64,000 nucleotides of DNA from Lutibacter citreus (GTDB taxonomy: Bacteria > Bacteroidota > Bacteroidia > Flavobacteriales > Flavobacteriaceae), in assembly GCF_003260195.1 (NCBI RefSeq), contig NZ_QEIH01000004.1, positions 434,001 to 498,000 on the forward strand. Direction: 5' to 3'. Positions 1-64,000 of the stretch are shown here, piece after piece; the stretch's first letter is position 1, and every line of letters begins with the position of its first letter. The translations under genes and the position numbers were made by a program. The notes under the pieces were generated by a model that saw only the letters and a program-made list of their open reading frames with translations, did not search any database and had not been told where the DNA came from.

Positions 1-290
1 GAACTTCAAGTTTATTCGCAATGACTTCAAATCCAGATTTAGTAAAAAAAGAAATTAGAACAGAAATTATTAATTTATTAAAAACTCCAGATTTTCAAGT
101 TGATAAAGAAATTAATATTTTAATGACATTTACTTTTAGTTCAGAAGGAAAAATAATAGTTTTAGATGTAAATACTAAAAACAATGATGTGCTAAATTAT
201 ATTAGAAAAAACATCAATCACAAAAAAATAAATAACGCAAGTATAACTGGTAAAAAATATATTATGCCTTTAAAATTAAAAGCTTCATAA
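1..290 (+). CDS. Small secreted protein, 5' end outside the window
   Basis: The frame is already open at the left edge (it reads T-S-S-L-F-A before the first visible Met at 21), and that stretch looks like the end of a Sec signal peptide, so the true start probably lies upstream. About 89 residues follow, with an alternating strand/helix pattern (ILMTFTFSSEGKIIVLDV, then a basic YIRKNINHKKI segment). This resembles the small TonB-C-terminal-like secreted proteins common in Flavobacteriaceae; that family link is from memory and not certain. It ends just before a strong terminator and has no visible link to the polysaccharide locus. Function unknown. Confidence 0.65.
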   Translation, partial: TSSLFAMTSNPDLVKKEIRTEIINLLKTPDFQVDKEINILMTFTFSSEGKIIVLDVNTKNNDVLNYIRKNINHKKINNASITGKKYIMPLKLKAS

Positions 291-310
291 TATAATATTT
301 GAAATAATAA

Positions 311-345
311 AAAAGCTCAAACTAATAAGTTTGAGCTTTTTTTTG
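311..345. terminator. Bidirectional intrinsic terminator
   Basis: An 11-bp perfect stem (AAGCTCAAACT / AGTTTGAGCTT) with a 4-nt AATA loop is followed by T8 on the plus strand and preceded by an A-rich tract that acts as a U-run on the minus strand. It sits between two convergent genes and can stop both. Confidence 0.85.
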
Positions 346-388
346 ATAGCAAAAAACGCTATCTATTAATAGACAATATTTTTCAATT

Positions 389-2029
389 TTAGTATAATTC
401 CTCGTAATATTGAGTAGCCATTCTAGCGCTTGTAAATTCAGGAATTGTATCATCTATACCTTTAAAAACAATTTCCTGCCATTTTTTAGGCTTATCGTAA
501 TAAGTTGGTAAAACCTTATTTTCTAGAATGTCGTATAAGTTTGCACAATCTTTTTCGTCTTGTTCCCAAACAGGTAATTTGTAATCTACTTCTGGAAGTA
601 CAAAACAATTTTCTCCATTTTTTTCAAATTCAGGAATCCAACCATCATTAATAGATACATTTACTGAACCATTAAATGCAGCTGTCATACCACTTGTTCC
701 TGAAGCTTCACGAGTAATTCTTGGTGTGTTTAACCAAATATCTGATCCACATTTTAATTTTCTTGATAAATCCATTTCATACCCTACTAAAACTGCTAAA
801 TTTTTAGAGTTTTTAGAGAAATTTACTAAATGATTAAAAACCTCAATAGCTTGATAATCTTTAGGATATGGTTTTCCAGCCCATATAATTTGTACTGGAT
901 ATTTTTCGTTTGACAATAATTTTTCAAAACGCTTTAAATCATATAAGAACATATCAGCTCTTTTATACCCTGCAAAACGTCTTGCCCAAACTAAAGTTAT
1001 TACATTTGGATCAAATATTTTTTTAGTTTGATTTAAAACTTCACTAAACAATTCTTGTTTAAGTACAGTTTTTCTCTCTCTAAATTTCTTTGCACTTTTC
1101 TTTTTCCAAGCTTTTTTAATTTCTTCATCTTGCCAGAAAGATTGGTTTTGCGCATTTGTGATAGGAATAATTTCACTAATACCTTCATAACCTTTCCACA
1201 TATCATTAGAAACTATGGCATGCAATTTAGATACAGCATTTGCTTTTTTAGCCATACGCAACGCAGAAACGGTATAGTTTATAAGACCATCGTTCACCAT
1301 TTCTTTTCTTAATTCATCTTCTGAATAATTTCTTCCAAAAAACCCACATCTATTTAAAAGACGACCATCATGTTCTTCATTTCCAGCCTTTTCAGGTGTA
1401 TGAGTTGTAAAAACCATTTGATCTTTTGTTACTCCTTTATCTCTTAAATAATAAAATGCAGGTAAAGCGTGACCTTCGTTTAAATGGTAAACATCAGCAT
1501 CTCCTAAAGCTTCAACAACTTTAGCTCCACCAACACCTAAAATAATACTTTGAGAAATTCTAGTAAGTTCATTAGAATCATATAAATGATTTGTAATTGT
1601 TTTAGATAAGTGGTCATTTCCCTCTACATCAGTACTTAGCAAATACATTGGCACACAACCAAATATTTCAGGTTTTAAAATATATACTTTTACTTTAACA
1701 CCTGGGTTATCGTGTATTGGAACTTCTACTTCAATTCCTGTATCTTCTAAAAAATTATATGTTTTCTCAATATAATCAGCACGTAAAGTTTGATCTTCAT
1801 TTCTTGCTTGGTCATAGTATCCGTATTTCCAAAGCATTCCAATACCAATCATATTTTGCTTTAATTCAAATGCAGAACGCATATGAGAACCTGCTAAAAA
1901 CCCTAATCCTCCCGAATAAATTTTCAAAGCTTGGTGAATTCCAAATTCCATACTAAAGTATGCAACTTTTTTATCAAACTTTTTGTTAATTTTATACGGA
2001 TGATGCCATTTACTGTATATATTCTCCAT
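389..2029 (-). CDS. Alpha-glucan phosphorylase-like protein (GT35), PLP lysine replaced
   Basis: This 546-residue protein matches the short alpha-glucan phosphorylase class (GT35, about 550 aa versus about 800 for the long class). Family features are AYFSMEFG near the N-terminus, YHLNEGHALPA (about 181-191), VWARRFAGYKR (347-357) and EASGTSGM (441-448). Active members phosphorolyse glycogen or starch to glucose-1-phosphate using pyridoxal phosphate bound to a lysine right after the EASGT-x-x-M motif. Here that residue is Thr449, so PLP attachment by the normal Schiff base is not possible if the alignment holds. It may be inactive, regulatory, or a clade with different chemistry. There is no signal peptide, so it is cytoplasmic. 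It stands alone with its own promoter-like element and looks like core glycogen metabolism, not part of the galactan locus. Confidence 0.85.
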   Translation of the reverse strand: MENIYSKWHHPYKINKKFDKKVAYFSMEFGIHQALKIYSGGLGFLAGSHMRSAFELKQNMIGIGMLWKYGYYDQARNEDQTLRADYIEKTYNFLEDTGIEVEVPIHDNPGVKVKVYILKPEIFGCVPMYLLSTDVEGNDHLSKTITNHLYDSNELTRISQSIILGVGGAKVVEALGDADVYHLNEGHALPAFYYLRDKGVTKDQMVFTTHTPEKAGNEEHDGRLLNRCGFFGRNYSEDELRKEMVNDGLINYTVSALRMAKKANAVSKLHAIVSNDMWKGYEGISEIIPITNAQNQSFWQDEEIKKAWKKKSAKKFRERKTVLKQELFSEVLNQTKKIFDPNVITLVWARRFAGYKRADMFLYDLKRFEKLLSNEKYPVQIIWAGKPYPKDYQAIEVFNHLVNFSKNSKNLAVLVGYEMDLSRKLKCGSDIWLNTPRITREASGTSGMTAAFNGSVNVSINDGWIPEFEKNGENCFVLPEVDYKLPVWEQDEKDCANLYDILENKVLPTYYDKPKKWQEIVFKGIDDTIPEFTSARMATQYYEELY

Positions 2030-2057
2030 TTAATTTTGGATGTTTTAAAATTTATGC

Positions 2058-2065
2058 CAAATTTA
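2058..2065 (-). promoter_or_regulatory. Bacteroidota -7 element for the phosphorylase gene
   Basis: On the minus strand the sequence reads TAAATTTG, a perfect match to TAnnTTTG, 28 bp before the phosphorylase start codon. No clear -33 TTTG is present. Confidence 0.4.
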
Positions 2066-2207
2066 GTTTTTTACCCACTCTAAAATATATTCTATATTAA
2101 CATATTACGATTTACAAATAACTAAAAAATGTGATTAAACTCCTTTTAATGTGAAAATAGAACAATTAATTAGTGCTATTTAATTCAAATATAATTTTTA
2201 GAAATAT

Positions 2208-3113
2208 CTATTTCTGAAGCAGAATATACATAGCTTCTGCAAATTTTTCACCAAAATCAATATAGCCTTCGCTATTATAATGCCATTTATCTGTATAATT
2301 ATAATTTTTTGTTGATCTAATTATTGCCGCATTTGTATCTGTTTTTGCATATTTTTCCTGTGCGTATTGAATTAGCTCTCCACAATTCCAAACTTTACCT
2401 TGTTCATTATTTCCTGAATCTGAAATTTTACCAATTACAACTGGTAAATCATCAATTCTTAATGAAGCTCTTATTAACCCCATAAGCCGAACTAAATTAC
2501 CATAATATTCATTGGCTATTTCTTCATTTTTAGCATCGCTTTCGCCTTGCATCCAAACAATTCCTGATGGCAATAAATAATCTTCTTTTCCATCATTATT
2601 AATGTCTTTTACACTAAAAGCTGTATTAATTGTTTTTAAATAATAATCATATTGATTTCCTCCTACACCTATATAATCGGGATCCCACGTTTTACCTTTT
2701 GAACCTTTTAAATGAATAGATGAACCTCCTCTTGAATATTTAATAATTGCTATTTTTTGATTTGGATATAATTCTTGCATTTTTTTAGAAAATGATAATT
2801 CTACTCCAAAACGATCAGAAAGTTTGTTGTTCTTTCCATCTGAAGAAAAACGAACTCCATGACCTGGTTTTAAAACTTCCCACTTCCCTAGGCCTCCATT
2901 TGGCTGGGCATCATCTACAGGGTTTCCGTGAAAAATATAAACATCTTTCATTGCTTTTTGTTGCGATTTTGAAAGGTCTTTATTATACCCATGACCATCC
3001 ATATTGGATTGACCTCCTAAGTAAAAAACTCTTATGGTATCTAATTTTGTGCTTTGACTAATTCCAACTAACGGAACTATTAAAAACATTACTATTACTA
3101 ATTTAAATCTCAT
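2208..3113 (-). CDS. Secreted SGNH carbohydrate esterase, sialate-O-acetylesterase-like
   Basis: A 301-residue protein with a signal peptide (cleavage near GISQS). It shows SGNH/SASA-type blocks: GGQSNMDGHG (nucleophile Ser about residue 36), GGSS, WMQGESD and a C-terminal DKWHYNSEG with the catalytic His. Proteins of this fold (PF03629, related to CE6) remove O-acetyl groups from sugars. It lies 12 bp downstream of the GH127 gene and is almost certainly co-transcribed with it, so it may deacetylate an oligosaccharide from the same glycan. The acyl group and sugar cannot be read from sequence. It ends about 180 bp before the phosphorylase gene. Confidence 0.82.
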   Translation of the reverse strand: MRFKLVIVMFLIVPLVGISQSTKLDTIRVFYLGGQSNMDGHGYNKDLSKSQQKAMKDVYIFHGNPVDDAQPNGGLGKWEVLKPGHGVRFSSDGKNNKLSDRFGVELSFSKKMQELYPNQKIAIIKYSRGGSSIHLKGSKGKTWDPDYIGVGGNQYDYYLKTINTAFSVKDINNDGKEDYLLPSGIVWMQGESDAKNEEIANEYYGNLVRLMGLIRASLRIDDLPVVIGKISDSGNNEQGKVWNCGELIQYAQEKYAKTDTNAAIIRSTKNYNYTDKWHYNSEGYIDFGEKFAEAMYILLQK

Positions 3114-3125
3114 CTTAAAATTATT

Positions 3126-5096
3126 TTATTTTACTAACGGAAAAATTGTCATACGTAAATAAGTACTTCCAAGAGGAACCAATTCAATTGTTTCTTCAAC
3201 AGAACCTAGTTCTATGTTATTTGGATAAACAGATAAATGCTTTGTACCTTCTAATTTCCAATTTTTTACTTTTACAGCCTTCACCTTTAATTTTGTTTGA
3301 GCATTATTTGTATACCAAGGATAATTGGAATTTTCACTTTTAGAAACTTCAATTGAATTTTCTAAATTATTCTCATCTAATTTTAATGCATAATTCCAAT
3401 CGCTTTGCGGATACATAAATTTATTTGGAAATTCACTCGCTAAGGAATTTCCAATAAAACTGAAATTTATTTCTTTAGATTTAACAGGGAGCGAATACAC
3501 TAAAGGGCCTCTTTCAATAGCCACTCCATCATTATTTTCACCCCATTGTGTAGCTTTTAAATGCATTGGAAGATTTAACTCAACAATATCATTGTTTTTA
3601 AAATTTCGTTCCAATTTCACAAATCCTTTTTCAATAGTAAACTTTTTTAGCTGTTTTCCGTTTACCAGAATTTTTGGATTTGCACACCAAGCCGGAATCC
3701 TTAAATAAAACGGAAACTTTACTTTATTTTCTAATTTTAAGGTGAATTTAATGTCTTCTGAAAAAGGATAATTTGTTTCTTCTACTATTTGAATTGCTTT
3801 ATTATTAATTGTAGTGCTTATTGTTGAGGCTCCATACAAAGCGGCTACAACACCTCCTGTTTCAGTATCATTTAACCACATTCTACCTGCATAAACCGGC
3901 ATCATTCTTTCAATATTCCCTGTACAGCATTCAGTATCGTGACCCGTTTTGTAACTCATTCTACCAAGTGCCATTCCTCCCCAATTCAGGTCAATGTTAA
4001 ACTGACTAGTTTCATCAGCAGCTACTGGTTGATTTGGTGCTGAATAATATTGATGTGCTTTAAAATCTTTATCCAAAGCTCCTAACCCTGCATTAAAAAT
4101 TGAGCGTTCAATAATATCTGCCCATTTCCCATCTCTTGTAGCCATTAATAAATATCCAGATGACCAACTTAAATCAATAATATCACAAGTTTCGTGAGCC
4201 ATAGCAACTCCTTTTCCGCTTAAATGCTCAACAGAACTTGGGCAACCATCAACAAGCATATGATGCTTTTTTAACTTATCTAACCCATTAATAGACGCTT
4301 TTAAATATTCATCATTCCCCGTATGCATATATAAAATAGCAGGAATTTTAACCTGTTCACAAAATGAAACTCCGTGACCACTTGGGATTTTATCAGACAA
4401 TAAACTACTTAATACTTTTGAAGGTTTTTTATCCATTTTTTCGTTACCATATTCACCTCCTTGATTAGTGCCAAGATTATTATTAAAGCTATTTTTAGCT
4501 AGCTGTAATAATCGTTTGTCATTTGTTTGTTGATACAACCACAAAATTTGTTCAATACTTAACAAGCCTCTACCTTCATTAAATAATCTTTTCTTCTGAA
4601 GAAAATGCGCAGTTAACTTATCTAATATCTTAGGGTTTTTAGTTACATTATATTCAGCCATTATAGCTCTAAAAAAAACCGTTCTACTCCAATCATCAGT
4701 ATCATTAAACCCAATAATCCCTTCATTATTTACATTAGAAAGTGTGAAATTGATATTCTTCTCTGCCTTTTTAATTAGTAAAGAATCATTTACTAAATAA
4801 CCAGCTCTTAAGATACCATCAACATAATAGCCAGTTTGTTCATAAGGCCACCACTCCATCCCTGGATGACCTTCTGGAATACGTATATCTTCCATCCACA
4901 TTTTTGTATTAAATGGATATCCAGAAATTGACGGGTTTCCTCCTAAACCTTTTGCTTGTTTTTGTAAAAACTCTTGAATCCACCCTTGTGGTGAAATACT
5001 AGTTAATGGGAACTCAGAACATTTTGCATATTCCTGAGCTGTACTAAATTGAACTGTTAAAAGAAATAAACTGAATGCGATAAATAGCTTTTTCAT
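3126..5096 (-). CDS. Secreted GH127-family glycosidase
   Basis: 656 residues with a Sec signal (cleavage after FSTA, about residue 20). The (alpha/alpha)6-barrel GH127 (formerly DUF1680) pattern includes WWPYEQTGYYVDG, WSSGYL, and the zinc-site motifs HETC (Glu302, Cys304) and ECC (Cys390, Cys391), which correspond to the E-x-C and C-C ligands of beta-L-arabinofuranosidase HypBA1. In marine flavobacteria, GH127 relatives act as alpha-1,3-(3,6-anhydro)-D-galactosidases in carrageenan breakdown; with sulfatases and GH16 nearby that is the favoured role, but arabinofuranosidase is not excluded. First gene of a two-gene unit with the SGNH esterase; its own promoter-like element lies upstream, after a terminator that ends the preceding sulfatase unit. 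Confidence 0.85.
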   Translation of the reverse strand: MKKLFIAFSLFLLTVQFSTAQEYAKCSEFPLTSISPQGWIQEFLQKQAKGLGGNPSISGYPFNTKMWMEDIRIPEGHPGMEWWPYEQTGYYVDGILRAGYLVNDSLLIKKAEKNINFTLSNVNNEGIIGFNDTDDWSRTVFFRAIMAEYNVTKNPKILDKLTAHFLQKKRLFNEGRGLLSIEQILWLYQQTNDKRLLQLAKNSFNNNLGTNQGGEYGNEKMDKKPSKVLSSLLSDKIPSGHGVSFCEQVKIPAILYMHTGNDEYLKASINGLDKLKKHHMLVDGCPSSVEHLSGKGVAMAHETCDIIDLSWSSGYLLMATRDGKWADIIERSIFNAGLGALDKDFKAHQYYSAPNQPVAADETSQFNIDLNWGGMALGRMSYKTGHDTECCTGNIERMMPVYAGRMWLNDTETGGVVAALYGASTISTTINNKAIQIVEETNYPFSEDIKFTLKLENKVKFPFYLRIPAWCANPKILVNGKQLKKFTIEKGFVKLERNFKNNDIVELNLPMHLKATQWGENNDGVAIERGPLVYSLPVKSKEINFSFIGNSLASEFPNKFMYPQSDWNYALKLDENNLENSIEVSKSENSNYPWYTNNAQTKLKVKAVKVKNWKLEGTKHLSVYPNNIELGSVEETIELVPLGSTYLRMTIFPLVK

Positions 5097-5122
5097 TATT
5101 GAGTATTAGTTTAGTTGAAATT

Positions 5123-5130
5123 CAAATTTA
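5123..5130 (-). promoter_or_regulatory. Candidate -7 element for the GH127-esterase unit
   Basis: The minus strand reads TAAATTTG (TAnnTTTG) 26 bp before the GH127 start codon. A TTTG lies about 25 bp further upstream, a little farther than the usual -33 spacing. Confidence 0.35.
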
Positions 5131-5215
5131 TAACTAAACATTTTAATTAAATTATCAAATGACTTAGAAACTATCATAAATGTTTTTTTATTAAAAATAT
5201 TCAACATTTAAACAT

Positions 5216-5256
5216 AAAAAAACTCTAAAAAGCATCTTTTAAAATACCTTTTAGAG
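5216..5256 (-). terminator. Intrinsic terminator after the sulfatase pair
   Basis: On the minus strand an imperfect hairpin (CTCTAAAA ... TTTTAGAG) is followed by a run of seven T. It lies just after the stop codon of the sulfatase at 5284-6933 and separates that unit from the GH127 gene. Confidence 0.65.
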
Positions 5257-5283
5257 CTCAAACTCTAACCAAACTTAATTTAT

Positions 5284-6933
5284 TTAATGCTTTTTCTTCT
5301 TCTTTTTCTTAACCCAACTTTTTTCTTTCTTTTTAGGTAAAACTGCTCCAGGCTCTAATGGTCCATTAGGTGCCGTCGCGAACAAATCAAACCTTGGTAA
5401 TATTTTGGTCAATTCATTTTTTTCCTTTTTAAGATCTTCGGAAACTGTTTTCCAATCTTTAATTTGATTAAAACTTATTAAATCTGAAGGTGTTTCACTT
5501 ACATCAAACCATTTGTTAGTTCCATCTTTCAAAACCTTTTTACCTCTAATTAATTGCGTACCTGATTTGTAAGCATAAATCCATTTTCTATGCTCTTTTT
5601 TATCTGTTGTTAAATAAGGCCAAAAGCTTTCACCATTAATTTCATAATCTTCAGGAATTTCAACTCCAACAATTTCAGTAATAGTTGGTAACACATCTGA
5701 AATATTTAACAGAATATCTTGTTCTCCTTTTTTTGTGAAATTAAATCCAGGTGCATATACAATAAATGGTACGTGCACTCCTTTTTGAACCGCATTGCTA
5801 TTTTTACCATAGCCGCTAGTACCATTATCCGCACAGAAAACAAGAATAGTATTATCTTCAATTTTAAGTTCTTTCATTTTTTCCAAATACAAAGAAACTT
5901 GGTAATCTAAATAATTTAAATGATTGTGTATTCCTGGTTTTGTAACTGTACCGTTTAAATTGTACTTACCATTACTACCCTTTATTTTTGGATCTGTTCT
6001 CTTATACTTTCCGTTTTTATAAGTTACAATAGGTGTACCTGGCCATTTGTTTTTTTCCGTAGGATTTAAAAAATCGAAAGCATCGTGACCTAAATGTGAT
6101 GTATGATATAAAAAGAAAGGTTCGTCTTTTTTCACTTTTCTTTCCATAAAATCAAATGCAAAATCTAATTCTACATCTGGTCCAAATGTATTTACACCGT
6201 ATTCTTTTTTAGATTTTGCTGTATTTGGCCACCATTCATATTTTTTTGATGAAGTAGGATGATTCATTAACATTACGTGAGGTTTCCAATACCAACTAGA
6301 TTGCGGATACATTACAACTTCTTTTCCACTATCTTTATTTATAACAAACTTTTTACCATCTTTTTTAACTTGCTCTACTTCAAAATTTGTATAAGGATTT
6401 ACTCCTGCCAAAGTTGTACTTCCCGCTGTAAAAACCCCTTCTTCAAATCCATATTGATCTAAATCATCATTTCTCATTTGCGTTTTTCCAACCCAAAAAG
6501 TTTTATAACCACCTTCTTGAGCAATATGCCCAATTAATTTTGGAGAACTTTTAAATAAAGGAAATGTTGCTGTTTTCTTTTTTCCTACTGAATATCTTCC
6601 AATATCACTATTTGCCCACCATTTATGAATATGTGCATATCTACCAGTCATCATCATTGCTCTACTTGGCGAACATACAACTGCCGCCCAAGCTGTTTTT
6701 ATATACACACCTTCATTTGCTAAATTATCTAAAACTGGTGTTTTAGCTCTAAACTGCATATCTTGAGTGTTTCCTCCTTCTGGCGGACTCCAAGTATCTG
6801 ATTTATAAATTGGTAATTCACGTGCGCTAATATCATCTGCATAAATTAAAATGATATTTGGTTTTTTATTTTTTTGCGCTAAAACCGAAAAAGAAATAGC
6901 AAATATTAAAATGAACTGAATGTACTTAAACAT
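5284..6933 (-). CDS. Secreted S1-type sulfatase
   Basis: 549 residues, signal peptide ending about residue 20 (SVLAQ). Type I (formylglycine) sulfatase: metal-binding ADD at 32-34, and the maturation signature VCSPSRAMMMTGR with Cys87 to be converted to formylglycine and Arg91; KTQMRN, HTSHLGHD and FCADNGT follow as later active-site segments. It hydrolyses a sulfate ester, probably on a galactan. It is closely similar to the sulfatase at 13560-15197 (same ADDISARE, WWPNTA and HLGH segments), so the two are paralogues with possibly distinct positional specificity. The C-terminus is extremely lysine-rich. Second gene of a two-sulfatase unit, 35 bp after the first; a terminator follows. Confidence 0.92.
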   Translation of the reverse strand: MFKYIQFILIFAISFSVLAQKNKKPNIILIYADDISARELPIYKSDTWSPPEGGNTQDMQFRAKTPVLDNLANEGVYIKTAWAAVVCSPSRAMMMTGRYAHIHKWWANSDIGRYSVGKKKTATFPLFKSSPKLIGHIAQEGGYKTFWVGKTQMRNDDLDQYGFEEGVFTAGSTTLAGVNPYTNFEVEQVKKDGKKFVINKDSGKEVVMYPQSSWYWKPHVMLMNHPTSSKKYEWWPNTAKSKKEYGVNTFGPDVELDFAFDFMERKVKKDEPFFLYHTSHLGHDAFDFLNPTEKNKWPGTPIVTYKNGKYKRTDPKIKGSNGKYNLNGTVTKPGIHNHLNYLDYQVSLYLEKMKELKIEDNTILVFCADNGTSGYGKNSNAVQKGVHVPFIVYAPGFNFTKKGEQDILLNISDVLPTITEIVGVEIPEDYEINGESFWPYLTTDKKEHRKWIYAYKSGTQLIRGKKVLKDGTNKWFDVSETPSDLISFNQIKDWKTVSEDLKKEKNELTKILPRFDLFATAPNGPLEPGAVLPKKKEKSWVKKKKKKKH

Positions 6934-6968
6934 AGTTTTATAAATTTATTAATTGTTTAATTCTCTAT

Positions 6969-8810
6969 TTAATTTATTGGTATTATATTTTTTGGAATAT
7001 TAATTTTTTTATCATCGGCTCCTAATGCAAAGTCAGATTTATTATAATCATTTTGTTTCGCCCAATTACTTTCAATTCTTCTATCTCCTAAAGTTATATT
7101 TCCAGTTTTTTGACGAAACCAATCTGCTAATTTTTTATATCCTTTATCATTAGCAACATTGTTTCTTTCCTTTGGATCTAAACGTAAATCATACAATGCC
7201 ATTTCAACATCATCTCTTGGAGCCTCTACCCCCCATTTTATTGCTACATTTGGTTTTTGCTTGTTACTTGCTTTCTGATTACTTTCTCTATTTCGCATTG
7301 AAAAAGAAAAATCTTTAGTTCTTAAATAAGCTCTAGGACCAACTACATGGTTAAATTCACCTAACACATAATCTCTTTTTAATTTTTTATTTGTTAATAC
7401 TTCAGCTAAATCATAACCATCTAAAAAATCAAATTCTGGTTTAGACAAATCCGCTCCACCGGCAGCAATAATTGTTGGCATAATATCTACATATTCTGTA
7501 AATCCTTCATAAACTATTCCTGCTTTAAACTTCTTTTTATCTGATGAAACTATAATTGCTGTAGTATGATTTGTTAGTTCCCAAGGTGAAAACTTAGCTT
7601 CAATTCCTTGTTCTCCTAATTGCCAACCGTGATCTCCACACACATAAAATATTAAATACTCTTGGTTATTTTTTTTACTATACGATTTAAACTCCTTGAT
7701 AGCCATTCCTATTTGAACATCTCCATAAGCACAAAACGCATAGTAATCTCTAATAGCTTGTTGTTTCTCTTCATAAGTCAAATCATCAATTTTCATTTTA
7801 TCGTACAACTTCTTCAATTGAAGTGGTAACTTATCTACTTCCTTTTTATCAAACTCTGGAATTTTATACGTCTTTCCTTTAAAACGATCTCTAAATTCTT
7901 TAGGTGGCATAACTGGTGTATGCGGAAAATGATAACTTAAACTAGTGAAAATTGGCTTTTTAGTATCAGCTCCATTCATCTTTTTCCCAACAGGAGAATT
8001 ATAAGTTGCTCCTTTATTTTTTAAATAATCTAAAAATTCTCTTGTTATATTACCGTCTAGTGTTTTATTTGGAGGCATTGAGTTTACCCCTCCAATTATC
8101 AATTCAGGATTACTACGTGTGTATGCATAAAGAATATCTAATTCTTTTTCAATACTAGCTTTTATTTTTTTATCATTTAAAGATAATTTCTCTCCTCTTG
8201 GAAATGATTTATGCTCTCCATTCGGATAATAAAAATTTACACTTGAGCCTAGTTTTGTATACTTTCCATTTACTGGTCCCCATTCGGTATTATTATCCCA
8301 ATCTGTTGTATTTTTATTTTTTCTCAACTCAGTTGAATTCACATATTGCTGATAAAAATTTGTTTCACCTTTTATCGATTTTGGTGTCCAATTAAAAATG
8401 TAGTATCCTTTTTTACCAAACATTGCTGTTTGATAACCATTATCAGCCATTACTTCAGGCATTGTTTTATTAAAAAAATCAGTTTGATTGTGTGTTTTTT
8501 CAAAACCATAAATTCCAGAATGATGTGGATATTTACCCGTAATAATACTCCCTCTTGAAGGTGCACAAGCTGGTGAATTACAATAAAACTCTGTAAATAC
8601 TGTACCTTCTTTTGCTAAAGCATCTAGGTTTGGAGACTCAACATATCCCAATGCACTCTCTTTGTTACCTGTTGTAATTTCATTAAAATAACCATTAGAA
8701 TCCATCCTTTGATCATCAGTCATAATCCAAAGAATGTTAGGTTTATTTTCTTGTGCTGTTAATTTTAAACTAACAACTAAAAGGATAATTAATTTTAATA
8801 TATTCTTCAT
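6969..8810 (-). CDS. Secreted S1-type sulfatase (long form)
   Basis: The start is set at 8810 because the Met there begins a proper signal peptide (MKNILKLIILLVV...TAQ); an upstream in-frame Met would add 20 residues that do not fit. 613 residues. Metal-binding MTDDQ at 30-34 and the formylglycine motif CAPSR with Cys82. VCGDHGWQLGEQG supplies the usual downstream metal/substrate segment. At over 600 aa it is the longest sulfatase in the window, with an expanded central region, and it belongs to a different subfamily from its neighbour. Sulfate ester hydrolysis in the periplasm or outside is expected. About 215 bp of non-coding sequence precede it, presumably holding the promoter for this two-sulfatase unit. 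Confidence 0.92.
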   Translation of the reverse strand: MKNILKLIILLVVSLKLTAQENKPNILWIMTDDQRMDSNGYFNEITTGNKESALGYVESPNLDALAKEGTVFTEFYCNSPACAPSRGSIITGKYPHHSGIYGFEKTHNQTDFFNKTMPEVMADNGYQTAMFGKKGYYIFNWTPKSIKGETNFYQQYVNSTELRKNKNTTDWDNNTEWGPVNGKYTKLGSSVNFYYPNGEHKSFPRGEKLSLNDKKIKASIEKELDILYAYTRSNPELIIGGVNSMPPNKTLDGNITREFLDYLKNKGATYNSPVGKKMNGADTKKPIFTSLSYHFPHTPVMPPKEFRDRFKGKTYKIPEFDKKEVDKLPLQLKKLYDKMKIDDLTYEEKQQAIRDYYAFCAYGDVQIGMAIKEFKSYSKKNNQEYLIFYVCGDHGWQLGEQGIEAKFSPWELTNHTTAIIVSSDKKKFKAGIVYEGFTEYVDIMPTIIAAGGADLSKPEFDFLDGYDLAEVLTNKKLKRDYVLGEFNHVVGPRAYLRTKDFSFSMRNRESNQKASNKQKPNVAIKWGVEAPRDDVEMALYDLRLDPKERNNVANDKGYKKLADWFRQKTGNITLGDRRIESNWAKQNDYNKSDFALGADDKKINIPKNIIPIN

Positions 8811-9025
8811 AAATATTTCATTACTGTATATTCTAATCAAAGGATTACAATTACAATACCAAAAAAACAAAATTAAAATGAAGAACCTATATTCATATGT
8901 TTTAAATGATAAGACAAATGTCCTATTAAATTAGTGGAGATATTATGTTTTAAAAATGAGCTGTGTATATAAAAAGTATAATCAGATATTAATCGTTAAC
9001 CATTAAATATGAAGCATTTAAAACT

Positions 9026-9658
9026 TTAACTAGATTTAATATGTTTAACAAACTTGGCAATTCTTGACTCAACTTCAGCCAAATCAATAGGACAATTATC
9101 AGGTTCTTGAAGCACACTAGCAATCCCAATTCCCATTGCTCCTGCATTAAACCAATCTTGAACACTATCCAATTCTATTCCTCCTACAGCAAATAATTTC
9201 ACTTTATCCAACGGAGCTTTAATAGATTTAAAATAAGGTACACCCATAATATCAGCTGGAAAAAGTTTTACAAAATCAGCCCCAGCTTCGGATGCTGTGC
9301 AAACTTCTGTAGGTGTTAAAGCCCCCATTAAAATTGGAATATTATTGTTATGAGCAATTTTAATTAATGAAATATCTGTATTTGGAGTTACTATAAATTG
9401 TGCACCTGCGTTAATCGCTTTTTTAGCAATTTCTTTATTTATAACAGTACCTGCGCCTATCAACACATCTGGAAATAATTTTCTAGCCTTAGTTATTTCT
9501 TCTTCAAAATTTGGGGTATTTGAAGTGATTTCCATAACCTTCACCCCTACATCAATTAGGCTTTTTAAAACCATTGACGCTTGTTTACTATCTTTCAATC
9601 TTGTAACAAGAACTAGCTTTTCTGCTTCAATAATTTTTACAATATCTTTTCTTTCCAT
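9026..9658 (-). CDS. 2-keto-3-deoxy-6-phospho-sugar-acid aldolase (Eda/DgoA type)
   Basis: 210 residues, no signal peptide. A class I (Schiff-base) (beta/alpha)8 aldolase of the KDPG/KDPGal/KHG family: GAGTVI at 68-73, VTPNTD, and FVKLFPAD with the Schiff-base Lys131; GGIELDSVQDW binds the phosphate end. It cleaves 2-keto-3-deoxy-6-phosphogluconate or -galactonate to pyruvate and glyceraldehyde-3-phosphate. Compared with E. coli Eda, the Glu of the E-x-T-x-R motif is kept (Glu43) but the Arg is Asn47, which may mean a different substrate. Last gene of a unit with GH3 and two sulfatases, so it is likely the final cytoplasmic step for galactose or 3,6-anhydrogalactose released by the locus. Confidence 0.88.
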   Translation of the reverse strand: MERKDIVKIIEAEKLVLVTRLKDSKQASMVLKSLIDVGVKVMEITSNTPNFEEEITKARKLFPDVLIGAGTVINKEIAKKAINAGAQFIVTPNTDISLIKIAHNNNIPILMGALTPTEVCTASEAGADFVKLFPADIMGVPYFKSIKAPLDKVKLFAVGGIELDSVQDWFNAGAMGIGIASVLQEPDNCPIDLAEVESRIAKFVKHIKSS

Positions 9659-9707
9659 TAATTGTGAGTTCTAAACAATAAACATAACAAATAATTTTCA
9701 ATGAAAA

Positions 9708-11939
9708 TTAATTATAATTAAACTTAACTGCCTTATTCCCTATTAAAATTTCAAATTCGCCATTTTCAGTTACCCGTTTTAAATAGGCATTTACAAACGA
9801 TAAATCGTCTTTATTCAATATAAACTCAACTGCTTTTGACTCACCAGCCTTTAAATGCACTCTATCAAACTTTCTTAATTTTTTCATAGGTGGAATTATG
9901 GAAGCAACTAAATCTTTCACAAATAAATCTATAACCAAATCACCATCCATTTTACCAGTATTAGAAACTTTAACCTTAACAGTTAATGATCCATTTTCAT
10001 TCAAAGTTTTAGAACTTAATTCAATTTCCCCAAACTCGAACGAGGTATAACTTAAACCTTCACCAAACGCCCATTGAGGTTTATACGTTTTAATATTTCG
10101 AATTGGAGCATCATAGGTTAATAAATTCCCTGAATATTTAGGATACGAAAATGGTAATTTACCACTTGGGTTATAATCGCCAAACAACACATTTGCAATT
10201 GCATTTGCGCCTTCACTTCCGGGTCTATACGCCATTAAAACACCAACTATTCCTTCAATAAATTCATTTACAATTCTTGGTCTTCCTTCAGTTAAAACTA
10301 AAATTACAGGCTTATTAGTTGCAATTGCAGCTTTTGCCAATTCAATTTGATCTTTAGATAGTTCTAAATCATCAATATTACCTCTAGTTTCCGCATAGCT
10401 AATTTCTCCCAAACATAAAATAATACAATCTACATTCTTCGCTTTTTGAGTGACACTTTTAATTTCTGAAGTTGTTATTTCTTGAAACTTGTTTGGTGCA
10501 ATAGAGGTAACATTTTCTTTTCCTATTTTATTTTGAATTGCTTCTTTAATAGTTAAGGTAGATTCAGCATATAAATGCTCTCTATCTCCTTGCCAAGTAT
10601 ATGACCAGCTACCGTGTAAAGTTGCTAAAGAATTTGCTCCAGGCCCCGCAATTAATACTTTTGAATTTTTATTTAGAGGTAAAACCGGTTTATTATTTAT
10701 AGTTTCATTTTTTAACAAAGTCATACTTTGTTCCGCAGTTTTTAAAGCGGTTTCTTTATATGAAGCCAAGCCAAAATTAGCTACAGCTTCTTTTTCAGGG
10801 TACGGATTATCAAATAAACCTAAATCAAATTTTACTTTTAGAATTCTACTCACGGCATCGTCTATACGTTCCATTGAGACTTCGCCTTCATTTACAAGTT
10901 CAATTAAATCGTTATAAAAATCTAATTTCCCAGGAACCATACTCATCTCAATACCTGCATTAATAGCCATTTTCACGGCCTCTTTATTGTCTTTAGCTAC
11001 GTTATGCTCTTTGTACAAATACATAATATCTTCCCAATCTGTAACAACTAATCCTTTAAAACCCCATTCATTTTTCAACAAATCAGTTAACAAGGTTTTA
11101 TTAATATGAACTGGCACTCCGTTTATAGATCCCGAATTAATCATAATAGTTGGACAACCTGTTTCAACAGCCTTTTTAAATGGCGGCATAAAAATTTCTC
11201 TTAAAACTATTTCAGGAATATATGCAGGAGTTCTATCTTTTCCCGATTGTGGAACTGAGTAACCTAAAAAGTGTTTCATACAAGATGCTACATTCTTATT
11301 GTTCTTTAAATCTGTTCCTTCATAACCTTTAATAGCTTGTGTTCCAAATTCTGAAACTAACAACACATCTTCACCAAAAGTTTCTTCAAACCGAGGCCAC
11401 AATGGTTGTCTTCCAACTCCTAAAACAGGATCAAAATTCCAACGAATTCCGCTTGCTCTTACTTCTTTGGCTGTAATTTCGGCAATTTCAAAAGCTAATT
11501 TAGGGTTTCGAGAAGCCGCCAATCCTATATTGTGAGGGAACAATGTCGCTTCTTTAGTATAAGTTGCTCCATGAATTGCATCAATACCATATAATACAGG
11601 AATTTGTAAACGGGTTTCTTTTGCGTAATCTTGAATTTTTGTAATTAGCTCATGCCATTCTTCCACAGATAAAGGCTCCGATTCATTTACATTTAAAATG
11701 GACCCAATACCATTTGAAATAATGTACTTTTTAAATTTTTCTTCCTGAAAAACACCTTTTTTATAAAACGTACTTAAAGTAATTTGAGTCATTTGACCAA
11801 CCTTTTCCTCTAAAGTCATTTTACTTACCAAAGCAGTAACTTCAGTGTTTTTAGGTTGTGTCTCTTTTTGTTTACACGCTACTAACAAAACAAAAGCTAC
11901 CAATAATAATTGATAGCTTTTTTTTAATATATATTTCAT
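9708..11939 (-). CDS. GH3 beta-glycosidase (BglX type), lipoprotein
   Basis: 743 residues with a lipobox-like end of signal (LLVAC, Cys22), so probably a membrane-anchored periplasmic or surface enzyme. N-terminal TIM barrel with the GH3 nucleophile segment GLVVTDWED (Asp301) and the KHF substrate motif (MKHFLGYS), a second alpha/beta domain around GSEGANAIANVLFGDYNPSGKLPFSYP, and a C-terminal fibronectin-like domain. GH3 enzymes of this layout release terminal beta-linked glucose, xylose or similar sugars; the exact sugar is not readable. It sits between a sulfatase and the aldolase, 31 and 49 bp away, in one transcription unit. Confidence 0.93.
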   Translation of the reverse strand: MKYILKKSYQLLLVAFVLLVACKQKETQPKNTEVTALVSKMTLEEKVGQMTQITLSTFYKKGVFQEEKFKKYIISNGIGSILNVNESEPLSVEEWHELITKIQDYAKETRLQIPVLYGIDAIHGATYTKEATLFPHNIGLAASRNPKLAFEIAEITAKEVRASGIRWNFDPVLGVGRQPLWPRFEETFGEDVLLVSEFGTQAIKGYEGTDLKNNKNVASCMKHFLGYSVPQSGKDRTPAYIPEIVLREIFMPPFKKAVETGCPTIMINSGSINGVPVHINKTLLTDLLKNEWGFKGLVVTDWEDIMYLYKEHNVAKDNKEAVKMAINAGIEMSMVPGKLDFYNDLIELVNEGEVSMERIDDAVSRILKVKFDLGLFDNPYPEKEAVANFGLASYKETALKTAEQSMTLLKNETINNKPVLPLNKNSKVLIAGPGANSLATLHGSWSYTWQGDREHLYAESTLTIKEAIQNKIGKENVTSIAPNKFQEITTSEIKSVTQKAKNVDCIILCLGEISYAETRGNIDDLELSKDQIELAKAAIATNKPVILVLTEGRPRIVNEFIEGIVGVLMAYRPGSEGANAIANVLFGDYNPSGKLPFSYPKYSGNLLTYDAPIRNIKTYKPQWAFGEGLSYTSFEFGEIELSSKTLNENGSLTVKVKVSNTGKMDGDLVIDLFVKDLVASIIPPMKKLRKFDRVHLKAGESKAVEFILNKDDLSFVNAYLKRVTENGEFEILIGNKAVKFNYN

Positions 11940-11970
11940 TCTTTTATTTTATTCATCTGCAATAAATTTA

Positions 11971-13536
11971 CTAATAATAATCCCAAAAATCGAAATCCAC
12001 TGCATCGATTTTATCTTTATCATCACCCAACTCAATGGCTTTGGCCTTCATTTCTTTACGCATTTCGGCAACTTTCTCTTTATATTCAGGAAAAAATGAA
12101 AGGTCTGTAGTTTCCCATGGGTCTTTTACAAAATTAAATAATTGAGTTACTCTTGATCCTGCAACAAACTCTCCTGTTTTAAAATGCTTGCCATCTGCTC
12201 TTACATATTCAATTAGTTTATAATCTCCTTTTCTATAGGCTCTTTGAAATTGTTTATAAGCGTGATATGTATAGTCTCTTACTTGTTTTACTTCATTATT
12301 AATTACAGGCACTAAACTTTTACCATCAATTGTTGATGGTTTTTCAACATGCGCTAAATCACAAATAGTTGGGAAAATATCATGAATATAACTTAATGCA
12401 TTAATTCTTCGCCCTTTATCTTCAATTAAATTTCCTGAAATAATAAAAGGAACGTGAATACCATCTTCATCATACACACTTTGTTTCCCCATTAAACCGT
12501 GATTTCCAACAGCCAATCCACTATCTCCAGCCAATACAATAATTGTATTTTCATAAGCTCCAGTTTCTTTCAATGTTTTAACTACTTTACCAATTTGAGC
12601 ATCCAAATGTGTGATAATTGCATAATAACTAGCCAATTGTTCTTTTGCAACATCCTCAGTTCTTGGCCAAGGAGCCAAAGCCTCATCTCTTAACACCATA
12701 TCTCCATTATCAAAGGGGTGCTGCGGCATATACGATGGTGTTAAATTAATATCTTTTATAGGATACATATCCATATATTCTTTAGGTGCCTGACGTGGAT
12801 CGTGAGGTGCATGAAAGGCCAAATACATAAAGAAAGGATTTTTACTTTTTCTATCTTTAATAAATTTTGAAGCTTTTTCAGCAAATACTTCTGATGTATG
12901 AGGTCCAAAAGCTTCTGTTGCAATTGGTCCACGTTTATCATCTTTTGTTAAACCTCTTCTTTTTCTATTTCCATCTTTATCATAAATTAATAAAAAAGCT
13001 TCATCTCTTGTATAGTTGCTATTTTTATTGAAATCCCAATAAGGCATTCTAAAATGATCAGTTAGATAAGCACTTCGTCCCATAATGTTATCACCTGTGT
13101 CAAATGATCTATTTAAAGTTTTGTTGTCTTGATGCCATTTTCCAACAATATGAGAATCGTATCCTGCTTTTTGGAAAGCCTCTCCTATTGTTAAATCAGT
13201 TGTTGGAACAAAACGCCCCTGTTCTTTTAAATTGAACAACTGTCTACCTGTATTTAACATATCTCTACTAGGCATGCACGTAGCTCCTGAAAAGGACCCC
13301 ATTAAATAGGTGTTTGTAAAAACTATACCATCGTGTGCTAACGCATCAATATTTGGTGTTTTAACAGCCATATTACCTAAAGCATGTATTCCGGTATACC
13401 TATGATCGTCCGTATAAATTAACAATACATTTGGCTTCTTTCCTTTTTTACTTCTTTTACTTTGAGCATAATTTGGTAATACACTAAGAATTCCAATACT
13501 TAATACTAATACTTTTTTAATAAAATTACGATTCAT
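11971..13536 (-). CDS. Secreted S1-type sulfatase
   Basis: 521 residues, signal peptide ending near PNYAQ (25). Metal-binding YTDDH at 41-45 and formylglycine motif CMPSR with Cys87; VAGDSGLAVGNHG is the later conserved segment and FMYLAFHAPHDPRQAP a typical substrate-pocket helix. The C-terminal subdomain carries QLFNFVKDPWETTDLS, the usual sulfatase tail motif. Member of a four-gene unit (sulfatase, this gene, GH3, aldolase), 23 bp after the previous gene. The sulfate position attacked cannot be told from sequence alone. Confidence 0.93.
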   Translation of the reverse strand: MNRNFIKKVLVLSIGILSVLPNYAQSKRSKKGKKPNVLLIYTDDHRYTGIHALGNMAVKTPNIDALAHDGIVFTNTYLMGSFSGATCMPSRDMLNTGRQLFNLKEQGRFVPTTDLTIGEAFQKAGYDSHIVGKWHQDNKTLNRSFDTGDNIMGRSAYLTDHFRMPYWDFNKNSNYTRDEAFLLIYDKDGNRKRRGLTKDDKRGPIATEAFGPHTSEVFAEKASKFIKDRKSKNPFFMYLAFHAPHDPRQAPKEYMDMYPIKDINLTPSYMPQHPFDNGDMVLRDEALAPWPRTEDVAKEQLASYYAIITHLDAQIGKVVKTLKETGAYENTIIVLAGDSGLAVGNHGLMGKQSVYDEDGIHVPFIISGNLIEDKGRRINALSYIHDIFPTICDLAHVEKPSTIDGKSLVPVINNEVKQVRDYTYHAYKQFQRAYRKGDYKLIEYVRADGKHFKTGEFVAGSRVTQLFNFVKDPWETTDLSFFPEYKEKVAEMRKEMKAKAIELGDDKDKIDAVDFDFWDYY

Positions 13537-13559
13537 AATTTTTTATTTAATATTTTGAA

Positions 13560-15197
13560 TTATTGTTTTTTATTTTCTTTAACCTTCTTTTTTCTAATAT
13601 AACCTGGTGCATCATGAGCACTATCGTGCAAATTATACTTAGGTAAAATAGCTTTTAATTTATCTCGTTCATTTAAATGAGTTTTAGACATTTTAGACCA
13701 ATCTTTAATTTTAGGAAAACTAGCTAAATCATCTGCATCTTCAGCAACATTGTACCAAGTACCTTCACCGTCTTTCATTACATTAAAACCTCTAATTAAT
13801 TGCATTCCTTTTTTATAAGAATAAATCCAATCTCTATGTTTTTTTGTTGAAGTTGTTAAATATGGCCATAAACTTACACCGTCCACAGCATAATCCTTTT
13901 CAATTTTCACACCAACAATATCAGCTATTGTAGGCATAACATCAGCTATATTAACTAAAATATCTTGCTCTCCTTTTTTGGTTAAATTCATTCCAGGTGC
14001 ATAAACAATAAAAGGTACGTGTGTTCCTTTTTGGCTAACGGGACTTCCTTTACCGTAATAATGAGTTCCATTATCAGCACAGAAAATAAAAATGGTATTG
14101 TTTTCAATTCCCATCTCTTTAAACTTATTTATATACAACCAAGCCTGATAATCTAGGTAATTTACGTGATTTCTAATTCCCGGTTCAGATAAAGAGTTAT
14201 TTGTATTATAAACTCCATTATCACCAGTCACATTTGGTTCAAATCTAGTATATCCGTTCCCCGTCCATTCTATTTTTGGAGTTTGAGGATATTTATTATC
14301 AGGATGCTGATTAAAAAAATCAACAGAACCGTGACCTAAATGTGTTGTATGATATACAAAGAAAGGCTTATGTTCTTTTTGTTTACGCTCCATAAAATCA
14401 AAAATTAATTCCATTTCAACGTCTGGTCCAAAAGTGTTTAAACCATATCTTTTTTTAGATTCTGCAGTATTTGGCCACCAATCTAATTCTTTATCTGAAC
14501 TAGGATGATTCATTAAACGCACATGTGGTTTCCAATACCAACCATACTGTTGATAAGTATCTATTTGTTTTCCAGTATCTGCATTTATATATACCTTTTT
14601 CCCATTTATTTTTTTTGGAATAATTTTAAAATCTGTCATTGGATTATTTGGGGCTCCTTGCTCTCCGGGTGTAAATACACCTTCATCAAACCCAAATTTC
14701 AATAAATTTGATCCTTTCATTTGTGTTTTACCAGACCACATAGTTGCGTATCCCGCTTTTTGAGCAATATGACCAATTAAAGTAGAACTTTCATATAAAG
14801 GCCAAGGTCTTTTCTTACCATCTTCACTTAAAGACATTCCTAAATCTCCATTATGCCACCACTTGTGTTTATCAGCATAACGACCAGTCATCATCATTGC
14901 TCTACTAGGAGAACAAATTGTTGCTGCCCAAGCTGTTTTAATATAGACACCTTCTTTGGCCAACTGACTTAAAACAGGAGTTTTTGCTCTTAGTTTTGGA
15001 TCTACAGACTCTCCATTTGAGTCTGCATTCCAAACAGTTGAATTGTATATAGGAAACTCTCTAGCACTAATATCATCAGCAAAAACCACTACAATATTTG
15101 GCTTTTGTTTTGTCTTATTTTGAGCAAATATATTCACTGTTAATAATACGACAATTGCTGTTATTGAATATTTTAAAACAATACTATTTTGTTTCAT
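13560..15197 (-). CDS. Secreted S1-type sulfatase, paralogue of the one at 5284
   Basis: 545 residues with signal peptide (cleavage near NIFAQ). ADDISARE at 40-47, formylglycine motif ICSPSRAMMMTGR with Cys95, then SGKTQMKGS, HTTHLGHG and FCADNGTHYYGKG. The protein aligns along its length with the sulfatase at 5284-6933, which indicates an older duplication. It leads the unit sulfatase-sulfatase-GH3-aldolase and has a promoter-like element upstream in the divergent intergenic region shared with the small plus-strand gene at 15459. Confidence 0.93.
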   Translation of the reverse strand: MKQNSIVLKYSITAIVVLLTVNIFAQNKTKQKPNIVVVFADDISAREFPIYNSTVWNADSNGESVDPKLRAKTPVLSQLAKEGVYIKTAWAATICSPSRAMMMTGRYADKHKWWHNGDLGMSLSEDGKKRPWPLYESSTLIGHIAQKAGYATMWSGKTQMKGSNLLKFGFDEGVFTPGEQGAPNNPMTDFKIIPKKINGKKVYINADTGKQIDTYQQYGWYWKPHVRLMNHPSSDKELDWWPNTAESKKRYGLNTFGPDVEMELIFDFMERKQKEHKPFFVYHTTHLGHGSVDFFNQHPDNKYPQTPKIEWTGNGYTRFEPNVTGDNGVYNTNNSLSEPGIRNHVNYLDYQAWLYINKFKEMGIENNTIFIFCADNGTHYYGKGSPVSQKGTHVPFIVYAPGMNLTKKGEQDILVNIADVMPTIADIVGVKIEKDYAVDGVSLWPYLTTSTKKHRDWIYSYKKGMQLIRGFNVMKDGEGTWYNVAEDADDLASFPKIKDWSKMSKTHLNERDKLKAILPKYNLHDSAHDAPGYIRKKKVKENKKQ

Positions 15198-15232
15198 TTA
15201 AAGGATTTTAATTATTCTTAATCTTGAGAATT

Positions 15233-15240
15233 CAAATTTA
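15233..15240 (-). promoter_or_regulatory. Candidate -7 element for the sulfatase-GH3-aldolase unit
   Basis: The minus strand reads TAAATTTG (TAnnTTTG) about 35 bp before the start codon at 15197. A TTTG occurs only 14 bp further up, closer than normal -33 spacing, so confidence is limited. Confidence 0.35.
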
Positions 15241-15458
15241 TAATTTTATAAATTCAAACATCAACTTATATAAATCTTATGTTACTACATTTAAATAAAA
15301 TACTAACACATATGCTTTTTATCAATAAAAAAATCTAAATATTAGCAAAACCCAAATTAATTCTTAAAAGTAATATGTCTTATTTTTAAGACCATATGTA
15401 TCAACTATTCTGTTTCTTTATTCTCATATTTGACTCAACAATAAAGAACTACTCTATT

Positions 15459-15818
15459 ATGAAACAAATTAAATTATTACTATCGTTATTTTTTGTAGTT
15501 GCTATATCTTTTTCTTCTGTAGCGCAAGATAAATCTGCTATTCAATCAACTAAAAAGTTAGAACAACTAAAGAAAGAAATAGTTGCGGGTGATGCTACTG
15601 CAAAGTTAACAAATAAACAAGAAAAAAATTTTACTGCTGCATTTATTGAAAATCAAAAAGAAATTAAAAAAATTCAAAAAACAGTTAAAGACAAAACTGA
15701 AAAGCAAGCTCAAGTAAAAGAACTTTATAAAATATTTAGTTTAAAATTAAGAAATGATATTTTAACTAAAGCTCAAAACACGGCAAGACAAAAAGGACGA
15801 AAACTTCTTAAAAAGTAA
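15459..15818 (+). CDS. Small lysine-rich secreted protein of unknown function
   Basis: The Met at 15459 begins a clean signal peptide (cleavage after SSVAQ), so it is preferred over an upstream in-frame Met at 15396. 119 residues; the mature part is about 95 residues, very rich in Lys, Gln and Thr and almost certainly helical or coiled-coil (LEQLKKEIV, ENQKEIKKIQKTVKDKTEK). I do not recognise a family. It is one of few plus-strand genes, transcribed away from the sulfatase unit and ended by a strong terminator, so it is probably independent of the polysaccharide genes. Confidence 0.7.
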   Translation: MKQIKLLLSLFFVVAISFSSVAQDKSAIQSTKKLEQLKKEIVAGDATAKLTNKQEKNFTAAFIENQKEIKKIQKTVKDKTEKQAQVKELYKIFSLKLRNDILTKAQNTARQKGRKLLKK

Positions 15819-15840
15819 GTTTTAAAAAACTCAATAAAAA

Positions 15841-15872
15841 AACTCCTTTGAAAATTTCAAAGGAGTTTTTTT
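15841..15872. terminator. Bidirectional intrinsic terminator
   Basis: A 13-bp perfect stem, AACTCCTTTGAAA / TTTCAAAGGAGTT, is followed by a T-run on the plus strand and, on the opposite strand, by another T-run. It lies between the convergent small secreted gene and the GH117 gene at 15919 and can stop both. Confidence 0.88.
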
Positions 15873-15918
15873 ATCTCTATTAATTAGAAATAGTACTATA
15901 ATAAATACCTAGAACAAT

Positions 15919-17217
15919 CTAATTCTGATTCTTAATTTTATCCAATTGCTTTTTACTTAATCCTTTAGAGAAATAATATTCTGGTTTATTGAAATTTCTT
16001 GAAGCCTTCATTCCTGAATCGTTTACATCCAAACTCAAATCACAATCAAAACGACCTAAAATAGAGTGTTGATCTCCTTTCCCATTACCTGCATTGGTAA
16101 AATGACTCAATCCCCAAGTAATACCTCTACCATCTTTAGTATTGGTAAATGCATCTGGAACATAAGGTCCTGGAGCAATAGGCATTAGCTCTGTAATAGA
16201 AGCTATTTCAAAATTCACCCAATCCTTTGCATATTGAATTGTAAAATGCTCATTACCATCACATATCACTAAAGCTGCTACGCCCTCTTTAAAAGGGAAT
16301 AAACTAACTTCATGACCTGAATTTAATACAGGGTTTAGTTTATGTTTTTTAAATGGCCCCATTGGGTTATCTGCTATTGCCAAACCACCAGCTACCCAAA
16401 CATTTCCAGGGCGATTAAAGGCAGATTTGTAATAAATATAAACTTTACCATTATGAACCAAAGGATATGGATCGTGAATAGCGTATTGATCCCATTCTCC
16501 CTCTGCTCCATTTTCAATAACAGCACCTTTAACTGCGGTCCAAGGACCATCTGGAGAATCGGAATATGACATTGCAACCGGACAATAATCTCCACTTTTA
16601 CCACTAGCTTCCATAAAACCTTGATAATACAAATAGTATTTTCCTTTCCATTTTAATATATCCGTTGTAGAAACTGAACGCCAACCAACTTCAGGTTTTG
16701 GAGGACGATTAACAGCAACACCTTGTTCTTCCCAAGTTAGGCCATCTGCACTTGTAGCGTACCATATTTCACATAAATCCCAATCTGTTGACGGGATTTT
16801 ATCCGTACTTTCATTAGCTCTTTTTGAGCCAATTGGAGGCACAATTGTATTTCGGTATGTGTACCAAACATAGTATTTCCCGTTTTCAAAAATAATTTTT
16901 GAAGGATCTCTACGTGAAATAGTTCCATCATGACCGTTATAATCAAGTCCTTTCAATTCCGTATACTTAAACTGAGAATACAATTCATTTTCTGCTGGAT
17001 GTATGCCATCATAGTTTTCAAAACTACGTTTCATAGCTTGGCTCATTTCTCTATTTTTAGTTTCCTTAGTAATAGTGTATGGAAATGAAGAATCGTTTTT
17101 ATCTTGAATTTCAATTTTCTTTCTCACACAAGATGTACAAACAATTAAACCTAATAAAGTTAATAAAAAGGTGTTTGCCTGTTTCTTTAAAAAAAGCATA
17201 TTTCTTTTAAGTCTCAT
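15919..17217 (-). CDS. GH117 family, 3,6-anhydro-L-galactosidase-like
   Basis: 432 residues with a hydrophobic N-terminus ending in a Cys-rich site (VCTSC), possibly a lipoprotein. Five-bladed beta-propeller GH117 signature: RRDPS (Asp104, base position), IHDP (Asp249) and SGHE (His302, Glu303), the residues used for catalysis in characterised GH117 such as BpGH117. Known GH117 enzymes remove 3,6-anhydro-L-galactose from the non-reducing end of agar oligosaccharides. It is more divergent than the adjacent pair at 21597 and 22924. Unlike those it has its own control region with a palindromic operator matching the one at the lacI gene, so it is probably co-induced with the large operon. It ends at a strong terminator. 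Confidence 0.9.
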   Translation of the reverse strand: MRLKRNMLFLKKQANTFLLTLLGLIVCTSCVRKKIEIQDKNDSSFPYTITKETKNREMSQAMKRSFENYDGIHPAENELYSQFKYTELKGLDYNGHDGTISRRDPSKIIFENGKYYVWYTYRNTIVPPIGSKRANESTDKIPSTDWDLCEIWYATSADGLTWEEQGVAVNRPPKPEVGWRSVSTTDILKWKGKYYLYYQGFMEASGKSGDYCPVAMSYSDSPDGPWTAVKGAVIENGAEGEWDQYAIHDPYPLVHNGKVYIYYKSAFNRPGNVWVAGGLAIADNPMGPFKKHKLNPVLNSGHEVSLFPFKEGVAALVICDGNEHFTIQYAKDWVNFEIASITELMPIAPGPYVPDAFTNTKDGRGITWGLSHFTNAGNGKGDQHSILGRFDCDLSLDVNDSGMKASRNFNKPEYYFSKGLSKKQLDKIKNQN

Positions 17218-17283
17218 ACTGTTTTTTTATTTCTTATGAATTTAATAAATATATTCTTAGTTAAAAGCACATAACTAAAAAGA

Positions 17284-17311
17284 CCTCTACGAAAAGGATT
17301 TCGTATAGGGC
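17284..17311 (-). terminator. Hairpin between operator and GH117 gene
   Basis: On the minus strand CCTATACGAAA pairs with TTTCGTAGAGG (one mismatch, short loop), followed by TCTTTTTAG. It can be the terminator of the beta-helix gene upstream or an attenuator in the GH117 leader. Its place downstream of the palindrome makes either reading unusual. Confidence 0.5.
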
Positions 17312-17318
17312 TTTTATT

Positions 17319-17334
17319 CCGAGAACGTTCTCGG
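17319..17334. promoter_or_regulatory. Palindromic operator, LacI-type
   Basis: Perfect 16-bp palindrome CCGAGAACGTTCTCGG, with central CG as is typical for LacI/GalR operators. Its 14-bp core CGAGAACGTTCTCG is identical to the palindrome beside the lacI-type gene at 47399-47418. It lies about 100 bp upstream of the GH117 start. Confidence 0.8.
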
Positions 17335-17415
17335 TATATTCTTATTTCAATTTAATAATTGAGTTAAAAGTTTTAATTACCCCTAATTTTTCGATTATTT
17401 TCAATGGTCTTATTA

Positions 17416-20004
17416 TTATTTCTTTATAATTTTTACACTTACGGGATTTTTACTCATAACTCTAGCAATATATATTCCTGAAGGTTTATTTTTTAAACTT
17501 AAGTTTATTCTCCCTGATTCGATTAAATATAATTTAGATGATAACAAACGTGAGTTAAGATCATATAATTCCACAAAAATATTTCCCTCATTTTTAGGTA
17601 GTACTAATTGAAAATCTCCACTAGTAGAATTCGGATATGCTATTATATCCTCCTCAAAATCAACAACTTCAACAATTTCTCCTTCACAGTCTTTATTAGA
17701 TGTTATTTTAACTTCATCACCTTGATTTACATCAATTACAAATGATTGATTATATGTTTCGTATTGCTTATTATTGTTTATAAATACCGTAAATGGAGCT
17801 GTACCTAAATCCATATTAACAGAAAGTTGTTTACTTTCTATTGATGTTTTACCTGAAATCTCAGATGATTCGTTGATTTCAAAATTAAAACACTGACTTT
17901 CTTCAAAATCTTTTACCGAAATACATAATTCATATATACCAGGTTCTAGTTCTTCTATATTAATCTCATTTGTGAAATTAGTATCAACATTATTAACACT
18001 TACGATATAATCTTGAGACACATCTGCAACTATATTAATTTTACCGTTATTTTCATCAGGACATGTTTCTGAAGTAGTAGTAATCGTAAACTGAGTATCT
18101 AATACCGATAATATTTTCCCTTCTCCAGAATCTTCAATTGCGTTTACACCTGCAGTCCATCTAGTACCAAATCTTTCATAAGCCCCAATATCAGGTGCAA
18201 TTCCTTTAAAAGGTTTTTCGAATCCAGAAATAACCATTCCAGCATCAGTAATAGCACTTCCCGAAGAAGGCATGAAATTTTGATTATTTGCATCTTCAAA
18301 CGGAGAAGTACTCGTTATTAAATTATTCTGAATATCAAAATCTGTTGATGTTTCGGTAAACCAAGCTCCTGAACTAGCAAAATTGTTGTATACCTTATTA
18401 TTTTCTTGTGTGTAACCATTTACCCAAGCATCCATTGCTCTTTCTGCATTCCAAATTGTATTATGAAAAAAATCTAAATTGGTATTGTTCCAATTAACCT
18501 GATAACCACTCCATGAAATATTCCAAACTACATTGTGATGCACAATATATCCCTTACTATTGTTATCTAAATAAATTCCTGCCGCTTTGCCTGGATCTCC
18601 AACTGCATGCGAATAAGAAGGTGCCGTAGCATCATGAAACCAATTATGATGTAATTCTATATTTTTAAGATCATTATTTCCAACCGTATAAAATATACCT
18701 GAATCACTATTTATTAATTGAGAGTGAGATACATCATTATAAGCTATTTCACTATCTAATCCTCCAACAGTCATACCGTCTCTACCTGCATTCCAAATCG
18801 TATTTTTTAATACTTTTGTATTATTAGCACCAGAGTTTATTGGTTTTGTATGAATACCATTGTAATCTATATTACTTATAAAATTTTCTTCAATAATACA
18901 ATTATGAGCTCCTGCCCAATTTGCTATTGTTATACCGTTCATAGAACTATGGTTTATAGTACAGCCTCTCACTATGGTATTAGCACCTAAAATTTCTATA
19001 GATGAATCGCCTTCCTGAGCAGAAGTATTTGTCAATGAATCATGACCTTCAGCACCATGCTCTATCTTACAACTAATGATTTGGTTATTATCAGCATTGT
19101 TATGTATTTTTATACTTCCTCCAAAGAAATTAATACCTTCCAATTTTATATAATCACCTTTTAATTGTGCAGCATACTGTCGGGTGGCATACTGAACACT
19201 GTCGTCTGCAGGAATACTCCCATCCGCAGTTTGAAGATATAATGTGTTAGAAGCACCATCATAATACCATTCATTTGCATAATCTAAAGCTTCCAATTTA
19301 TTAAACAAGTATAATTGTCCTCTTTCGTTACCTGGATTATTTCTCCAAACCGTTGGATTATGAGGGGTAAATGGCCATTTTGTAATATCTACTCCTGTAT
19401 GTGTTATAGAAGTAACTGTGTTTTCTGTAATAGCACGTGTCCAGCTAGCTCCCGAATGGGCACCTAAATAATAAACATAGCCACCTGTCCAATCTACATT
19501 TGGAATACTAGCAACTGTAAAATTTGAACCATCTCCACCAGTAACAGGTACGGTATTTAAAGTCCATCTATTATTATCCGTATTATTTGGCCATCTCGCT
19601 AAATCCATAAATTCGTTATTATGGTAAATAGCGCGAAACCTATTTGCAATAGACATATTTACATTGGCCTTGTAAATACTACCATTATGAACTTGCCAAC
19701 CGTTTATTACACTTGTAGCTTTAATATCTACAGTTTCGCCATCTGCAGCTTTGAAAGTTAAATAATTACCAGCTGTACCATTTTTACTTATTGATAATTC
19801 TTCTTCATACACTCCTTCTCTAATAATACAAATATCTCCTGCAGACATAACAGATATTGCTTTACTAAAGGTTTTAAATGGATTATTTATTGTTCCATCA
19901 TTGGCGTCATTTCCTGTAATAGCAACATAAATGTTTTTAGCAGAAATATTTAAGCTACATAAAATAAGGAATAAGTAAATAAAAAAACGTAATGTTTTAA
20001 GCAT
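17416..20004 (-). CDS. Secreted parallel beta-helix protein with T9SS sorting domain
   Basis: 862 residues, signal peptide ending near NISAK. The N-terminal segment (IYVAITGNDANDGTINNP) is DUF1565-like, followed by a long right-handed beta-helix (about 280-560) with repeated N-rich turns (IIEENFISNIDYNGIH, VLKNTIWNAGRDGMTVGG). After a linker come about 150 residues of Ig-like sequence and a C-terminal type IX secretion signal (AYPNSTSGDFQLVLP ... NKPSGIYIARV...KIIKK). Beta-helix proteins of this kind are often lyases or hydrolases of acidic or sulfated polysaccharides; the activity here is unknown. It is the only protein in the window with a recognisable T9SS tag, so it is probably released or attached to the cell surface. 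Confidence 0.85.
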   Translation of the reverse strand: MLKTLRFFIYLFLILCSLNISAKNIYVAITGNDANDGTINNPFKTFSKAISVMSAGDICIIREGVYEEELSISKNGTAGNYLTFKAADGETVDIKATSVINGWQVHNGSIYKANVNMSIANRFRAIYHNNEFMDLARWPNNTDNNRWTLNTVPVTGGDGSNFTVASIPNVDWTGGYVYYLGAHSGASWTRAITENTVTSITHTGVDITKWPFTPHNPTVWRNNPGNERGQLYLFNKLEALDYANEWYYDGASNTLYLQTADGSIPADDSVQYATRQYAAQLKGDYIKLEGINFFGGSIKIHNNADNNQIISCKIEHGAEGHDSLTNTSAQEGDSSIEILGANTIVRGCTINHSSMNGITIANWAGAHNCIIEENFISNIDYNGIHTKPINSGANNTKVLKNTIWNAGRDGMTVGGLDSEIAYNDVSHSQLINSDSGIFYTVGNNDLKNIELHHNWFHDATAPSYSHAVGDPGKAAGIYLDNNSKGYIVHHNVVWNISWSGYQVNWNNTNLDFFHNTIWNAERAMDAWVNGYTQENNKVYNNFASSGAWFTETSTDFDIQNNLITSTSPFEDANNQNFMPSSGSAITDAGMVISGFEKPFKGIAPDIGAYERFGTRWTAGVNAIEDSGEGKILSVLDTQFTITTTSETCPDENNGKINIVADVSQDYIVSVNNVDTNFTNEINIEELEPGIYELCISVKDFEESQCFNFEINESSEISGKTSIESKQLSVNMDLGTAPFTVFINNNKQYETYNQSFVIDVNQGDEVKITSNKDCEGEIVEVVDFEEDIIAYPNSTSGDFQLVLPKNEGNIFVELYDLNSRLLSSKLYLIESGRINLSLKNKPSGIYIARVMSKNPVSVKIIKK

Positions 20005-20064
20005 AGTGATACATATTTTCTTTAATCACACGAAAGTAATGCTAAAGCCACAAAAGAAACACAA

Positions 20065-20091
20065 CAATTCGTTATTAATTAACAACAATTG
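20065..20091. repeat. Imperfect inverted repeat between operons
   Basis: CAATT and AATTG flank a near-palindromic centre (GTTATTAATTAAC). It lies between the end of the 27-kb operon and the start of the beta-helix gene. There is no T-run, so it is not a standard terminator; it could be a protein-binding site. Confidence 0.3.
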
Positions 20092-20140
20092 ATTATTTAT
20101 AATAACTTAGGCCTGCGATATAAAAAAATCTGCTTCTATT

Positions 20141-21592
20141 TTATTTATTCAAAAGTTCTTTTTCCCAAACTTTCAATATTTCCTCATCTGAAGCATCTGG
20201 TTTCAATCCTTTTTTAGCAAATCCTTTTACCAAAAATGCGTGAGATCCTTCCTTTGCTTTTTCAATTGTTTCAGGAGTCTCAACAAGCATATTCTTTTCA
20301 ATTAATTCTAATTTTGAGCTTAATTCAGTAAATAATCTTTTTTGAATTTTATAATGCTCCTTAGATTCAGATAAATTATTAAATTCATTTGGATCATTTT
20401 CTAAATCATAAAGCTCAAATTCAGGACGTTTTTCAGTCATAAATTGATTATAAGGAGCTTTTAGTTCCCCTTTTTTATCTAAAACTTTGTACAAAGTAAA
20501 TGCAGGATACTGTAATTTTTTATAAGATGTTAATTGCATATAAGGTAACTCTGACATTCTATTCCAAATTAACTTATATCTTCCATCTGTTATTGATCGA
20601 ATATCATCAACAGCATCTCCACAACGTTGACGAAAACCAAACATATAATCTCTTTTCTCACCATTTAGAACATCTTTTCCATGCATATACTTTGGAATTT
20701 CAATTCCCGCTAATTTTAATGAACTTGCCGTAACATCTACTAAACTTATTAAACCTTTATAAATGGTTCCTGCATTCATCTTTTTAGGATAACGAACAAT
20801 TAAAGGAATTGCTAATCCACCTTCATACAACCATTGCTTATCTCTTAAATGTGGGCGACCGTGATCTCCAAATAAAATAACAATGGTGTTATCTGCCAAA
20901 CCTTCTTTTTCTAATCTTTCAAGAATTAATCCAACTCGTTTATCTGCTGTTTGAACGCTTTCTAAATAATTTGCCCAATCTGCTCTAATTATTGGGTAAT
21001 CTGGATAACAACCAGGTAAAGTAACCTTATCTGGATTCACCGGATTCTCTTTGTCTTCAACAAAAACTCTATGCGGTTCATGTATTTGAACCTGCGCAAA
21101 AAATGGTTGCCCTTCAGCACGTTGATTCCAATCTGTTCCATCGAAAAAATTCTTTCCTAAAAAGTTATAATCTTCTTTTCCTTTAGAACTCATTTTATGC
21201 GCCCAACCATTGGTACAGAAATATCCGCTCTTCCTAAAAACATCCATTACAGTTAAAATCCCTTCAGGCAAATTCTTCTTATCAATAGTTCTATGGTTCA
21301 ATAAATTATAAGCACTTGGGTATGTCCCAGTTATTTGAGATGAACGACTAGCAGAACATACAGCTGCATTAGAATATGCATTTGTATATTTCACCCCTTG
21401 TTTTGCTAATAAATCCATATTTGGTGTATACACATCTGGATTTCCATAACAAGCTAATTCTCTACCTAAATCATCACAATTTATCCAAAGAATATTTGGT
21501 TGTTTTTGCTCTTGAGCTGCACAACTAAAAACTATATTCAGAATAAATAGTATGCTTGATAATTTAAGAATACCGCTACTTACTTTTTTCAT
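20141..21592 (-). CDS. Secreted S1-type sulfatase with C-S-A-S-R motif
   Basis: 483 residues, signal peptide with a possible lipobox (VFSC, Cys24). NCDDLG at 38-43 binds metal; the maturation motif is CSASR (Cys79), the alanine variant of C-x-P/A-x-R that is still recognised by formylglycine-generating enzyme. FGDHGRPHLRDKQ and YDLENDPNEFNNL are the later conserved segments. The protein is shorter than the other sulfatases. It is the last gene of the long minus-strand operon, 4 bp after the GH117 gene before it, so it most likely removes sulfate before or after GH117 action. Confidence 0.92.
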   Translation of the reverse strand: MKKVSSGILKLSSILFILNIVFSCAAQEQKQPNILWINCDDLGRELACYGNPDVYTPNMDLLAKQGVKYTNAYSNAAVCSASRSSQITGTYPSAYNLLNHRTIDKKNLPEGILTVMDVFRKSGYFCTNGWAHKMSSKGKEDYNFLGKNFFDGTDWNQRAEGQPFFAQVQIHEPHRVFVEDKENPVNPDKVTLPGCYPDYPIIRADWANYLESVQTADKRVGLILERLEKEGLADNTIVILFGDHGRPHLRDKQWLYEGGLAIPLIVRYPKKMNAGTIYKGLISLVDVTASSLKLAGIEIPKYMHGKDVLNGEKRDYMFGFRQRCGDAVDDIRSITDGRYKLIWNRMSELPYMQLTSYKKLQYPAFTLYKVLDKKGELKAPYNQFMTEKRPEFELYDLENDPNEFNNLSESKEHYKIQKRLFTELSSKLELIEKNMLVETPETIEKAKEGSHAFLVKGFAKKGLKPDASDEEILKVWEKELLNK

Positions 21593-21596
21593 TTTG

Positions 21597-22910
21597 CTAT
21601 TTTTTTGAATCTTCCTTTTTATATCTACCTTCAGGATGTTGGTTTAAACTTCCCATTCCTTGTTCAAAATATACCTCAGGACGATGCCATACTCCTGTAT
21701 TTTTGAAAGCTGGTTCATCGTAATCCAAACTTAAATCACAATCAAAACGAGCAATTATAGAGTAACTTTTTTCAGGTGTTCCTGCATTTACAAAATGACA
21801 CAACCCCCAAGTAAAACCTCTTCCATCACCTGTATTACTAAAAACATCAGGAATAAATGGAGCTGCTGCAGTAGGAGTAAAAGAAACACTTGAAGCTATT
21901 TTAAAATTAACACCATCTTCAGCAAACTGAATTGTTTCTCTTTCATTACCATCTTTAATTGCCAATGTTGCTACTCCTCCTTTATAAGGCCAATACGTAG
22001 TTTCATGCCCTGATTGCATTACTGGATTTAAAGGATGTTTTTCAAATGGTCCAAGAGGATCTTCAGCAATAGCCAAACCATGTCCAACAAGATATTTATC
22101 TCTTTTATGTGGCCATTTATTGTAAGCAGCTTTGTAATAAATATAGATTTTTCCTTTATAAACAATTGGATGCGGATCGTGTGTTGCATTTTGATCCCAT
22201 TCACCTTCTTTTCCAAAAGGAATAATAGCATCTCCACCGTGAGTCCAAGGTCCAGTTGGTGAATCTGAATACGAAACTGAAACAGGACATAAATCTCCTC
22301 TTAACCCGCTTGGCTCATCAAATGCTTGATAATATAAATAGTATTTACCTTTCCAAACTAAAATATCTGGAGTTGCAAGAGAACGCCAACCTGAATTTGG
22401 TTTTTCTGGTCTAGTAACTGCTGCTCCTTGTTCTTCCCAAGTTATCCCATCCTTACTTGTTGCATACCAAATATCACATAAATCCCAGTCAGTAGAAGGA
22501 ATGATATCAGTAGCTTCTTTAGCTCTGTCCCAACCAATTGGTGGAACTTTTGTATGTCTTTTTGTGTACCAAATATAATAAGACCCATCAACCAAAATAG
22601 GACGAGAAGGATCTCTTCGAGAAATGGTTCCATCTCCATTACTATAATCAAAACCCTTTAATCGGGTGTATTTAAATTGCGTAAACAGCTCATTATCTTG
22701 TGCACGAGGTTCTTCAAAATTAAACATACGTTCAGATGACGCACTTAAAGGAATGTTTGGTTTTTCTTCTGGTACTTTAAAAGGAAATGCAGTTTGAGTT
22801 TCTTTCTTTGCCTCGACTTCTGTTTTTACATCTTTTTCTGCACAAGAAAATTGTAAACTAATAAAAATTATTGCTATTCCTATTTTTGAAATTAAACTTA
22901 AATTCTTCAT
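21597..22910 (-). CDS. GH117 family, 3,6-anhydro-L-galactosidase-like
   Basis: Start set at 22910 (MKNLSLISKIG), which gives a normal signal peptide with lipobox-like FSC; earlier in-frame Mets add only a charged tail. About 437 residues. GH117 motifs RRDPS, THDPHP and SGHE are all present, along with TDWDLCDIWYATS and the C-terminal CHFVNAG and RFDCDLSLDYDEP. It is very similar to the next gene upstream (22924-24222), so the two come from a tandem duplication. A tandem pair may cover different substituted anhydro-galactose ends. Confidence 0.9.
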   Translation of the reverse strand: MKNLSLISKIGIAIIFISLQFSCAEKDVKTEVEAKKETQTAFPFKVPEEKPNIPLSASSERMFNFEEPRAQDNELFTQFKYTRLKGFDYSNGDGTISRRDPSRPILVDGSYYIWYTKRHTKVPPIGWDRAKEATDIIPSTDWDLCDIWYATSKDGITWEEQGAAVTRPEKPNSGWRSLATPDILVWKGKYYLYYQAFDEPSGLRGDLCPVSVSYSDSPTGPWTHGGDAIIPFGKEGEWDQNATHDPHPIVYKGKIYIYYKAAYNKWPHKRDKYLVGHGLAIAEDPLGPFEKHPLNPVMQSGHETTYWPYKGGVATLAIKDGNERETIQFAEDGVNFKIASSVSFTPTAAAPFIPDVFSNTGDGRGFTWGLCHFVNAGTPEKSYSIIARFDCDLSLDYDEPAFKNTGVWHRPEVYFEQGMGSLNQHPEGRYKKEDSKK

Positions 22911-22923
22911 CTTATACATTTTA

Positions 22924-24222
22924 TTATTTTTGAATTTCTTCACGTTTCTTTCTTAATCCTCCTAAACCTTGTTTAAAGTACACATCAGGTTTATGCCAAA
23001 CACCTGTTAATTTCATTGATGGCTCATCACAATCTAAACTTAAATCACAATCAACACGTGCTATAATGGAATGTTGATTAACTCCAAAAACACCTGCGTT
23101 TATAAAATGACACATTCCCCAAGTAACACCTCTACCATATTTTGTATTTGTAAAAGCATCAGGTGTATAAAACCCAGTTGCTGTAGGAGTTAGTGACACG
23201 CTTGAAGCTATTTTAAAATTAACTCCATCTTGAGCATACTGCATAGTTTCACGCTCATTACCATCTTTAATGGCTAAGGCAGCTATTCCTTCCTTGAAAG
23301 GAAAAAAAGTAGTTTCGTGTCCAGAGTTTAAAACTGGATTTAAAGGATGCTTTTCAAAAGGACCAAATGGAGAATTTGCAATAGCTAACCCGTGACAAAC
23401 CACATATTTGTTTCGTACATCGGGCCATTTGTTAAAGGCTGCTTTATAATACAAATATATTTTCCCGTCTCTAACAATAAGATGTGGATCTTGAGTTTGG
23501 TCTTGATCCCATTCACCTTTTTTACCTAATTCAATAGCGGGCTTGTCTGTATGTGTCCAAGGCCCATCAGGAGAATCCGAATATGCCATTGAAATAGGAC
23601 ACCAATCTCCACGTAAACCACTTGGTTCATTAAACGCTTGAAAATAAAGATAATATTTACCTTCCCAAACTAAAATATCTGGTGTAGCAATAGATCTCCA
23701 TCCTAACTCTGGCTTAGCCGGACGAGAAACAGCAATACCTTCCTCTTTCCACTTAAAACCATCCTCGCTAGTTGCATACCATAAATCGCATAAATCCCAA
23801 TCGGTTGAGGGAATTACAGCTGTAGCTTCAGCGGCACGCTTCGCTCCAATAGGAGGTGTTTTTGTTACACGTTTGGTATACCATATATAGTATTTCCCAT
23901 TCACGAGAATAGGACGTGAAGGATCTCTTCTAGAAATCGTACCGTCGTGATTATTATAGTCAAAACCTTCTAGCTCTGAATATTTAAAAAGAGAATACAA
24001 CTCATTATCTTGTGCTCTAAGCGCAGGATAATCATACATACGTTCCATAGCTGAACTTAAAGGATAACTTGGTTTTTCCGTTGGTAATTTATGAGGAAAA
24101 ACAGTTTGTACCGTTTCTTCTGAAGTCTTTTCAATTTTCGCTTCTTTTTCAGCACAAGAAATCATTGAACCTACTAATACGATAGTAATTGCTGTTTTTG
24201 ATATTAAAGTTTTCATGGTCAA
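22924..24222 (-). CDS. GH117 family, 3,6-anhydro-L-galactosidase-like
   Basis: 432 residues with a lipoprotein signal (SMISC, Cys23). GH117 catalytic motifs are intact: RRDPS with Asp100, TQDPH and SGHE. Compared with its tandem neighbour, the segment before the second Asp is TQDP instead of THDP. Members of the family act on the non-reducing end of neoagaro- or neoporphyran-type oligosaccharides; periplasmic or membrane-tethered action is expected here. It lies 10 bp after a GH16 gene in the long operon, fitting an endo-enzyme/exo-enzyme pair. Confidence 0.9.
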   Translation of the reverse strand: MTMKTLISKTAITIVLVGSMISCAEKEAKIEKTSEETVQTVFPHKLPTEKPSYPLSSAMERMYDYPALRAQDNELYSLFKYSELEGFDYNNHDGTISRRDPSRPILVNGKYYIWYTKRVTKTPPIGAKRAAEATAVIPSTDWDLCDLWYATSEDGFKWKEEGIAVSRPAKPELGWRSIATPDILVWEGKYYLYFQAFNEPSGLRGDWCPISMAYSDSPDGPWTHTDKPAIELGKKGEWDQDQTQDPHLIVRDGKIYLYYKAAFNKWPDVRNKYVVCHGLAIANSPFGPFEKHPLNPVLNSGHETTFFPFKEGIAALAIKDGNERETMQYAQDGVNFKIASSVSLTPTATGFYTPDAFTNTKYGRGVTWGMCHFINAGVFGVNQHSIIARVDCDLSLDCDEPSMKLTGVWHKPDVYFKQGLGGLRKKREEIQK

Positions 24223-24232
24223 CTAAGTTGTA

Positions 24233-25192
24233 TTAATGTTTACTATTTTTTTTCAAAGGATAAAAGTGAAACCAGTCTACCTCAAGTGTAGAATTAGTTA
24301 TTTGATCTTCTTGAATTTCTGTTTTTCCGTGCGGCATAAACAAATTTCCAATATACCAATACAACGGTTTTACTGCTTTTTTAGGGACGGTTCTCAATGA
24401 AGGAATTTCTCCATTATTAGTAAATGTAACTTTGTTACCAATTTTCACCCATTGCTCACCGTCTTTCTTCCACATTTGAAGGTAATCTGGATTATATTCC
24501 ATACCCAATATCTGCCATTTATCGTGACCTTTTGTTCCAATAACTTCGCCTTTATATTTGTCCGTTTTACCATCAATCATAATGGCTTTATTCCACCCAA
24601 AAGAAGGGCCGGGTTTTACATTTACTTTTACTCTTTGACTTAGCGAATCGACCCAAATGTATGCAGGAGAATCTGAACTCCAATCTGTCGAAACCTTTGA
24701 ATGCGTTGAAAATTCCATAATATCAATTTCCATCCAACTATCACCTTTTCCACTTGTTTCAGGAACCCAATTCTTTCTAGTATCATCCCAAGACCCCCAA
24801 AAAGAAGGATGCCAGGCGTTTCTTTTATTTTCATCAATACCAGTAGTTCTCCACTTGAAAACATACCATCCATATTGAAAATAGTTGTTTGAAACTATTG
24901 CACCAGCTTTACGCTTATCTTTAATACCATAACAAATCAATTTCCCATCTTTTTCCTGAACAAATTCCTTTCCTTGTCCTAATCCAGTTTTCGTAGATCT
25001 TCTAAAATGCCACTTATCCGTATCAAAAGATTTATTTGCTCTGTTTCCATTAAACTCGTCAGACAACTTTGAATTTGGTTTCGTTTTATACACTCCTCTT
25101 AAGTCTAATGGAAGTTCTTGCGCCGTAGATAAAAAACCAACCATTACAAATGCTGTAATGGAAGTTACCTTTAAAAATATTTTTATACTCAT
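24233..25192 (-). CDS. Secreted GH16 endo-galactanase-like enzyme
   Basis: 319 residues, signal peptide ending LSTAQ (25). A single GH16 jelly-roll with catalytic motif EIDIME (nucleophile Glu155, Asp157, acid/base Glu160) and flanking FKWRTTG and WHPSFWGSW. GH16 marine members include agarases, porphyranases, kappa-carrageenases and furcellaranases; the motif alone does not decide which. The enzyme resembles the GH16 at 35854-36792 (LICYG, DWFHFYP-like end) more than the two domain-inserted GH16 genes. It sits between a GH117 and a propeller gene in the operon. Confidence 0.9.
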   Translation of the reverse strand: MSIKIFLKVTSITAFVMVGFLSTAQELPLDLRGVYKTKPNSKLSDEFNGNRANKSFDTDKWHFRRSTKTGLGQGKEFVQEKDGKLICYGIKDKRKAGAIVSNNYFQYGWYVFKWRTTGIDENKRNAWHPSFWGSWDDTRKNWVPETSGKGDSWMEIDIMEFSTHSKVSTDWSSDSPAYIWVDSLSQRVKVNVKPGPSFGWNKAIMIDGKTDKYKGEVIGTKGHDKWQILGMEYNPDYLQMWKKDGEQWVKIGNKVTFTNNGEIPSLRTVPKKAVKPLYWYIGNLFMPHGKTEIQEDQITNSTLEVDWFHFYPLKKNSKH

Positions 25193-25226
25193 AATTATTT
25201 CTTTTACCTTATAAACTTCAACAAAA

Positions 25227-26345
25227 TTATTTTAGACGAACTTCTTTAGTTATTTTTAATGGTATCTGAATGTTAAACGAGTGTCTAACTTTATTTACAT
25301 CCAAAGTATCTGCAGCACACGTTAAAGCAATTGCCTCTCCGTTTTCAACAATAACTTGAGGACGTTCTAAATGTTTAAACTGTTGAACTCTTCCATTTTC
25401 CCACGTTACAATTCTTTCTGAAATATCATGATGTTTTGAAGCTACCCAGTCTAATCCATCTTCTGAATCATATTGAACTAATGAAAACACTCTACTTTTT
25501 CCAACAATCTTAATTCTTTTTACAATAGCTCTATATTTCCCATCTTGAAACCATATATATGGATCTTCTGCAGGAAAACGTTCACCAGCAACTTCAAAAG
25601 CTAATTTTTCTTGTTTTACAAATGGTCCTGTTGGACTATCAGAAATTGCAACCATATGAATTACTGGCCCACCATTTGGCAATGGGAATTTTTTACCCAC
25701 ACCTTTATAAACCATTAAAAATTTACCGTTTTGCATTTCGCAAATAGAAGGATTTGATGTCATTAAAGCATCAGGTGCAGAATCGTCTTCAGAAACATCT
25801 AACACAGGTTTATCGAAACGTGTCCAAGGTCCATTTGGATTATCAGACACAGCAACACCAATTCTTTGGTTATTTCTATGTTGCCAATTTAATTTATGTT
25901 TTCCTGGAACACCAACTATTTCACCATCTCCAGTATTACCCATATGATATAAATAGTATTTCCCTTTTGATTTTATTACTGTTGGATTGTGTGTATCCAT
26001 TCCATCCCAAAATTCTTTTCCTCTTGCTGGTAATGCAACATCTTGAAATTTAAACGGTCCAAATGGAGAATTAGAAACCGCATGTGCAACTTCAGAATGT
26101 GTTACCCAAACCCATCCAGGTGCTTTTGGCCAACGTGAGTAAAACATATGATATAAACCATCTTCACCTTTTACTACTGAACCTCCCCAAACACTTTTTC
26201 CTTCTTCAGAAAAAACAGATATTGGTGATACTTTTCCAAATTCAATTTTTAAATCAATATCTTGTTTAGTTATTTCTTTTTTGGGTTTCTCTCCGCAAGA
26301 AACCAAAACAAATACTATTAATACCAATGATGCTAAATATTTCAT
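25227..26345 (-). CDS. Uncharacterised GH43/GH117-like five-bladed propeller (paralogue 1 of 5)
   Basis: 372 residues, lipoprotein signal (VLVSC, Cys17). Repeated short blades, each with a GKYYLYH- or GLYHMFYSRW-type strand, place it in the GH43/62/32/68/117/130 propeller superfamily. Invariant features shared with four paralogues here are VWGG, WVTHSEVAHAV, WDG-x-x-THNPTV, QRIGVAVSDNPNGPW, AEDPYIW and LERPQV. The canonical first-blade Asp and the Asp of the H-D-P motif of GH117 are absent (VWGG and HNP instead). Databases often call such proteins generic glycoside hydrolase or sucrase; I find no basis for a substrate except the galactan context. 8 bp separate it from the preceding sulfatase gene. 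Confidence 0.8.
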   Translation of the reverse strand: MKYLASLVLIVFVLVSCGEKPKKEITKQDIDLKIEFGKVSPISVFSEEGKSVWGGSVVKGEDGLYHMFYSRWPKAPGWVWVTHSEVAHAVSNSPFGPFKFQDVALPARGKEFWDGMDTHNPTVIKSKGKYYLYHMGNTGDGEIVGVPGKHKLNWQHRNNQRIGVAVSDNPNGPWTRFDKPVLDVSEDDSAPDALMTSNPSICEMQNGKFLMVYKGVGKKFPLPNGGPVIHMVAISDSPTGPFVKQEKLAFEVAGERFPAEDPYIWFQDGKYRAIVKRIKIVGKSRVFSLVQYDSEDGLDWVASKHHDISERIVTWENGRVQQFKHLERPQVIVENGEAIALTCAADTLDVNKVRHSFNIQIPLKITKEVRLK

Positions 26346-26353
26346 GTTGTTTA

Positions 26354-27916
26354 TTATATATTATTATTTGGAACGTTATACTTATCTTTAAGTTTGATTA
26401 ATTCTTCTTTTAAACGTGCTATTTCTTTTTTATAGGTTATATTTTTATATTGATTTTTCATTTCTGAAGGGTCCTTTTTTAAATCATAGAATTCCCATTC
26501 ATCAATTTCATAAAAGTGAATTAACTTATATCTTTTAGTTACAACTCCTTGATGTTTTTGAATATCGTGTCCGCCAGGGTAATCGTAATATTGGTAGTAT
26601 AAACTTTTTCTCCAGTTTTTGGCTTTCTTGTTTTTCAGAATTGGCAATAAACTTTCACCTTGCATATCTGAAGGGATTTCAACACCTGCAAAATCTAACA
26701 TTGTTGGAGCATAATCAATATTTTGAACCAATTCCTTGCTCACTTTTCCTTTAGTTACTAAAGAAGGACAATATGCAATTAATGGAGTTCTAAAAGCTTC
26801 TTCGTACATCATACGTTTATCATACCAACCGTGTTCTCCTAAAAACAATCCTTGATCGGATACATAAATAACTAAGGTGTTTTCTTCCAATCCTGCAGTT
26901 TTTACATAATCCATTAATCTACCAACATTATCATCTACAGATTTTACACAACCTAAATAGTTTTTCATAATTCGTTGGTATTTCCATCTAATTAAATCTT
27001 CCTTTTTTAAATTAGCTTTCAAAAAAGCTTCATTCTTAGGATTGAAAACTTTATCAAAACTTGCTTTTTCAGCAGTACTTAATCTTCCATATGCTCGTTT
27101 CCATAATTCACCTCCAAAATCTTCATATCTGTCTGGTTTTTCTTGCATTTCAGACCAAAGTTGACAATACCAACCCATTGGCATTTCTTCAATAGTCATA
27201 TCTGTTTCTTTCACTCCCAATCCATTTTCTGAATGATCATCAAATAAATTTGAAGGTTCAGGAATATTAATGTTATCAAATGTGGTTAAATATTTTACAG
27301 GAGGCAACCAATTTGCGTGAGGAGCTTTATGCCCAACAATCATCATAAAAGGTTTCTCTTTTTCTCTAGTTGAATCTAACCAATTAATGGCTTTATCAGT
27401 AATTACATCGGTTACATAGCCTTCACTTCTGGTAACTCCTTCTTTTGTTTTAAAGTCGGAATTATAATAATCTCCTTGTCCAATTAAAACATCCCAATCA
27501 GAAAAACCAACTGGACTATTTTTTAAGTGCCATTTACCAAAAAAGGATGTTTCATATCCGTTTTTTTGAAGAATATTGGCAATAGTTGGTTGACTTCCAT
27601 CAAACTTCTCTTTCAAAGTTTTTATTCCATTTAAATGACTGTGTTTACCCGTAAGAATTGTTGCTCTTGATGGTGCACAAATTGAATTCCCAACATAACT
27701 TCTATCAAAACGAACTCCTTCATTGGCTAACTTGTCAATATTTGGAGTTGGAGCAATTTTAGCTAATCGATCATTATAAGCACTAATTGCTTGGTATGCG
27801 TGATCATCAGTAATAATAAGTATAATATTTTTTTGAGAATTACTTTGACTCATACCTAAAAAACAGGAAGCGTAAAAAGCAATTAACAAACTATATTTCA
27901 ACATTTTTGTTTTCAT
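26354..27916 (-). CDS. Secreted S1-type sulfatase
   Basis: 520 residues, signal peptide ending GMSQS. Metal-binding ITDDH at 35-39 and formylglycine motif CAPSR with Cys80; GKWHLKNSP, MIVGHKAPH and VSDQGLFLGEHGW are the other core sulfatase segments, and YDLKKDPSEMKNQY the C-terminal one. It resembles the iduronate/N-sulfoglucosamine-like branch of S1 enzymes in layout, with a helical insert around 215-300. It is enclosed by two propeller genes in the operon with 8-bp gaps, which suggests its product is worked on by these enzymes in sequence. Confidence 0.93.
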   Translation of the reverse strand: MKTKMLKYSLLIAFYASCFLGMSQSNSQKNIILIITDDHAYQAISAYNDRLAKIAPTPNIDKLANEGVRFDRSYVGNSICAPSRATILTGKHSHLNGIKTLKEKFDGSQPTIANILQKNGYETSFFGKWHLKNSPVGFSDWDVLIGQGDYYNSDFKTKEGVTRSEGYVTDVITDKAINWLDSTREKEKPFMMIVGHKAPHANWLPPVKYLTTFDNINIPEPSNLFDDHSENGLGVKETDMTIEEMPMGWYCQLWSEMQEKPDRYEDFGGELWKRAYGRLSTAEKASFDKVFNPKNEAFLKANLKKEDLIRWKYQRIMKNYLGCVKSVDDNVGRLMDYVKTAGLEENTLVIYVSDQGLFLGEHGWYDKRMMYEEAFRTPLIAYCPSLVTKGKVSKELVQNIDYAPTMLDFAGVEIPSDMQGESLLPILKNKKAKNWRKSLYYQYYDYPGGHDIQKHQGVVTKRYKLIHFYEIDEWEFYDLKKDPSEMKNQYKNITYKKEIARLKEELIKLKDKYNVPNNNI

Positions 27917-27924
27917 TCTTTTTT

Positions 27925-29022
27925 CTAATTTTTCTCAATTAAAGGAATTACTACCGAATATGACATTTCACTTTCTTTAGGTAATATGGCAATAATTAAT
28001 GCTTTTGGAATTCCATTTTCCATATAAAACTTTGGCATATCCGCAGTTCTTTCAGTTTTTGTAACTGTACCATCTGTCCATTTAATTTCTCCTGCTTTTA
28101 AGACTAAAAAGTTTTTAGCTGGTTTCCAATTTAAGCCCATATCATCAGACTCAAATAACATCGTTGAACCATTAGGATAATCGCTCCAAGCACCACGTGA
28201 ATCTTTTGCGATACAATAATAATTCCCATTGTAAACCCATTCTAAATGATCATCTATTGCAAAACTTGCCGTTGGATGCGTAATAAAAGGAACTCCGGTA
28301 TCTACAAAAGGTCCCATTGGAGATTTAGAAAGAGAAGTGACATGCACTACTTTTCCATTTTTAAATTTTTCATTTGGCTCCACATATTTATAAGCTAATA
28401 AGAACTTACCATCTGTACGTTTTGAAATAGTTGGTGTTGAAGTCATCATTCTATTTCCTGTTACATCAATTAATGGCTTATCAAATCGTTTCCATTCTCC
28501 ATTTAAATCATCGGCAACAGCCAAGCCTACTCTTTGATTATTTCTATTTATCCACCACTCTTTATCCGTATATTTTGGCATAATTGAATCTGATGTTGTA
28601 TTCCAGTAACCGCTCCCTTTGTTTCCCATATGGTATAAATAATATTTACCATTGTGTTCAATTACGTGTGGGTTATGCGTACAATCTCCATCCCAATATT
28701 TATTTCCACGAGGAGGTAATACCAAATTTTTAAATTTATATGGCCCTGTTAAATTATCAGAAACTGCATGTGCAATTTCAGAATGCGTAACCCAACCTAA
28801 ATGCCCTCTAGATTTTAACCAACGTGAATAAATTGCGTGATATTTACCATCTTTCCCTTTTAAAATATTTGTTCCCCAAACATTATAATCTTTTTCAGAA
28901 ATAATGTTTGCCTTGTCAAATTTTTCAGGAAGCAATTCTTTAAAATCGAAATCTGTTTGTGCTAATCCAATAAAGGTTATAAAACAGAAAAATGATGTTA
29001 TAATACTACTTTTTAATTTCAT
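27925..29022 (-). CDS. Uncharacterised GH43/GH117-like propeller (paralogue 2 of 5)
   Basis: 365 residues with an ordinary signal peptide (IGLAQ) instead of a lipobox. Same fold and markers as the other paralogues (YNVWGTNILKG, WVTHSEIAHAV, YWDGDCTHNPHV, NNQRVGLAVADD) but of a second subgroup: the AEDP blade is replaced by IDDHLEW and the LERPQ motif by ADMPK. It is a tandem duplicate of the gene at 29026-30147, with near-identical first 130 residues. Exo-glycosidase on a galactan oligosaccharide is a guess from context. Confidence 0.8.
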   Translation of the reverse strand: MKLKSSIITSFFCFITFIGLAQTDFDFKELLPEKFDKANIISEKDYNVWGTNILKGKDGKYHAIYSRWLKSRGHLGWVTHSEIAHAVSDNLTGPYKFKNLVLPPRGNKYWDGDCTHNPHVIEHNGKYYLYHMGNKGSGYWNTTSDSIMPKYTDKEWWINRNNQRVGLAVADDLNGEWKRFDKPLIDVTGNRMMTSTPTISKRTDGKFLLAYKYVEPNEKFKNGKVVHVTSLSKSPMGPFVDTGVPFITHPTASFAIDDHLEWVYNGNYYCIAKDSRGAWSDYPNGSTMLFESDDMGLNWKPAKNFLVLKAGEIKWTDGTVTKTERTADMPKFYMENGIPKALIIAILPKESEMSYSVVIPLIEKN

Positions 29023-29025
29023 GAT

Positions 29026-30147
29026 TTATATTTTCTTAATTGATTTTGATTTTTTTAATGGAATTACCAATGAATATGATATTTCACTCTCCCTTGGTAA
29101 GACCGCTATAATTAACGCTTTTGGTAACCCATCTTCCATATATAATTTCGGCATATCAGCACTTCGAATAGCTTTAGTTACAGTACCATCAGTCCAAGGA
29201 ATTTCTCCATATTTAAGCACTAAAAAATGCTTTGCCTTTTTCCACACCAATCCCTTTTCATCTGATTCAAATAATACGCAAGGGTGATCAGAGCTATTAC
29301 CATTTCCACTCCAAACGCTATGAGGATCTTTAGCTAGACAATAATATTTTCCATCCTGTACCCACTCTACGTGATCATCAGTAGCAAATTTGGCAGTTGG
29401 ATGCACAATAAATGGAACTTCTGTATCTATAAAAGGACCTGTAGGAGAATCGGATAAAGAAGTAACATGTACTACTTGTTTCCCTTGTGAATCAGTTCCT
29501 TTTGTCACATATTTGTAAACTAATAAAAACTTACCATCTGGGCGCTGTGAGGCCACTGGAGTAGATGTCATAATTCGATTTCCACTTATATCGATTAAGG
29601 GTTTGTCAAAACGTTTCCATTCACCATTTAAGTCATCAGCAACAGCTACTCCAACACGCTGGTTGTTACGATTTACCCACCATTCTTCATTTTTCATTAA
29701 AGGCATTTCATCGTCCGGTGTACTTTTCCAATAACCACTACCATAATTACCCATATGGTATAGATAATATTTACCATTGTGCTCTAATACATGTGGATTG
29801 TGCGTACAGTCTCCATCCCAAAATTTATTTCCTCGAGGAGGTAGCACAAGATTTCTAAATTTATACGGTCCTGTTAAATTATCAGAAACGGCATGTGCAA
29901 TTTCAGAATGTGTAACCCAACCATGATGACCTCTACTTTTTAACCAACGTGAATAAATTGCGTGATATTTACCATCTTTCCCTTTTAAAATATTTGTTCC
30001 CCAAACATTATAATCTGCTTCTTGAATAATATTTGCCTTGTCAAATTTTTCAGGAAGTAATTCTTTAAAATCGAAATCTGTTTGTGCTAATCCAATAAAG
30101 GCTACTAAACAAGAAAATGTTGTTATAATTCTACTTTTTAATTTCAT
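29026..30147 (-). CDS. Uncharacterised GH43/GH117-like propeller (paralogue 3 of 5)
   Basis: 373 residues, signal peptide ending IGLAQ. Subgroup 2 markers: FWDGDCTHNPHV, TDDHVEW, ADMPK. It differs from its tandem copy mainly in the last third (SVWSGNGNSSDHP insert-like loop, KSIKKI tail), which is where substrate loops of such propellers lie, so the two may have divergent specificity. It is the last propeller gene before the GH29 insertion; the intergenic stretch after GH29 contains the remnant of another gene. Confidence 0.8.
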   Translation of the reverse strand: MKLKSRIITTFSCLVAFIGLAQTDFDFKELLPEKFDKANIIQEADYNVWGTNILKGKDGKYHAIYSRWLKSRGHHGWVTHSEIAHAVSDNLTGPYKFRNLVLPPRGNKFWDGDCTHNPHVLEHNGKYYLYHMGNYGSGYWKSTPDDEMPLMKNEEWWVNRNNQRVGVAVADDLNGEWKRFDKPLIDISGNRIMTSTPVASQRPDGKFLLVYKYVTKGTDSQGKQVVHVTSLSDSPTGPFIDTEVPFIVHPTAKFATDDHVEWVQDGKYYCLAKDPHSVWSGNGNSSDHPCVLFESDEKGLVWKKAKHFLVLKYGEIPWTDGTVTKAIRSADMPKLYMEDGLPKALIIAVLPRESEISYSLVIPLKKSKSIKKI

Positions 30148-30190
30148 AATTCTTTAATTTCTTATAATTTGAATTGGAGAAAAAAAATTC

Positions 30191-30283
30191 TTAATTTTTC
30201 ACTCCATCAGTATTGTTTTGAAGTGCACACCAAACTGCTGGATGCCATACTGAGCCTTTTTCTTTACCATCATCATACATCAT
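30191..30283 (-). pseudogene. 3' remnant of a disrupted gene
   Basis: Thirty open codons lie right behind the GH29 stop and read MMYDDGKEKGSVWHPAVW and onward to a stop, a credible enzyme C-terminus with nothing upstream. They are in the same frame as GH29 after two stop codons (TAG TAA). With the orphan 5' end at 31895-32051 they look like the two ends of one gene whose middle has been replaced by GH29. The protein family is not recognised. Confidence 0.45.
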
Positions 30284-30286
30284 TTA

Positions 30287-31891
30287 CTATTGTTCTATAT
30301 GATGACCATCTAAATCTACCTTTTTTGTTCCTTCAAAAGCTTTATCTGTATTTGTTTGTATAAAATTTGGATGATGCTGTTCTTCTTTAGTTGTTATTTC
30401 GAATGACCAAGCATATTGGCTGTTCCCAAGTTTTTTAGGAGGAACAATACGAAGTCCTTCAGTAGTCATTTCCCAATCAATTTTAGCATCTGTACCCAAC
30501 AAACTTACAGATTCAATATACTTACTATCCCAGCCAGCTGTTGCTTCAATAACAAAAGGAAGGGTAGGTTTAGCACATTTAATAGCATACAGTTTTTTTC
30601 CATTGGCTGTAAACGAAAGATGTTCATTCTCCTGCTGATTTACTTTCCAATAGCGTGAATTATAAATAGCCGCTCCGTTAATCTTAAGCCATTCACCCAT
30701 GGCCCTCAAACGTTCTACTTGCTCAGGCACCAATGTACCATCAGCTTTAGGTCCAATATTGATAAGGAAATTTCCATTTCTGCTTATCACCTCTACCATT
30801 TCGTGTATTACGCCTTCAATGCTTTTATATTTGTCTCCTTCCAAATAACTATATGAGGTGCCAAAAGTGGTACAGCTCTGCCACTTTGGACCAGTAACTT
30901 TTAATTTTAAATTATCTTTTTCTATAGAGCCAACACCATCTGGCCAGTTTCTGCTTTTTCCTTTATTGTTTACATATACTGCTTGTCCATTTTTTGCTCC
31001 CTGATTCATGAAATCGGTAATCATACCACGAACTTGATCGTCGAAATATTGGATGATTGGCTTTGCCTTTCCCTCTCGCACATTGTTTCCGTCTTTTCTA
31101 TAGATAGGGATATCGTCTATCCACAGCATATCAGGATGGTATTTATCTTGAATTTCTTTCCAACGTGCCACATAATCATCCACATATTCTTTCGAAAAAC
31201 CAAAAGGACCGTAAAGAGAGGCTGCCTCATGAACACGCTTTATTTCTTCAGCAATGTCGGGCAGGGGTGTAGCATTAACAACATAAAGATCTTTGGCAAA
31301 GAAAGAGCTGTGACGCTCTCGATGGTATGAAGGTGCATATTTCAAATCCTGCTTACGAACTGCCTTGCCAAGGTCTCCAACAAGATCTCGTTTAGGTCCC
31401 TTGTCAACTGCATTCCAGGGTGTAAGATCAGAATCCCAATTAGCCCAACCATCGTGATGTTCTGCTGTAAACACAACATAGTGTGCACCTACTTCCTTAA
31501 ACAGTTTAGCCCATTCGTCTGGGTTCCAATTTTCGGCCTTAAATTCAGGAATCATATCCTTGTAACCAAATTCAGGAGGATTAGCCCCCCAACGCTTTTT
31601 TACATAGGGATAATAATGCGCGGTATCACGGTATATCAATTTTGGTACATGCTCTGCGTAACCAAGCCCACCTTTTTTATAACCTATTACACTATACGGC
31701 CCCCAATGAATAAATATACCTATTTTACCGTCGTTGAACCAAGTAGGGACAGGCATTTTTTGTAAAGATTCCCATGTTCCGTCATAAATTTTTTGTTCTT
31801 TGGCTTTATCTTTAACTTGGTTACATGATACAAACGTTATGGTAACTAATGTTATCAATAATTTTAAATTTAAAAAAGTTTTGTTCTTCAT
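30287..31891 (-). CDS. GH29 alpha-L-fucosidase/alpha-L-galactosidase-like lipoprotein
   Basis: 534 residues, lipobox TFVSC (Cys23). GH29 hallmarks: IFIHWGPYSV, FTAEHHDGWANWDSDLTPWN, KYAPSYHRERHS and the nucleophile segment DMLWIDD (Asp259; most GH29 have WFDG). C-terminal beta-domain follows, with an unusual 25-residue tail rich in His, Asp and Lys. GH29 enzymes release alpha-L-fucose; since L-fucose is 6-deoxy-L-galactose, an alpha-L-galactosidase role on porphyran-like chains is plausible. Two 60-base lines I counted in the gene are 45% GC versus about 35% in one neighbouring line, and the gene lies between fragments of another gene, so it looks horizontally acquired. Confidence 0.88.
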   Translation of the reverse strand: MKNKTFLNLKLLITLVTITFVSCNQVKDKAKEQKIYDGTWESLQKMPVPTWFNDGKIGIFIHWGPYSVIGYKKGGLGYAEHVPKLIYRDTAHYYPYVKKRWGANPPEFGYKDMIPEFKAENWNPDEWAKLFKEVGAHYVVFTAEHHDGWANWDSDLTPWNAVDKGPKRDLVGDLGKAVRKQDLKYAPSYHRERHSSFFAKDLYVVNATPLPDIAEEIKRVHEAASLYGPFGFSKEYVDDYVARWKEIQDKYHPDMLWIDDIPIYRKDGNNVREGKAKPIIQYFDDQVRGMITDFMNQGAKNGQAVYVNNKGKSRNWPDGVGSIEKDNLKLKVTGPKWQSCTTFGTSYSYLEGDKYKSIEGVIHEMVEVISRNGNFLINIGPKADGTLVPEQVERLRAMGEWLKINGAAIYNSRYWKVNQQENEHLSFTANGKKLYAIKCAKPTLPFVIEATAGWDSKYIESVSLLGTDAKIDWEMTTEGLRIVPPKKLGNSQYAWSFEITTKEEQHHPNFIQTNTDKAFEGTKKVDLDGHHIEQ

Positions 31892-31894
31892 AAT

Positions 31895-32051
31895 TTAAAT
31901 GATATTTATATTAAAATAAGGCTCAAATTGTTTGCAACTCTGTATATAACCATATTGACCTCCTTTTTCAAGAAAGCTATTGTGGCGTTTGTGCATTTGA
32001 AACTTGCCATATGCTTAAAAAAGCCACCAATAATATTATTGAATTTTTCAT
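31895..32051 (-). pseudogene. 5' remnant of a disrupted gene (signal peptide plus about 30 codons)
   Basis: An ATG overlapping the stop of the upstream propeller gene (TAATG) starts a perfect signal peptide, MKNSIILLVAFLSIWQV, ending SNAQTPQ and then a stop. Shifting one frame just before that stop gives a further open stretch (FLEKGGQYGYIQSCKQFEPY) up to the GH29 start region. This is a frameshifted, truncated secreted-protein gene, still translationally coupled to its neighbour. The missing body is replaced by GH29, and a matching orphan 3' end lies at 30191-30283. Confidence 0.6.
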
Positions 32052-33154
32052 TATTTCTTAGTTTTAATTGGAATTTGAACATTAAAGGATTGAAGAACAC
32101 CTTTACTATCTTTTACATCAGAAGCACAAACAAGTACTTTTGGAATTCCATTTTCTAAATAAACTTGAGGTCGTTCTAAATGTTCTACTTTTTGAACTGT
32201 TCCATCTTCCCATTTAATTTCTAATGTTGAAACCAATGCGTTTTTAGATAGTTTCCAATCAAAACCATCAAGAGATTCAAATAAAACCAATGCCTGACCT
32301 GCATCTGTAAATGCTCCATGCATATCTTTTAAAATTGCTCTATATTTTCCAGATTCATACCAAATAAAAGGATCTTCTGCAGGAAAATCGTGTCCTTTAA
32401 CTAGAAAAATTGGCTTATCATATTTTACAAATGGTCCTGTAGGACTATCAGATGCAGCAACACAATGCACCACCGGACCTCCCCAAATTCCTTTTTTCTT
32501 TTTACCAACAGCCTTATATACCAGTAAATAACCTCCTTCTGGTCTTTTGGTAATTGACGGATTACTTACCATTAACGCATCAATAGCTGTGCTATCTTTA
32601 CTAACATCAATTAAAGGTTTATCAAAACGTTCCCAAGGTCCGTTTGGATTATCTGCAACTGCTACACCTATTCTCTGATTATTTCTATGAATAGGGTTTA
32701 ATTTTATTTCTCCAGGGCCTCCAAATACTTTTCCATCACCAGTATTTCCCATATAATACAAGTAATATTTATTGCCATATTTTTTAACCGTAGGATTGTG
32801 TATACATAAACCATCCCATAGTTTTGAATCTCGAATTCCCAAAGCAACATCTTTAAACTTAAAAGGTCCAAAAGGACTTTCAGCAACTGCGTGTGCAATT
32901 TCAGAATGTGTAACCCAAGCCCAACCTAAATTTTTTTTCCAACGAGAATAGAACATATGATACAAACCATCATCTCCTTTTGTAATAGAGCCTCCCCAAA
33001 TACTCATTGTATCGCTTTCAAATTTAGACTGAAGTTTAACTTCTCCTAATTCAATTTTATAATCTTGTTTTTTTTCTTTTAAAGTTTTTTTTGGTTGTTC
33101 TTTACAAGAACTAAAAAGAGTAACTGTAATTAAAATTAATGCTAGATATCTCAT
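32051..33154 (-). CDS. Uncharacterised GH43/GH117-like propeller (paralogue 4 of 5)
   Basis: 367 residues, lipoprotein signal (FSSC, Cys17). Subgroup 1 markers as at 25227: IWGG, WVTHSEIAHAV, LWDGLCIHNPTV, RIGVAVADNPNGPW, AIDALMVSNPS, FPAEDPFIWY and HLERPQV. It lacks the usual GH43/GH117 aspartates. The stop overlaps the ATG of the disrupted gene remnant, evidence that the original operon had another enzyme here. Located 24 bp after a GH16 gene. Confidence 0.8.
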   Translation of the reverse strand: MRYLALILITVTLFSSCKEQPKKTLKEKKQDYKIELGEVKLQSKFESDTMSIWGGSITKGDDGLYHMFYSRWKKNLGWAWVTHSEIAHAVAESPFGPFKFKDVALGIRDSKLWDGLCIHNPTVKKYGNKYYLYYMGNTGDGKVFGGPGEIKLNPIHRNNQRIGVAVADNPNGPWERFDKPLIDVSKDSTAIDALMVSNPSITKRPEGGYLLVYKAVGKKKKGIWGGPVVHCVAASDSPTGPFVKYDKPIFLVKGHDFPAEDPFIWYESGKYRAILKDMHGAFTDAGQALVLFESLDGFDWKLSKNALVSTLEIKWEDGTVQKVEHLERPQVYLENGIPKVLVCASDVKDSKGVLQSFNVQIPIKTKK

Positions 33155-33178
33155 TTTATGTTGTTTGATTAATATTTT

Positions 33179-34426
33179 TTATTGTTTTTTGTTATAATAT
33201 CTTACATAATCTACTTTCATTGAAGTTCCATCAATGGCATCTGTTACAGTGCCTGACCATTTTATAATAGCAAGACTTAACCAAATAGGTGTTTCGCTAT
33301 GACAAAACGTATTTTCTTCTCTTCTAATTTCTTTTCCATCAAAATAAAAAATCAATTCTTGCTCATTCCACTCTAAACCATAAGTATGATATTCATCCGC
33401 GAAATTGTAACTTTTCTCAACATCTAAAACGGCTATATCTTTCCATACACCCTCTTCTAAAAATTGTACTTTATAATCTGAAACTAAATTATGCCAATTC
33501 CCTTTTGCGTCATTCCATCCGTTGATAAACTGAACACACCCAATTGTTCTATTTTCTTTCCATTCAAATTCAATCCATTTCTCACCTTTATTTTGTGTTA
33601 TCCACGAAGTATTGAGACTTCCATCGGCTAATAGATTCTCTGAATTATTGTTTTTGTATGAACCACTTGATTTTATAACAACATCTTTTGCTCTCGCATA
33701 ATTTGTTAAGCTCTCAATATCATTATCTGCTGTTTTTGACAATACTTTAGGGTAATTCCCTGATTTATTTACTCCATAAATTCTAAATTCTTTTATGTGG
33801 AATTTTGATTGGCTTTTTGAGACCAACCTTATTTTTTTTGTTTTGACAGGTGTTTCTAATTGTATTGAATAATCTGGTTTGGTTCCAAATGAAAATACTT
33901 TATGATTCACTTTATGTCTCTTTTTACCGTTTTTATCAATTGTAAAATCTGACCATTGATGGATATTTGTACTTACTTCATTAGGGAAATGACCTTCATT
34001 AATATCAATTTCGAACCTTTTTCCTTCTTTAGGTTCAGGTCCTTGAGTCATCAACCAAAAAGAATTATTAGTAGCTTCTGCCCCAGCATATTTATATCTA
34101 CATTCAAAATAACCATATTTGAATTTTTTACGAGTCCAAACACTACCGGAAGTCCAATCTTGACCACCTCTTTTCTCTTTCCTGTTTTCTAAATGTAAAA
34201 CTCCATTTTTTACAACTGCATTTTCTCGCCAACGACTGCAATACAAACTTTTACTTGGGTGATTTGCAGAAATCCATTCTTTATCAAGAATTTCATCTTT
34301 ATAATCAAACTCATCATTCCAAACCAACTTCCAATTAGAATAATCGATTTGTTTTTTTTCTTGTGCTTGTGTTTTCAAAATAAAAAACACACTAATTAAA
34401 CTAAAGAATATATATTTTACGCTCAT
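33179..34426 (-). CDS. Secreted GH16 with discoidin-like domain inserted in the catalytic domain
   Basis: 415 residues, signal peptide ending KTQAQ. GH16 begins at WKLVWNDEF (32-40), with catalytic motif EIDINE (Glu139, Asp141, Glu144). The jelly-roll then stops near 180 and resumes at EYHTYGLEWNEQELIFYFDG (345-364) through DYVRYYNKK. The roughly 150 residues between look like an F5/8C (discoidin/CBM32-like) domain, but with the typical final strands (KTKKIRLV ... FHIKEFRIYG) before the typical first ones (ADGSLNTSW ... WIEFEW ... VSDYKVQF). Such modules bind galactose-type sugars, so the insert probably shapes the substrate cleft. Ten bp from its paralogue at 34436-35776. Confidence 0.88.
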   Translation of the reverse strand: MSVKYIFFSLISVFFILKTQAQEKKQIDYSNWKLVWNDEFDYKDEILDKEWISANHPSKSLYCSRWRENAVVKNGVLHLENRKEKRGGQDWTSGSVWTRKKFKYGYFECRYKYAGAEATNNSFWLMTQGPEPKEGKRFEIDINEGHFPNEVSTNIHQWSDFTIDKNGKKRHKVNHKVFSFGTKPDYSIQLETPVKTKKIRLVSKSQSKFHIKEFRIYGVNKSGNYPKVLSKTADNDIESLTNYARAKDVVIKSSGSYKNNNSENLLADGSLNTSWITQNKGEKWIEFEWKENRTIGCVQFINGWNDAKGNWHNLVSDYKVQFLEEGVWKDIAVLDVEKSYNFADEYHTYGLEWNEQELIFYFDGKEIRREENTFCHSETPIWLSLAIIKWSGTVTDAIDGTSMKVDYVRYYNKKQ

Positions 34427-34435
34427 TTTTTTTAA

Positions 34436-35776
34436 TTATTTTTTTTGATAATACTTAACAAAATCAATTTTCATACTTGTACCATCAATAGCATCTGTTA
34501 CTTCACCTGCATGGTCTAAAATGGCTAAACTTAAAAAGATATTAAGTTCTGCATCACACAAACTATTTGGTATCGTTCTAATTAATTTATTATCAAAATA
34601 AAATTTAATGTCTGTTGCTGACCAATCCATACCATATAAGTGATAATCTTGAGAAAAATCATAATCCGTTTTTACATCATAACTTGCTAATTCAATCCAT
34701 TCTCCATCAACAAAAGCTTCAATTTTATAATCAGAAATCATAGCAGTCCAATTACTTGCGTTTTGCCATCCATTAATAAATTGAATGTGTCCAATATTTT
34801 TTTCTGAAGTCCAATTAAATTCTAACCATTTTTCGCCACTTTTTTGTGAAACCCAACCTGTAGAAGTTGATCCATCAGCTACAGCAGATACTTTGAAATC
34901 ACTACTATAAACTCCACTCGCTGTAATTGACACATCAGTACTTTTAGCAAGATTATTCAATCCAGATATGCTAGTATCAGCAGAAGCTGAAAGAATATTG
35001 GTAGGATAACAATCTAAATTTGGCTCATAAACACGAAATTCTTTGATGTGAAAATGTGAAGAATTCTTTGAAGAAAAACGAATACGTTTTGTTTTAACAG
35101 GCGTATTAAATGAGTGCGCGTAACCAGGAGATAATCCTTCAGCATAAGCTAACTGGGTATTTTCAGTCTTTCCATTTTCCCAATGATGGCGGTTTGTATT
35201 TACTTCATTAGGATAATGCCCTTCGTTAACATCTAACTCACATATTAATTCCGTACCATTAATACTTTTTGCTCTTGGAAACAACCAAAAGGAATTGTTG
35301 GTTCCGCTTGCTCCTGCGTATTTGTATTTACATTCATAATACCCATAACCGAAGGTTTCTTTAGTCCAAATGTTACCACAAGTCCAATCTTGACCACCGC
35401 GTTGTTCTTTTTTAGCTTTTAGCTCTAAAACACCATCTTTGACAACCGCATTTTCTCTCCAACGGCTGCAAAGCGTACCAGAAGCTCCATTTTGAGATGT
35501 CCAATTAGTTTCTAACTGAGAATCATCATAATTAAATTCATCTTCCCATTTTAATTCCCATTTTGTAATATCTATTTCTTCGGCAGGTTTTTGAAGTTCA
35601 AAATTATAACCAACGGGGCAATCAGTTTGTGTAATTTCAACTGGCTCCTCTGGAATAATTTCTTGTGTCTCAGTATTACCATCCTCCGAATCTGGTGATC
35701 CACAGGATACTAAATTTGTAATTAACACGTAAAAAAGAAACGTATAAAAAATATTGTTTATAATTCTAGTATTCAT
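34436..35776 (-). CDS. GH16 lipoprotein with discoidin-like domain inserted in the catalytic domain
   Basis: 446 residues, lipobox LVSC (Cys25) and an acidic Glu-rich spacer, typical of surface lipoproteins of Bacteroidota. GH16 starts at WELKWEDEF, catalytic motif ELDVNE (Glu180, Asp182, Glu185). As in its neighbour, the catalytic fold is broken at about 220 and resumes at about 375 (QDYHLYGMDW), with KTKRIRFSS ... FHIKEFRVY placed before ADGSTSTGW ... WLEFNW ... ISDYKIEAF. The shared architecture shows that the insertion preceded the duplication. The lipoprotein form is likely at the outer surface, while the neighbour with a plain signal peptide may be soluble. Confidence 0.88.
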   Translation of the reverse strand: MNTRIINNIFYTFLFYVLITNLVSCGSPDSEDGNTETQEIIPEEPVEITQTDCPVGYNFELQKPAEEIDITKWELKWEDEFNYDDSQLETNWTSQNGASGTLCSRWRENAVVKDGVLELKAKKEQRGGQDWTCGNIWTKETFGYGYYECKYKYAGASGTNNSFWLFPRAKSINGTELICELDVNEGHYPNEVNTNRHHWENGKTENTQLAYAEGLSPGYAHSFNTPVKTKRIRFSSKNSSHFHIKEFRVYEPNLDCYPTNILSASADTSISGLNNLAKSTDVSITASGVYSSDFKVSAVADGSTSTGWVSQKSGEKWLEFNWTSEKNIGHIQFINGWQNASNWTAMISDYKIEAFVDGEWIELASYDVKTDYDFSQDYHLYGMDWSATDIKFYFDNKLIRTIPNSLCDAELNIFLSLAILDHAGEVTDAIDGTSMKIDFVKYYQKK

Positions 35777-35853
35777 AATTTATTTTATTTATTCGAGACC
35801 AATTACTTTTCTTTCCGTTATTTTCTCTTTGAATTTTGAATTAATCGAACTTT

Positions 35854-36792
35854 TTATTCTTTAAAATCATATAATTTAAACCAATCCAATTCCATAGTGG
35901 TTACTACTTCATCGTTTCCTCCACCTGTCCATAAGTTTCCTAAATACCAAAACATTTCAGACCTACACTCTTCTGGAATTGAGTTGATTGTGCCTTTTTC
36001 CTTATCATCAAAAATGACTTGATTACCTAACTTAATCCATTCATCATTTATTACTCTCCATACTTGAATAAAACCTGGTGTATACTCCAATCCATATGTA
36101 TGAAATTCTCCATCAATATCATCATTATAAAAAGATTTCATAATTGCTTTTTCTCCTAATGAACCATTTACAGAGGCATCGTTAATTTTTTTACCATTTA
36201 TTCTACAAGGAGCATCTGCTTGCGTTGCCGCTCCAAACTTTCCATCTATTGTTGCGTTAGTAACTTCAACCAAATCTATTTCTGTCCAATTTTTATCTGG
36301 CAAACTGGTTCTTCCTTCTTTAGTTCCGTTTGATTTACCACTCCATAAGCCTGGATGATAACTAGATTTACTATTAATAACAAAACCTGTAACTCGCCAT
36401 TTTAGAGAATAAAACCCATACTTCATATGATTTTTAGAAACAATTCCTCCTCCTTTGCCTTCCATTCCGTAACAAATTAAGTTCCCATTTTTAAAATCAA
36501 TAAAACGTTCTTCTTCAGTGACTTTTTTAGTGTCCTTATTAAGCTCTTGCCTTCTAAACCATTTATTGCTATCTAAAGTACTTTCTTCAAAATCATCAGA
36601 CACCAAATTGTTTACAATTGGCTCATAATTATTAGTTATTTCAATAGGTATTTCCAATACAATTGTTTCATCATTTACTTCTTCCTCAACATTCTCTTCT
36701 ATTACAATGTCAACTTCATTGTTATTTGAATTACTACAACTAATAATTAAAAAAACAACAAATACTATTTTTCCGAAATACATACTTTTCAT
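35854..36792 (-). CDS. GH16 lipoprotein
   Basis: Start placed at the ATG at 36792 (MKSMYFGKIV), not the GTG four codons earlier. 312 residues with lipobox IISC (Cys19) and a Glu/Asp-rich linker. Single GH16 domain, catalytic motif EIDLVE (Glu171, Asp173, Glu176), WYLGNLWTGG and ELDWFKLYDF at the end, without an inserted domain. It is closer to the GH16 at 24233 than to the two neighbours. The acidic spacer behind the lipid anchor suits an outer-surface endo-hydrolase. It has a 77-bp gap to the next gene downstream, one of the larger gaps in the operon. Confidence 0.9.
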   Translation of the reverse strand: MKSMYFGKIVFVVFLIISCSNSNNNEVDIVIEENVEEEVNDETIVLEIPIEITNNYEPIVNNLVSDDFEESTLDSNKWFRRQELNKDTKKVTEEERFIDFKNGNLICYGMEGKGGGIVSKNHMKYGFYSLKWRVTGFVINSKSSYHPGLWSGKSNGTKEGRTSLPDKNWTEIDLVEVTNATIDGKFGAATQADAPCRINGKKINDASVNGSLGEKAIMKSFYNDDIDGEFHTYGLEYTPGFIQVWRVINDEWIKLGNQVIFDDKEKGTINSIPEECRSEMFWYLGNLWTGGGNDEVVTTMELDWFKLYDFKE

Positions 36793-36814
36793 AATAGAAT
36801 ACACTTTTTAAATT

Positions 36815-39800
36815 TTATTTTTCTGCTTTTATAGTACTCGTCCAATTACTTTTCTTCCCATTATTTTCTCTTTGAATTTGGAAATAAATTTCATCTTCAT
36901 TATTTAAATCAATAGTCATCATTCCTCTAACATTAGATCTAAATTCCTTATTTAAATTTTCTTTTGAAGTTCCATATCTTACAGTATAAAAAGCATCTCC
37001 AAACTCACTTGTATATCCTATTACAACTTTATTATCTGATCTAAATGCATCCCAAACTTTAGGAGCTAAAGGTTTTCCATTAGTAATTCCCTTAATTGAA
37101 TTTGGTGTTTTACTTTCTCCTTTTCCATTTAAGGCAACAACACTAAAATTGTATTCTTTATTATTAGATAAACCATCTATTTCAATGGCATTTGTAATTG
37201 TTTTAAATGACTCAACTACTTCATTATTATCATTTGTATAACGAACTACATATTCAGTTGCTCCAGGTACTTTATTAAATAAAACTCTTGCTGATTTATC
37301 ACCCAAATCTATTCCTGTAATAACTGGAGATTTTGGCGCTGAAAATGGTATTACTTTCTCGTATCTAACATAACCTGTTGGACTTACCAATTGAAGTCTT
37401 AAATCCAATAATTCTTTAGGAAGTTTGTTCCAAGTAATTTCACCTTTCCAAAGGTTGTCTACTGGATTTATAGTTGGTAACTCTAAAAATTTATCTTCAA
37501 TTATAGTTCCGTCTAAAGCTCTAAAATTCCATTTTAATTTATAACCTGTTAAACTATAACTTGGGTAATCGTTTAATCCTCTAATTGGAATTTCAACCTC
37601 AGCTTTATTATTTGAAATAGTTAAGTTTTTAACTTTAATATTTTTAATTGGGCTAAATTCTTTAGCCACTCTATCAAACATTCTACGTTTTTGTCTCCAA
37701 ACATTAATCAATCCCCAAACTCTATTTTCTTCTTGCGAAGTTGCTGCGTAACCACTTCTGTAATCGTTAAAAGTCCACAATGAACCTCCAATAACAAATT
37801 CGTTTTTACCTCGCCAATGCTCATTCCAATCTGAAAAAATTTGTTGGTCACCATCTAATGAAGTAGTTGGATACGGATCAAAACCATATTCTGAAATAAA
37901 GATTGGTTTATCTGGCCATTCACTTCTTAATTTATCAATAATAACTTGAGGTTTACCTTGCCAGCGATACATATTATGCATAATAATATCTACCTCCGTA
38001 TTTGGATCTGTTTTACGATTAGAAAAACTTTTCTGACCACTATTACTCACACAAGTAACCAATCTATTTGGATCCAATTCTCGAACATAATCCATAGTAG
38101 TTTTTGCATATTCATAATGACCGCTTAATTCATTACCAACACTCCAACCAATAATACTTGGGTGATTCCAATCACGTTCAATCATTCCTTGAATCCAATG
38201 TTTTGCTAATGGATATTCAGGCGCAGTAAATTCTGGATTTCCTAAATCACGAACATTAACTTCCTCAAAAATTAAGATTCCTTTTTTATCACAAAGCTCT
38301 ATCAGTTTTTCATTTTGAGTTCCGTGCATAATTCGCATAAAATTAGCTCCAGCTTCTTTCATTAAATCGACATCTTTTTCTAAAACCTCTAAAGGTTCTG
38401 AAGATCCCCAAAAACGGTGTTCACTTACACGATTAAATCCACCTAAACGAACTGGCTCTCCGTTTAATAACAGACTAGAATCTGTTACTTCAATTTTTCT
38501 AATTCCGAAATTATCAGTTCTAGTATCAATAACATTTTCATTTTCTGAAATAGTAGTTTCTAATTGATACAATTCTGGATGGTCAAAATGCCATAATTGT
38601 ACATTCTTAGCTTCTAGATCTCCTTCTAAAACTGCATCAATAATTTTATTAGCAGCTACTTCAACAGTTTTATCTAGTTCTACTAATTTTCCGTTTTTAG
38701 AAATTACGGTATGAATTGAAATATTTTTAGCCTCTAAAGAATTGTTTTCCAACCTAACTTTCAATTTAAAGCTTGCAGTTCCTTTTACTAAATCTGGAGT
38801 TGCGTGTATGTATTGATTGTTAATTCTAATATCATTATTCTTCACTAAATAAACATCTCTAATAATTCCACCCCAGTTCCAAGTTGCTCCAACCTTATTT
38901 CTATTATCAACCTCAACAGCAATAATATTTTTTCCGCCAAAATCTAATTGGTCTTTTACTTCAAACTCAAAAGGAGTAAAACCTCCTCTATGATCTCCAA
39001 TAAATTTTCCGTTTAAATAAACTTTTGCAACGTGATAAACACCATCAAATTTTAATCTAATTTTTTCATTTGAATCTTCTTTCCAACCTTTTGGTAATTG
39101 AAACTCTTTTCTGTACCAACCTAAACCGTTGTAATTTGAATATGAGTTGATCATTCCCCAATGACCAGGAACTTTTAAACTATTCCATTCCGAATCGTTG
39201 TAATCCGATACATAAACTTGATTTGGTTGTTCTTTTGCTTCTGTGTATTTCTCTTCTGAAATTGGTCTAAATAACACAGCATCTGCAGCAACTTCACCAT
39301 CGGTAATAGCAGTAACTTCAACATAATTATTTTCTGATGCATTAAATTTAAAAATACCCAAACTTATCCATTGTCCACAATCAGTTCTTTGACTTACATA
39401 TTTTGATATTTTTCCTTCTGAACTATTTATATTTATTTGAGCAGTTAAATGTGATCCAAAAGGGTAAATAACTATGGCTTCATAATAACCCGTTTTGTTT
39501 ATTGTTGGTTTAAAACGCACATAATTATTTGCGGCTTCCTCTTTTTTAAAATTACGGACTAAATAGTCTTCACCATAAAAAACAGATCCTCTTCCTCCTA
39601 CTTTCTTCGTTTTCCAAGTTCCTTTAATTTCTATTCTGTCAGCATCTGTATTATCAATTACAATATCAGATTCTTGTTCAATAATATTTAAAGGATTTGA
39701 ACCCATTCCATAAATAGTATTGAATTTCCAATCACCACTTAATAGCATTTGATTAGTATCAGGAATGTCACTTGAATTTGTTTGTGTTTTACAACCAACA

Positions 39801-39862
39801 ACTAACAAACTCATTAAAAGAATACTAATTTTTATTGCTCCTAATAATTTAAAATCTCTCAT
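36815..39862 (-). CDS. GH2 beta-galactosidase-like lipoprotein with golvesin-like insert and FN3 tail
   Basis: 1015 residues, lipobox LVVGC (Cys24). The GH2 sugar-binding domain starts at LLSGDWKFN (40-48), is interrupted at about 66-200 by a domain that matches the golvesin C-terminal/xanthan-lyase type fold (YYEAIVIYPFGS ... CGQWISLGIFKFN ... VAADAVLFRP), and resumes at DSEWNSLKVPGHWG. The catalytic TIM barrel has acid/base Glu578 (WSVGNEL) and nucleophile Glu658 (ISEYGFD). Two fibronectin-III-like modules end the protein (about 825-1015). Exo-beta-galactosidase on galactan oligosaccharides is the expected role; GH2 also includes glucuronidases and mannosidases. Followed by a second, simpler GH2. 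Confidence 0.9.
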   Translation of the reverse strand: MRDFKLLGAIKISILLMSLLVVGCKTQTNSSDIPDTNQMLLSGDWKFNTIYGMGSNPLNIIEQESDIVIDNTDADRIEIKGTWKTKKVGGRGSVFYGEDYLVRNFKKEEAANNYVRFKPTINKTGYYEAIVIYPFGSHLTAQININSSEGKISKYVSQRTDCGQWISLGIFKFNASENNYVEVTAITDGEVAADAVLFRPISEEKYTEAKEQPNQVYVSDYNDSEWNSLKVPGHWGMINSYSNYNGLGWYRKEFQLPKGWKEDSNEKIRLKFDGVYHVAKVYLNGKFIGDHRGGFTPFEFEVKDQLDFGGKNIIAVEVDNRNKVGATWNWGGIIRDVYLVKNNDIRINNQYIHATPDLVKGTASFKLKVRLENNSLEAKNISIHTVISKNGKLVELDKTVEVAANKIIDAVLEGDLEAKNVQLWHFDHPELYQLETTISENENVIDTRTDNFGIRKIEVTDSSLLLNGEPVRLGGFNRVSEHRFWGSSEPLEVLEKDVDLMKEAGANFMRIMHGTQNEKLIELCDKKGILIFEEVNVRDLGNPEFTAPEYPLAKHWIQGMIERDWNHPSIIGWSVGNELSGHYEYAKTTMDYVRELDPNRLVTCVSNSGQKSFSNRKTDPNTEVDIIMHNMYRWQGKPQVIIDKLRSEWPDKPIFISEYGFDPYPTTSLDGDQQIFSDWNEHWRGKNEFVIGGSLWTFNDYRSGYAATSQEENRVWGLINVWRQKRRMFDRVAKEFSPIKNIKVKNLTISNNKAEVEIPIRGLNDYPSYSLTGYKLKWNFRALDGTIIEDKFLELPTINPVDNLWKGEITWNKLPKELLDLRLQLVSPTGYVRYEKVIPFSAPKSPVITGIDLGDKSARVLFNKVPGATEYVVRYTNDNNEVVESFKTITNAIEIDGLSNNKEYNFSVVALNGKGESKTPNSIKGITNGKPLAPKVWDAFRSDNKVVIGYTSEFGDAFYTVRYGTSKENLNKEFRSNVRGMMTIDLNNEDEIYFQIQRENNGKKSNWTSTIKAEK

Positions 39863-39899
39863 TTTACTTAATCTTTATATTGTTGTAATTGGATACTAT

Positions 39900-42185
39900 T
39901 TATTTTAACCCTTTAATTTCTGACCAATCTAATTTATCCGATTTCACTTGAATAAAAAATGGTTTTTCTGATTTCCAAGGAATGTTAAAACTCCCTTTTA
40001 ATCCCGTTGAAATTTCTTTTGTCAATTCTTTTGAATTAGCTCCGTATTTAAAAGTAAATAAAGAATCGGTATCGTTTACTCTATAACCTACCGTAACATT
40101 CTCTCTGTACTTCTTCAGAAAAACAATTTTTGCTTTAGCTGATTCATCAACGAGTTTTATTGTTTTTTTAATTGGAAATTCAGCTGCTTTTAGCTCAATA
40201 TTCATTGATGAAATTAAACTCGCTTTTACGCCAACTGCTCCATTATCATTTTTGAATTCAAACGCTAAATTTTTATCTCCTGGATTAATAATTGGTAACT
40301 TAATTTCTTCTGAATTTGTAATAGCCCCTTTCTCGTTTATAAAATCACACTTCAATTTATAATCCTTTAAAACAAAAGAAGGAATATCTACTTTATTACG
40401 AGGTGTAATTATAACTGTAGCCTTTGAATCTGTTAATTCACATTGCATTTTAGCAATTGGCGCATATACATTTCTAATCTGATTGAAAGCTGCCTTTTTG
40501 TTTCTCCAAACATCTACAACTCCCCAAGCTCTATTTTCTGAAGCTGGTGTGTTTTTATAATTACTTCTATAATCGTTGTAGGTCCATAAAGCAGTTCCTA
40601 TTACATAAGGCAATTCATTAAACAGTTTCATTTCATCCAATAACTTTTCATCTAATACATCATTAGATTCTGAACCAATTTGACCCTTTCCAATCTCTGA
40701 AAAGAAAATAGGCTTACCAGGGAACTTTTTATGAGTTTCAACCACCTTTTTTAAATGACCTCCATAGGTATTGATTGAAATGAAATCTGCTTTTTCAACA
40801 GGCTCATTTAACATATCCGATTTTGGTAAATAAGCCGTAAAACTAGCATATGTTTTTAAGCGTGTTTTATCTAAGCTAATAACGTGGTCGAACATTGAAT
40901 TTACATACTTAAACTGATCTGGAGTCATTGTCATATCTTCCCATTCGCAATCTAAATTTCCTATTTCATTTCCAACACTCCAACCAACAACACTTGCGTG
41001 ATTGTAATCTCTCTCAATCATTTCAGAAAGCCATTGTTTTGTTATTGGATTATTAGCAGTAGCATTGGGAGCACCTCTACCCCAAACCGGAATTTCTTCA
41101 ATTAGCAGATACCCGATGCTATCACAAAATTTCAACAAGCTTTTTGAAGCAGGCGAATGCATAATTCTTGAAAAATTTCCTCCAAGGGATTTAATATCTA
41201 AAATATCTTGCTGAATTAATTCATCAGGTTCTGAATTTCCAAATAACCTATGATCGTGAACTCTGTTAAATCCATTTACTCTAATTGGTTCATTATTCAA
41301 TACCAATTGTTCTCCTTTAACTTCTAATTTTCGAATTCCGAATTTGTCTAAAACAATATCTTTTAACTGATTATTATCTAATATTTCCGTTTTTAAATTA
41401 TATAGATTTGGACGATCAAAATGCCATAAATCAACATTCTTTAATTCTTCTGAAAAAGTAATTTCTGTTTTTGTAATATTCTTACCAGCTATTTTTATTG
41501 AATGCTTTTTAGTCAACCAATTTTCACCGTTGTTATTTTCAATAGTTGAAACTAAAGCTAATTCAGATTCTGTATCTCCATTATTTTCGATTTTGTATTC
41601 AATTTTAAAATCTACAATACCTTTTTCAAAATTTGGAATTGCTGAAATATGTTGCCAAACTAAACGAACATCTTCATTTGTAAATAGTGAAACATTTCTG
41701 CTAATTCCTCCCCAAGCCCACCAAGCTCCACGCTTAAAGGTGTTATCAGCCATTACAACTATAGAATTCTCAGATCCATAATTTACTTGATTTGTAATAT
41801 TGAACTCAAAAGGTGTATAACCTCCTTTATGAGTACCTAACAATTTCCCATTCAACCAAACTTTTGAAGTTTCATAAACAGCATCAAATTTTACACGAAC
41901 TTGTCTTCCTTTCCAATTTTCAGGAACGCTTATATTTTTCTGATAATATCCTTTACCAACATAATGTGTATAATCGTTTTGAGTATCCCAATTCCCAGGA
42001 ACTTCAAGTGTGTTCCAAGATTTATAATTAGAATTCAAAATTTCTTTTTCAGAAACACTATTGGAAGCTAGAAATTGCCAAGTTCCATTTAGGGAAATTT
42101 GTTCATTATTATCTGGTTGGATTTTTTCATTGTTACATGAAATTGATAAGCTTACGAGAAAAATTAAATAAAATAGGTGTTTCAT
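39900..42185 (-). CDS. GH2 beta-galactosidase-like lipoprotein
   Basis: 761 residues, lipobox SISC (Cys17). Same layout as the neighbouring GH2 but without the golvesin-like insert: ISLNGTWQFLA continues straight to SWNTLEVPGNWD. Catalytic acid/base Glu407 (WSVGNEI) and nucleophile Glu497 (FSEIGKGQ). The C-terminal region (about 580-761) is a shorter Ig/FN3-like part. The two GH2 enzymes share signature sequences such as LYNLKTEI/LYQLETTI and FGIRKLEV, so they are related by duplication, with domain gain in one copy or loss in the other. It lies between the larger GH2 and a propeller gene. Confidence 0.9.
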   Translation of the reverse strand: MKHLFYLIFLVSLSISCNNEKIQPDNNEQISLNGTWQFLASNSVSEKEILNSNYKSWNTLEVPGNWDTQNDYTHYVGKGYYQKNISVPENWKGRQVRVKFDAVYETSKVWLNGKLLGTHKGGYTPFEFNITNQVNYGSENSIVVMADNTFKRGAWWAWGGISRNVSLFTNEDVRLVWQHISAIPNFEKGIVDFKIEYKIENNGDTESELALVSTIENNNGENWLTKKHSIKIAGKNITKTEITFSEELKNVDLWHFDRPNLYNLKTEILDNNQLKDIVLDKFGIRKLEVKGEQLVLNNEPIRVNGFNRVHDHRLFGNSEPDELIQQDILDIKSLGGNFSRIMHSPASKSLLKFCDSIGYLLIEEIPVWGRGAPNATANNPITKQWLSEMIERDYNHASVVGWSVGNEIGNLDCEWEDMTMTPDQFKYVNSMFDHVISLDKTRLKTYASFTAYLPKSDMLNEPVEKADFISINTYGGHLKKVVETHKKFPGKPIFFSEIGKGQIGSESNDVLDEKLLDEMKLFNELPYVIGTALWTYNDYRSNYKNTPASENRAWGVVDVWRNKKAAFNQIRNVYAPIAKMQCELTDSKATVIITPRNKVDIPSFVLKDYKLKCDFINEKGAITNSEEIKLPIINPGDKNLAFEFKNDNGAVGVKASLISSMNIELKAAEFPIKKTIKLVDESAKAKIVFLKKYRENVTVGYRVNDTDSLFTFKYGANSKELTKEISTGLKGSFNIPWKSEKPFFIQVKSDKLDWSEIKGLK

Positions 42186-42205
42186 AATGTCTTCTTAATT
42201 AAAAT

Positions 42206-43345
42206 CTATTGTTCTAATGGAATTCTAATATTACATGCATGTGCTCTATGAATTCCGTTTTCCGTAATTCCCAATGCTCCAAACAAAAATACTGGTTTTC
42301 CATTTTCAAATAACAACTGTGGTCTCTCTAATTGAATTTCACTTTTTGTTCCATCTTCAAACAAAAATCTACTTCCCAAAACCATCGAATTTTCAGATGC
42401 CTTCCAATCAATACCATTTGCTGATTGCATTAAAGCTAACGCACCCTTATCTCCAGTATATTCTCCATGAGCATCTCTAACAATACTCCAATATGTTTTA
42501 TTTTTAAACCATACATATGGATCTTCAGCCATCATATGTACATTTTCAGAACCTTCGTTTTCAAAAATCACTTTATTGGTTTTCGTAAAAGGTCCTAAAG
42601 GGTTGTCTGCGAAAGCAACCATAAAACGCACTTTTTTTCCTTTTGAAATTTTAAAACTATCGTTTGAATTTAAATCAATTGGTTTGTAACTTTCTCCTTT
42701 ATCTACTGCTTTATACAGCATTATTATCTTACCATCATCGGTAAAACTTACTGCTGGATTGGAAGTCATAAGAGCATCATATGCTTTTGGATCTTTGCTA
42801 ACATCCAACACTGGTTTATCTAATCGTTGCCAAGGTCCATTTGGATTGTCTGCAACTGCAACTCCAATTCTTTGATTATTTCTATAAATCCACCAATCCT
42901 TGTTTTTCATTGAAGTTGGTTGAACGGCCTCGGTATTGCTGGTAGTTCCCATATAATACAAATAGTATTTACCATCTTTTATAAAAACAGTTGGATTATG
43001 TGTTGTGGTTCCATCCCAATAATTTTTATCTCTTTTAGCTAAAGCTACATTTACAAAATTATAGGGTCCTTCAGGTTTATCTGCAACCGCATATGCAATT
43101 TCAGAATGAGTTACCCAAGCCATATGCCCTAACTTTTTAGGCCATCTAGCATAAAACATATGGTATTTATTATCATCTCCTTTTACTACCGATGCTCCCC
43201 AAATATTATAATCGGGATCTATCATTGTATTTGAAACCAAAGCCGGTTTTACCATTGCACCAATATTCAACTGCTCATTCTTATCTTTTTTACAAGATAT
43301 TAATGAAACAATTGATAGTATTAGTATGATGATTTTTAACTTCAA
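42206..43345 (-). CDS. Uncharacterised GH43/GH117-like propeller (paralogue 5 of 5)
   Basis: 379 residues, lipobox SLISC (Cys18). Subgroup 1 markers: IWGASVVKG, WVTHSEIAYAV, YWDGTTTHNPTV, QRIGVAVADNPNGPW, AEDPYVWF and LERPQLLFENG. It has an extra loop around 205-235 (DKGESYKPIDLNSND) and the only AYAV instead of AHAV. It is the most promoter-proximal propeller, just after the FAD oxidoreductase, so it should be the most strongly expressed of the five if the operon is transcribed from the lacI side. Confidence 0.8.
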   Translation of the reverse strand: MKLKIIILILSIVSLISCKKDKNEQLNIGAMVKPALVSNTMIDPDYNIWGASVVKGDDNKYHMFYARWPKKLGHMAWVTHSEIAYAVADKPEGPYNFVNVALAKRDKNYWDGTTTHNPTVFIKDGKYYLYYMGTTSNTEAVQPTSMKNKDWWIYRNNQRIGVAVADNPNGPWQRLDKPVLDVSKDPKAYDALMTSNPAVSFTDDGKIIMLYKAVDKGESYKPIDLNSNDSFKISKGKKVRFMVAFADNPLGPFTKTNKVIFENEGSENVHMMAEDPYVWFKNKTYWSIVRDAHGEYTGDKGALALMQSANGIDWKASENSMVLGSRFLFEDGTKSEIQLERPQLLFENGKPVFLFGALGITENGIHRAHACNIRIPLEQ

Positions 43346-43367
43346 ATTAGTTTTCTAAAATTTTAAA

Positions 43368-45641
43368 CTATTTACAAAGAATTTCAAAAATAGATGCTGG
43401 AACATTTTCTGATGGATGTTCTACTTCTATAAGAATTCCTTTTATTTTTGAATCAAATTTCCAAGTGTTTATTGTTTGGTAATTCCCTTCTTTTTGACCT
43501 AATACTGTTCCTTTTAAATCTTTAATTGTATAATTTCTCAAACAAAATGGAGCAACATCTTCCGGATGTCCCATTAAAGTAGATTCTAACGGATGATCGT
43601 AATCTGGATCTAAAAACAACTTAATTTCTGAAAGCTCTTTTTCCGAATCCCATTCAATTTTTAAACTTGGTTTTTCATCTTCCAAACTTGCACTCCAAGC
43701 ATTTACTGCTCCCCAAGGACGTACATATCCATTTCCTATATTTGAGCTATCAAAAGCTTCAATAGCCGGAGAAATTTCCATTGCTATGTTAAACCCTTCA
43801 GGTCTTCTCTGCGGAATCCAAAATTCAAAAGTGTCTACACCAATTCCATCAGGAGGTGTTTGTTTTCCATTATTTGAAACAGCTTTATTAACTCCATTAA
43901 AAACAGATAAAACACCTGAATAACGCTTAGTACTATTTTTAAAGTACACTTTTTTATTAGACATAAATGTCACAAAAGCATATTGATTTTTAGTTACTGA
44001 ACCTACAAATTCAAACTCAACTTCTTGTTCTCCTTTTTTTAGATTGATGATTTGCTTTTCAATTATAATTTCAGGAGCATAGTTTTTAGACCTTTTTGAA
44101 GTTCTTAATTGGACTTCTATTTTAGTATCTTCATCTGCTTTTAATAATACCTTAAACTTGTAGCTTTCATTCGCTTTAAAAGGTAATAATTGTGCTGCAG
44201 AAGTTCCTAAATTTGTCCAACTTCCATCAAATGGAATTTTACTTAATTTCAAATTTGAAGAACTTGTAACAGTTGCCTCATTCACTAAATTACTTTCTTG
44301 TTGAATTGGAATATTAGGAATACTCTGCCCTACTATATTCAATTCATTTTGTAGTGTTTTAAGCAATCCGTTATCTAAAATTTCCGCAGGATTCACATTA
44401 TTTTCAATACAAATAGCTGCAGCCATACCAACGGCTTGAGCACACAATCCCGTTGTCGCCATAACTCTTGTAGAACCAAAAGCAACATGTGTAGCACTTA
44501 TAATTCTTCCTGCTAAAAACAAGTTATCAATATCTTTACTTACAAATGAACGATAAGGAATTTGATATACTCCTTTTGAGTGCCATTGCGTACAACCAGA
44601 TAATTTACTATAAACTCCTTCCGCAGGGTGTAAATCAATTGCCCAACCACCGTGAGCAATTGCATCATCAAATTTAGTTTGACCTAAAACATCTTGTTGT
44701 TTCATCATATACAAACCTTCAAAACGACGACTTTCACGTTTTCCAGGAACAGTTCCTACCCATTCCAAGGTCATATTATCCACATCTTCAAACTCTCCTG
44801 AATTTTTAATATAATCCCAAACTCCGTAAATTACTTTCCAAAGTTCATATTTTATTTCTTCTGTATCGTGAATGGTATCTCCATCTCCTCCGTACTCAAA
44901 CCACCAAAAACGACAACCTTTATCGTCTTTTCCAATAGCTTTATAACGAGGAATTTTTTTTATGTCTTTCAATGCAAAATCAGGTGCCACAAACTTTACT
45001 GGCTTATCTGTATTCTTGCTATAAAAATACATTGAGTGTCCCAATAATTCTCCATATGATTTATCTGGAGCAAATAACTCTCCAAATTCTTCTTTGCTTT
45101 CTGCCCCCATTCTAAAAGAAGCTCCAGCTTTAAAAGCTACAATTCCATCACCCGATGCATCACAAAATAAAGGTGAATTTATAACGTATTCTGTTGAATT
45201 TTGAGGGTTGAAAGCCTTCACTGATTCAATTTTAGTATCACCCGATTTTAAAACATCATAAACACTTGTATTTAACAAAAGTGTGATGTTTTTTTCATTC
45301 AACACTTTCTCCAATAAGACAGTATCAAAAATTACAGCATTTCCTTCTTTATTTCTATAAAGGTTTTCAACTAAAATTTCATCCATTACACCACCTTCAC
45401 GAGACCAACGGTTGTTGTTTCCCATATGTGAAGTTGCTCCCAATATCCACAATCTAACTTCTGAAGAAGCATTACCTCCAAGCACTGGCCTATCTTGAAC
45501 TAAAACAGTTTTAGTTCCTTTTCTTGCTGCGGTAATTGCTGCACAAACTCCTGCTGTACCACCACCTATAACTACAAATTCACTCTGTAATTCTTCAACC
45601 TTATTAGATCTTACTTCTTTGTTAAAACCCTTAACTAACAT
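43368..45641 (-). CDS. FAD-dependent oxidoreductase (PF12831-type)
   Basis: 757 residues without signal peptide, so cytoplasmic. Dinucleotide-binding VIGGGTAGVCAAITAARKG at about 27-45, followed by GGNASSEVR and DASGDGIVAFKAGA; the FAD domain runs to about 430 (AGRIISATHVAFGSTRV). The C-terminal 300 residues have beta-rich, carbohydrate-binding-like features (WIPQRRPEGFNIAMEISPAI). Family members are often found in sugar-degradation loci and probably oxidise a sugar or an oligosaccharide hydroxyl. Its ATG lies inside the symporter's last codons (11-bp overlap), so the two are translationally coupled and possibly the substrate imported by the symporter is oxidised here. Confidence 0.85.
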   Translation of the reverse strand: MLVKGFNKEVRSNKVEELQSEFVVIGGGTAGVCAAITAARKGTKTVLVQDRPVLGGNASSEVRLWILGATSHMGNNNRWSREGGVMDEILVENLYRNKEGNAVIFDTVLLEKVLNEKNITLLLNTSVYDVLKSGDTKIESVKAFNPQNSTEYVINSPLFCDASGDGIVAFKAGASFRMGAESKEEFGELFAPDKSYGELLGHSMYFYSKNTDKPVKFVAPDFALKDIKKIPRYKAIGKDDKGCRFWWFEYGGDGDTIHDTEEIKYELWKVIYGVWDYIKNSGEFEDVDNMTLEWVGTVPGKRESRRFEGLYMMKQQDVLGQTKFDDAIAHGGWAIDLHPAEGVYSKLSGCTQWHSKGVYQIPYRSFVSKDIDNLFLAGRIISATHVAFGSTRVMATTGLCAQAVGMAAAICIENNVNPAEILDNGLLKTLQNELNIVGQSIPNIPIQQESNLVNEATVTSSSNLKLSKIPFDGSWTNLGTSAAQLLPFKANESYKFKVLLKADEDTKIEVQLRTSKRSKNYAPEIIIEKQIINLKKGEQEVEFEFVGSVTKNQYAFVTFMSNKKVYFKNSTKRYSGVLSVFNGVNKAVSNNGKQTPPDGIGVDTFEFWIPQRRPEGFNIAMEISPAIEAFDSSNIGNGYVRPWGAVNAWSASLEDEKPSLKIEWDSEKELSEIKLFLDPDYDHPLESTLMGHPEDVAPFCLRNYTIKDLKGTVLGQKEGNYQTINTWKFDSKIKGILIEVEHPSENVPASIFEILCK

Positions 45642-47295
45642 TTATATCTTTTTTTGAATTTTTAAAAATAATATAGCTTCCCAAAATAAGTACTAACGCT
45701 CCCATTCCAGTAACCAATAGTGTTGGATTCCCTTCAAGCATTGATATAATAACAATCAATAACCCTGTTGAAGCAACTCCAATTCCTATAACTCTTCCTC
45801 CTTTTTTATTTCCTCCTTCAGACTCTTTAGCATCTTGAGGTGCTTTTGAATCAACTATTTTTAAATAGCTAGCATATTGAGATGTATCTGATTTTCTTGT
45901 TCTTAAATAGACTTCAAAAATGAATAATAATAACATTGGAATTCCAACACCTGCCGTCATTTCCATTGCTCTGTTTAAACTATACTCGAACATTGATGGC
46001 ATTACAAACTTGAAAAATGAATTTATAACCAGCGAAACTATTGTTACTACTAGTACACTTTTACCTGTTTGGTATTTTGAAAATAATGCAACTAATGGCG
46101 GTAAGAACATAGCTCCACCCGTAATGGCCGCTAAACTCATAACTACCTCTACAATTCCACCCATATAAGGCACTAATAAGGCTACAACAATTGTAATTAA
46201 ACCTAATCCAATAGTTGCCATTCTACCAACCTTTACTAATTTATCTCCGCTAGTTTCAGGATAAAAATGTTTATAAACATCATTTGCCAAAACACCTGCA
46301 GAAATATTTAAGGTTGTATTTACGGAACTTGAAGTAGCGAAGATCATTCCTCCTAACATTAAGCCTAACATTCCTATTGGTAATACTTCTTTACACATTA
46401 AAAGGTATGCTCCTTCATCTGCTAACCCACCTAAATCTGGATTCAATACTTTATAAATCATTGGTGGTAACATCCAAATTAGCGGGCTAATTGTATACAA
46501 TCCACCAAATAACCAACCTACTTTTTTTGCATCTCTAGGAGTTGCAACACTTGTATAACGCTGTATGTAGGCCCAGTTTCCTGCAATAAAGAATAAATTA
46601 TACAACCCAAAAGTTACCATAAACTCCCAGGAATATTCGGTATTTGTAAAGTTAAAAAAGTTGTCTGGTGCTTTAGCTATAAAATTGTCAATCCCACCTA
46701 TTTTATCAAAAGACAATGGAACAACAATTAAAACTGCAGCGGTTAATACCACAAATTGCAACACATCGGTCACAATTACTGCCCATAAACCGCCAACGGC
46801 AGTATATATTAATATTAACACACCTAAAAACACTATACTTGCTGAAATTGGAATTCCTGTTGAAACCTCCACAATTTTAGCTACTGGATATAAAAATGCA
46901 CCAGTTGTAAATACAGATATCAGTAAAAATAAATAAGTGTATATTTTTTGAGTATTGTACCCTAATCTATCTGTAATAAATTCTGCAGCCGTTAAGGCTT
47001 TTGTTTTTTGCCATTTTGGAGCAATTACAAAACCGATTATTAAACCAGCAATACACATTGTCCATTGAATTGTTACTGCAACCCAACCGCTACTGTATGC
47101 TATTGATCCCCAAACCACAAAAGTTCCTGCTGAGAAAAAACTCATAAATAATGACAAACCACTCATCCACCAAGGTAATGCTCCACCTGCTGCGAAAAAC
47201 GATTTCATATTTTTCCCTGACTTTGCAAAACTCAATCCGCAAACAAATACTAACAGTGTAAAAATTAGTATAACCGCAATATCAATACTACTCAT
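45631..47295 (-). CDS. Sodium:solute symporter (SSS family)
   Basis: Start placed at the ATG at 47295 (MSSIDIAVILIF); a TTG seven codons earlier is less likely. 554 residues with about 13-14 transmembrane segments and the SSS signature (GGLWAVIVTDVLQFVVL). Family members import sugars, sialic acid, proline or other solutes with sodium. It is the only transporter in the window and the first gene of the 27-kb minus-strand operon, directly behind the LacI operator. It probably takes a mono- or disaccharide product across the inner membrane; the solute cannot be read from sequence. Confidence 0.93.
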   Translation of the reverse strand: MSSIDIAVILIFTLLVFVCGLSFAKSGKNMKSFFAAGGALPWWMSGLSLFMSFFSAGTFVVWGSIAYSSGWVAVTIQWTMCIAGLIIGFVIAPKWQKTKALTAAEFITDRLGYNTQKIYTYLFLLISVFTTGAFLYPVAKIVEVSTGIPISASIVFLGVLILIYTAVGGLWAVIVTDVLQFVVLTAAVLIVVPLSFDKIGGIDNFIAKAPDNFFNFTNTEYSWEFMVTFGLYNLFFIAGNWAYIQRYTSVATPRDAKKVGWLFGGLYTISPLIWMLPPMIYKVLNPDLGGLADEGAYLLMCKEVLPIGMLGLMLGGMIFATSSSVNTTLNISAGVLANDVYKHFYPETSGDKLVKVGRMATIGLGLITIVVALLVPYMGGIVEVVMSLAAITGGAMFLPPLVALFSKYQTGKSVLVVTIVSLVINSFFKFVMPSMFEYSLNRAMEMTAGVGIPMLLLFIFEVYLRTRKSDTSQYASYLKIVDSKAPQDAKESEGGNKKGGRVIGIGVASTGLLIVIISMLEGNPTLLVTGMGALVLILGSYIIFKNSKKDINVS

Positions 47296-47363
47296 AATTG
47301 TATATTTTTCTTTCAAGTAAATTTAATCATTAGGAATCTTCTATATATAATTTATTCAAAAAA

Positions 47364-47387
47364 CAACTATCGAAAACGTAATAGTTG
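47364..47387. promoter_or_regulatory. Second, degenerate operator candidate
   Basis: Inverted repeat CAACTAT ... ATAGTTG (7-bp arms, 10-bp spacer) whose spacer, CGAAAACGTA, resembles one half of the nearby palindrome (CGAGAACGT). It lies about 70-90 bp upstream of the symporter start and could be a weaker site for the same LacI-type protein or a site for another regulator. Confidence 0.35.
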
Positions 47388-47398
47388 GGGGTTTATTT

Positions 47399-47418
47399 TT
47401 TCGAGAACGTTCTCGAAA
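47399..47418. promoter_or_regulatory. Palindromic LacI-type operator at the divergent promoter
   Basis: Perfect 20-bp palindrome with core CGAGAACGTTCTCG and flanking TTT/AAA arms. It lies between the symporter operon and the lacI-type gene and covers the place where the -33 element of the lacI promoter should be. Same core as at 17319-17334. Autoregulation and control of the divergent operon are expected. Confidence 0.85.
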
Positions 47419-47433
47419 CTTGACATTTATTCA

Positions 47434-47441
47434 TACATTTG
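47434..47441 (+). promoter_or_regulatory. -7 element of the lacI-type gene
   Basis: TACATTTG matches TAnnTTTG, 20 bp before the ATG at 47462. The -33 region at normal spacing falls inside the palindrome, so a bound repressor would block it. Confidence 0.5.
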
Positions 47442-47461
47442 TTATTATCAATATCCTTTCA

Positions 47462-48478
47462 ATGAAATACATAACTATAAAAGACATTGCTAAAAAACTA
47501 AACACCTCTGTTTCAACAGTTTCAAGAGCATTTAACGATAAATCGGATATAAATGCTAAAACAAAAGAGGTTGTTTTAAAAACTGCCAAAGAAATGGGGT
47601 ACCGCCAAAATAGAATGGCGAAAAATTTAGTACAAAGAAGATCTTTTAATATTGGTATTGTAGTACCTGAATTTGTAAATAGTTTTTTTCCTGAAGTTAT
47701 TATGGGAGCTCAAGACGTTTTATTTGAAAAAGGATATCAAGTTCTAATAACACAATCTAACGAGTGCTATACTACTGAGTTAAAAAATGTACAATCGTTA
47801 GAAAATAGTATGGTTGATGGGTTATTAATTTCCTTATCTTCGGAGACTGCCAATATAGATTATTACCAAGATTTGGTGAATAGTGGATTTCCAATTATTT
47901 TTTTTAACAGAACTTACAAAGAGATAAAAGCATCTAAAGTGCTTTTTAACGATTATAAATGGGCAATGTTTGCTACTGAACATTTAATTAGACAAGGCTA
48001 CCGAAATATTTACCATTTTCAAGGAATTAAAACCCTTACTTTATCTAGAGAAAGAAGAAGAGGATTTATGGACGCTCATAAAAAGCATAAAATAACCGTA
48101 GAGCCACATCAAGTAATTACTTCTGGTTTTTTTATGGAAGATGGAGAAATTATTGCAAAAAAATTGATTAAAAACAATACCATTCCAGATGCCATATTTG
48201 CTGCAAACGATCAATTAGCAATTGGAGCTATGAATGTTTTCAAGAATAATGGATATAAAGTTCCAGAAGACATTGCCTTTATAGGCTTTTCAGAATCTAA
48301 AATGGGAAGTATTGTTGAACCTCCACTTTCCTCTGTAAAACAGCCTACTTTTGAAATTGGAAAGCAGGCTGCTAAATTACTATTAGATCAAATTGAAGCT
48401 GGAAATAACCATTCTCCGCAAACTGTAATGTTAGATGGTGAACTTCATATTAGAGAATCCTCTCAGAAAAAGATTTAA
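47462..48478 (+). CDS. LacI/GalR-family transcriptional regulator
   Basis: Start at 47462 (MKYITIKDIAKKLN); the 14 residues that could precede it are not part of the family. 338 residues: N-terminal helix-turn-helix TIKDIAKKLNTSVSTVSRAFND, hinge helix NRMAKNLVQRR, and a periplasmic-binding-protein-like sensor domain (FNIGIVVPEFVNSFFPEVI ... AIGAMNVFKNNGYKVPEDIAFIGF). It should bind the CGAGAACGTTCTCG palindrome and be released by a sugar from the locus. The last 202 bp of the conserved coding sequence are repeated exactly at 53243-53444. Confidence 0.95.
   Translation: MKYITIKDIAKKLNTSVSTVSRAFNDKSDINAKTKEVVLKTAKEMGYRQNRMAKNLVQRRSFNIGIVVPEFVNSFFPEVIMGAQDVLFEKGYQVLITQSNECYTTELKNVQSLENSMVDGLLISLSSETANIDYYQDLVNSGFPIIFFNRTYKEIKASKVLFNDYKWAMFATEHLIRQGYRNIYHFQGIKTLTLSRERRRGFMDAHKKHKITVEPHQVITSGFFMEDGEIIAKKLIKNNTIPDAIFAANDQLAIGAMNVFKNNGYKVPEDIAFIGFSESKMGSIVEPPLSSVKQPTFEIGKQAAKLLLDQIEAGNNHSPQTVMLDGELHIRESSQKKI
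48267..48468 (+). repeat. Left copy of 202-bp perfect direct repeat (lacI 3' end)
   Basis: Bases 48267-48468, ending ten bases before the end of the lacI-type gene, are identical by eye to 53243-53444, in the same orientation 4976 bp away. They enclose the TIM-barrel gene, GH3 and AraC genes. Confidence 0.95.
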
Positions 48479-48549
48479 TAACCTAATACTTAAATCATAT
48501 ATATTTTGGAGACATTGTTGCTTTATTAATAAGTTTAAATAATCAAATC

Positions 48550-49737
48550 TTATTCTTTTTTAACATAATTATCAGGAAAGCCATTAAAAGCACGAGCAAA
48601 AACAGCAATGTTTTTTTCATCGTTTTTATACTGATCAACCGGTTTAGACAAGTAGTAATTAATTGGTTTCATTATGTTTCCAATTACAGGTTTTGTAAAC
48701 CCATACAGTCCTACTCCCGTTTTTTTTGCATGTGAAACAACTTCCAAAGGATCTTGCTGATTCCAGGAAGCCAAGCAGGTCATTATTTTGGCATGATCAC
48801 CAATTAGACTTCTAGTCGATTCAGTTCGGGAAACATCTCCTGCCTCATTCATTATCCAATCAACTTCTTGTAATACTTTTGTCCCAACATATTCTTTGCT
48901 TCTCAATTCATTGGCAGACAACCAAATAAGGCAGCTAGGTTTTGTGCTTTTAGCAGCATCCCTAATTCTTCCCCAAGCCCTATCAATTGACTTTTTTCTG
49001 AATTCAATTTCAAGAGGTAAATTCATTTTATGTTTTCCAGGGAAACCCTCACCCATTAATTCTTTGTACATTATTTGTTCGCAAGGCAACCATCTTAAGG
49101 CAGGAAGTGGATCGTGACCGCCTCCGGGATTGTACAACCAATCGATCATAAAACCATCCATGTCTGTTTTAATTATGGCATCTTTAATTGACGCACACAA
49201 ATAATCAAGGTATTCTGTTGTAAACGGTATTTGTATACCCCAGGTTTGGTAGCATTGATCAGGATGGAGTTCCTCCCAACGATTATTCGCCCCAATACAA
49301 AAATATCCGAACACTTTCATGTCATTTTTTCGTCCAAGCTTAACCATTTCTGTTAAAAAATCGTATTTAAGCCCAGGTTGTTCAGGTACAACACCATTCT
49401 TATACCAAGCGTAACCATTGCTCGAAACCGCAAACGTTTGTATGGTATTACATCCAAGATCTTTATACCACTTAACATGCTCTTCAGGGTTAGCATCGGC
49501 CCATAATCCAGGTATGGCAAAACCATGTGCTCCGTCACCTTTGAAATTCCAATTATAATCAATACAATATGCTTTTATTATATCATTGTTATTTTCACTG
49601 TTTGAAGAACTAAATGTAAGAGTTGGTAAATCATTTCTATTGTCCTTTTTCTTATTTGAACAACTACTGGTAAAAGTTAGTACAATCATAATAATAACCC
49701 CCCATTTTACTTTTATTCTAACTTTTTGTCTTTCCAT
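48550..49737 (-). CDS. TIM-barrel glycosidase-like lipoprotein of unknown family
   Basis: 395 residues, lipobox TSSC (Cys26). After a short spacer, segments typical of a (beta/alpha)8 barrel follow: WYKDLGCNTIQTFAVS, MKVFGYFCIGAN, MDGFMIDWLYNPGG (a candidate catalytic Asp), SCLIWLSANE, VDWIMNEAGD and VGLYGFTKP. This looks like a putative glycoside hydrolase of the GHL/alpha-fucosidase-like barrel group, but I cannot place it in a numbered family. Its base composition rises locally to 55% GC in one 60-base line, well above the surroundings. Downstream partner of GH3 (58 bp) inside the module bounded by the lacI-end repeats. Confidence 0.75.
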   Translation of the reverse strand: MERQKVRIKVKWGVIIMIVLTFTSSCSNKKKDNRNDLPTLTFSSSNSENNNDIIKAYCIDYNWNFKGDGAHGFAIPGLWADANPEEHVKWYKDLGCNTIQTFAVSSNGYAWYKNGVVPEQPGLKYDFLTEMVKLGRKNDMKVFGYFCIGANNRWEELHPDQCYQTWGIQIPFTTEYLDYLCASIKDAIIKTDMDGFMIDWLYNPGGGHDPLPALRWLPCEQIMYKELMGEGFPGKHKMNLPLEIEFRKKSIDRAWGRIRDAAKSTKPSCLIWLSANELRSKEYVGTKVLQEVDWIMNEAGDVSRTESTRSLIGDHAKIMTCLASWNQQDPLEVVSHAKKTGVGLYGFTKPVIGNIMKPINYYLSKPVDQYKNDEKNIAVFARAFNGFPDNYVKKE

Positions 49738-49795
49738 TTTATTTTTATAATATTAAGTATTTTTAACCTAATGTTTAAGTTTTATATAACTTTCC

Positions 49796-52150
49796 TTATT
49801 CCTCAATTCTGTTTTCTGAAAATAGAACACTACGTTGATTAAAAACTGTTTTTTCTCCTTTAATATTTACTTCTCCGCTTAGACGAATGTCAAGACTTGA
49901 TGCTCCAACTTTAAACTCATAAACACCTGGATCAATTTCCCATTTTCCCTGATTATAATAAGCTAGTTGTTCGGGAGAAACGGAAATAGTTACTTTTTTA
50001 TTCTGTCCCTTTAGTATATTAGTTTTAATAAAACCTTTTAGTTCAATTGGCTCTAAACCTTTATTTTCTTTTGGTGGTGACACATACAATTGTGCAATTT
50101 CTGAGCCTTCAAAATCACCCGTATTTGAAATTTCAAACGAGATTTCAATTCTTTTATCTTGAATATTAGCCTCTTTCGGCATTGTTAAATTATTATAGTC
50201 AAATGTTGTAAAGCTTAACCCATAGCCAAAAGGATACATTGGCATATCATTCGCTTCGTAGCCTTGACTGTAAACAATTGGAGCTTGCTGATTGTTTCTG
50301 GGGTAAGTGACAGTTAGTTTTCCTGAAGGAATTTCATTACCTAATAAAATATCTGCAACTGCATTCCCTCCTTCTTCTCCCGGGAACCAAGCCTGTAGAA
50401 TGGCGTGACACCCTTCTTCTATATCTGTAATTATTTGAGGTCGCCCTCCAAAAATAACAAGAATAACTGGTTTACCTGTTTCAATTAATTTTTTGACAAA
50501 TGCTTCTTGTTCACCAGGTAGTCTAATATCCTTTCTGTCACGGTTTTCTCCAACTAAATACAACTGTTCTCCCATTGCCGCAATAATTATATCGCTATCC
50601 TTTGCTATTTTTATAGCCTCAGAGCTATTGGGTGCAAGTCTATTTTTAGCACTAATGTATTTTACATTTTTGGAGCGTTCATCTCCAATATCACTAAGCT
50701 CATCAATTTCATCACGTAATGATTTTGTCCAATCACAGCCTCTTTCATAGGTTAGCTTAACATCTTTTGAAAGTTTTGTCTTTAGTCCATCGTATAAGGT
50801 TATCAACTTAGGGCTTTCCTTATCTATAGGATACTCCCACCAATATGCGGCTAATGATTGATAAGAATAATCACCTAACAAAGATTCTACAGCATCAGCA
50901 TTTGGCCCAACTAAAGCTATTTTTTTAACTTCTTTACTTATAGGTAAAACACCATTATTTTTTAGTAACACAATAGATTCTGTAGCTGCTTTATGTGCTC
51001 TAACCCTGTTTTCAGGTGGGTCTAGATTAATTGGCTCATCTAAATTAAGTTCTTCATAATCCAATAAACCCAAACGATCTTTTAATACCAAAACGCGCTT
51101 CACTGCAATATTAAGGTCTTCCTGGGTTAAACTTCCTTCTGCAAGTGCTTCTTTAAAATAAGGAAAACTCATTCCGAAAGGCAACTCTACATCACAACCT
51201 GCCTTTAAACTTTTTATCCCTGCTTCTTTTTCTGAAGAGGCAAATTTATACTTAGACCAAACTTGTTGTACAGACCAAAAATCAGAAACAACCATTCCTT
51301 CAAACCCGTATTTATCTCTTAGAATATCAGTTAGCAACATCTTATTAGCAGTACAAGGAACACCATTAATAGCATGATAACCAGCCATTACACTTTGAGC
51401 GTTCCCAAAACGAACTGTAGCTTCATGAGGAAGTAATACCTCTTCATGCAATGTTTTTTCATTGTCTGTTCCGCCTCCATATCCAGCAAAATGTTTAATA
51501 GTAGCAGCAACTCCTGTTTTTAAATTATCTCCTTGTAACCCCTCCACAAAGGCTAATCCCATTGTAGCTGTTAAATAAGGTTCTTCTCCAAAGCTTTCTT
51601 CAATTCTTCCCCAATGCGAGTTTCTACAAATATCCAGCATAGGAGATAATACCTGCGTCGCTCCAACTTTTCGCATTAACTTTGCAGACATGGCTGTATT
51701 TTCTTTTAAAAGTTTAGTATTCCAAGTACATCCCATCCCTATCTGTTGTGGCAATGTTGTTGCCCCTTTCGCTGAAAAACCACAAATAGCTTCATCACTA
51801 AATAATGCTGGAATTCCACTTGGTGTTTCATTTAATAGATACAATTGAATTTCATTAACTACTTTTCTAATTTCAATCGGGTTTAAATCAGTTGAGCCAG
51901 CAAATTGCCCAAAATGACCAATACCGTTTGGTATCTTCTTCCTACATGAATCTAATGACAATTCTCTACCATCTAACAAATCTTTAAGCCAAATTCCTTG
52001 TAATTGGGCTATTTTCTCTTCATCTGACATATTCAATAGAATAGCACTTATCCGATCTTTATTATAAGTAAGTTGAGTATCCTTTATTTTAGAGTTGCAA
52101 GAGAATAAAACAATACCCAATAAAGACCAAACAATATTTTTTAATTTCAT
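49796..52150 (-). CDS. GH3 beta-glycosidase lipoprotein
   Basis: 784 residues, lipobox VLFSC (Cys18). GH3 barrel with KHFAGYGGGTDN and the nucleophile segment GMVVSDFWS (Asp290), alpha/beta sandwich domain with FPGEEGGNAVADILLGNEIPSGKLTVTYP, and C-terminal fibronectin-like domain. It is of a different GH3 subgroup from the enzyme at 9708 (YGGGTDNEKTLHE, VMAGYHAING). Likely beta-glucosidase or beta-xylosidase type activity. Transcribed divergently from the AraC gene at 52308, which probably controls it. Confidence 0.93.
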   Translation of the reverse strand: MKLKNIVWSLLGIVLFSCNSKIKDTQLTYNKDRISAILLNMSDEEKIAQLQGIWLKDLLDGRELSLDSCRKKIPNGIGHFGQFAGSTDLNPIEIRKVVNEIQLYLLNETPSGIPALFSDEAICGFSAKGATTLPQQIGMGCTWNTKLLKENTAMSAKLMRKVGATQVLSPMLDICRNSHWGRIEESFGEEPYLTATMGLAFVEGLQGDNLKTGVAATIKHFAGYGGGTDNEKTLHEEVLLPHEATVRFGNAQSVMAGYHAINGVPCTANKMLLTDILRDKYGFEGMVVSDFWSVQQVWSKYKFASSEKEAGIKSLKAGCDVELPFGMSFPYFKEALAEGSLTQEDLNIAVKRVLVLKDRLGLLDYEELNLDEPINLDPPENRVRAHKAATESIVLLKNNGVLPISKEVKKIALVGPNADAVESLLGDYSYQSLAAYWWEYPIDKESPKLITLYDGLKTKLSKDVKLTYERGCDWTKSLRDEIDELSDIGDERSKNVKYISAKNRLAPNSSEAIKIAKDSDIIIAAMGEQLYLVGENRDRKDIRLPGEQEAFVKKLIETGKPVILVIFGGRPQIITDIEEGCHAILQAWFPGEEGGNAVADILLGNEIPSGKLTVTYPRNNQQAPIVYSQGYEANDMPMYPFGYGLSFTTFDYNNLTMPKEANIQDKRIEISFEISNTGDFEGSEIAQLYVSPPKENKGLEPIELKGFIKTNILKGQNKKVTISVSPEQLAYYNQGKWEIDPGVYEFKVGASSLDIRLSGEVNIKGEKTVFNQRSVLFSENRIEE

Positions 52151-52307
52151 ATAATGTATATTTAGTTATTCCAATTTCAGAGGCTATTAACTATGTTAAC
52201 CTTATTTAGAACTACACAAAATAAGCTATATTTTATAGTTTAAAATTGAATATTTCTATCATATATTTGTATATTTCTAACCTTTAATTTGTTTAAATCA
52301 TAATTTA

Positions 52308-53186
52308 ATGACAGATATATTCACTAAACCATTATTTGAAGCTCTCCCAAATAAAACAGGGGCATTCTCCACTAAAAGACTAGTTTGCACTTATTTAGAA
52401 TATCCATATCATTATCACCCTGAATACGAACTAACTTATATTATTAAAGGAAAAGGAAAAAGATTTACAGGAAACAATATTGAGGAATTTGAAGCCAACG
52501 ATTTTGTATTAATGGGGCGTAATTTACCGCATGTTTGGAAAAGTGATATAGAATATTATGACAACCCTAACCTTCTAACAGATTGTATTGTAATTCAATT
52601 CTCTAAAGATAGTTTGGGTAAAGATTTTTTTGAATTAAATGAACTTAAAAACATTAAAGACCTTTTAAACAATTCTAAGTACGGAATCAAATTTAGTAAA
52701 AAAATCAAAGCTAAACTTTTACCAAAAATGAAGAAAATAGTTAGTTTAAGTGGAGCAAAAAAGATTACATCTTTTATTGATATATTGGATGAATGCTCCA
52801 AGGATAAAGATATTGTATTACTTTCTAAAAAACTAATATACATTAACCCTGGAGGCAAAGACAGTCAGCGTTTCAGTAAAATATTCAACTATATTATTGA
52901 AAATTTACATCGTGAAATTACAGTAAATGAAGTTTCTACTTTGGTCGGTTTGGCAGATAATTCTTTTTCTAGGTATTTTAAAAAGCATACAAATGAATCA
53001 TTCGTTAAATTTGTAAATAAGTTGCGAATTGAAGCAAGTTGTTCCTTAATAAAGTCTGGCGAAAAAAATTTCACTCAAATATGTTTTGAAGTAGGTTTTG
53101 GGAGTTTATCTTATTTTAACAGACAGTTTAAACAATATAAAAAAACAACGCCTTCTGAATATATGAGGACATTTCATAATTTTTAA
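52308..53186 (+). CDS. AraC-family transcriptional regulator
   Basis: 292 residues: an N-terminal cupin-type sensing domain (YPYHYHPEYELTYIIKGKGK, then NDFVLMGRNLPHVW) and a C-terminal double helix-turn-helix of AraC type (ITVNEVSTLVGLADNSFSRYFKKH, FTQICFEVGFGSLSYFNRQFKQ). Such proteins usually activate genes when a sugar is bound. It is divergent from the GH3 gene with 157 bp between, so it likely regulates GH3 and the barrel gene. It belongs to the repeat-bounded module, which would therefore carry its own regulator. Confidence 0.93.
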   Translation: MTDIFTKPLFEALPNKTGAFSTKRLVCTYLEYPYHYHPEYELTYIIKGKGKRFTGNNIEEFEANDFVLMGRNLPHVWKSDIEYYDNPNLLTDCIVIQFSKDSLGKDFFELNELKNIKDLLNNSKYGIKFSKKIKAKLLPKMKKIVSLSGAKKITSFIDILDECSKDKDIVLLSKKLIYINPGGKDSQRFSKIFNYIIENLHREITVNEVSTLVGLADNSFSRYFKKHTNESFVKFVNKLRIEASCSLIKSGEKNFTQICFEVGFGSLSYFNRQFKQYKKTTPSEYMRTFHNF

Positions 53187-53202
53187 AAAAAAGTATAATG
53201 GG

Positions 53203-53469
53203 GTGAATTATTTTGCTATTTCATATAATTTATTAGCAAAAAAAGACATTGCCTTTATAGGCTTTTCAGAATCTAAAATGGGAAGTATTGTTGAACCTCC
53301 ACTTTCCTCTGTAAAACAGCCTACTTTTGAAATTGGAAAGCAGGCTGCTAAATTACTATTAGATCAAATTGAAGCTGGAAATAACCATTCTCCGCAAACT
53401 GTAATGTTAGATGGTGAACTTCATATTAGAGAATCCTCTCAGAATAATAAAACATCAAATAAACTTTAA
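53203..53469 (+). pseudogene. Duplicated 3' fragment of the lacI-type gene
   Basis: An open frame whose residues from about 15 on (DIAFIGFSESKMGSIVE to LHIRESSQ) repeat the C-terminus of the regulator at 47462-48478, followed by a different tail (NNKTSNKL). It has no DNA-binding domain and the lead-in sequence is unrelated, so it is a gene fragment. The different tail may be the ancestral end of the regulator gene, preserved when the module entered. Confidence 0.9.
53243..53444 (+). repeat. Right copy of 202-bp perfect direct repeat (lacI 3' end)
   Basis: Identical by eye to 48267-48468. The first mismatches on both sides are immediate (g versus a before, a versus t after), giving sharp ends that mark a recombination junction. 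Confidence 0.95.
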
Positions 53470-53472
53470 TCT

Positions 53473-54666
53473 TTAAAAGATAGTATATCCTAATAAGAAA
53501 GAAAAATTACTGTAATCTAAAGTGTTCTGTCCTTTCTTCCATAAAAGATTTGATGCAACTCCATATCTAACCTCGGCTGAAAACTTATTCTTATATTTAT
53601 AACCTATTCCAAGAACAGAATGAACTACATGTTCAAAATCATAGGTAATATTTTTGAACTTTAAATTTGAATCACCAACAATATCAAATACATATAAATA
53701 ATTTAAAAATAATTTAGATTTCTCATTTAATTGCATATAGTGCCTAACTCCAAAGGAAAATTCAACTGAGGAATAGTCAACTTCTGCTTTGTGATAAGTA
53801 ACAAGATTTTCATAACCACCAATTAGTTCTTTAATATCTTTTTCAGCTTTAAAACTTTGAACCAATGGCTCAAACAACAGACTCCATTTCCCCTTGTTAA
53901 ATGGAAATATAAATTCAAGCTCCGCTCCAAGTTTATAAGATAAATCCGCATCTAATGTTTGTCCTTTAAATTTTAACGTATTCTTTTTTATACCTATTTT
54001 AGGCGTAAAATTAAACGCTCCAGCCTTTTTGGATTTAACATATCTTGGATTTTTACACTTATTATAATCATCAAAAAAATTTATTAGACTTTTATTATAT
54101 TGTAAATTTTCAACTTTTGCTAATGATATTTTAGAACATTTTAAATTTAATAAAAGTTGTTGTTTATATTCATAATTATGCGCAAGCATTTCAACATCAT
54201 CTACTGTTGAATTATAAATTTTATGCACTAATTGTTCTATACTTCTACTAGGTATTTTATAAAAAAACCTTATTAAGTTATTATTCTCATAATAATACAA
54301 ATTAGCATCTCCTTCAACTAATACTTTTAAAAATAAGGTGTCTTTTTCAAACTTAACATTTCTTGATGTATCTAAATCATCAATATTATAAACAGTTTTA
54401 TCAATGTTTACCTCTGCACTAATATATTTTAGTTCATCACTTAAACCAAATTCTTTAATATTTTTAACATTTCCTATTTGCTCTTCTCCATCCAAGGATT
54501 TTTTATAAATGAACTCTTTAGGAATATTAAAAAAGTCTACATTTTTAATATAGCATTCAATTGTTTCATTTGAATCAGTAATAATGTATCCTTTTTGAAA
54601 TGTAACTTGGGAAAATCCATTAAATAAAGTAAATACCAAAACGGTAAGGGTAATAATCTTTTTCAT
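53473..54666 (-). CDS. Outer-membrane beta-barrel-like protein of unknown function
   Basis: 397 residues, signal peptide ending FNGFSQ. The first half (about 20-170) has short repeated strands of unknown type (YIITDSNETIECYIKNV, NVKNIKEFGLSD); the second half has the alternating pattern and aromatic ends of a small outer-membrane barrel (FNFTPKIGIKK, KWSLLFEPLVQSF, VEFSFGVRHYMQL, NFSFLLGYTIF with a terminal Phe). This matches a kind of flavobacterial protein with no assigned role. It has its own promoter-like element and is not clearly part of the GH28 unit. Confidence 0.7.
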   Translation of the reverse strand: MKKIITLTVLVFTLFNGFSQVTFQKGYIITDSNETIECYIKNVDFFNIPKEFIYKKSLDGEEQIGNVKNIKEFGLSDELKYISAEVNIDKTVYNIDDLDTSRNVKFEKDTLFLKVLVEGDANLYYYENNNLIRFFYKIPSRSIEQLVHKIYNSTVDDVEMLAHNYEYKQQLLLNLKCSKISLAKVENLQYNKSLINFFDDYNKCKNPRYVKSKKAGAFNFTPKIGIKKNTLKFKGQTLDADLSYKLGAELEFIFPFNKGKWSLLFEPLVQSFKAEKDIKELIGGYENLVTYHKAEVDYSSVEFSFGVRHYMQLNEKSKLFLNYLYVFDIVGDSNLKFKNITYDFEHVVHSVLGIGYKYKNKFSAEVRYGVASNLLWKKGQNTLDYSNFSFLLGYTIF

Positions 54667-54683
54667 AGTGTTTTTTGTTTACA

Positions 54684-54691
54684 CAAAAATA
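54684..54691 (-). promoter_or_regulatory. -7 element for the beta-barrel protein gene
   Basis: The minus strand reads TATTTTTG (TAnnTTTG) 17 bp before the start codon at 54666. This supports separate transcription from the GH28 gene, which ends at 54716. Confidence 0.4.
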
Positions 54692-54715
54692 CCTTGTTTT
54701 TAAATTTACACCTAA

Positions 54716-56083
54716 CTATTTTAGCCGTTTTCTATTTAAAAATATATTACTCGTAAAACCATCAACTACATCATCAAAAACCAATGGAGGTCTTGAGTCA
54801 TCTTTAATTGTATTTATATGAACATTATTAATACTCAAGCCTTTTATATGACGTGCATAAATACCACTTGCCGGCAATGTTTTTACCAAATAAAATTCTG
54901 GCCACCATTCTCCAAGTACATCCAATGTATATTCTTTAATTTCTTTTGAAGCATCTTCTTTTGTTCCTCCTCCTGAAACGGTAAACTGAATATTATTTAA
55001 CTGAATATCTGAAATATAATTATCAGGCATTCCAGTTAGAAAAAATGCTGAATTTTTATCTAACTCCTTATTATCAACAATAAAATCGCTAAAAATAAAA
55101 CTGCGCATAGCTTTCATAGGTAACATTTCAACCGGAGAATCTACTCCTGCACGTTGTTGACAAAAAGTCATAAATACAGGTCTCGGCACGTTTCTCATTA
55201 CTAAATTTGTAAACGACATATTTTTCATTTCAGCACCTTCATTCATTTGAATTTTTAATCCTGAATCTTGAATATCGTGAAACGTACAATTAGAAACTGT
55301 TACAGATTCAAAATCGCCACGAGAAGCTAAACCAATTCGCATAGCCGCCCATTTACTTGTAAACACACAATTTGTTACCACAATATCTTTACAAGGCTTA
55401 TCTGCTCTTGAAGTTTGTAAACAAATAGAATCATCACTAGTATCAAAAGAACTGTTTGAAACACGAACATTTGTACAGCCATCAAAATCTAATCCGTCTC
55501 CATTTCCATTAACTCTACTATGAATTTTAATTCCATCAACAACAATTTCATCACAATACAACCAAGCCGAAGTCCAAGCAGCTGGATTAATCAACGTAAT
55601 ATCATTCATATGAATTTTACTACAATTCAAAAAACGCATCATCATTGGACGACCACCCTTTTTTCTTGTAAAATTTTTCATATAACCATTCCCGTCAATA
55701 GTTCCATAACCTTCAAAAGCAAATGATTTAGCATTACTAGCAAAAATTAAACAACGGTCCATATGAGGTTCATTCTTATAGGTGTTTTTATGAGTGTCTG
55801 TTGTATAATCCTCATAGTCTGGACTCCCCAATAAAACTGCTCCATTTTCAATATGAAGTGTTACATAATCCTTCATATAAATTGTACCAATCATCACCGT
55901 TTTTCCTGCAGGAATTATAACTTTCCCACCTCCATTTTCAGTACAAGCATCAATTGCTGCTTGAACAGCTTTTGTATCTTTAGTAACTCCATCTGCTTTT
56001 GCTCCGTAATCTATTACGTTAAAATCTGTAGCAAATACTTGCAACTGAAACCCTATTATCAATAGAAATATTATTTTTTTCAT
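54716..56083 (-). CDS. Secreted GH28 family glycosidase
   Basis: 455 residues, signal peptide ending VFATD. Right-handed beta-helix of GH28 (polygalacturonase fold): the N-terminal NVIDYGAKADGVTKDTKAVQ, then NGDGLDFDG (Asp196), DTSDDSICLQ (Asp217, Asp218) and LKIQ (Lys277). The usual histidine-containing GHG segment between them is missing (AAMRIGLA), so it is a divergent member. Typical activities are on galacturonides or rhamnogalacturonan, and the natural substrate in this sulfated-galactan setting is unclear. Last gene of a minus-strand unit, 6 bp after the double esterase. Confidence 0.85.
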   Translation of the reverse strand: MKKIIFLLIIGFQLQVFATDFNVIDYGAKADGVTKDTKAVQAAIDACTENGGGKVIIPAGKTVMIGTIYMKDYVTLHIENGAVLLGSPDYEDYTTDTHKNTYKNEPHMDRCLIFASNAKSFAFEGYGTIDGNGYMKNFTRKKGGRPMMMRFLNCSKIHMNDITLINPAAWTSAWLYCDEIVVDGIKIHSRVNGNGDGLDFDGCTNVRVSNSSFDTSDDSICLQTSRADKPCKDIVVTNCVFTSKWAAMRIGLASRGDFESVTVSNCTFHDIQDSGLKIQMNEGAEMKNMSFTNLVMRNVPRPVFMTFCQQRAGVDSPVEMLPMKAMRSFIFSDFIVDNKELDKNSAFFLTGMPDNYISDIQLNNIQFTVSGGGTKEDASKEIKEYTLDVLGEWWPEFYLVKTLPASGIYARHIKGLSINNVHINTIKDDSRPPLVFDDVVDGFTSNIFLNRKRLK

Positions 56084-56088
56084 TTTGT

Positions 56089-58047
56089 TTAGTTTTTATT
56101 TATATAAAAGTATCTTATTCTACAAGCGTTCCCTTCGCTTCTAGCATCTTTATTTTTTGAAATTTTTAATTCAAGTGTATGCTTTTTATTGGACAATTTA
56201 CTAGCCAATGTATAATACCATGGTAAATGAACTTGCCCACTCCATTTGGTAAATAAATTTTGAGTTTCCCAATCTCCTTTATCTATTCTGTATTCAATAA
56301 TTCCAGCATCTTTACCTGCTGCAATTGCAATACCAACAGTACTCCCTTCAAACTTAAATTTTAATATTTTTGCTACTTTGTTACCAATTAACATTGGCGC
56401 ATCAACATAATTTGATCTTGTTCTAGTTTTATCATTCGGGTTCCAAGAATTATTAATAGACCACCCTTTTGATAACTTCACTGTTGAAATATCAACTAGT
56501 TCTCCATTATCATATGAAAACTCATTTATTCTTTTTGGTAAACCATATGACAAAATCTTATCATCAGCATCCAAATGTTTTGAATATGAACTTTCTAAAA
56601 ACAGAATCATTGAATGCGCATAAATACCTTGCCCAAATGATGAAGGATGTAAATTCTTAAAATCTTGTTCCCAAGTAAACTCTCCATTATCAATTCTATC
56701 AGTTACTTCTTTTGCTAAATTTATGGTTGAAATCCCATAATGTTCCGCAATTAAATTATGATTTGTAATAACGGTTGGCTCAACTCCTTTTCTGTAAGCC
56801 TCCATTTTATCTGGATCCACAAAATGCATCATAACCAAATCCATTTCAGGATTCGTTTTTCTTAAATGCCTCACAATACCTTCCATTCCTCTAATTTGTT
56901 CTTCGGATGTTCTTTCGTTTGTGGAATCGTTCACTGCTGCTTCTTCAAATAACAAATCAATTTTTCCTTTAGACAAAACATCTCTTTGTAATCTAAATGC
57001 GCCTGGAGTACTTCCCATTGAAGAAATTCCTGCCGCAACAAATTCAAATTTGGTTTCAGGAAATCGTTTTACTAAATAAGCTGAAATACTATCTCTCCAA
57101 CCTGGATTAAAAGTAATTGAACCTCCTAAAAAAGCTACTCTTCCTACTTTCTCTCTTTCAAACATAATATAGCTGTTTGAAATACCGTTCCTTTTTATAT
57201 GGTAATTATATGAATTTAATTTCCCTTTTTGAATTGAATTATATTTAATAAAATCAATTACCATTTGAGGATTATCAATTTCATAATGATGCCCTTTTAA
57301 TTTTTGATTTCCCTTGGAACAAGGTAAAATAGAAGCTGGCGCACCTAACTCAATATATCTCTGAATCAGTTTTAACGAATTCTCTTTTGGAGGAACAACC
57401 TTATCATTATTACTAATAGAATGTAAAATAGGAACTCTATTTTTCGCCAATGCATCTAAATTATCAATAGGATTATTTAAATAGGCTTTAGCTTCTTCAT
57501 CAGATTGAAATCCATACTCTTGCTTCAAAAGTTGCCATTCATTTTTACTTCCATCACCTAACCCTAATCCTGCGGGCCAACTTTTAAAATCGCAAACAAT
57601 AGCATCTGCATAAATACAAGCTACTTTTTCTGGATTTACTTTTGCCCAGTTATAAGCAAACAATCCACCTCTGCTATGACAATGAATAGCTACTTTTTTC
57701 TGAAGCTGATAATTCTTCATTAAAAAAGAATAAAATGAATTCCAAATTTTAACAGCATTTGGACTTCCAAATCTATTATTAGTATTTATATATGCAATAT
57801 GAAATCCTTCGGCAACTAAACTACTATCAATTACTGTATGATATTCTGGAAAACGAGCTCTCCAAACCCAAGGATTTCCATTTAATGCCTTTTTTGGAAT
57901 TACCAATCTTGCGTCACAGTTTTCAACTTTAAAATCTATTTTTTTAAAACCTTTCCAATCTGATTGAACTAACTCTTGAGCTGAAATATTCACTACAAAA
58001 AATTGTAAAAAAATTGTTGCAATAAATACTTTAAATCTTATTTTCAT
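56089..58047 (-). CDS. Two-headed esterase: alpha/beta-hydrolase fused to SGNH hydrolase
   Basis: Start set at 58047 (MKIRFKVFIAT), one base after the sulfatase stop, which gives a signal peptide ending NISAQ; an earlier start inside the sulfatase gene is unlikely. 652 residues. N-terminal alpha/beta-hydrolase domain (about 25-280) with nucleophile HCHSRGG (Ser125), Asp215 (SNNDKVV) and His253/254 (LKGHHYE). SGNH domain (about 290-500) with FLGGSITF (Ser310), AAVND (Asn373) and NLHPSSFG (His467). A beta-rich, CBM-like C-terminus follows. It probably removes two kinds of acyl substituent from the same glycan. Translationally coupled to the sulfatase upstream. Confidence 0.83.
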   Translation of the reverse strand: MKIRFKVFIATIFLQFFVVNISAQELVQSDWKGFKKIDFKVENCDARLVIPKKALNGNPWVWRARFPEYHTVIDSSLVAEGFHIAYINTNNRFGSPNAVKIWNSFYSFLMKNYQLQKKVAIHCHSRGGLFAYNWAKVNPEKVACIYADAIVCDFKSWPAGLGLGDGSKNEWQLLKQEYGFQSDEEAKAYLNNPIDNLDALAKNRVPILHSISNNDKVVPPKENSLKLIQRYIELGAPASILPCSKGNQKLKGHHYEIDNPQMVIDFIKYNSIQKGKLNSYNYHIKRNGISNSYIMFEREKVGRVAFLGGSITFNPGWRDSISAYLVKRFPETKFEFVAAGISSMGSTPGAFRLQRDVLSKGKIDLLFEEAAVNDSTNERTSEEQIRGMEGIVRHLRKTNPEMDLVMMHFVDPDKMEAYRKGVEPTVITNHNLIAEHYGISTINLAKEVTDRIDNGEFTWEQDFKNLHPSSFGQGIYAHSMILFLESSYSKHLDADDKILSYGLPKRINEFSYDNGELVDISTVKLSKGWSINNSWNPNDKTRTRSNYVDAPMLIGNKVAKILKFKFEGSTVGIAIAAGKDAGIIEYRIDKGDWETQNLFTKWSGQVHLPWYYTLASKLSNKKHTLELKISKNKDARSEGNACRIRYFYINKN

Positions 58048-58048
58048 T

Positions 58049-59335
58049 TTAATATTTTTCAGAAATTTTAACGGTGTCACCAACCTTTACTTGCCATTCT
58101 TTTAATTCACTAATTAACTTTTTCACTTCGGAAACTGAAGATTTTTTATTTACCAGATTAGTAGTTTCCCAAGGGTCATTTTCTAAATTATAGTACTCTA
58201 CGTCTCCCGTTTTAGGATAAACAATTAGTTTTTTATTATTAGAAACAACACCTCTTTGGTCATCAAACATTGCTAAATAAATAGATCCTCTACCTTTCGA
58301 TTTCTTATTAATTAATGGCGTTAAACTTTGAAAATCTATATTTTTAGGTCCTTGTATTCCTAACAAATCAAATAATGTAGGGTTTACATCTTGTAAATAA
58401 ACACGTTCTTTAATTTTAGTATTCGGTTTAATTTTTGGAGCTTTTATTATTAACGGAGCGGTTACACTTGGTTCGTACAAACAAACTTTTCCTGCAACTC
58501 CATTTTCACCAAAATTAATTCCGTGATCAGACATAAATACAATAATGGTATTATCGTAAACACCTTTTTGTTTCAACGCCTTAATAATATCACCCACTCT
58601 AACATCCATATGCGTTACCATTGCATTATTCTGCTGAACTCTAGATTGCATTGTTTTTGAACTCAAAGGATCATTTGTATACTGATATTTCACATTTTTA
58701 TTCAATGGTTTCCCATTTACCACACTTGGCGGTAAAACCATATCTTTTGCAGGATATAAATCGTAATAATTTTGAGTAGTTTGTCTTGGTACGTGCGGAG
58801 CATTAAAAGCAACATACATAAAGAAAGGCTTCTCACTTTTATATTCATTTATATATTGAACAGCTTCATTACCTGTAATGTCTGTTACGTGCCCGCCAGT
58901 TGTATTGTATGTTTTTAATTGACCTGGTTGAATACTCCCTAACTTATCAAAAATGTCTTTTGGATTTTTCCCCCAAGCGTGCCATTTACCAGTCATAAAT
59001 GATGAATAACCGTTTTCTCTTAAAATTTCAGGAAATGCAACTGGAGCATTGTCTTTTGTTATTTTTTGAGATTTCCAAATATGCTGCCCATAAAACAACA
59101 TAGTTCTACTAGGAATACAAACCGCAGGAGACCAACAGCCCATATTGTAAGCTGCCGTAAATGAAACTCCTTCTTTTGCCAACGCATCAATATTTGGAGT
59201 TACCATTGCTGGATTTCCATAAGCACCAACTGCTTGATTGCTTTGATCATCGGATTCTATAAAAACAATATTTGTTTGAGCGTTCATATAAACACCCAAA
59301 CAAATTTGTAGTACTATAAATAGTAGTTTTTTCAT
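58049..59335 (-). CDS. Secreted S1-type sulfatase (short)
   Basis: 428 residues, the shortest sulfatase here; signal peptide ending YMNAQ. ESDDQ at 27-31, formylglycine motif CIPSR with Cys73, GKWHAWGKNP, YVAFNAPHVPRQT, MSDHGINFGENG and the tail YNLENDPWETTNL. It stops one base before the ATG of the double esterase, so the two are made together, and desulfation and deacylation probably act on one substrate. About 196 bp with repeat-like hairpins separate it from the next sulfatase gene upstream. Confidence 0.93.
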   Translation of the reverse strand: MKKLLFIVLQICLGVYMNAQTNIVFIESDDQSNQAVGAYGNPAMVTPNIDALAKEGVSFTAAYNMGCWSPAVCIPSRTMLFYGQHIWKSQKITKDNAPVAFPEILRENGYSSFMTGKWHAWGKNPKDIFDKLGSIQPGQLKTYNTTGGHVTDITGNEAVQYINEYKSEKPFFMYVAFNAPHVPRQTTQNYYDLYPAKDMVLPPSVVNGKPLNKNVKYQYTNDPLSSKTMQSRVQQNNAMVTHMDVRVGDIIKALKQKGVYDNTIIVFMSDHGINFGENGVAGKVCLYEPSVTAPLIIKAPKIKPNTKIKERVYLQDVNPTLFDLLGIQGPKNIDFQSLTPLINKKSKGRGSIYLAMFDDQRGVVSNNKKLIVYPKTGDVEYYNLENDPWETTNLVNKKSSVSEVKKLISELKEWQVKVGDTVKISEKY

Positions 59336-59360
59336 TGTTTGAAAAATTAGTTTTTGGCAA

Positions 59361-59429
59361 CCTGAACTTGGTTCAGGTTCTCATCAATCTAGTAATCATT
59401 ATAATGAGATTCTGAAACAAGTTCAGAAT
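59361..59429. repeat. Intergenic repeat with two hairpins
   Basis: CCTGAAC-TTG-GTTCAGG and ATTCTGAA-ACAAG-TTCAGAAT form two separate perfect inverted repeats in the 196-bp gap between the two sulfatase genes; a further weak CGGATT/AATCCG pair follows. The style matches short dispersed intergenic repeats of Flavobacteriaceae (from memory). It may act as a transcript-stability or partial terminator element. Confidence 0.5.
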
Positions 59430-59531
59430 GACGGATTTAATAATTGAATTAAACAAAGAATCTTTAATCCGTTAAATAGACTTTTCGATTACGCTAAGCT
59501 TCACTCAAAATGACATATTTTATTTCAATTA

Positions 59532-61187
59532 TTAATGCCCTCCATCTGGATGACTATCATTTGTATATCTTAACACTTTTGGATTTCCTGTTCCTCTAGC
59601 ATTTGTGATTTCTGTTTTCCAAACTTTTTTTAAGTTCTCTAAAATCTCACTATTTTTTGAATCCCCAACCAAATTATGTAATTCAGCAGGGTCATTTTTA
59701 AGGTTGTATAACTCTTCATAAACCGGCTTTTCACCTTCTAATGGAGAATCAATATAACCTCTATAAACTGCAATTGCAGGATCGTGAACGGCATATAACA
59801 TTTTATTTACAGGAATACCCAACATTTTAGCCGTTTCAATTTCTTTGGTAGCTGAAAAATTGTTGTTTTTATAATATCTTATATATTTCCATTCTTTATC
59901 TTGAACAGCTTCACATCGTGGATTTCCAAAATGAGTAGACCATAAATTCTCAGTATATACATATTTTCTAACCTCTGCTTTTTCACCTCTAATTAATGCT
60001 GAAATATCTTTCCCTTGAAAAGAAGCTGGTTTTTCAATTCCTGCCATTGCAACCATTGTTGCTGCAATATCTATACTTTGTACCAAAGCATCACTTTTAA
60101 ACCCTCTTTGTTTTTTCTTCAATCTAGGATCTAAAACAATAATAGGTATATGTGTTGTTTTTTCGTAACATAAAGATTTTCCTCCTAAACCTTGTTCACC
60201 CATAAATAAACCGTGATCCGAGGCAAAAATAATTATAGTATTTTTTTCAATTTTTAAATCTTTTAACTTTTTTCTTAAATTACCAACCAAACGATCAATA
60301 CCAGTCATAGCTTGTAATTGACGTATGTATCTTTCCTTTGTTCCTTCAGGAGTATCTACATAATTATATCCCGTTTGTCTATCTTCTGCTTTTAATAAAT
60401 CCGCTGGTAATTTCGGGGTTTTTATGTCCTTTCTTGCGATGTAATTTGGTGGTAACGGAATATCTAAATCCCGATATAATGTTTTGTAAATATCATCATC
60501 ATTTTTTTTCATTTTCATAGTACCAGTACTAGCACCGTGAGGTAAGTTGAAATTTATTGACAACATAAAAGGCTTATCCATAGGTCTTTCATCTAAAAAC
60601 TTAATTGCACCTTTTAAACTTCTGGCGTTTGGATCAAGAAAATCATCTACACCTTCATTTATAATTTCGGGTTGCGTAAATGCAATAGCATCATTAAATA
60701 TTTTATGACGATCTTTTGGGTAAAAACTTAAATGCCCGTGACCTGCATACCAATAATCAAAACTTTTTTCCATAAGTCCACTTGTATAACCACCGTCTCC
60801 AATAGGAGCATGATTTTTACCAACCCAACCCGTAAAATAACCTTCTCTACGCATAACCATTGGGTAAGATTGTGCCCAACCTTCATCAGATATACTTGTT
60901 CCCGAATTAAAGTTAACACCATGTTTACGTTCATATTGGCTCAACAATATTGAAATTCTACTTGGGGTACAAATGGCACTTGTAATGTGAGCATTTGTAA
61001 ACAATACACCCTCACTTGCCATTTTGTCCAAATTTGGAGTTTGTACAATGGAATTCCCATCACACCCCATTAACCCATATTGTTGATCATCTGTTAAAAC
61101 AAAAACAATATTTGGACGCTCTTGCGCATATAATGCATTAAAAATTAGACTGCAAAAAAATGCAAGTACTAGTATTCTATTTTTCAT
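59532..61187 (-). CDS. Secreted S1-type sulfatase
   Basis: Start set at 61187 (MKNRILVLAFF), which gives a normal signal peptide ending LYAQ; an upstream in-frame Met adds 20 residues without sense. 551 residues. TDDQQYG at 32-38, formylglycine motif CTPSR with Cys73, then GWVGKNHAP, INFNLPHG and ASDHGLFMGEQGLGGKS, with YNLKNDPAELHNL near the C-terminus. The segment GKNH replaces the more common GKWH. It lies 16 bp after the DUF1080 gene and before the repeat-bearing gap. Confidence 0.93.
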   Translation of the reverse strand: MKNRILVLAFFCSLIFNALYAQERPNIVFVLTDDQQYGLMGCDGNSIVQTPNLDKMASEGVLFTNAHITSAICTPSRISILLSQYERKHGVNFNSGTSISDEGWAQSYPMVMRREGYFTGWVGKNHAPIGDGGYTSGLMEKSFDYWYAGHGHLSFYPKDRHKIFNDAIAFTQPEIINEGVDDFLDPNARSLKGAIKFLDERPMDKPFMLSINFNLPHGASTGTMKMKKNDDDIYKTLYRDLDIPLPPNYIARKDIKTPKLPADLLKAEDRQTGYNYVDTPEGTKERYIRQLQAMTGIDRLVGNLRKKLKDLKIEKNTIIIFASDHGLFMGEQGLGGKSLCYEKTTHIPIIVLDPRLKKKQRGFKSDALVQSIDIAATMVAMAGIEKPASFQGKDISALIRGEKAEVRKYVYTENLWSTHFGNPRCEAVQDKEWKYIRYYKNNNFSATKEIETAKMLGIPVNKMLYAVHDPAIAVYRGYIDSPLEGEKPVYEELYNLKNDPAELHNLVGDSKNSEILENLKKVWKTEITNARGTGNPKVLRYTNDSHPDGGH

Positions 61188-61203
61188 TTTATTTAAAATT
61201 TTA

Positions 61204-62619
61204 TTATAATTCTTGTATTCTAATATTTCTATAGGTAAGTTCAGCACCTTCTGCTTGTAAAGAAATGCTTCCTTTAGTTAGTGGATTTCCATTCGCATCA
61301 AAAAGGTTTTTAATTTCGTTCACTAAATGTCCGTTTACATAAAATTTAGCCGATTTTGAACCTCTTACTTCAATTCTAACGGCATTCCATCCTTCAATTT
61401 CATAGTTTTTATATTTTACATTTTGAAAATATGCTTTTACTTTTGAGTCTAGAACCTTCTCTTTTCCATCACCTTCAACCACAGTTACTTTTGGGCCTTT
61501 TATTACCCATAAATCACCCGTATCACCTTCTTGAATTTGACATTCTAAACATACTGGCCATACTTTTTTCTCTCCTTGAATATGAAAACAAATACCAGCA
61601 TCACGTTTTGCTTCAACTCTAGGTTCAAACTTACGTTCTCCCCATTTATACTCTAGCTCTAAATTGTAACTACTATATTCTTTATTAGTGGTTATTATTG
61701 CAAAAGGCGCTTTATTTCCTTTCCATTTCTGAAGTACTTCAATACTATTCTCTTTTACTTCAAAATGTTTGTTACCTTCTGCATTCTCTTTTTCAGACGT
61801 TGTAAAAACTGTACCGAAACCATCTTTTGGAAAAGGATTTTCCCAAACAATCTTTTCAGTTTGTTTTTGCTCAGTTGTTTCTCTTACCCATATATTTCTA
61901 TACTCAACAGGATCATTATGGTATTGCAAATAAATTGGAGCTGTTTCTGGCATATTATCAGGATAAGAAGTTACCTTTCTATACAAAGTTGGTCCTTCAT
62001 ATACTTGATTATTCTGAACCAATACACCATTATGCAAAACAGTAATACAAGCCTTTTCTTTCATTTTACCATTTTTATAAACAGGAGCTTTAAATATAAT
62101 ATCGTAACTATTCCAATTACCTTGAGGAGTTGAAGCATTTACTAGTGGTGGGAATTGACCATAAATTGCACCTGCTTGCCCATCTGCATACGTTTCATTT
62201 ACAAAACTTGATAATATTTGGACTTCAAATTTACCCATAATGTAAATACCACTATTATTTCCTTTTTGTCCATTAGGCTTTAAAGTATCATTCACTCTCC
62301 ATTCAAGATGCATTTGCATATCCCCAAAACTTTGTTTTGAAGAAAGACCACCTTTGCCTGCAACCATATATGAACTATCAATTATTTTGAAGTTACTAGG
62401 TTTCCAAGCGTCTAAATTACTTCCATCAAAAAGAATAATTGCGTCTGATGGTGGTGCTGTTCTTGTTCCCTTACCTGGAATTACTCTAACTGGTTTTTCT
62501 CTAGTAACATCATGTAACCTATCTTTTAAATACAATCGCTTACTTTCTTGAGCATTAATTGTAAAAACTAGAATTAATAATGCTATCGTTATTGATGATT
62601 TTACTTTATTAAATATCAT
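61204..62619 (-). CDS. Tandem DUF1080 (3-keto-glycoside hydrolase-type) protein
   Basis: 471 residues, signal peptide ending TINAQ. Two DUF1080/PF06439 concanavalin-like domains in tandem: the first (about 60-250) has ILFDGSNLDAWK, MHLEWRVND, NSGIYIMGKFEVQIL and VEYRNIWVRE; the second (about 275-470) has ELEYKWGERK, AGICFHIQG, WPVCLECQIQEGDTGD and LTYRNIRIQEL. Some family members hydrolyse 3-keto-disaccharides made by sugar oxidation, others only bind glycans. Four bp from the GH2 gene at the right edge, so they are co-transcribed. Confidence 0.85.
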   Translation of the reverse strand: MIFNKVKSSITIALLILVFTINAQESKRLYLKDRLHDVTREKPVRVIPGKGTRTAPPSDAIILFDGSNLDAWKPSNFKIIDSSYMVAGKGGLSSKQSFGDMQMHLEWRVNDTLKPNGQKGNNSGIYIMGKFEVQILSSFVNETYADGQAGAIYGQFPPLVNASTPQGNWNSYDIIFKAPVYKNGKMKEKACITVLHNGVLVQNNQVYEGPTLYRKVTSYPDNMPETAPIYLQYHNDPVEYRNIWVRETTEQKQTEKIVWENPFPKDGFGTVFTTSEKENAEGNKHFEVKENSIEVLQKWKGNKAPFAIITTNKEYSSYNLELEYKWGERKFEPRVEAKRDAGICFHIQGEKKVWPVCLECQIQEGDTGDLWVIKGPKVTVVEGDGKEKVLDSKVKAYFQNVKYKNYEIEGWNAVRIEVRGSKSAKFYVNGHLVNEIKNLFDANGNPLTKGSISLQAEGAELTYRNIRIQEL

Positions 62620-62622
62620 AAT

Positions 62623-64000
62623 TTACTTGGTTGTTATTGAAATATTTGAACCTTCTAATCCTTTTGAATTAGCTTTAATTGAAATGGATCCTGAATTTTC
62701 AGTTGATTTCACAACTAGTAAACACATACCGTTAAAAGCGTTTCTATTTGAAGCCTGAAATGATTTTAATGATGTTTGATCACCATTACCAACTGCTGCT
62801 AAAACACCTTCTCCTTGAATATCAAAGTTTACTAAATTATCAGATAAAGGACACATATTTCCATCTTTATCTTCAATTTTTACTGTTATAAAAGATAAAT
62901 CATTTCCATCTGCATCAATCTCACTTCTATCAGCAACCAAACTAATTTTAGCTGGTTTTCCTGCAGTTTTTATTTCTTTAGTTACAATTTCTTTGCCTTT
63001 GTTATATGCAACAACTTTTATACTTCCAGGTTGGTAAGGTACGTTCCAAGATAAACGGTATTTAGATTTATACATTCCTTTATCAAATTCATGATATTCT
63101 GCAGGAATCATAGTAAAATCTTTTCCTTTTACTTTTTTACCAAATGATTTTCCGTTAACAAATAATTCAACTTCCTCACAATTTGTATAGGAATAAACAG
63201 GGATAGTTTCTCCTTCTTTCCCTTCCCAATTCCAATGTGGTAATACGTGAACCATTGGTTCTGTAGTCCACTGACTTTGGTACAAGTAATATCTATCTTT
63301 TGGAAAACCACATAAATCTACTGGAGCAAAATATGAAGAACGTGAAGGCCAATCATCATTCCAATATCCGTGTGTTGAATTATCTCTACCTCCATAAGGG
63401 GTTGGTTCTCCAATATAATCAAAACCTGTCCACATAAATTCACCTAAAGATCTTGGCTCTTTTTCTTGCGCATCAAACTCAACATCTGGAGCATATGCCC
63501 AAGGTGGTCCAACAATTGCATCGTAACTTGAAACGTGATTTGTTGAATGTCTCTCAGTAAATTCAATTGGTAAATGATACACACCTCTACTACTTGTTAA
63601 AGATGAAGTTTCTGAACCATATAAAATCATATCAGGATTTGCTTCTAAAATTTCTTTGTAATTTTCTGGCCAATAGTTCATTCCAACTATATCAACTTCA
63701 TAAGCTAATTTATTTGTAAATGGTGCTGGATAATAATTAAACCCAACCGTTGTAGGTCGTGTAATATCTTCATCATGGCAAATATCATTTAATACTTTGG
63801 TAATCTTCCAACCATCTTTTTTACTTTGCTCTAAAATTTCGTTACCAATACTCCACATTATAACCGATGGATGATTGCGATCACGTTTAATCATATCACG
63901 TAAATCACGTTCGTGCCATTTATCAAAAAACTTATTGTAACCGTTTTTCACTTTCCCTATTTTCCACTCATCAAAAGCTTCAACAATTACTACAATTCCT
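62623..64000 (-). CDS. GH2 beta-galactosidase-like enzyme, N-terminal part outside the window
   Basis: The frame stays open to the right edge (VVIVEAFDEWKIGK precedes the first apparent start), so only the catalytic and C-terminal parts are seen, about 458 residues. RDRNHPSVIMWSIGNEI holds the acid/base Glu and MILYGSETSS the nucleophile Glu of GH2; SRGVYHLP and GFDYIGEPTPYGG are typical of the long DUF4982-containing beta-galactosidases. C-terminal Ig-like domains end the protein (VADRSEIDADGNDLSFITV). It belongs to a different GH2 subgroup from the pair at 36815 and 39900. First visible gene of the unit GH2-DUF1080-sulfatase. Confidence 0.92.
   Translation of the reverse strand, partial: GIVVIVEAFDEWKIGKVKNGYNKFFDKWHERDLRDMIKRDRNHPSVIMWSIGNEILEQSKKDGWKITKVLNDICHDEDITRPTTVGFNYYPAPFTNKLAYEVDIVGMNYWPENYKEILEANPDMILYGSETSSLTSSRGVYHLPIEFTERHSTNHVSSYDAIVGPPWAYAPDVEFDAQEKEPRSLGEFMWTGFDYIGEPTPYGGRDNSTHGYWNDDWPSRSSYFAPVDLCGFPKDRYYLYQSQWTTEPMVHVLPHWNWEGKEGETIPVYSYTNCEEVELFVNGKSFGKKVKGKDFTMIPAEYHEFDKGMYKSKYRLSWNVPYQPGSIKVVAYNKGKEIVTKEIKTAGKPAKISLVADRSEIDADGNDLSFITVKIEDKDGNMCPLSDNLVNFDIQGEGVLAAVGNGDQTSLKSFQASNRNAFNGMCLLVVKSTENSGSISIKANSKGLEGSNISITTK

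Follow-up and report, generated by a model that had tools for sequence, protein, structure and literature searches.

Homology-facilitated illegitimate recombination, as outlined in PMC3240628, is known from Acinetobacter, S. pneumoniae and P. stutzeri as well as from E. coli conjugation, and the authors of PMC5361080 propose it for the displaced effector/immunity genes in the T6SS arrays of V. cholerae. Related observations are the small variable segments bordered by direct repeats, which amount to 10 to 18% of the segments in the survey described in PMC2884548, and the merodiploids of S. pneumoniae, where, according to PMC3784515, direct duplications are created by transforming DNA. The locus of Lutibacter citreus analyzed here resembles each of these systems in part. 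With the first it may share the combination of foreign DNA, one homologous end, and one illegitimate junction, although the process covered in PMC3240628 is known from laboratory transformants, whereas the Lutibacter event is read from genomes and the homologous donor was not found. As in the V. cholerae arrays, a new module lies behind a conserved anchor and the old 3' end is pushed downstream; however, the locus described in PMC5361080 is a toxin array, whereas in Lutibacter, sugar-use genes and valS are involved and the anchor is functional at full length. The Lutibacter segment is present in one genome and empty in another, with direct-repeat flanks, as are those in PMC2884548, but 66 to 94% of the repeats in that survey are shorter than 30 bp, in contrast to the repeats of 202, ~130, and ~67-90 nt that we find in Lutibacter. 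The merodiploids, too, contain a direct duplication, but those described in PMC3784515 are large tandem duplications between chromosomal repeats, as opposed to the short duplicated part of a gene that brackets foreign genes in Lutibacter.

The window, that is, the entire stretch of 64,000 nt that was analyzed, comes from L. citreus (GCF_003260195.1, NZ_QEIH01000004.1:434,001-498,000, forward strand), and bare coordinates are window positions. An intact lacI-type regulator gene (47462..48478, plus strand; PF00356 and Peripla_BP; ATG at 47462) has as its 3' end a 202-bp stretch (48267..48468, plus strand) that, exactly as the original prediction maintained, recurs without a mismatch and in the same orientation at 53243..53444, at a spacing of 4976. 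The ends of the repeat are fixed, with no one-base extension on either side, and at 53243 the flanks part immediately beyond it; the repeat listing gives 205 nt because it runs past one mismatch. The description of the left copy as intact and the right one as headless with another tail was likewise accurate: lacI ends in SSQKKI before the stop codon, within 2-3 residues of the LacI ends of relatives (SSQKI, SSLKK, STVKI, STVKI, and SSVKR), and the right copy ends in SSQNNKTSNKL. The left junction and spacer (48469..48549) comprise the lacI tail QKKI and non-coding DNA; on the right, the end of the remnant frame, NNKTSNKL, and the resident flank up to the 53473 gene fill 53445..53472 (plus strand). 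A search of the own genome with the 202-bp stretch recovers these two full-length matches and no third, and apart from this pair, the 495 kb of the contig that were scanned (stitched) contain no exact direct repeat of at least 80 bp, so that a chance origin is excluded. No second lacI 3' fragment was found in 12 loci with lacI orthologues or a paralogue.

Between the copies, the Pfam searches bear out the predicted contents: a GHL6-type glycoside hydrolase of 395 aa (48550..49737, minus strand; PF14871), a GH3 enzyme of 784 aa (49796..52150, minus strand), and an AraC-type regulator of 292 aa (52308..53186, plus strand), after which the right end of the module (53187..53242) is joined to the lacI interior at 53243. 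The genus sample consisted of the own genome and 37 other Lutibacter-genus genomes (38 in total), and none of the other 37 holds a close counterpart of the module: the GHL6 gene is absent from all of them (at E<=1e-30, the own genome alone matched among the 38), the best non-self match of the GH3 enzyme in the genus is 52%, and those of the AraC regulator in the family sample are 40-43%. Among 397 family genomes, the GHL6 protein matches the own genome and G043 (48%); at E<=1e-80, only the own genome matched in 395 order and 395 phylum genomes, draws that overlap the earlier samples. A GHL6 pattern search of the contig collection gave 4 matches, none of them in relatives, and the plasmid collection contained no GHL6. 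These comparisons support the view that the module is alien to the genus as sampled. In the search for a donor, both C34 paralogues of the GHL6 gene and its homologue in G043 were set aside, as they do not lie in a comparable module.

The empty site that the original prediction called for in relatives exists in two genomes. In G037, lacI is followed directly by an orthologue of the gene that in L. citreus lies beyond the far repeat copy (53473..54666, minus strand), which encodes a 397-aa protein assigned to no family in the Pfam scan; in G008, lacI is followed directly by GH28, the 53473-type gene being missing at that place. Alignment of the right flank to the G037 empty site scores 26.5 over 76 nt, a value equaled in 0 of 2000 shuffles, and the distance from this flank to the 53473-type gene, ~33-37 nt, equals the spacing in that empty site. 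The left junction and spacer have no significant similarity to the lacI flanks of the relatives (lowest p 0.05).

We lean, with modest confidence, towards the explanation that a recent recombination event, with lacI as the homologous anchor, brought in the GHL6-GH3-AraC module, the other end being joined illegitimately. The incoming DNA would have consisted of a lacI 3' end followed by the module. On the left side, it would have paired with the resident lacI end and replaced it by ordinary homologous recombination; its other end would have been joined illegitimately to an internal position of the resident lacI, 202 bases short of where the homology stops. In the product, the near copy would complete the gene, and the far copy would be the displaced resident 3' end. 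The same product could come from linear DNA with one illegitimate end or from a chimeric circle with one crossover; what we infer is the donor, whether the DNA was linear or circular, and the order of events. As the original prediction noted, the perfect identity of the copies fits a recent event. It also weighs against the explanation, since the donor would have to match the resident at all 202 positions unless differences were removed by conversion. Another point against it is that the last 200 bp of lacI are nearer to G008 than to G037, and so is the far copy, the expected resident. A mosaic switch in lacI was set aside as evidence on the junction: in a comparison from 48030, a start picked after looking, the optimal transition from G037-like to G008-like states falls at 48262|48268, adjoining the start of the repeat (its strength was reached in 0 of 2000 shuffles), but over the entire lacI the best switch is at 48313|48322, and such switches are common nearby. 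In favor of the explanation, a ComEC-type channel gene, the sole uptake gene searched for, is present, though its family is common, occurring in 10 of 14 control genomes.

The anatomy found at lacI, with a gene 3' end copied beyond an added gene, is seen again, degraded, elsewhere in the genome, at valS, and in the same window, at a GH2 gene. The valS gene (C31:76145-78772) is followed by a 396-aa AlaDH-like gene, missing from the empty site in G037, and then by a far remnant (~80290-80417) of the 3' end and the following hairpin region. The near copy is nearest to G025 (102/122) and the far remnant to G037 (98/123); for regions picked after looking, the valS body is G037/G008-like at 146 sites versus 36, and the last stretch at 3 versus 9 (Fisher p 1e-4). 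Judging by these sequences, the two copies seem to derive from separate lineages, as expected of donor and resident, which points to donor DNA that recombined in the shared gene and closed illegitimately inside the resident 3' end. The 396-aa gene lies apart from valS in G025 and G002, so that there is no known donor of the needed arrangement. The earlier idea of integration through homology to lacI stands as plausible, and the valS case favors the version in which part of the anchor gene arrived with the donor DNA. The second, older scar in the window is anchored by the GH2 gene (36815..39862, minus strand; Pfam and comparison with relatives), with an added 316-aa gene (35854..36804, minus strand) that is missing there in G037 and G008, which are otherwise collinear, and a degraded GH2 3'-end remnant on its far side (35783..35873, minus strand; 67 nt, 81%). 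Both GH2 copies have states that are missing in G037 (RENNGKKSNW vs REIKGQKGNW), so that no difference between donor and resident is visible at this gene.

Such common states, together with the identity of the lacI copies across all 202 bp, are what copying within the genome would yield, and we regard this as possible, if clearly less probable than the homology-anchored addition. Here, a foreign fragment would be caught where the lacI 3' end is broken or a replication fork has stalled in it, and 202 bases of lacI would be copied beyond the fragment, either as a long staggered end is filled in or by replication template switching, with no need for a donor lacI; survivors would keep the function of the upstream gene, and therefore it would always be the 3' end that is duplicated. 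The lengths of the other repeats, ~67-90 and 130 nt, and thus the lack of a fixed target length, also agree with copying. However, the different nearest relatives of the two valS copies are unexpected from copying, and two illegitimate junctions are required rather than one. Short duplications are common in bacteria, and a plain insertion, after which a tandem duplication arose and a deletion cut its second unit down to 202 bp, would yield the same map; we consider this improbable, given that two extra events are required and that the endpoint of the deletion would need to fall precisely where the ~33-37 nt to the 53473-type gene remain as in G037.

Elements such as e14 in icd of E. coli carry a replacement 3' end of the target gene, and a small element integrating site-specifically in this manner would explain why the left copy restores the full lacI and why the repeat is a gene 3' end. 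Nevertheless, we judge this explanation the least probable of all. Consistent with the original observation that no transposase or integrase is visible, the Pfam scan found no such family in 41 of the 45 window ORFs of at least 100 aa (the other 4 sit opposite longer ORFs) and no recombinase among the three module genes; the 202-bp stretch is found nowhere else in the genome and has zero matches in the plasmid collection; and like scars occur at unrelated genes with unrelated cargo. With neither an integrase nor a known att site, the proposal that a mobile element rebuilt the gene end found no support. A transposon is likewise unsupported: no transposase family appears among those 41 ORFs, and there are no inverted repeats of at least 20 nt within 44000-58000. 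An assembly artefact at one of the copies, which a draft genome of 35 contigs might suggest, is very improbable as well: a single 534-kb contig contains both copies, their flanks being unique and different, artefacts tend to collapse rather than create repeats, and the same anatomy is found, degraded, at other genes.

The scar at lacI represents a recurring event of an already known type, and it hints at how marine bacteria of this sort expand their gene clusters. Quite tentatively, Lutibacter, and perhaps other marine Flavobacteriia, might extend their sugar-use clusters, and even housekeeping loci, through recurrent, transposase-free addition behind resident 3' ends, with the end duplicated beyond. 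If so, recent scars, the 202-bp one among them, would be reversible by RecA, which is predicted to delete the module through the direct repeats, leaving one intact lacI; a population could acquire and shed such modules cleanly, with the anchor gene unharmed, and old scars would decay while recording past events, including the donor lineage. With scars of several ages in one genus, the entry point, the relative age, and, at best, the donor lineage of an addition become readable, and the perfect direct repeat offers a possible natural system to measure the loss of a glycosidase module.

How common such scars are was assessed on 18 segments present or absent relative to G037, based on 62 of 205 alignment pieces (>=76% identity, >=250 nt); 2 of the 8 G037-extra segments sit in tandem paralogues and are possibly misjudged, and nine more segments listed against G008 were left out. 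A repeat of this kind was found in 2 of the 18, and therefore most gains or losses come without such a scar; the arrival of most added modules leaves no trace. The other 16 have repeats at the level of random pairs: excluding the 202, the longest words in common are 8-14, compared with 8-13 in random pairs. In local alignment, the GH2 segment scores 75, a value exceeded by 1 of 300 random pairs; a further segment scores 38, in the random range. A direction control covered 1237 ORFs (~1.69 Mb), retaining single matches that cover less than half of the gene and leaving out 92 single mid-gene matches. At E<=1e-4, 3' ends recurred downstream in 6 cases and upstream in 2, and 5' ends downstream in 2 and upstream in 6; with matches >300 nt dropped as paralogue-like, the counts were 4, 1, 2, and 5, bare counts without enrichment of the 3'-downstream class. 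At E<=3e-7, a limit chosen after looking, they became 4, 0, 0, and 0 in the same order. The genome of a relative contains one further, weaker case of the same scar anatomy.

The direct repeat at the lacI locus is exact: positions 48267-48468, the end of the intact regulator gene (47462..48478), recur at 53243-53444 in the same orientation as 202 identical bp that cannot be extended on either side, with the right copy a headless fragment, as the original prediction had described. These are the only two matches to the repeat in the Lutibacter citreus genome (5.11 Mb, 35 contigs searched), and a scan of 495 kb of this contig showed no other exact direct repeat of at least 80 bp. Between the copies lie the GHL6, GH3 and AraC genes of the module. 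The empty site looked for in close relatives was found in the two nearest relatives that have an orthologous lacI (91% and 89% identity), both Lutibacter with collinear neighboring genes: in G037, the gene immediately after lacI is the orthologue (55%) of the one at 53473, ahead of GH28, GDSL and sulfatase genes, and in G008, GH28 comes directly after lacI. The far copy lies in resident surroundings, with the module as the addition, because the right flank of that copy aligns with the G037 empty site (76 nt, score 26.5, a value reached in 0 of 2000 shuffles), whereas the near-copy flank gave no significant alignment with the lacI flank of the relatives (lowest p 0.05). Not one of the 202 bp differs between the intact gene and the unused fragment, and this stretch is about 20% divergent from G037; the event is therefore recent, as had been proposed, barring gene conversion. 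Recombination between the perfect repeats is predicted to excise the module, with one complete lacI remaining that carries the other tail.

The lacI-GH28 interval seems to be a variable site. The gene at 53473-54666 (397 aa) is only 55% identical to its G037 orthologue at the same place, compared with 86-95% for the syntenic neighbors compared, and its place is empty in G008. Across 43368-61247, agreement switches back and forth between G037 and G008 on a scale of a few hundred bases, the kind of pattern that frequent recombination between Lutibacter lineages would leave.

GHL6 has no match at E<=1e-30 in the genus outside its own genome (37 others searched) and, at E<=1e-80, a sole other carrier (G043, 48% identity) among 397 family genomes; GH3 has relatives of 50-52% in the genus, and AraC of 40-43% in the family sample. 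Searches of order, phylum, contig and plasmid collections with the GHL6 protein found no donor, and, in line with the reported lack of a visible transposase or integrase, no recombinase family was detected in 41 of the 45 window ORFs. Two further GHL6-type genes (50-51%) are present on contig C34 of the same genome (L082:11213-12361 and 15259-16413), in opposite orientations and separated by about 3 kb that include a sulfatase-like gene.

Comparison with G037 gave 18 clean segments, 0.8 to 8 kb long, that one genome has and the other lacks (10 extra here, 8 extra in G037). Of these, only the lacI segment carries a long exact repeat; for the others, the words common to both ends measure 8 to 14 nt, and 60 random pairs gave 8 to 13. 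Finer local alignment added one repeat-bearing segment, at 35562-36842, with a score of 75, which was exceeded by one of 300 random pairs (276; next 57). Here, a 316-aa gene (35854-36804), which G037 and G008 lack at this position, adjoins a minus-strand GH2 gene that is its upstream anchor (36815-39862), and a degraded copy of the GH2 3' end lies on its far side (35783-35873). The sequence of the remnant is FKIQRENNGKKSNWSRINKIN*; the full GH2 terminates in YFQIQRENNGKKSNWTSTIKAEK* and that of G037 in YFQIQREIKGQKGNWSAIIKVN*. The remnant retains an ending of the resident type (KIN against KVN), and the full gene has a new one, as at lacI. No separate donor is visible at GH2, because RENNGKKSNW is common to both copies and missing from G037.

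A scan for gene ends copied nearby (1237 ORFs, about 1.69 Mb: C30, C34 and parts of C31 and C22 of this genome, C6 of G037 and part of C29 of G008) yielded two non-paralogous cases in addition to lacI and GH2, each with a 3' end that recurs beyond another gene; blastp indicated no paralogy of the neighbors (no E below 0.9). The bare counts showed no direction bias; match strength did, with a limit chosen post hoc. One case, a possible further scar in a relative, is a 702-aa gene of G037 whose 3' end recurs beyond an unrelated 708-aa gene (score 59; C6:135959-140446, loci L121 and L122); no empty site is demonstrated for it because the anchor itself sits within an extra segment. The other is valS on C31, where the match is 85.7% over 42 nt and grows to about 130 nt (score 100) once the stretch after it is included, and an AlaDH-like gene lies between the copies. 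The site is empty in G037, given that the FTCD gene there comes about 185 nt after valS; the same order holds here beyond the added gene. This AlaDH-like gene (396 aa) is also found in G025 and G002, away from valS.

Homology-facilitated illegitimate recombination has been described from transformation experiments, and we consider such homology-anchored illegitimate recombination, of which a circle would be one hypothetical form, the most probable mechanism for these scars, at slightly better than even odds. The lacI evidence alone cannot tell it apart from within-genome copying through template switching or fill-in. Within-genome copying, however, which we regard as rather unlikely, has to contend with the differing lineage affinities of the valS copies. 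Together with the stretch after it, the near 3' end is most similar to G025 (102/122; G037 94/121, G008 96/123), and the far remnant to G037 (98/123; G025 88/122). At the 38 columns that differ between the copies, G025 agrees with the near copy at 25 and with the far copy at 8 (sign test p 0.005); G037 (15 near vs 18 far) and G008 (20 vs 16) do not separate them. Along valS up to C31 position 78545, this genome matches the state shared by G037 and G008 rather than that of G025 at 146 sites to 36, and from 78745 on, at 3 to 9 (Fisher p 1e-4). Such a pattern would be expected if the incoming DNA had brought a valS end of its own and recombined into the resident valS, and it speaks against one end being copied from the other. 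Homology-facilitated illegitimate recombination has also been put forward to explain effector arrays of V. cholerae (PMC5361080), and one survey of three species puts 10 to 18% of variable segments as flanked by direct repeats, mostly <30 bp (PMC2884548). Literature searches, judged from titles and abstract openings, turned up no evident account of such scars in Flavobacteriia or polysaccharide clusters.

The orthologous lacI locus of Flavobacterium fluviatile has a larger direct repeat of 1361 bp (98.7%; L073:1127-2487 and 11385-12745). Each copy is a 416-aa gene bearing a secretion tail, and GH43, GH2, FAD oxidoreductase, symporter and lacI genes lie between the two. F. potami, without the block, is 99.2% identical from L073:9892 on, and an IS1595-type transposase adjoins the repeat block in F. 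fluviatile.
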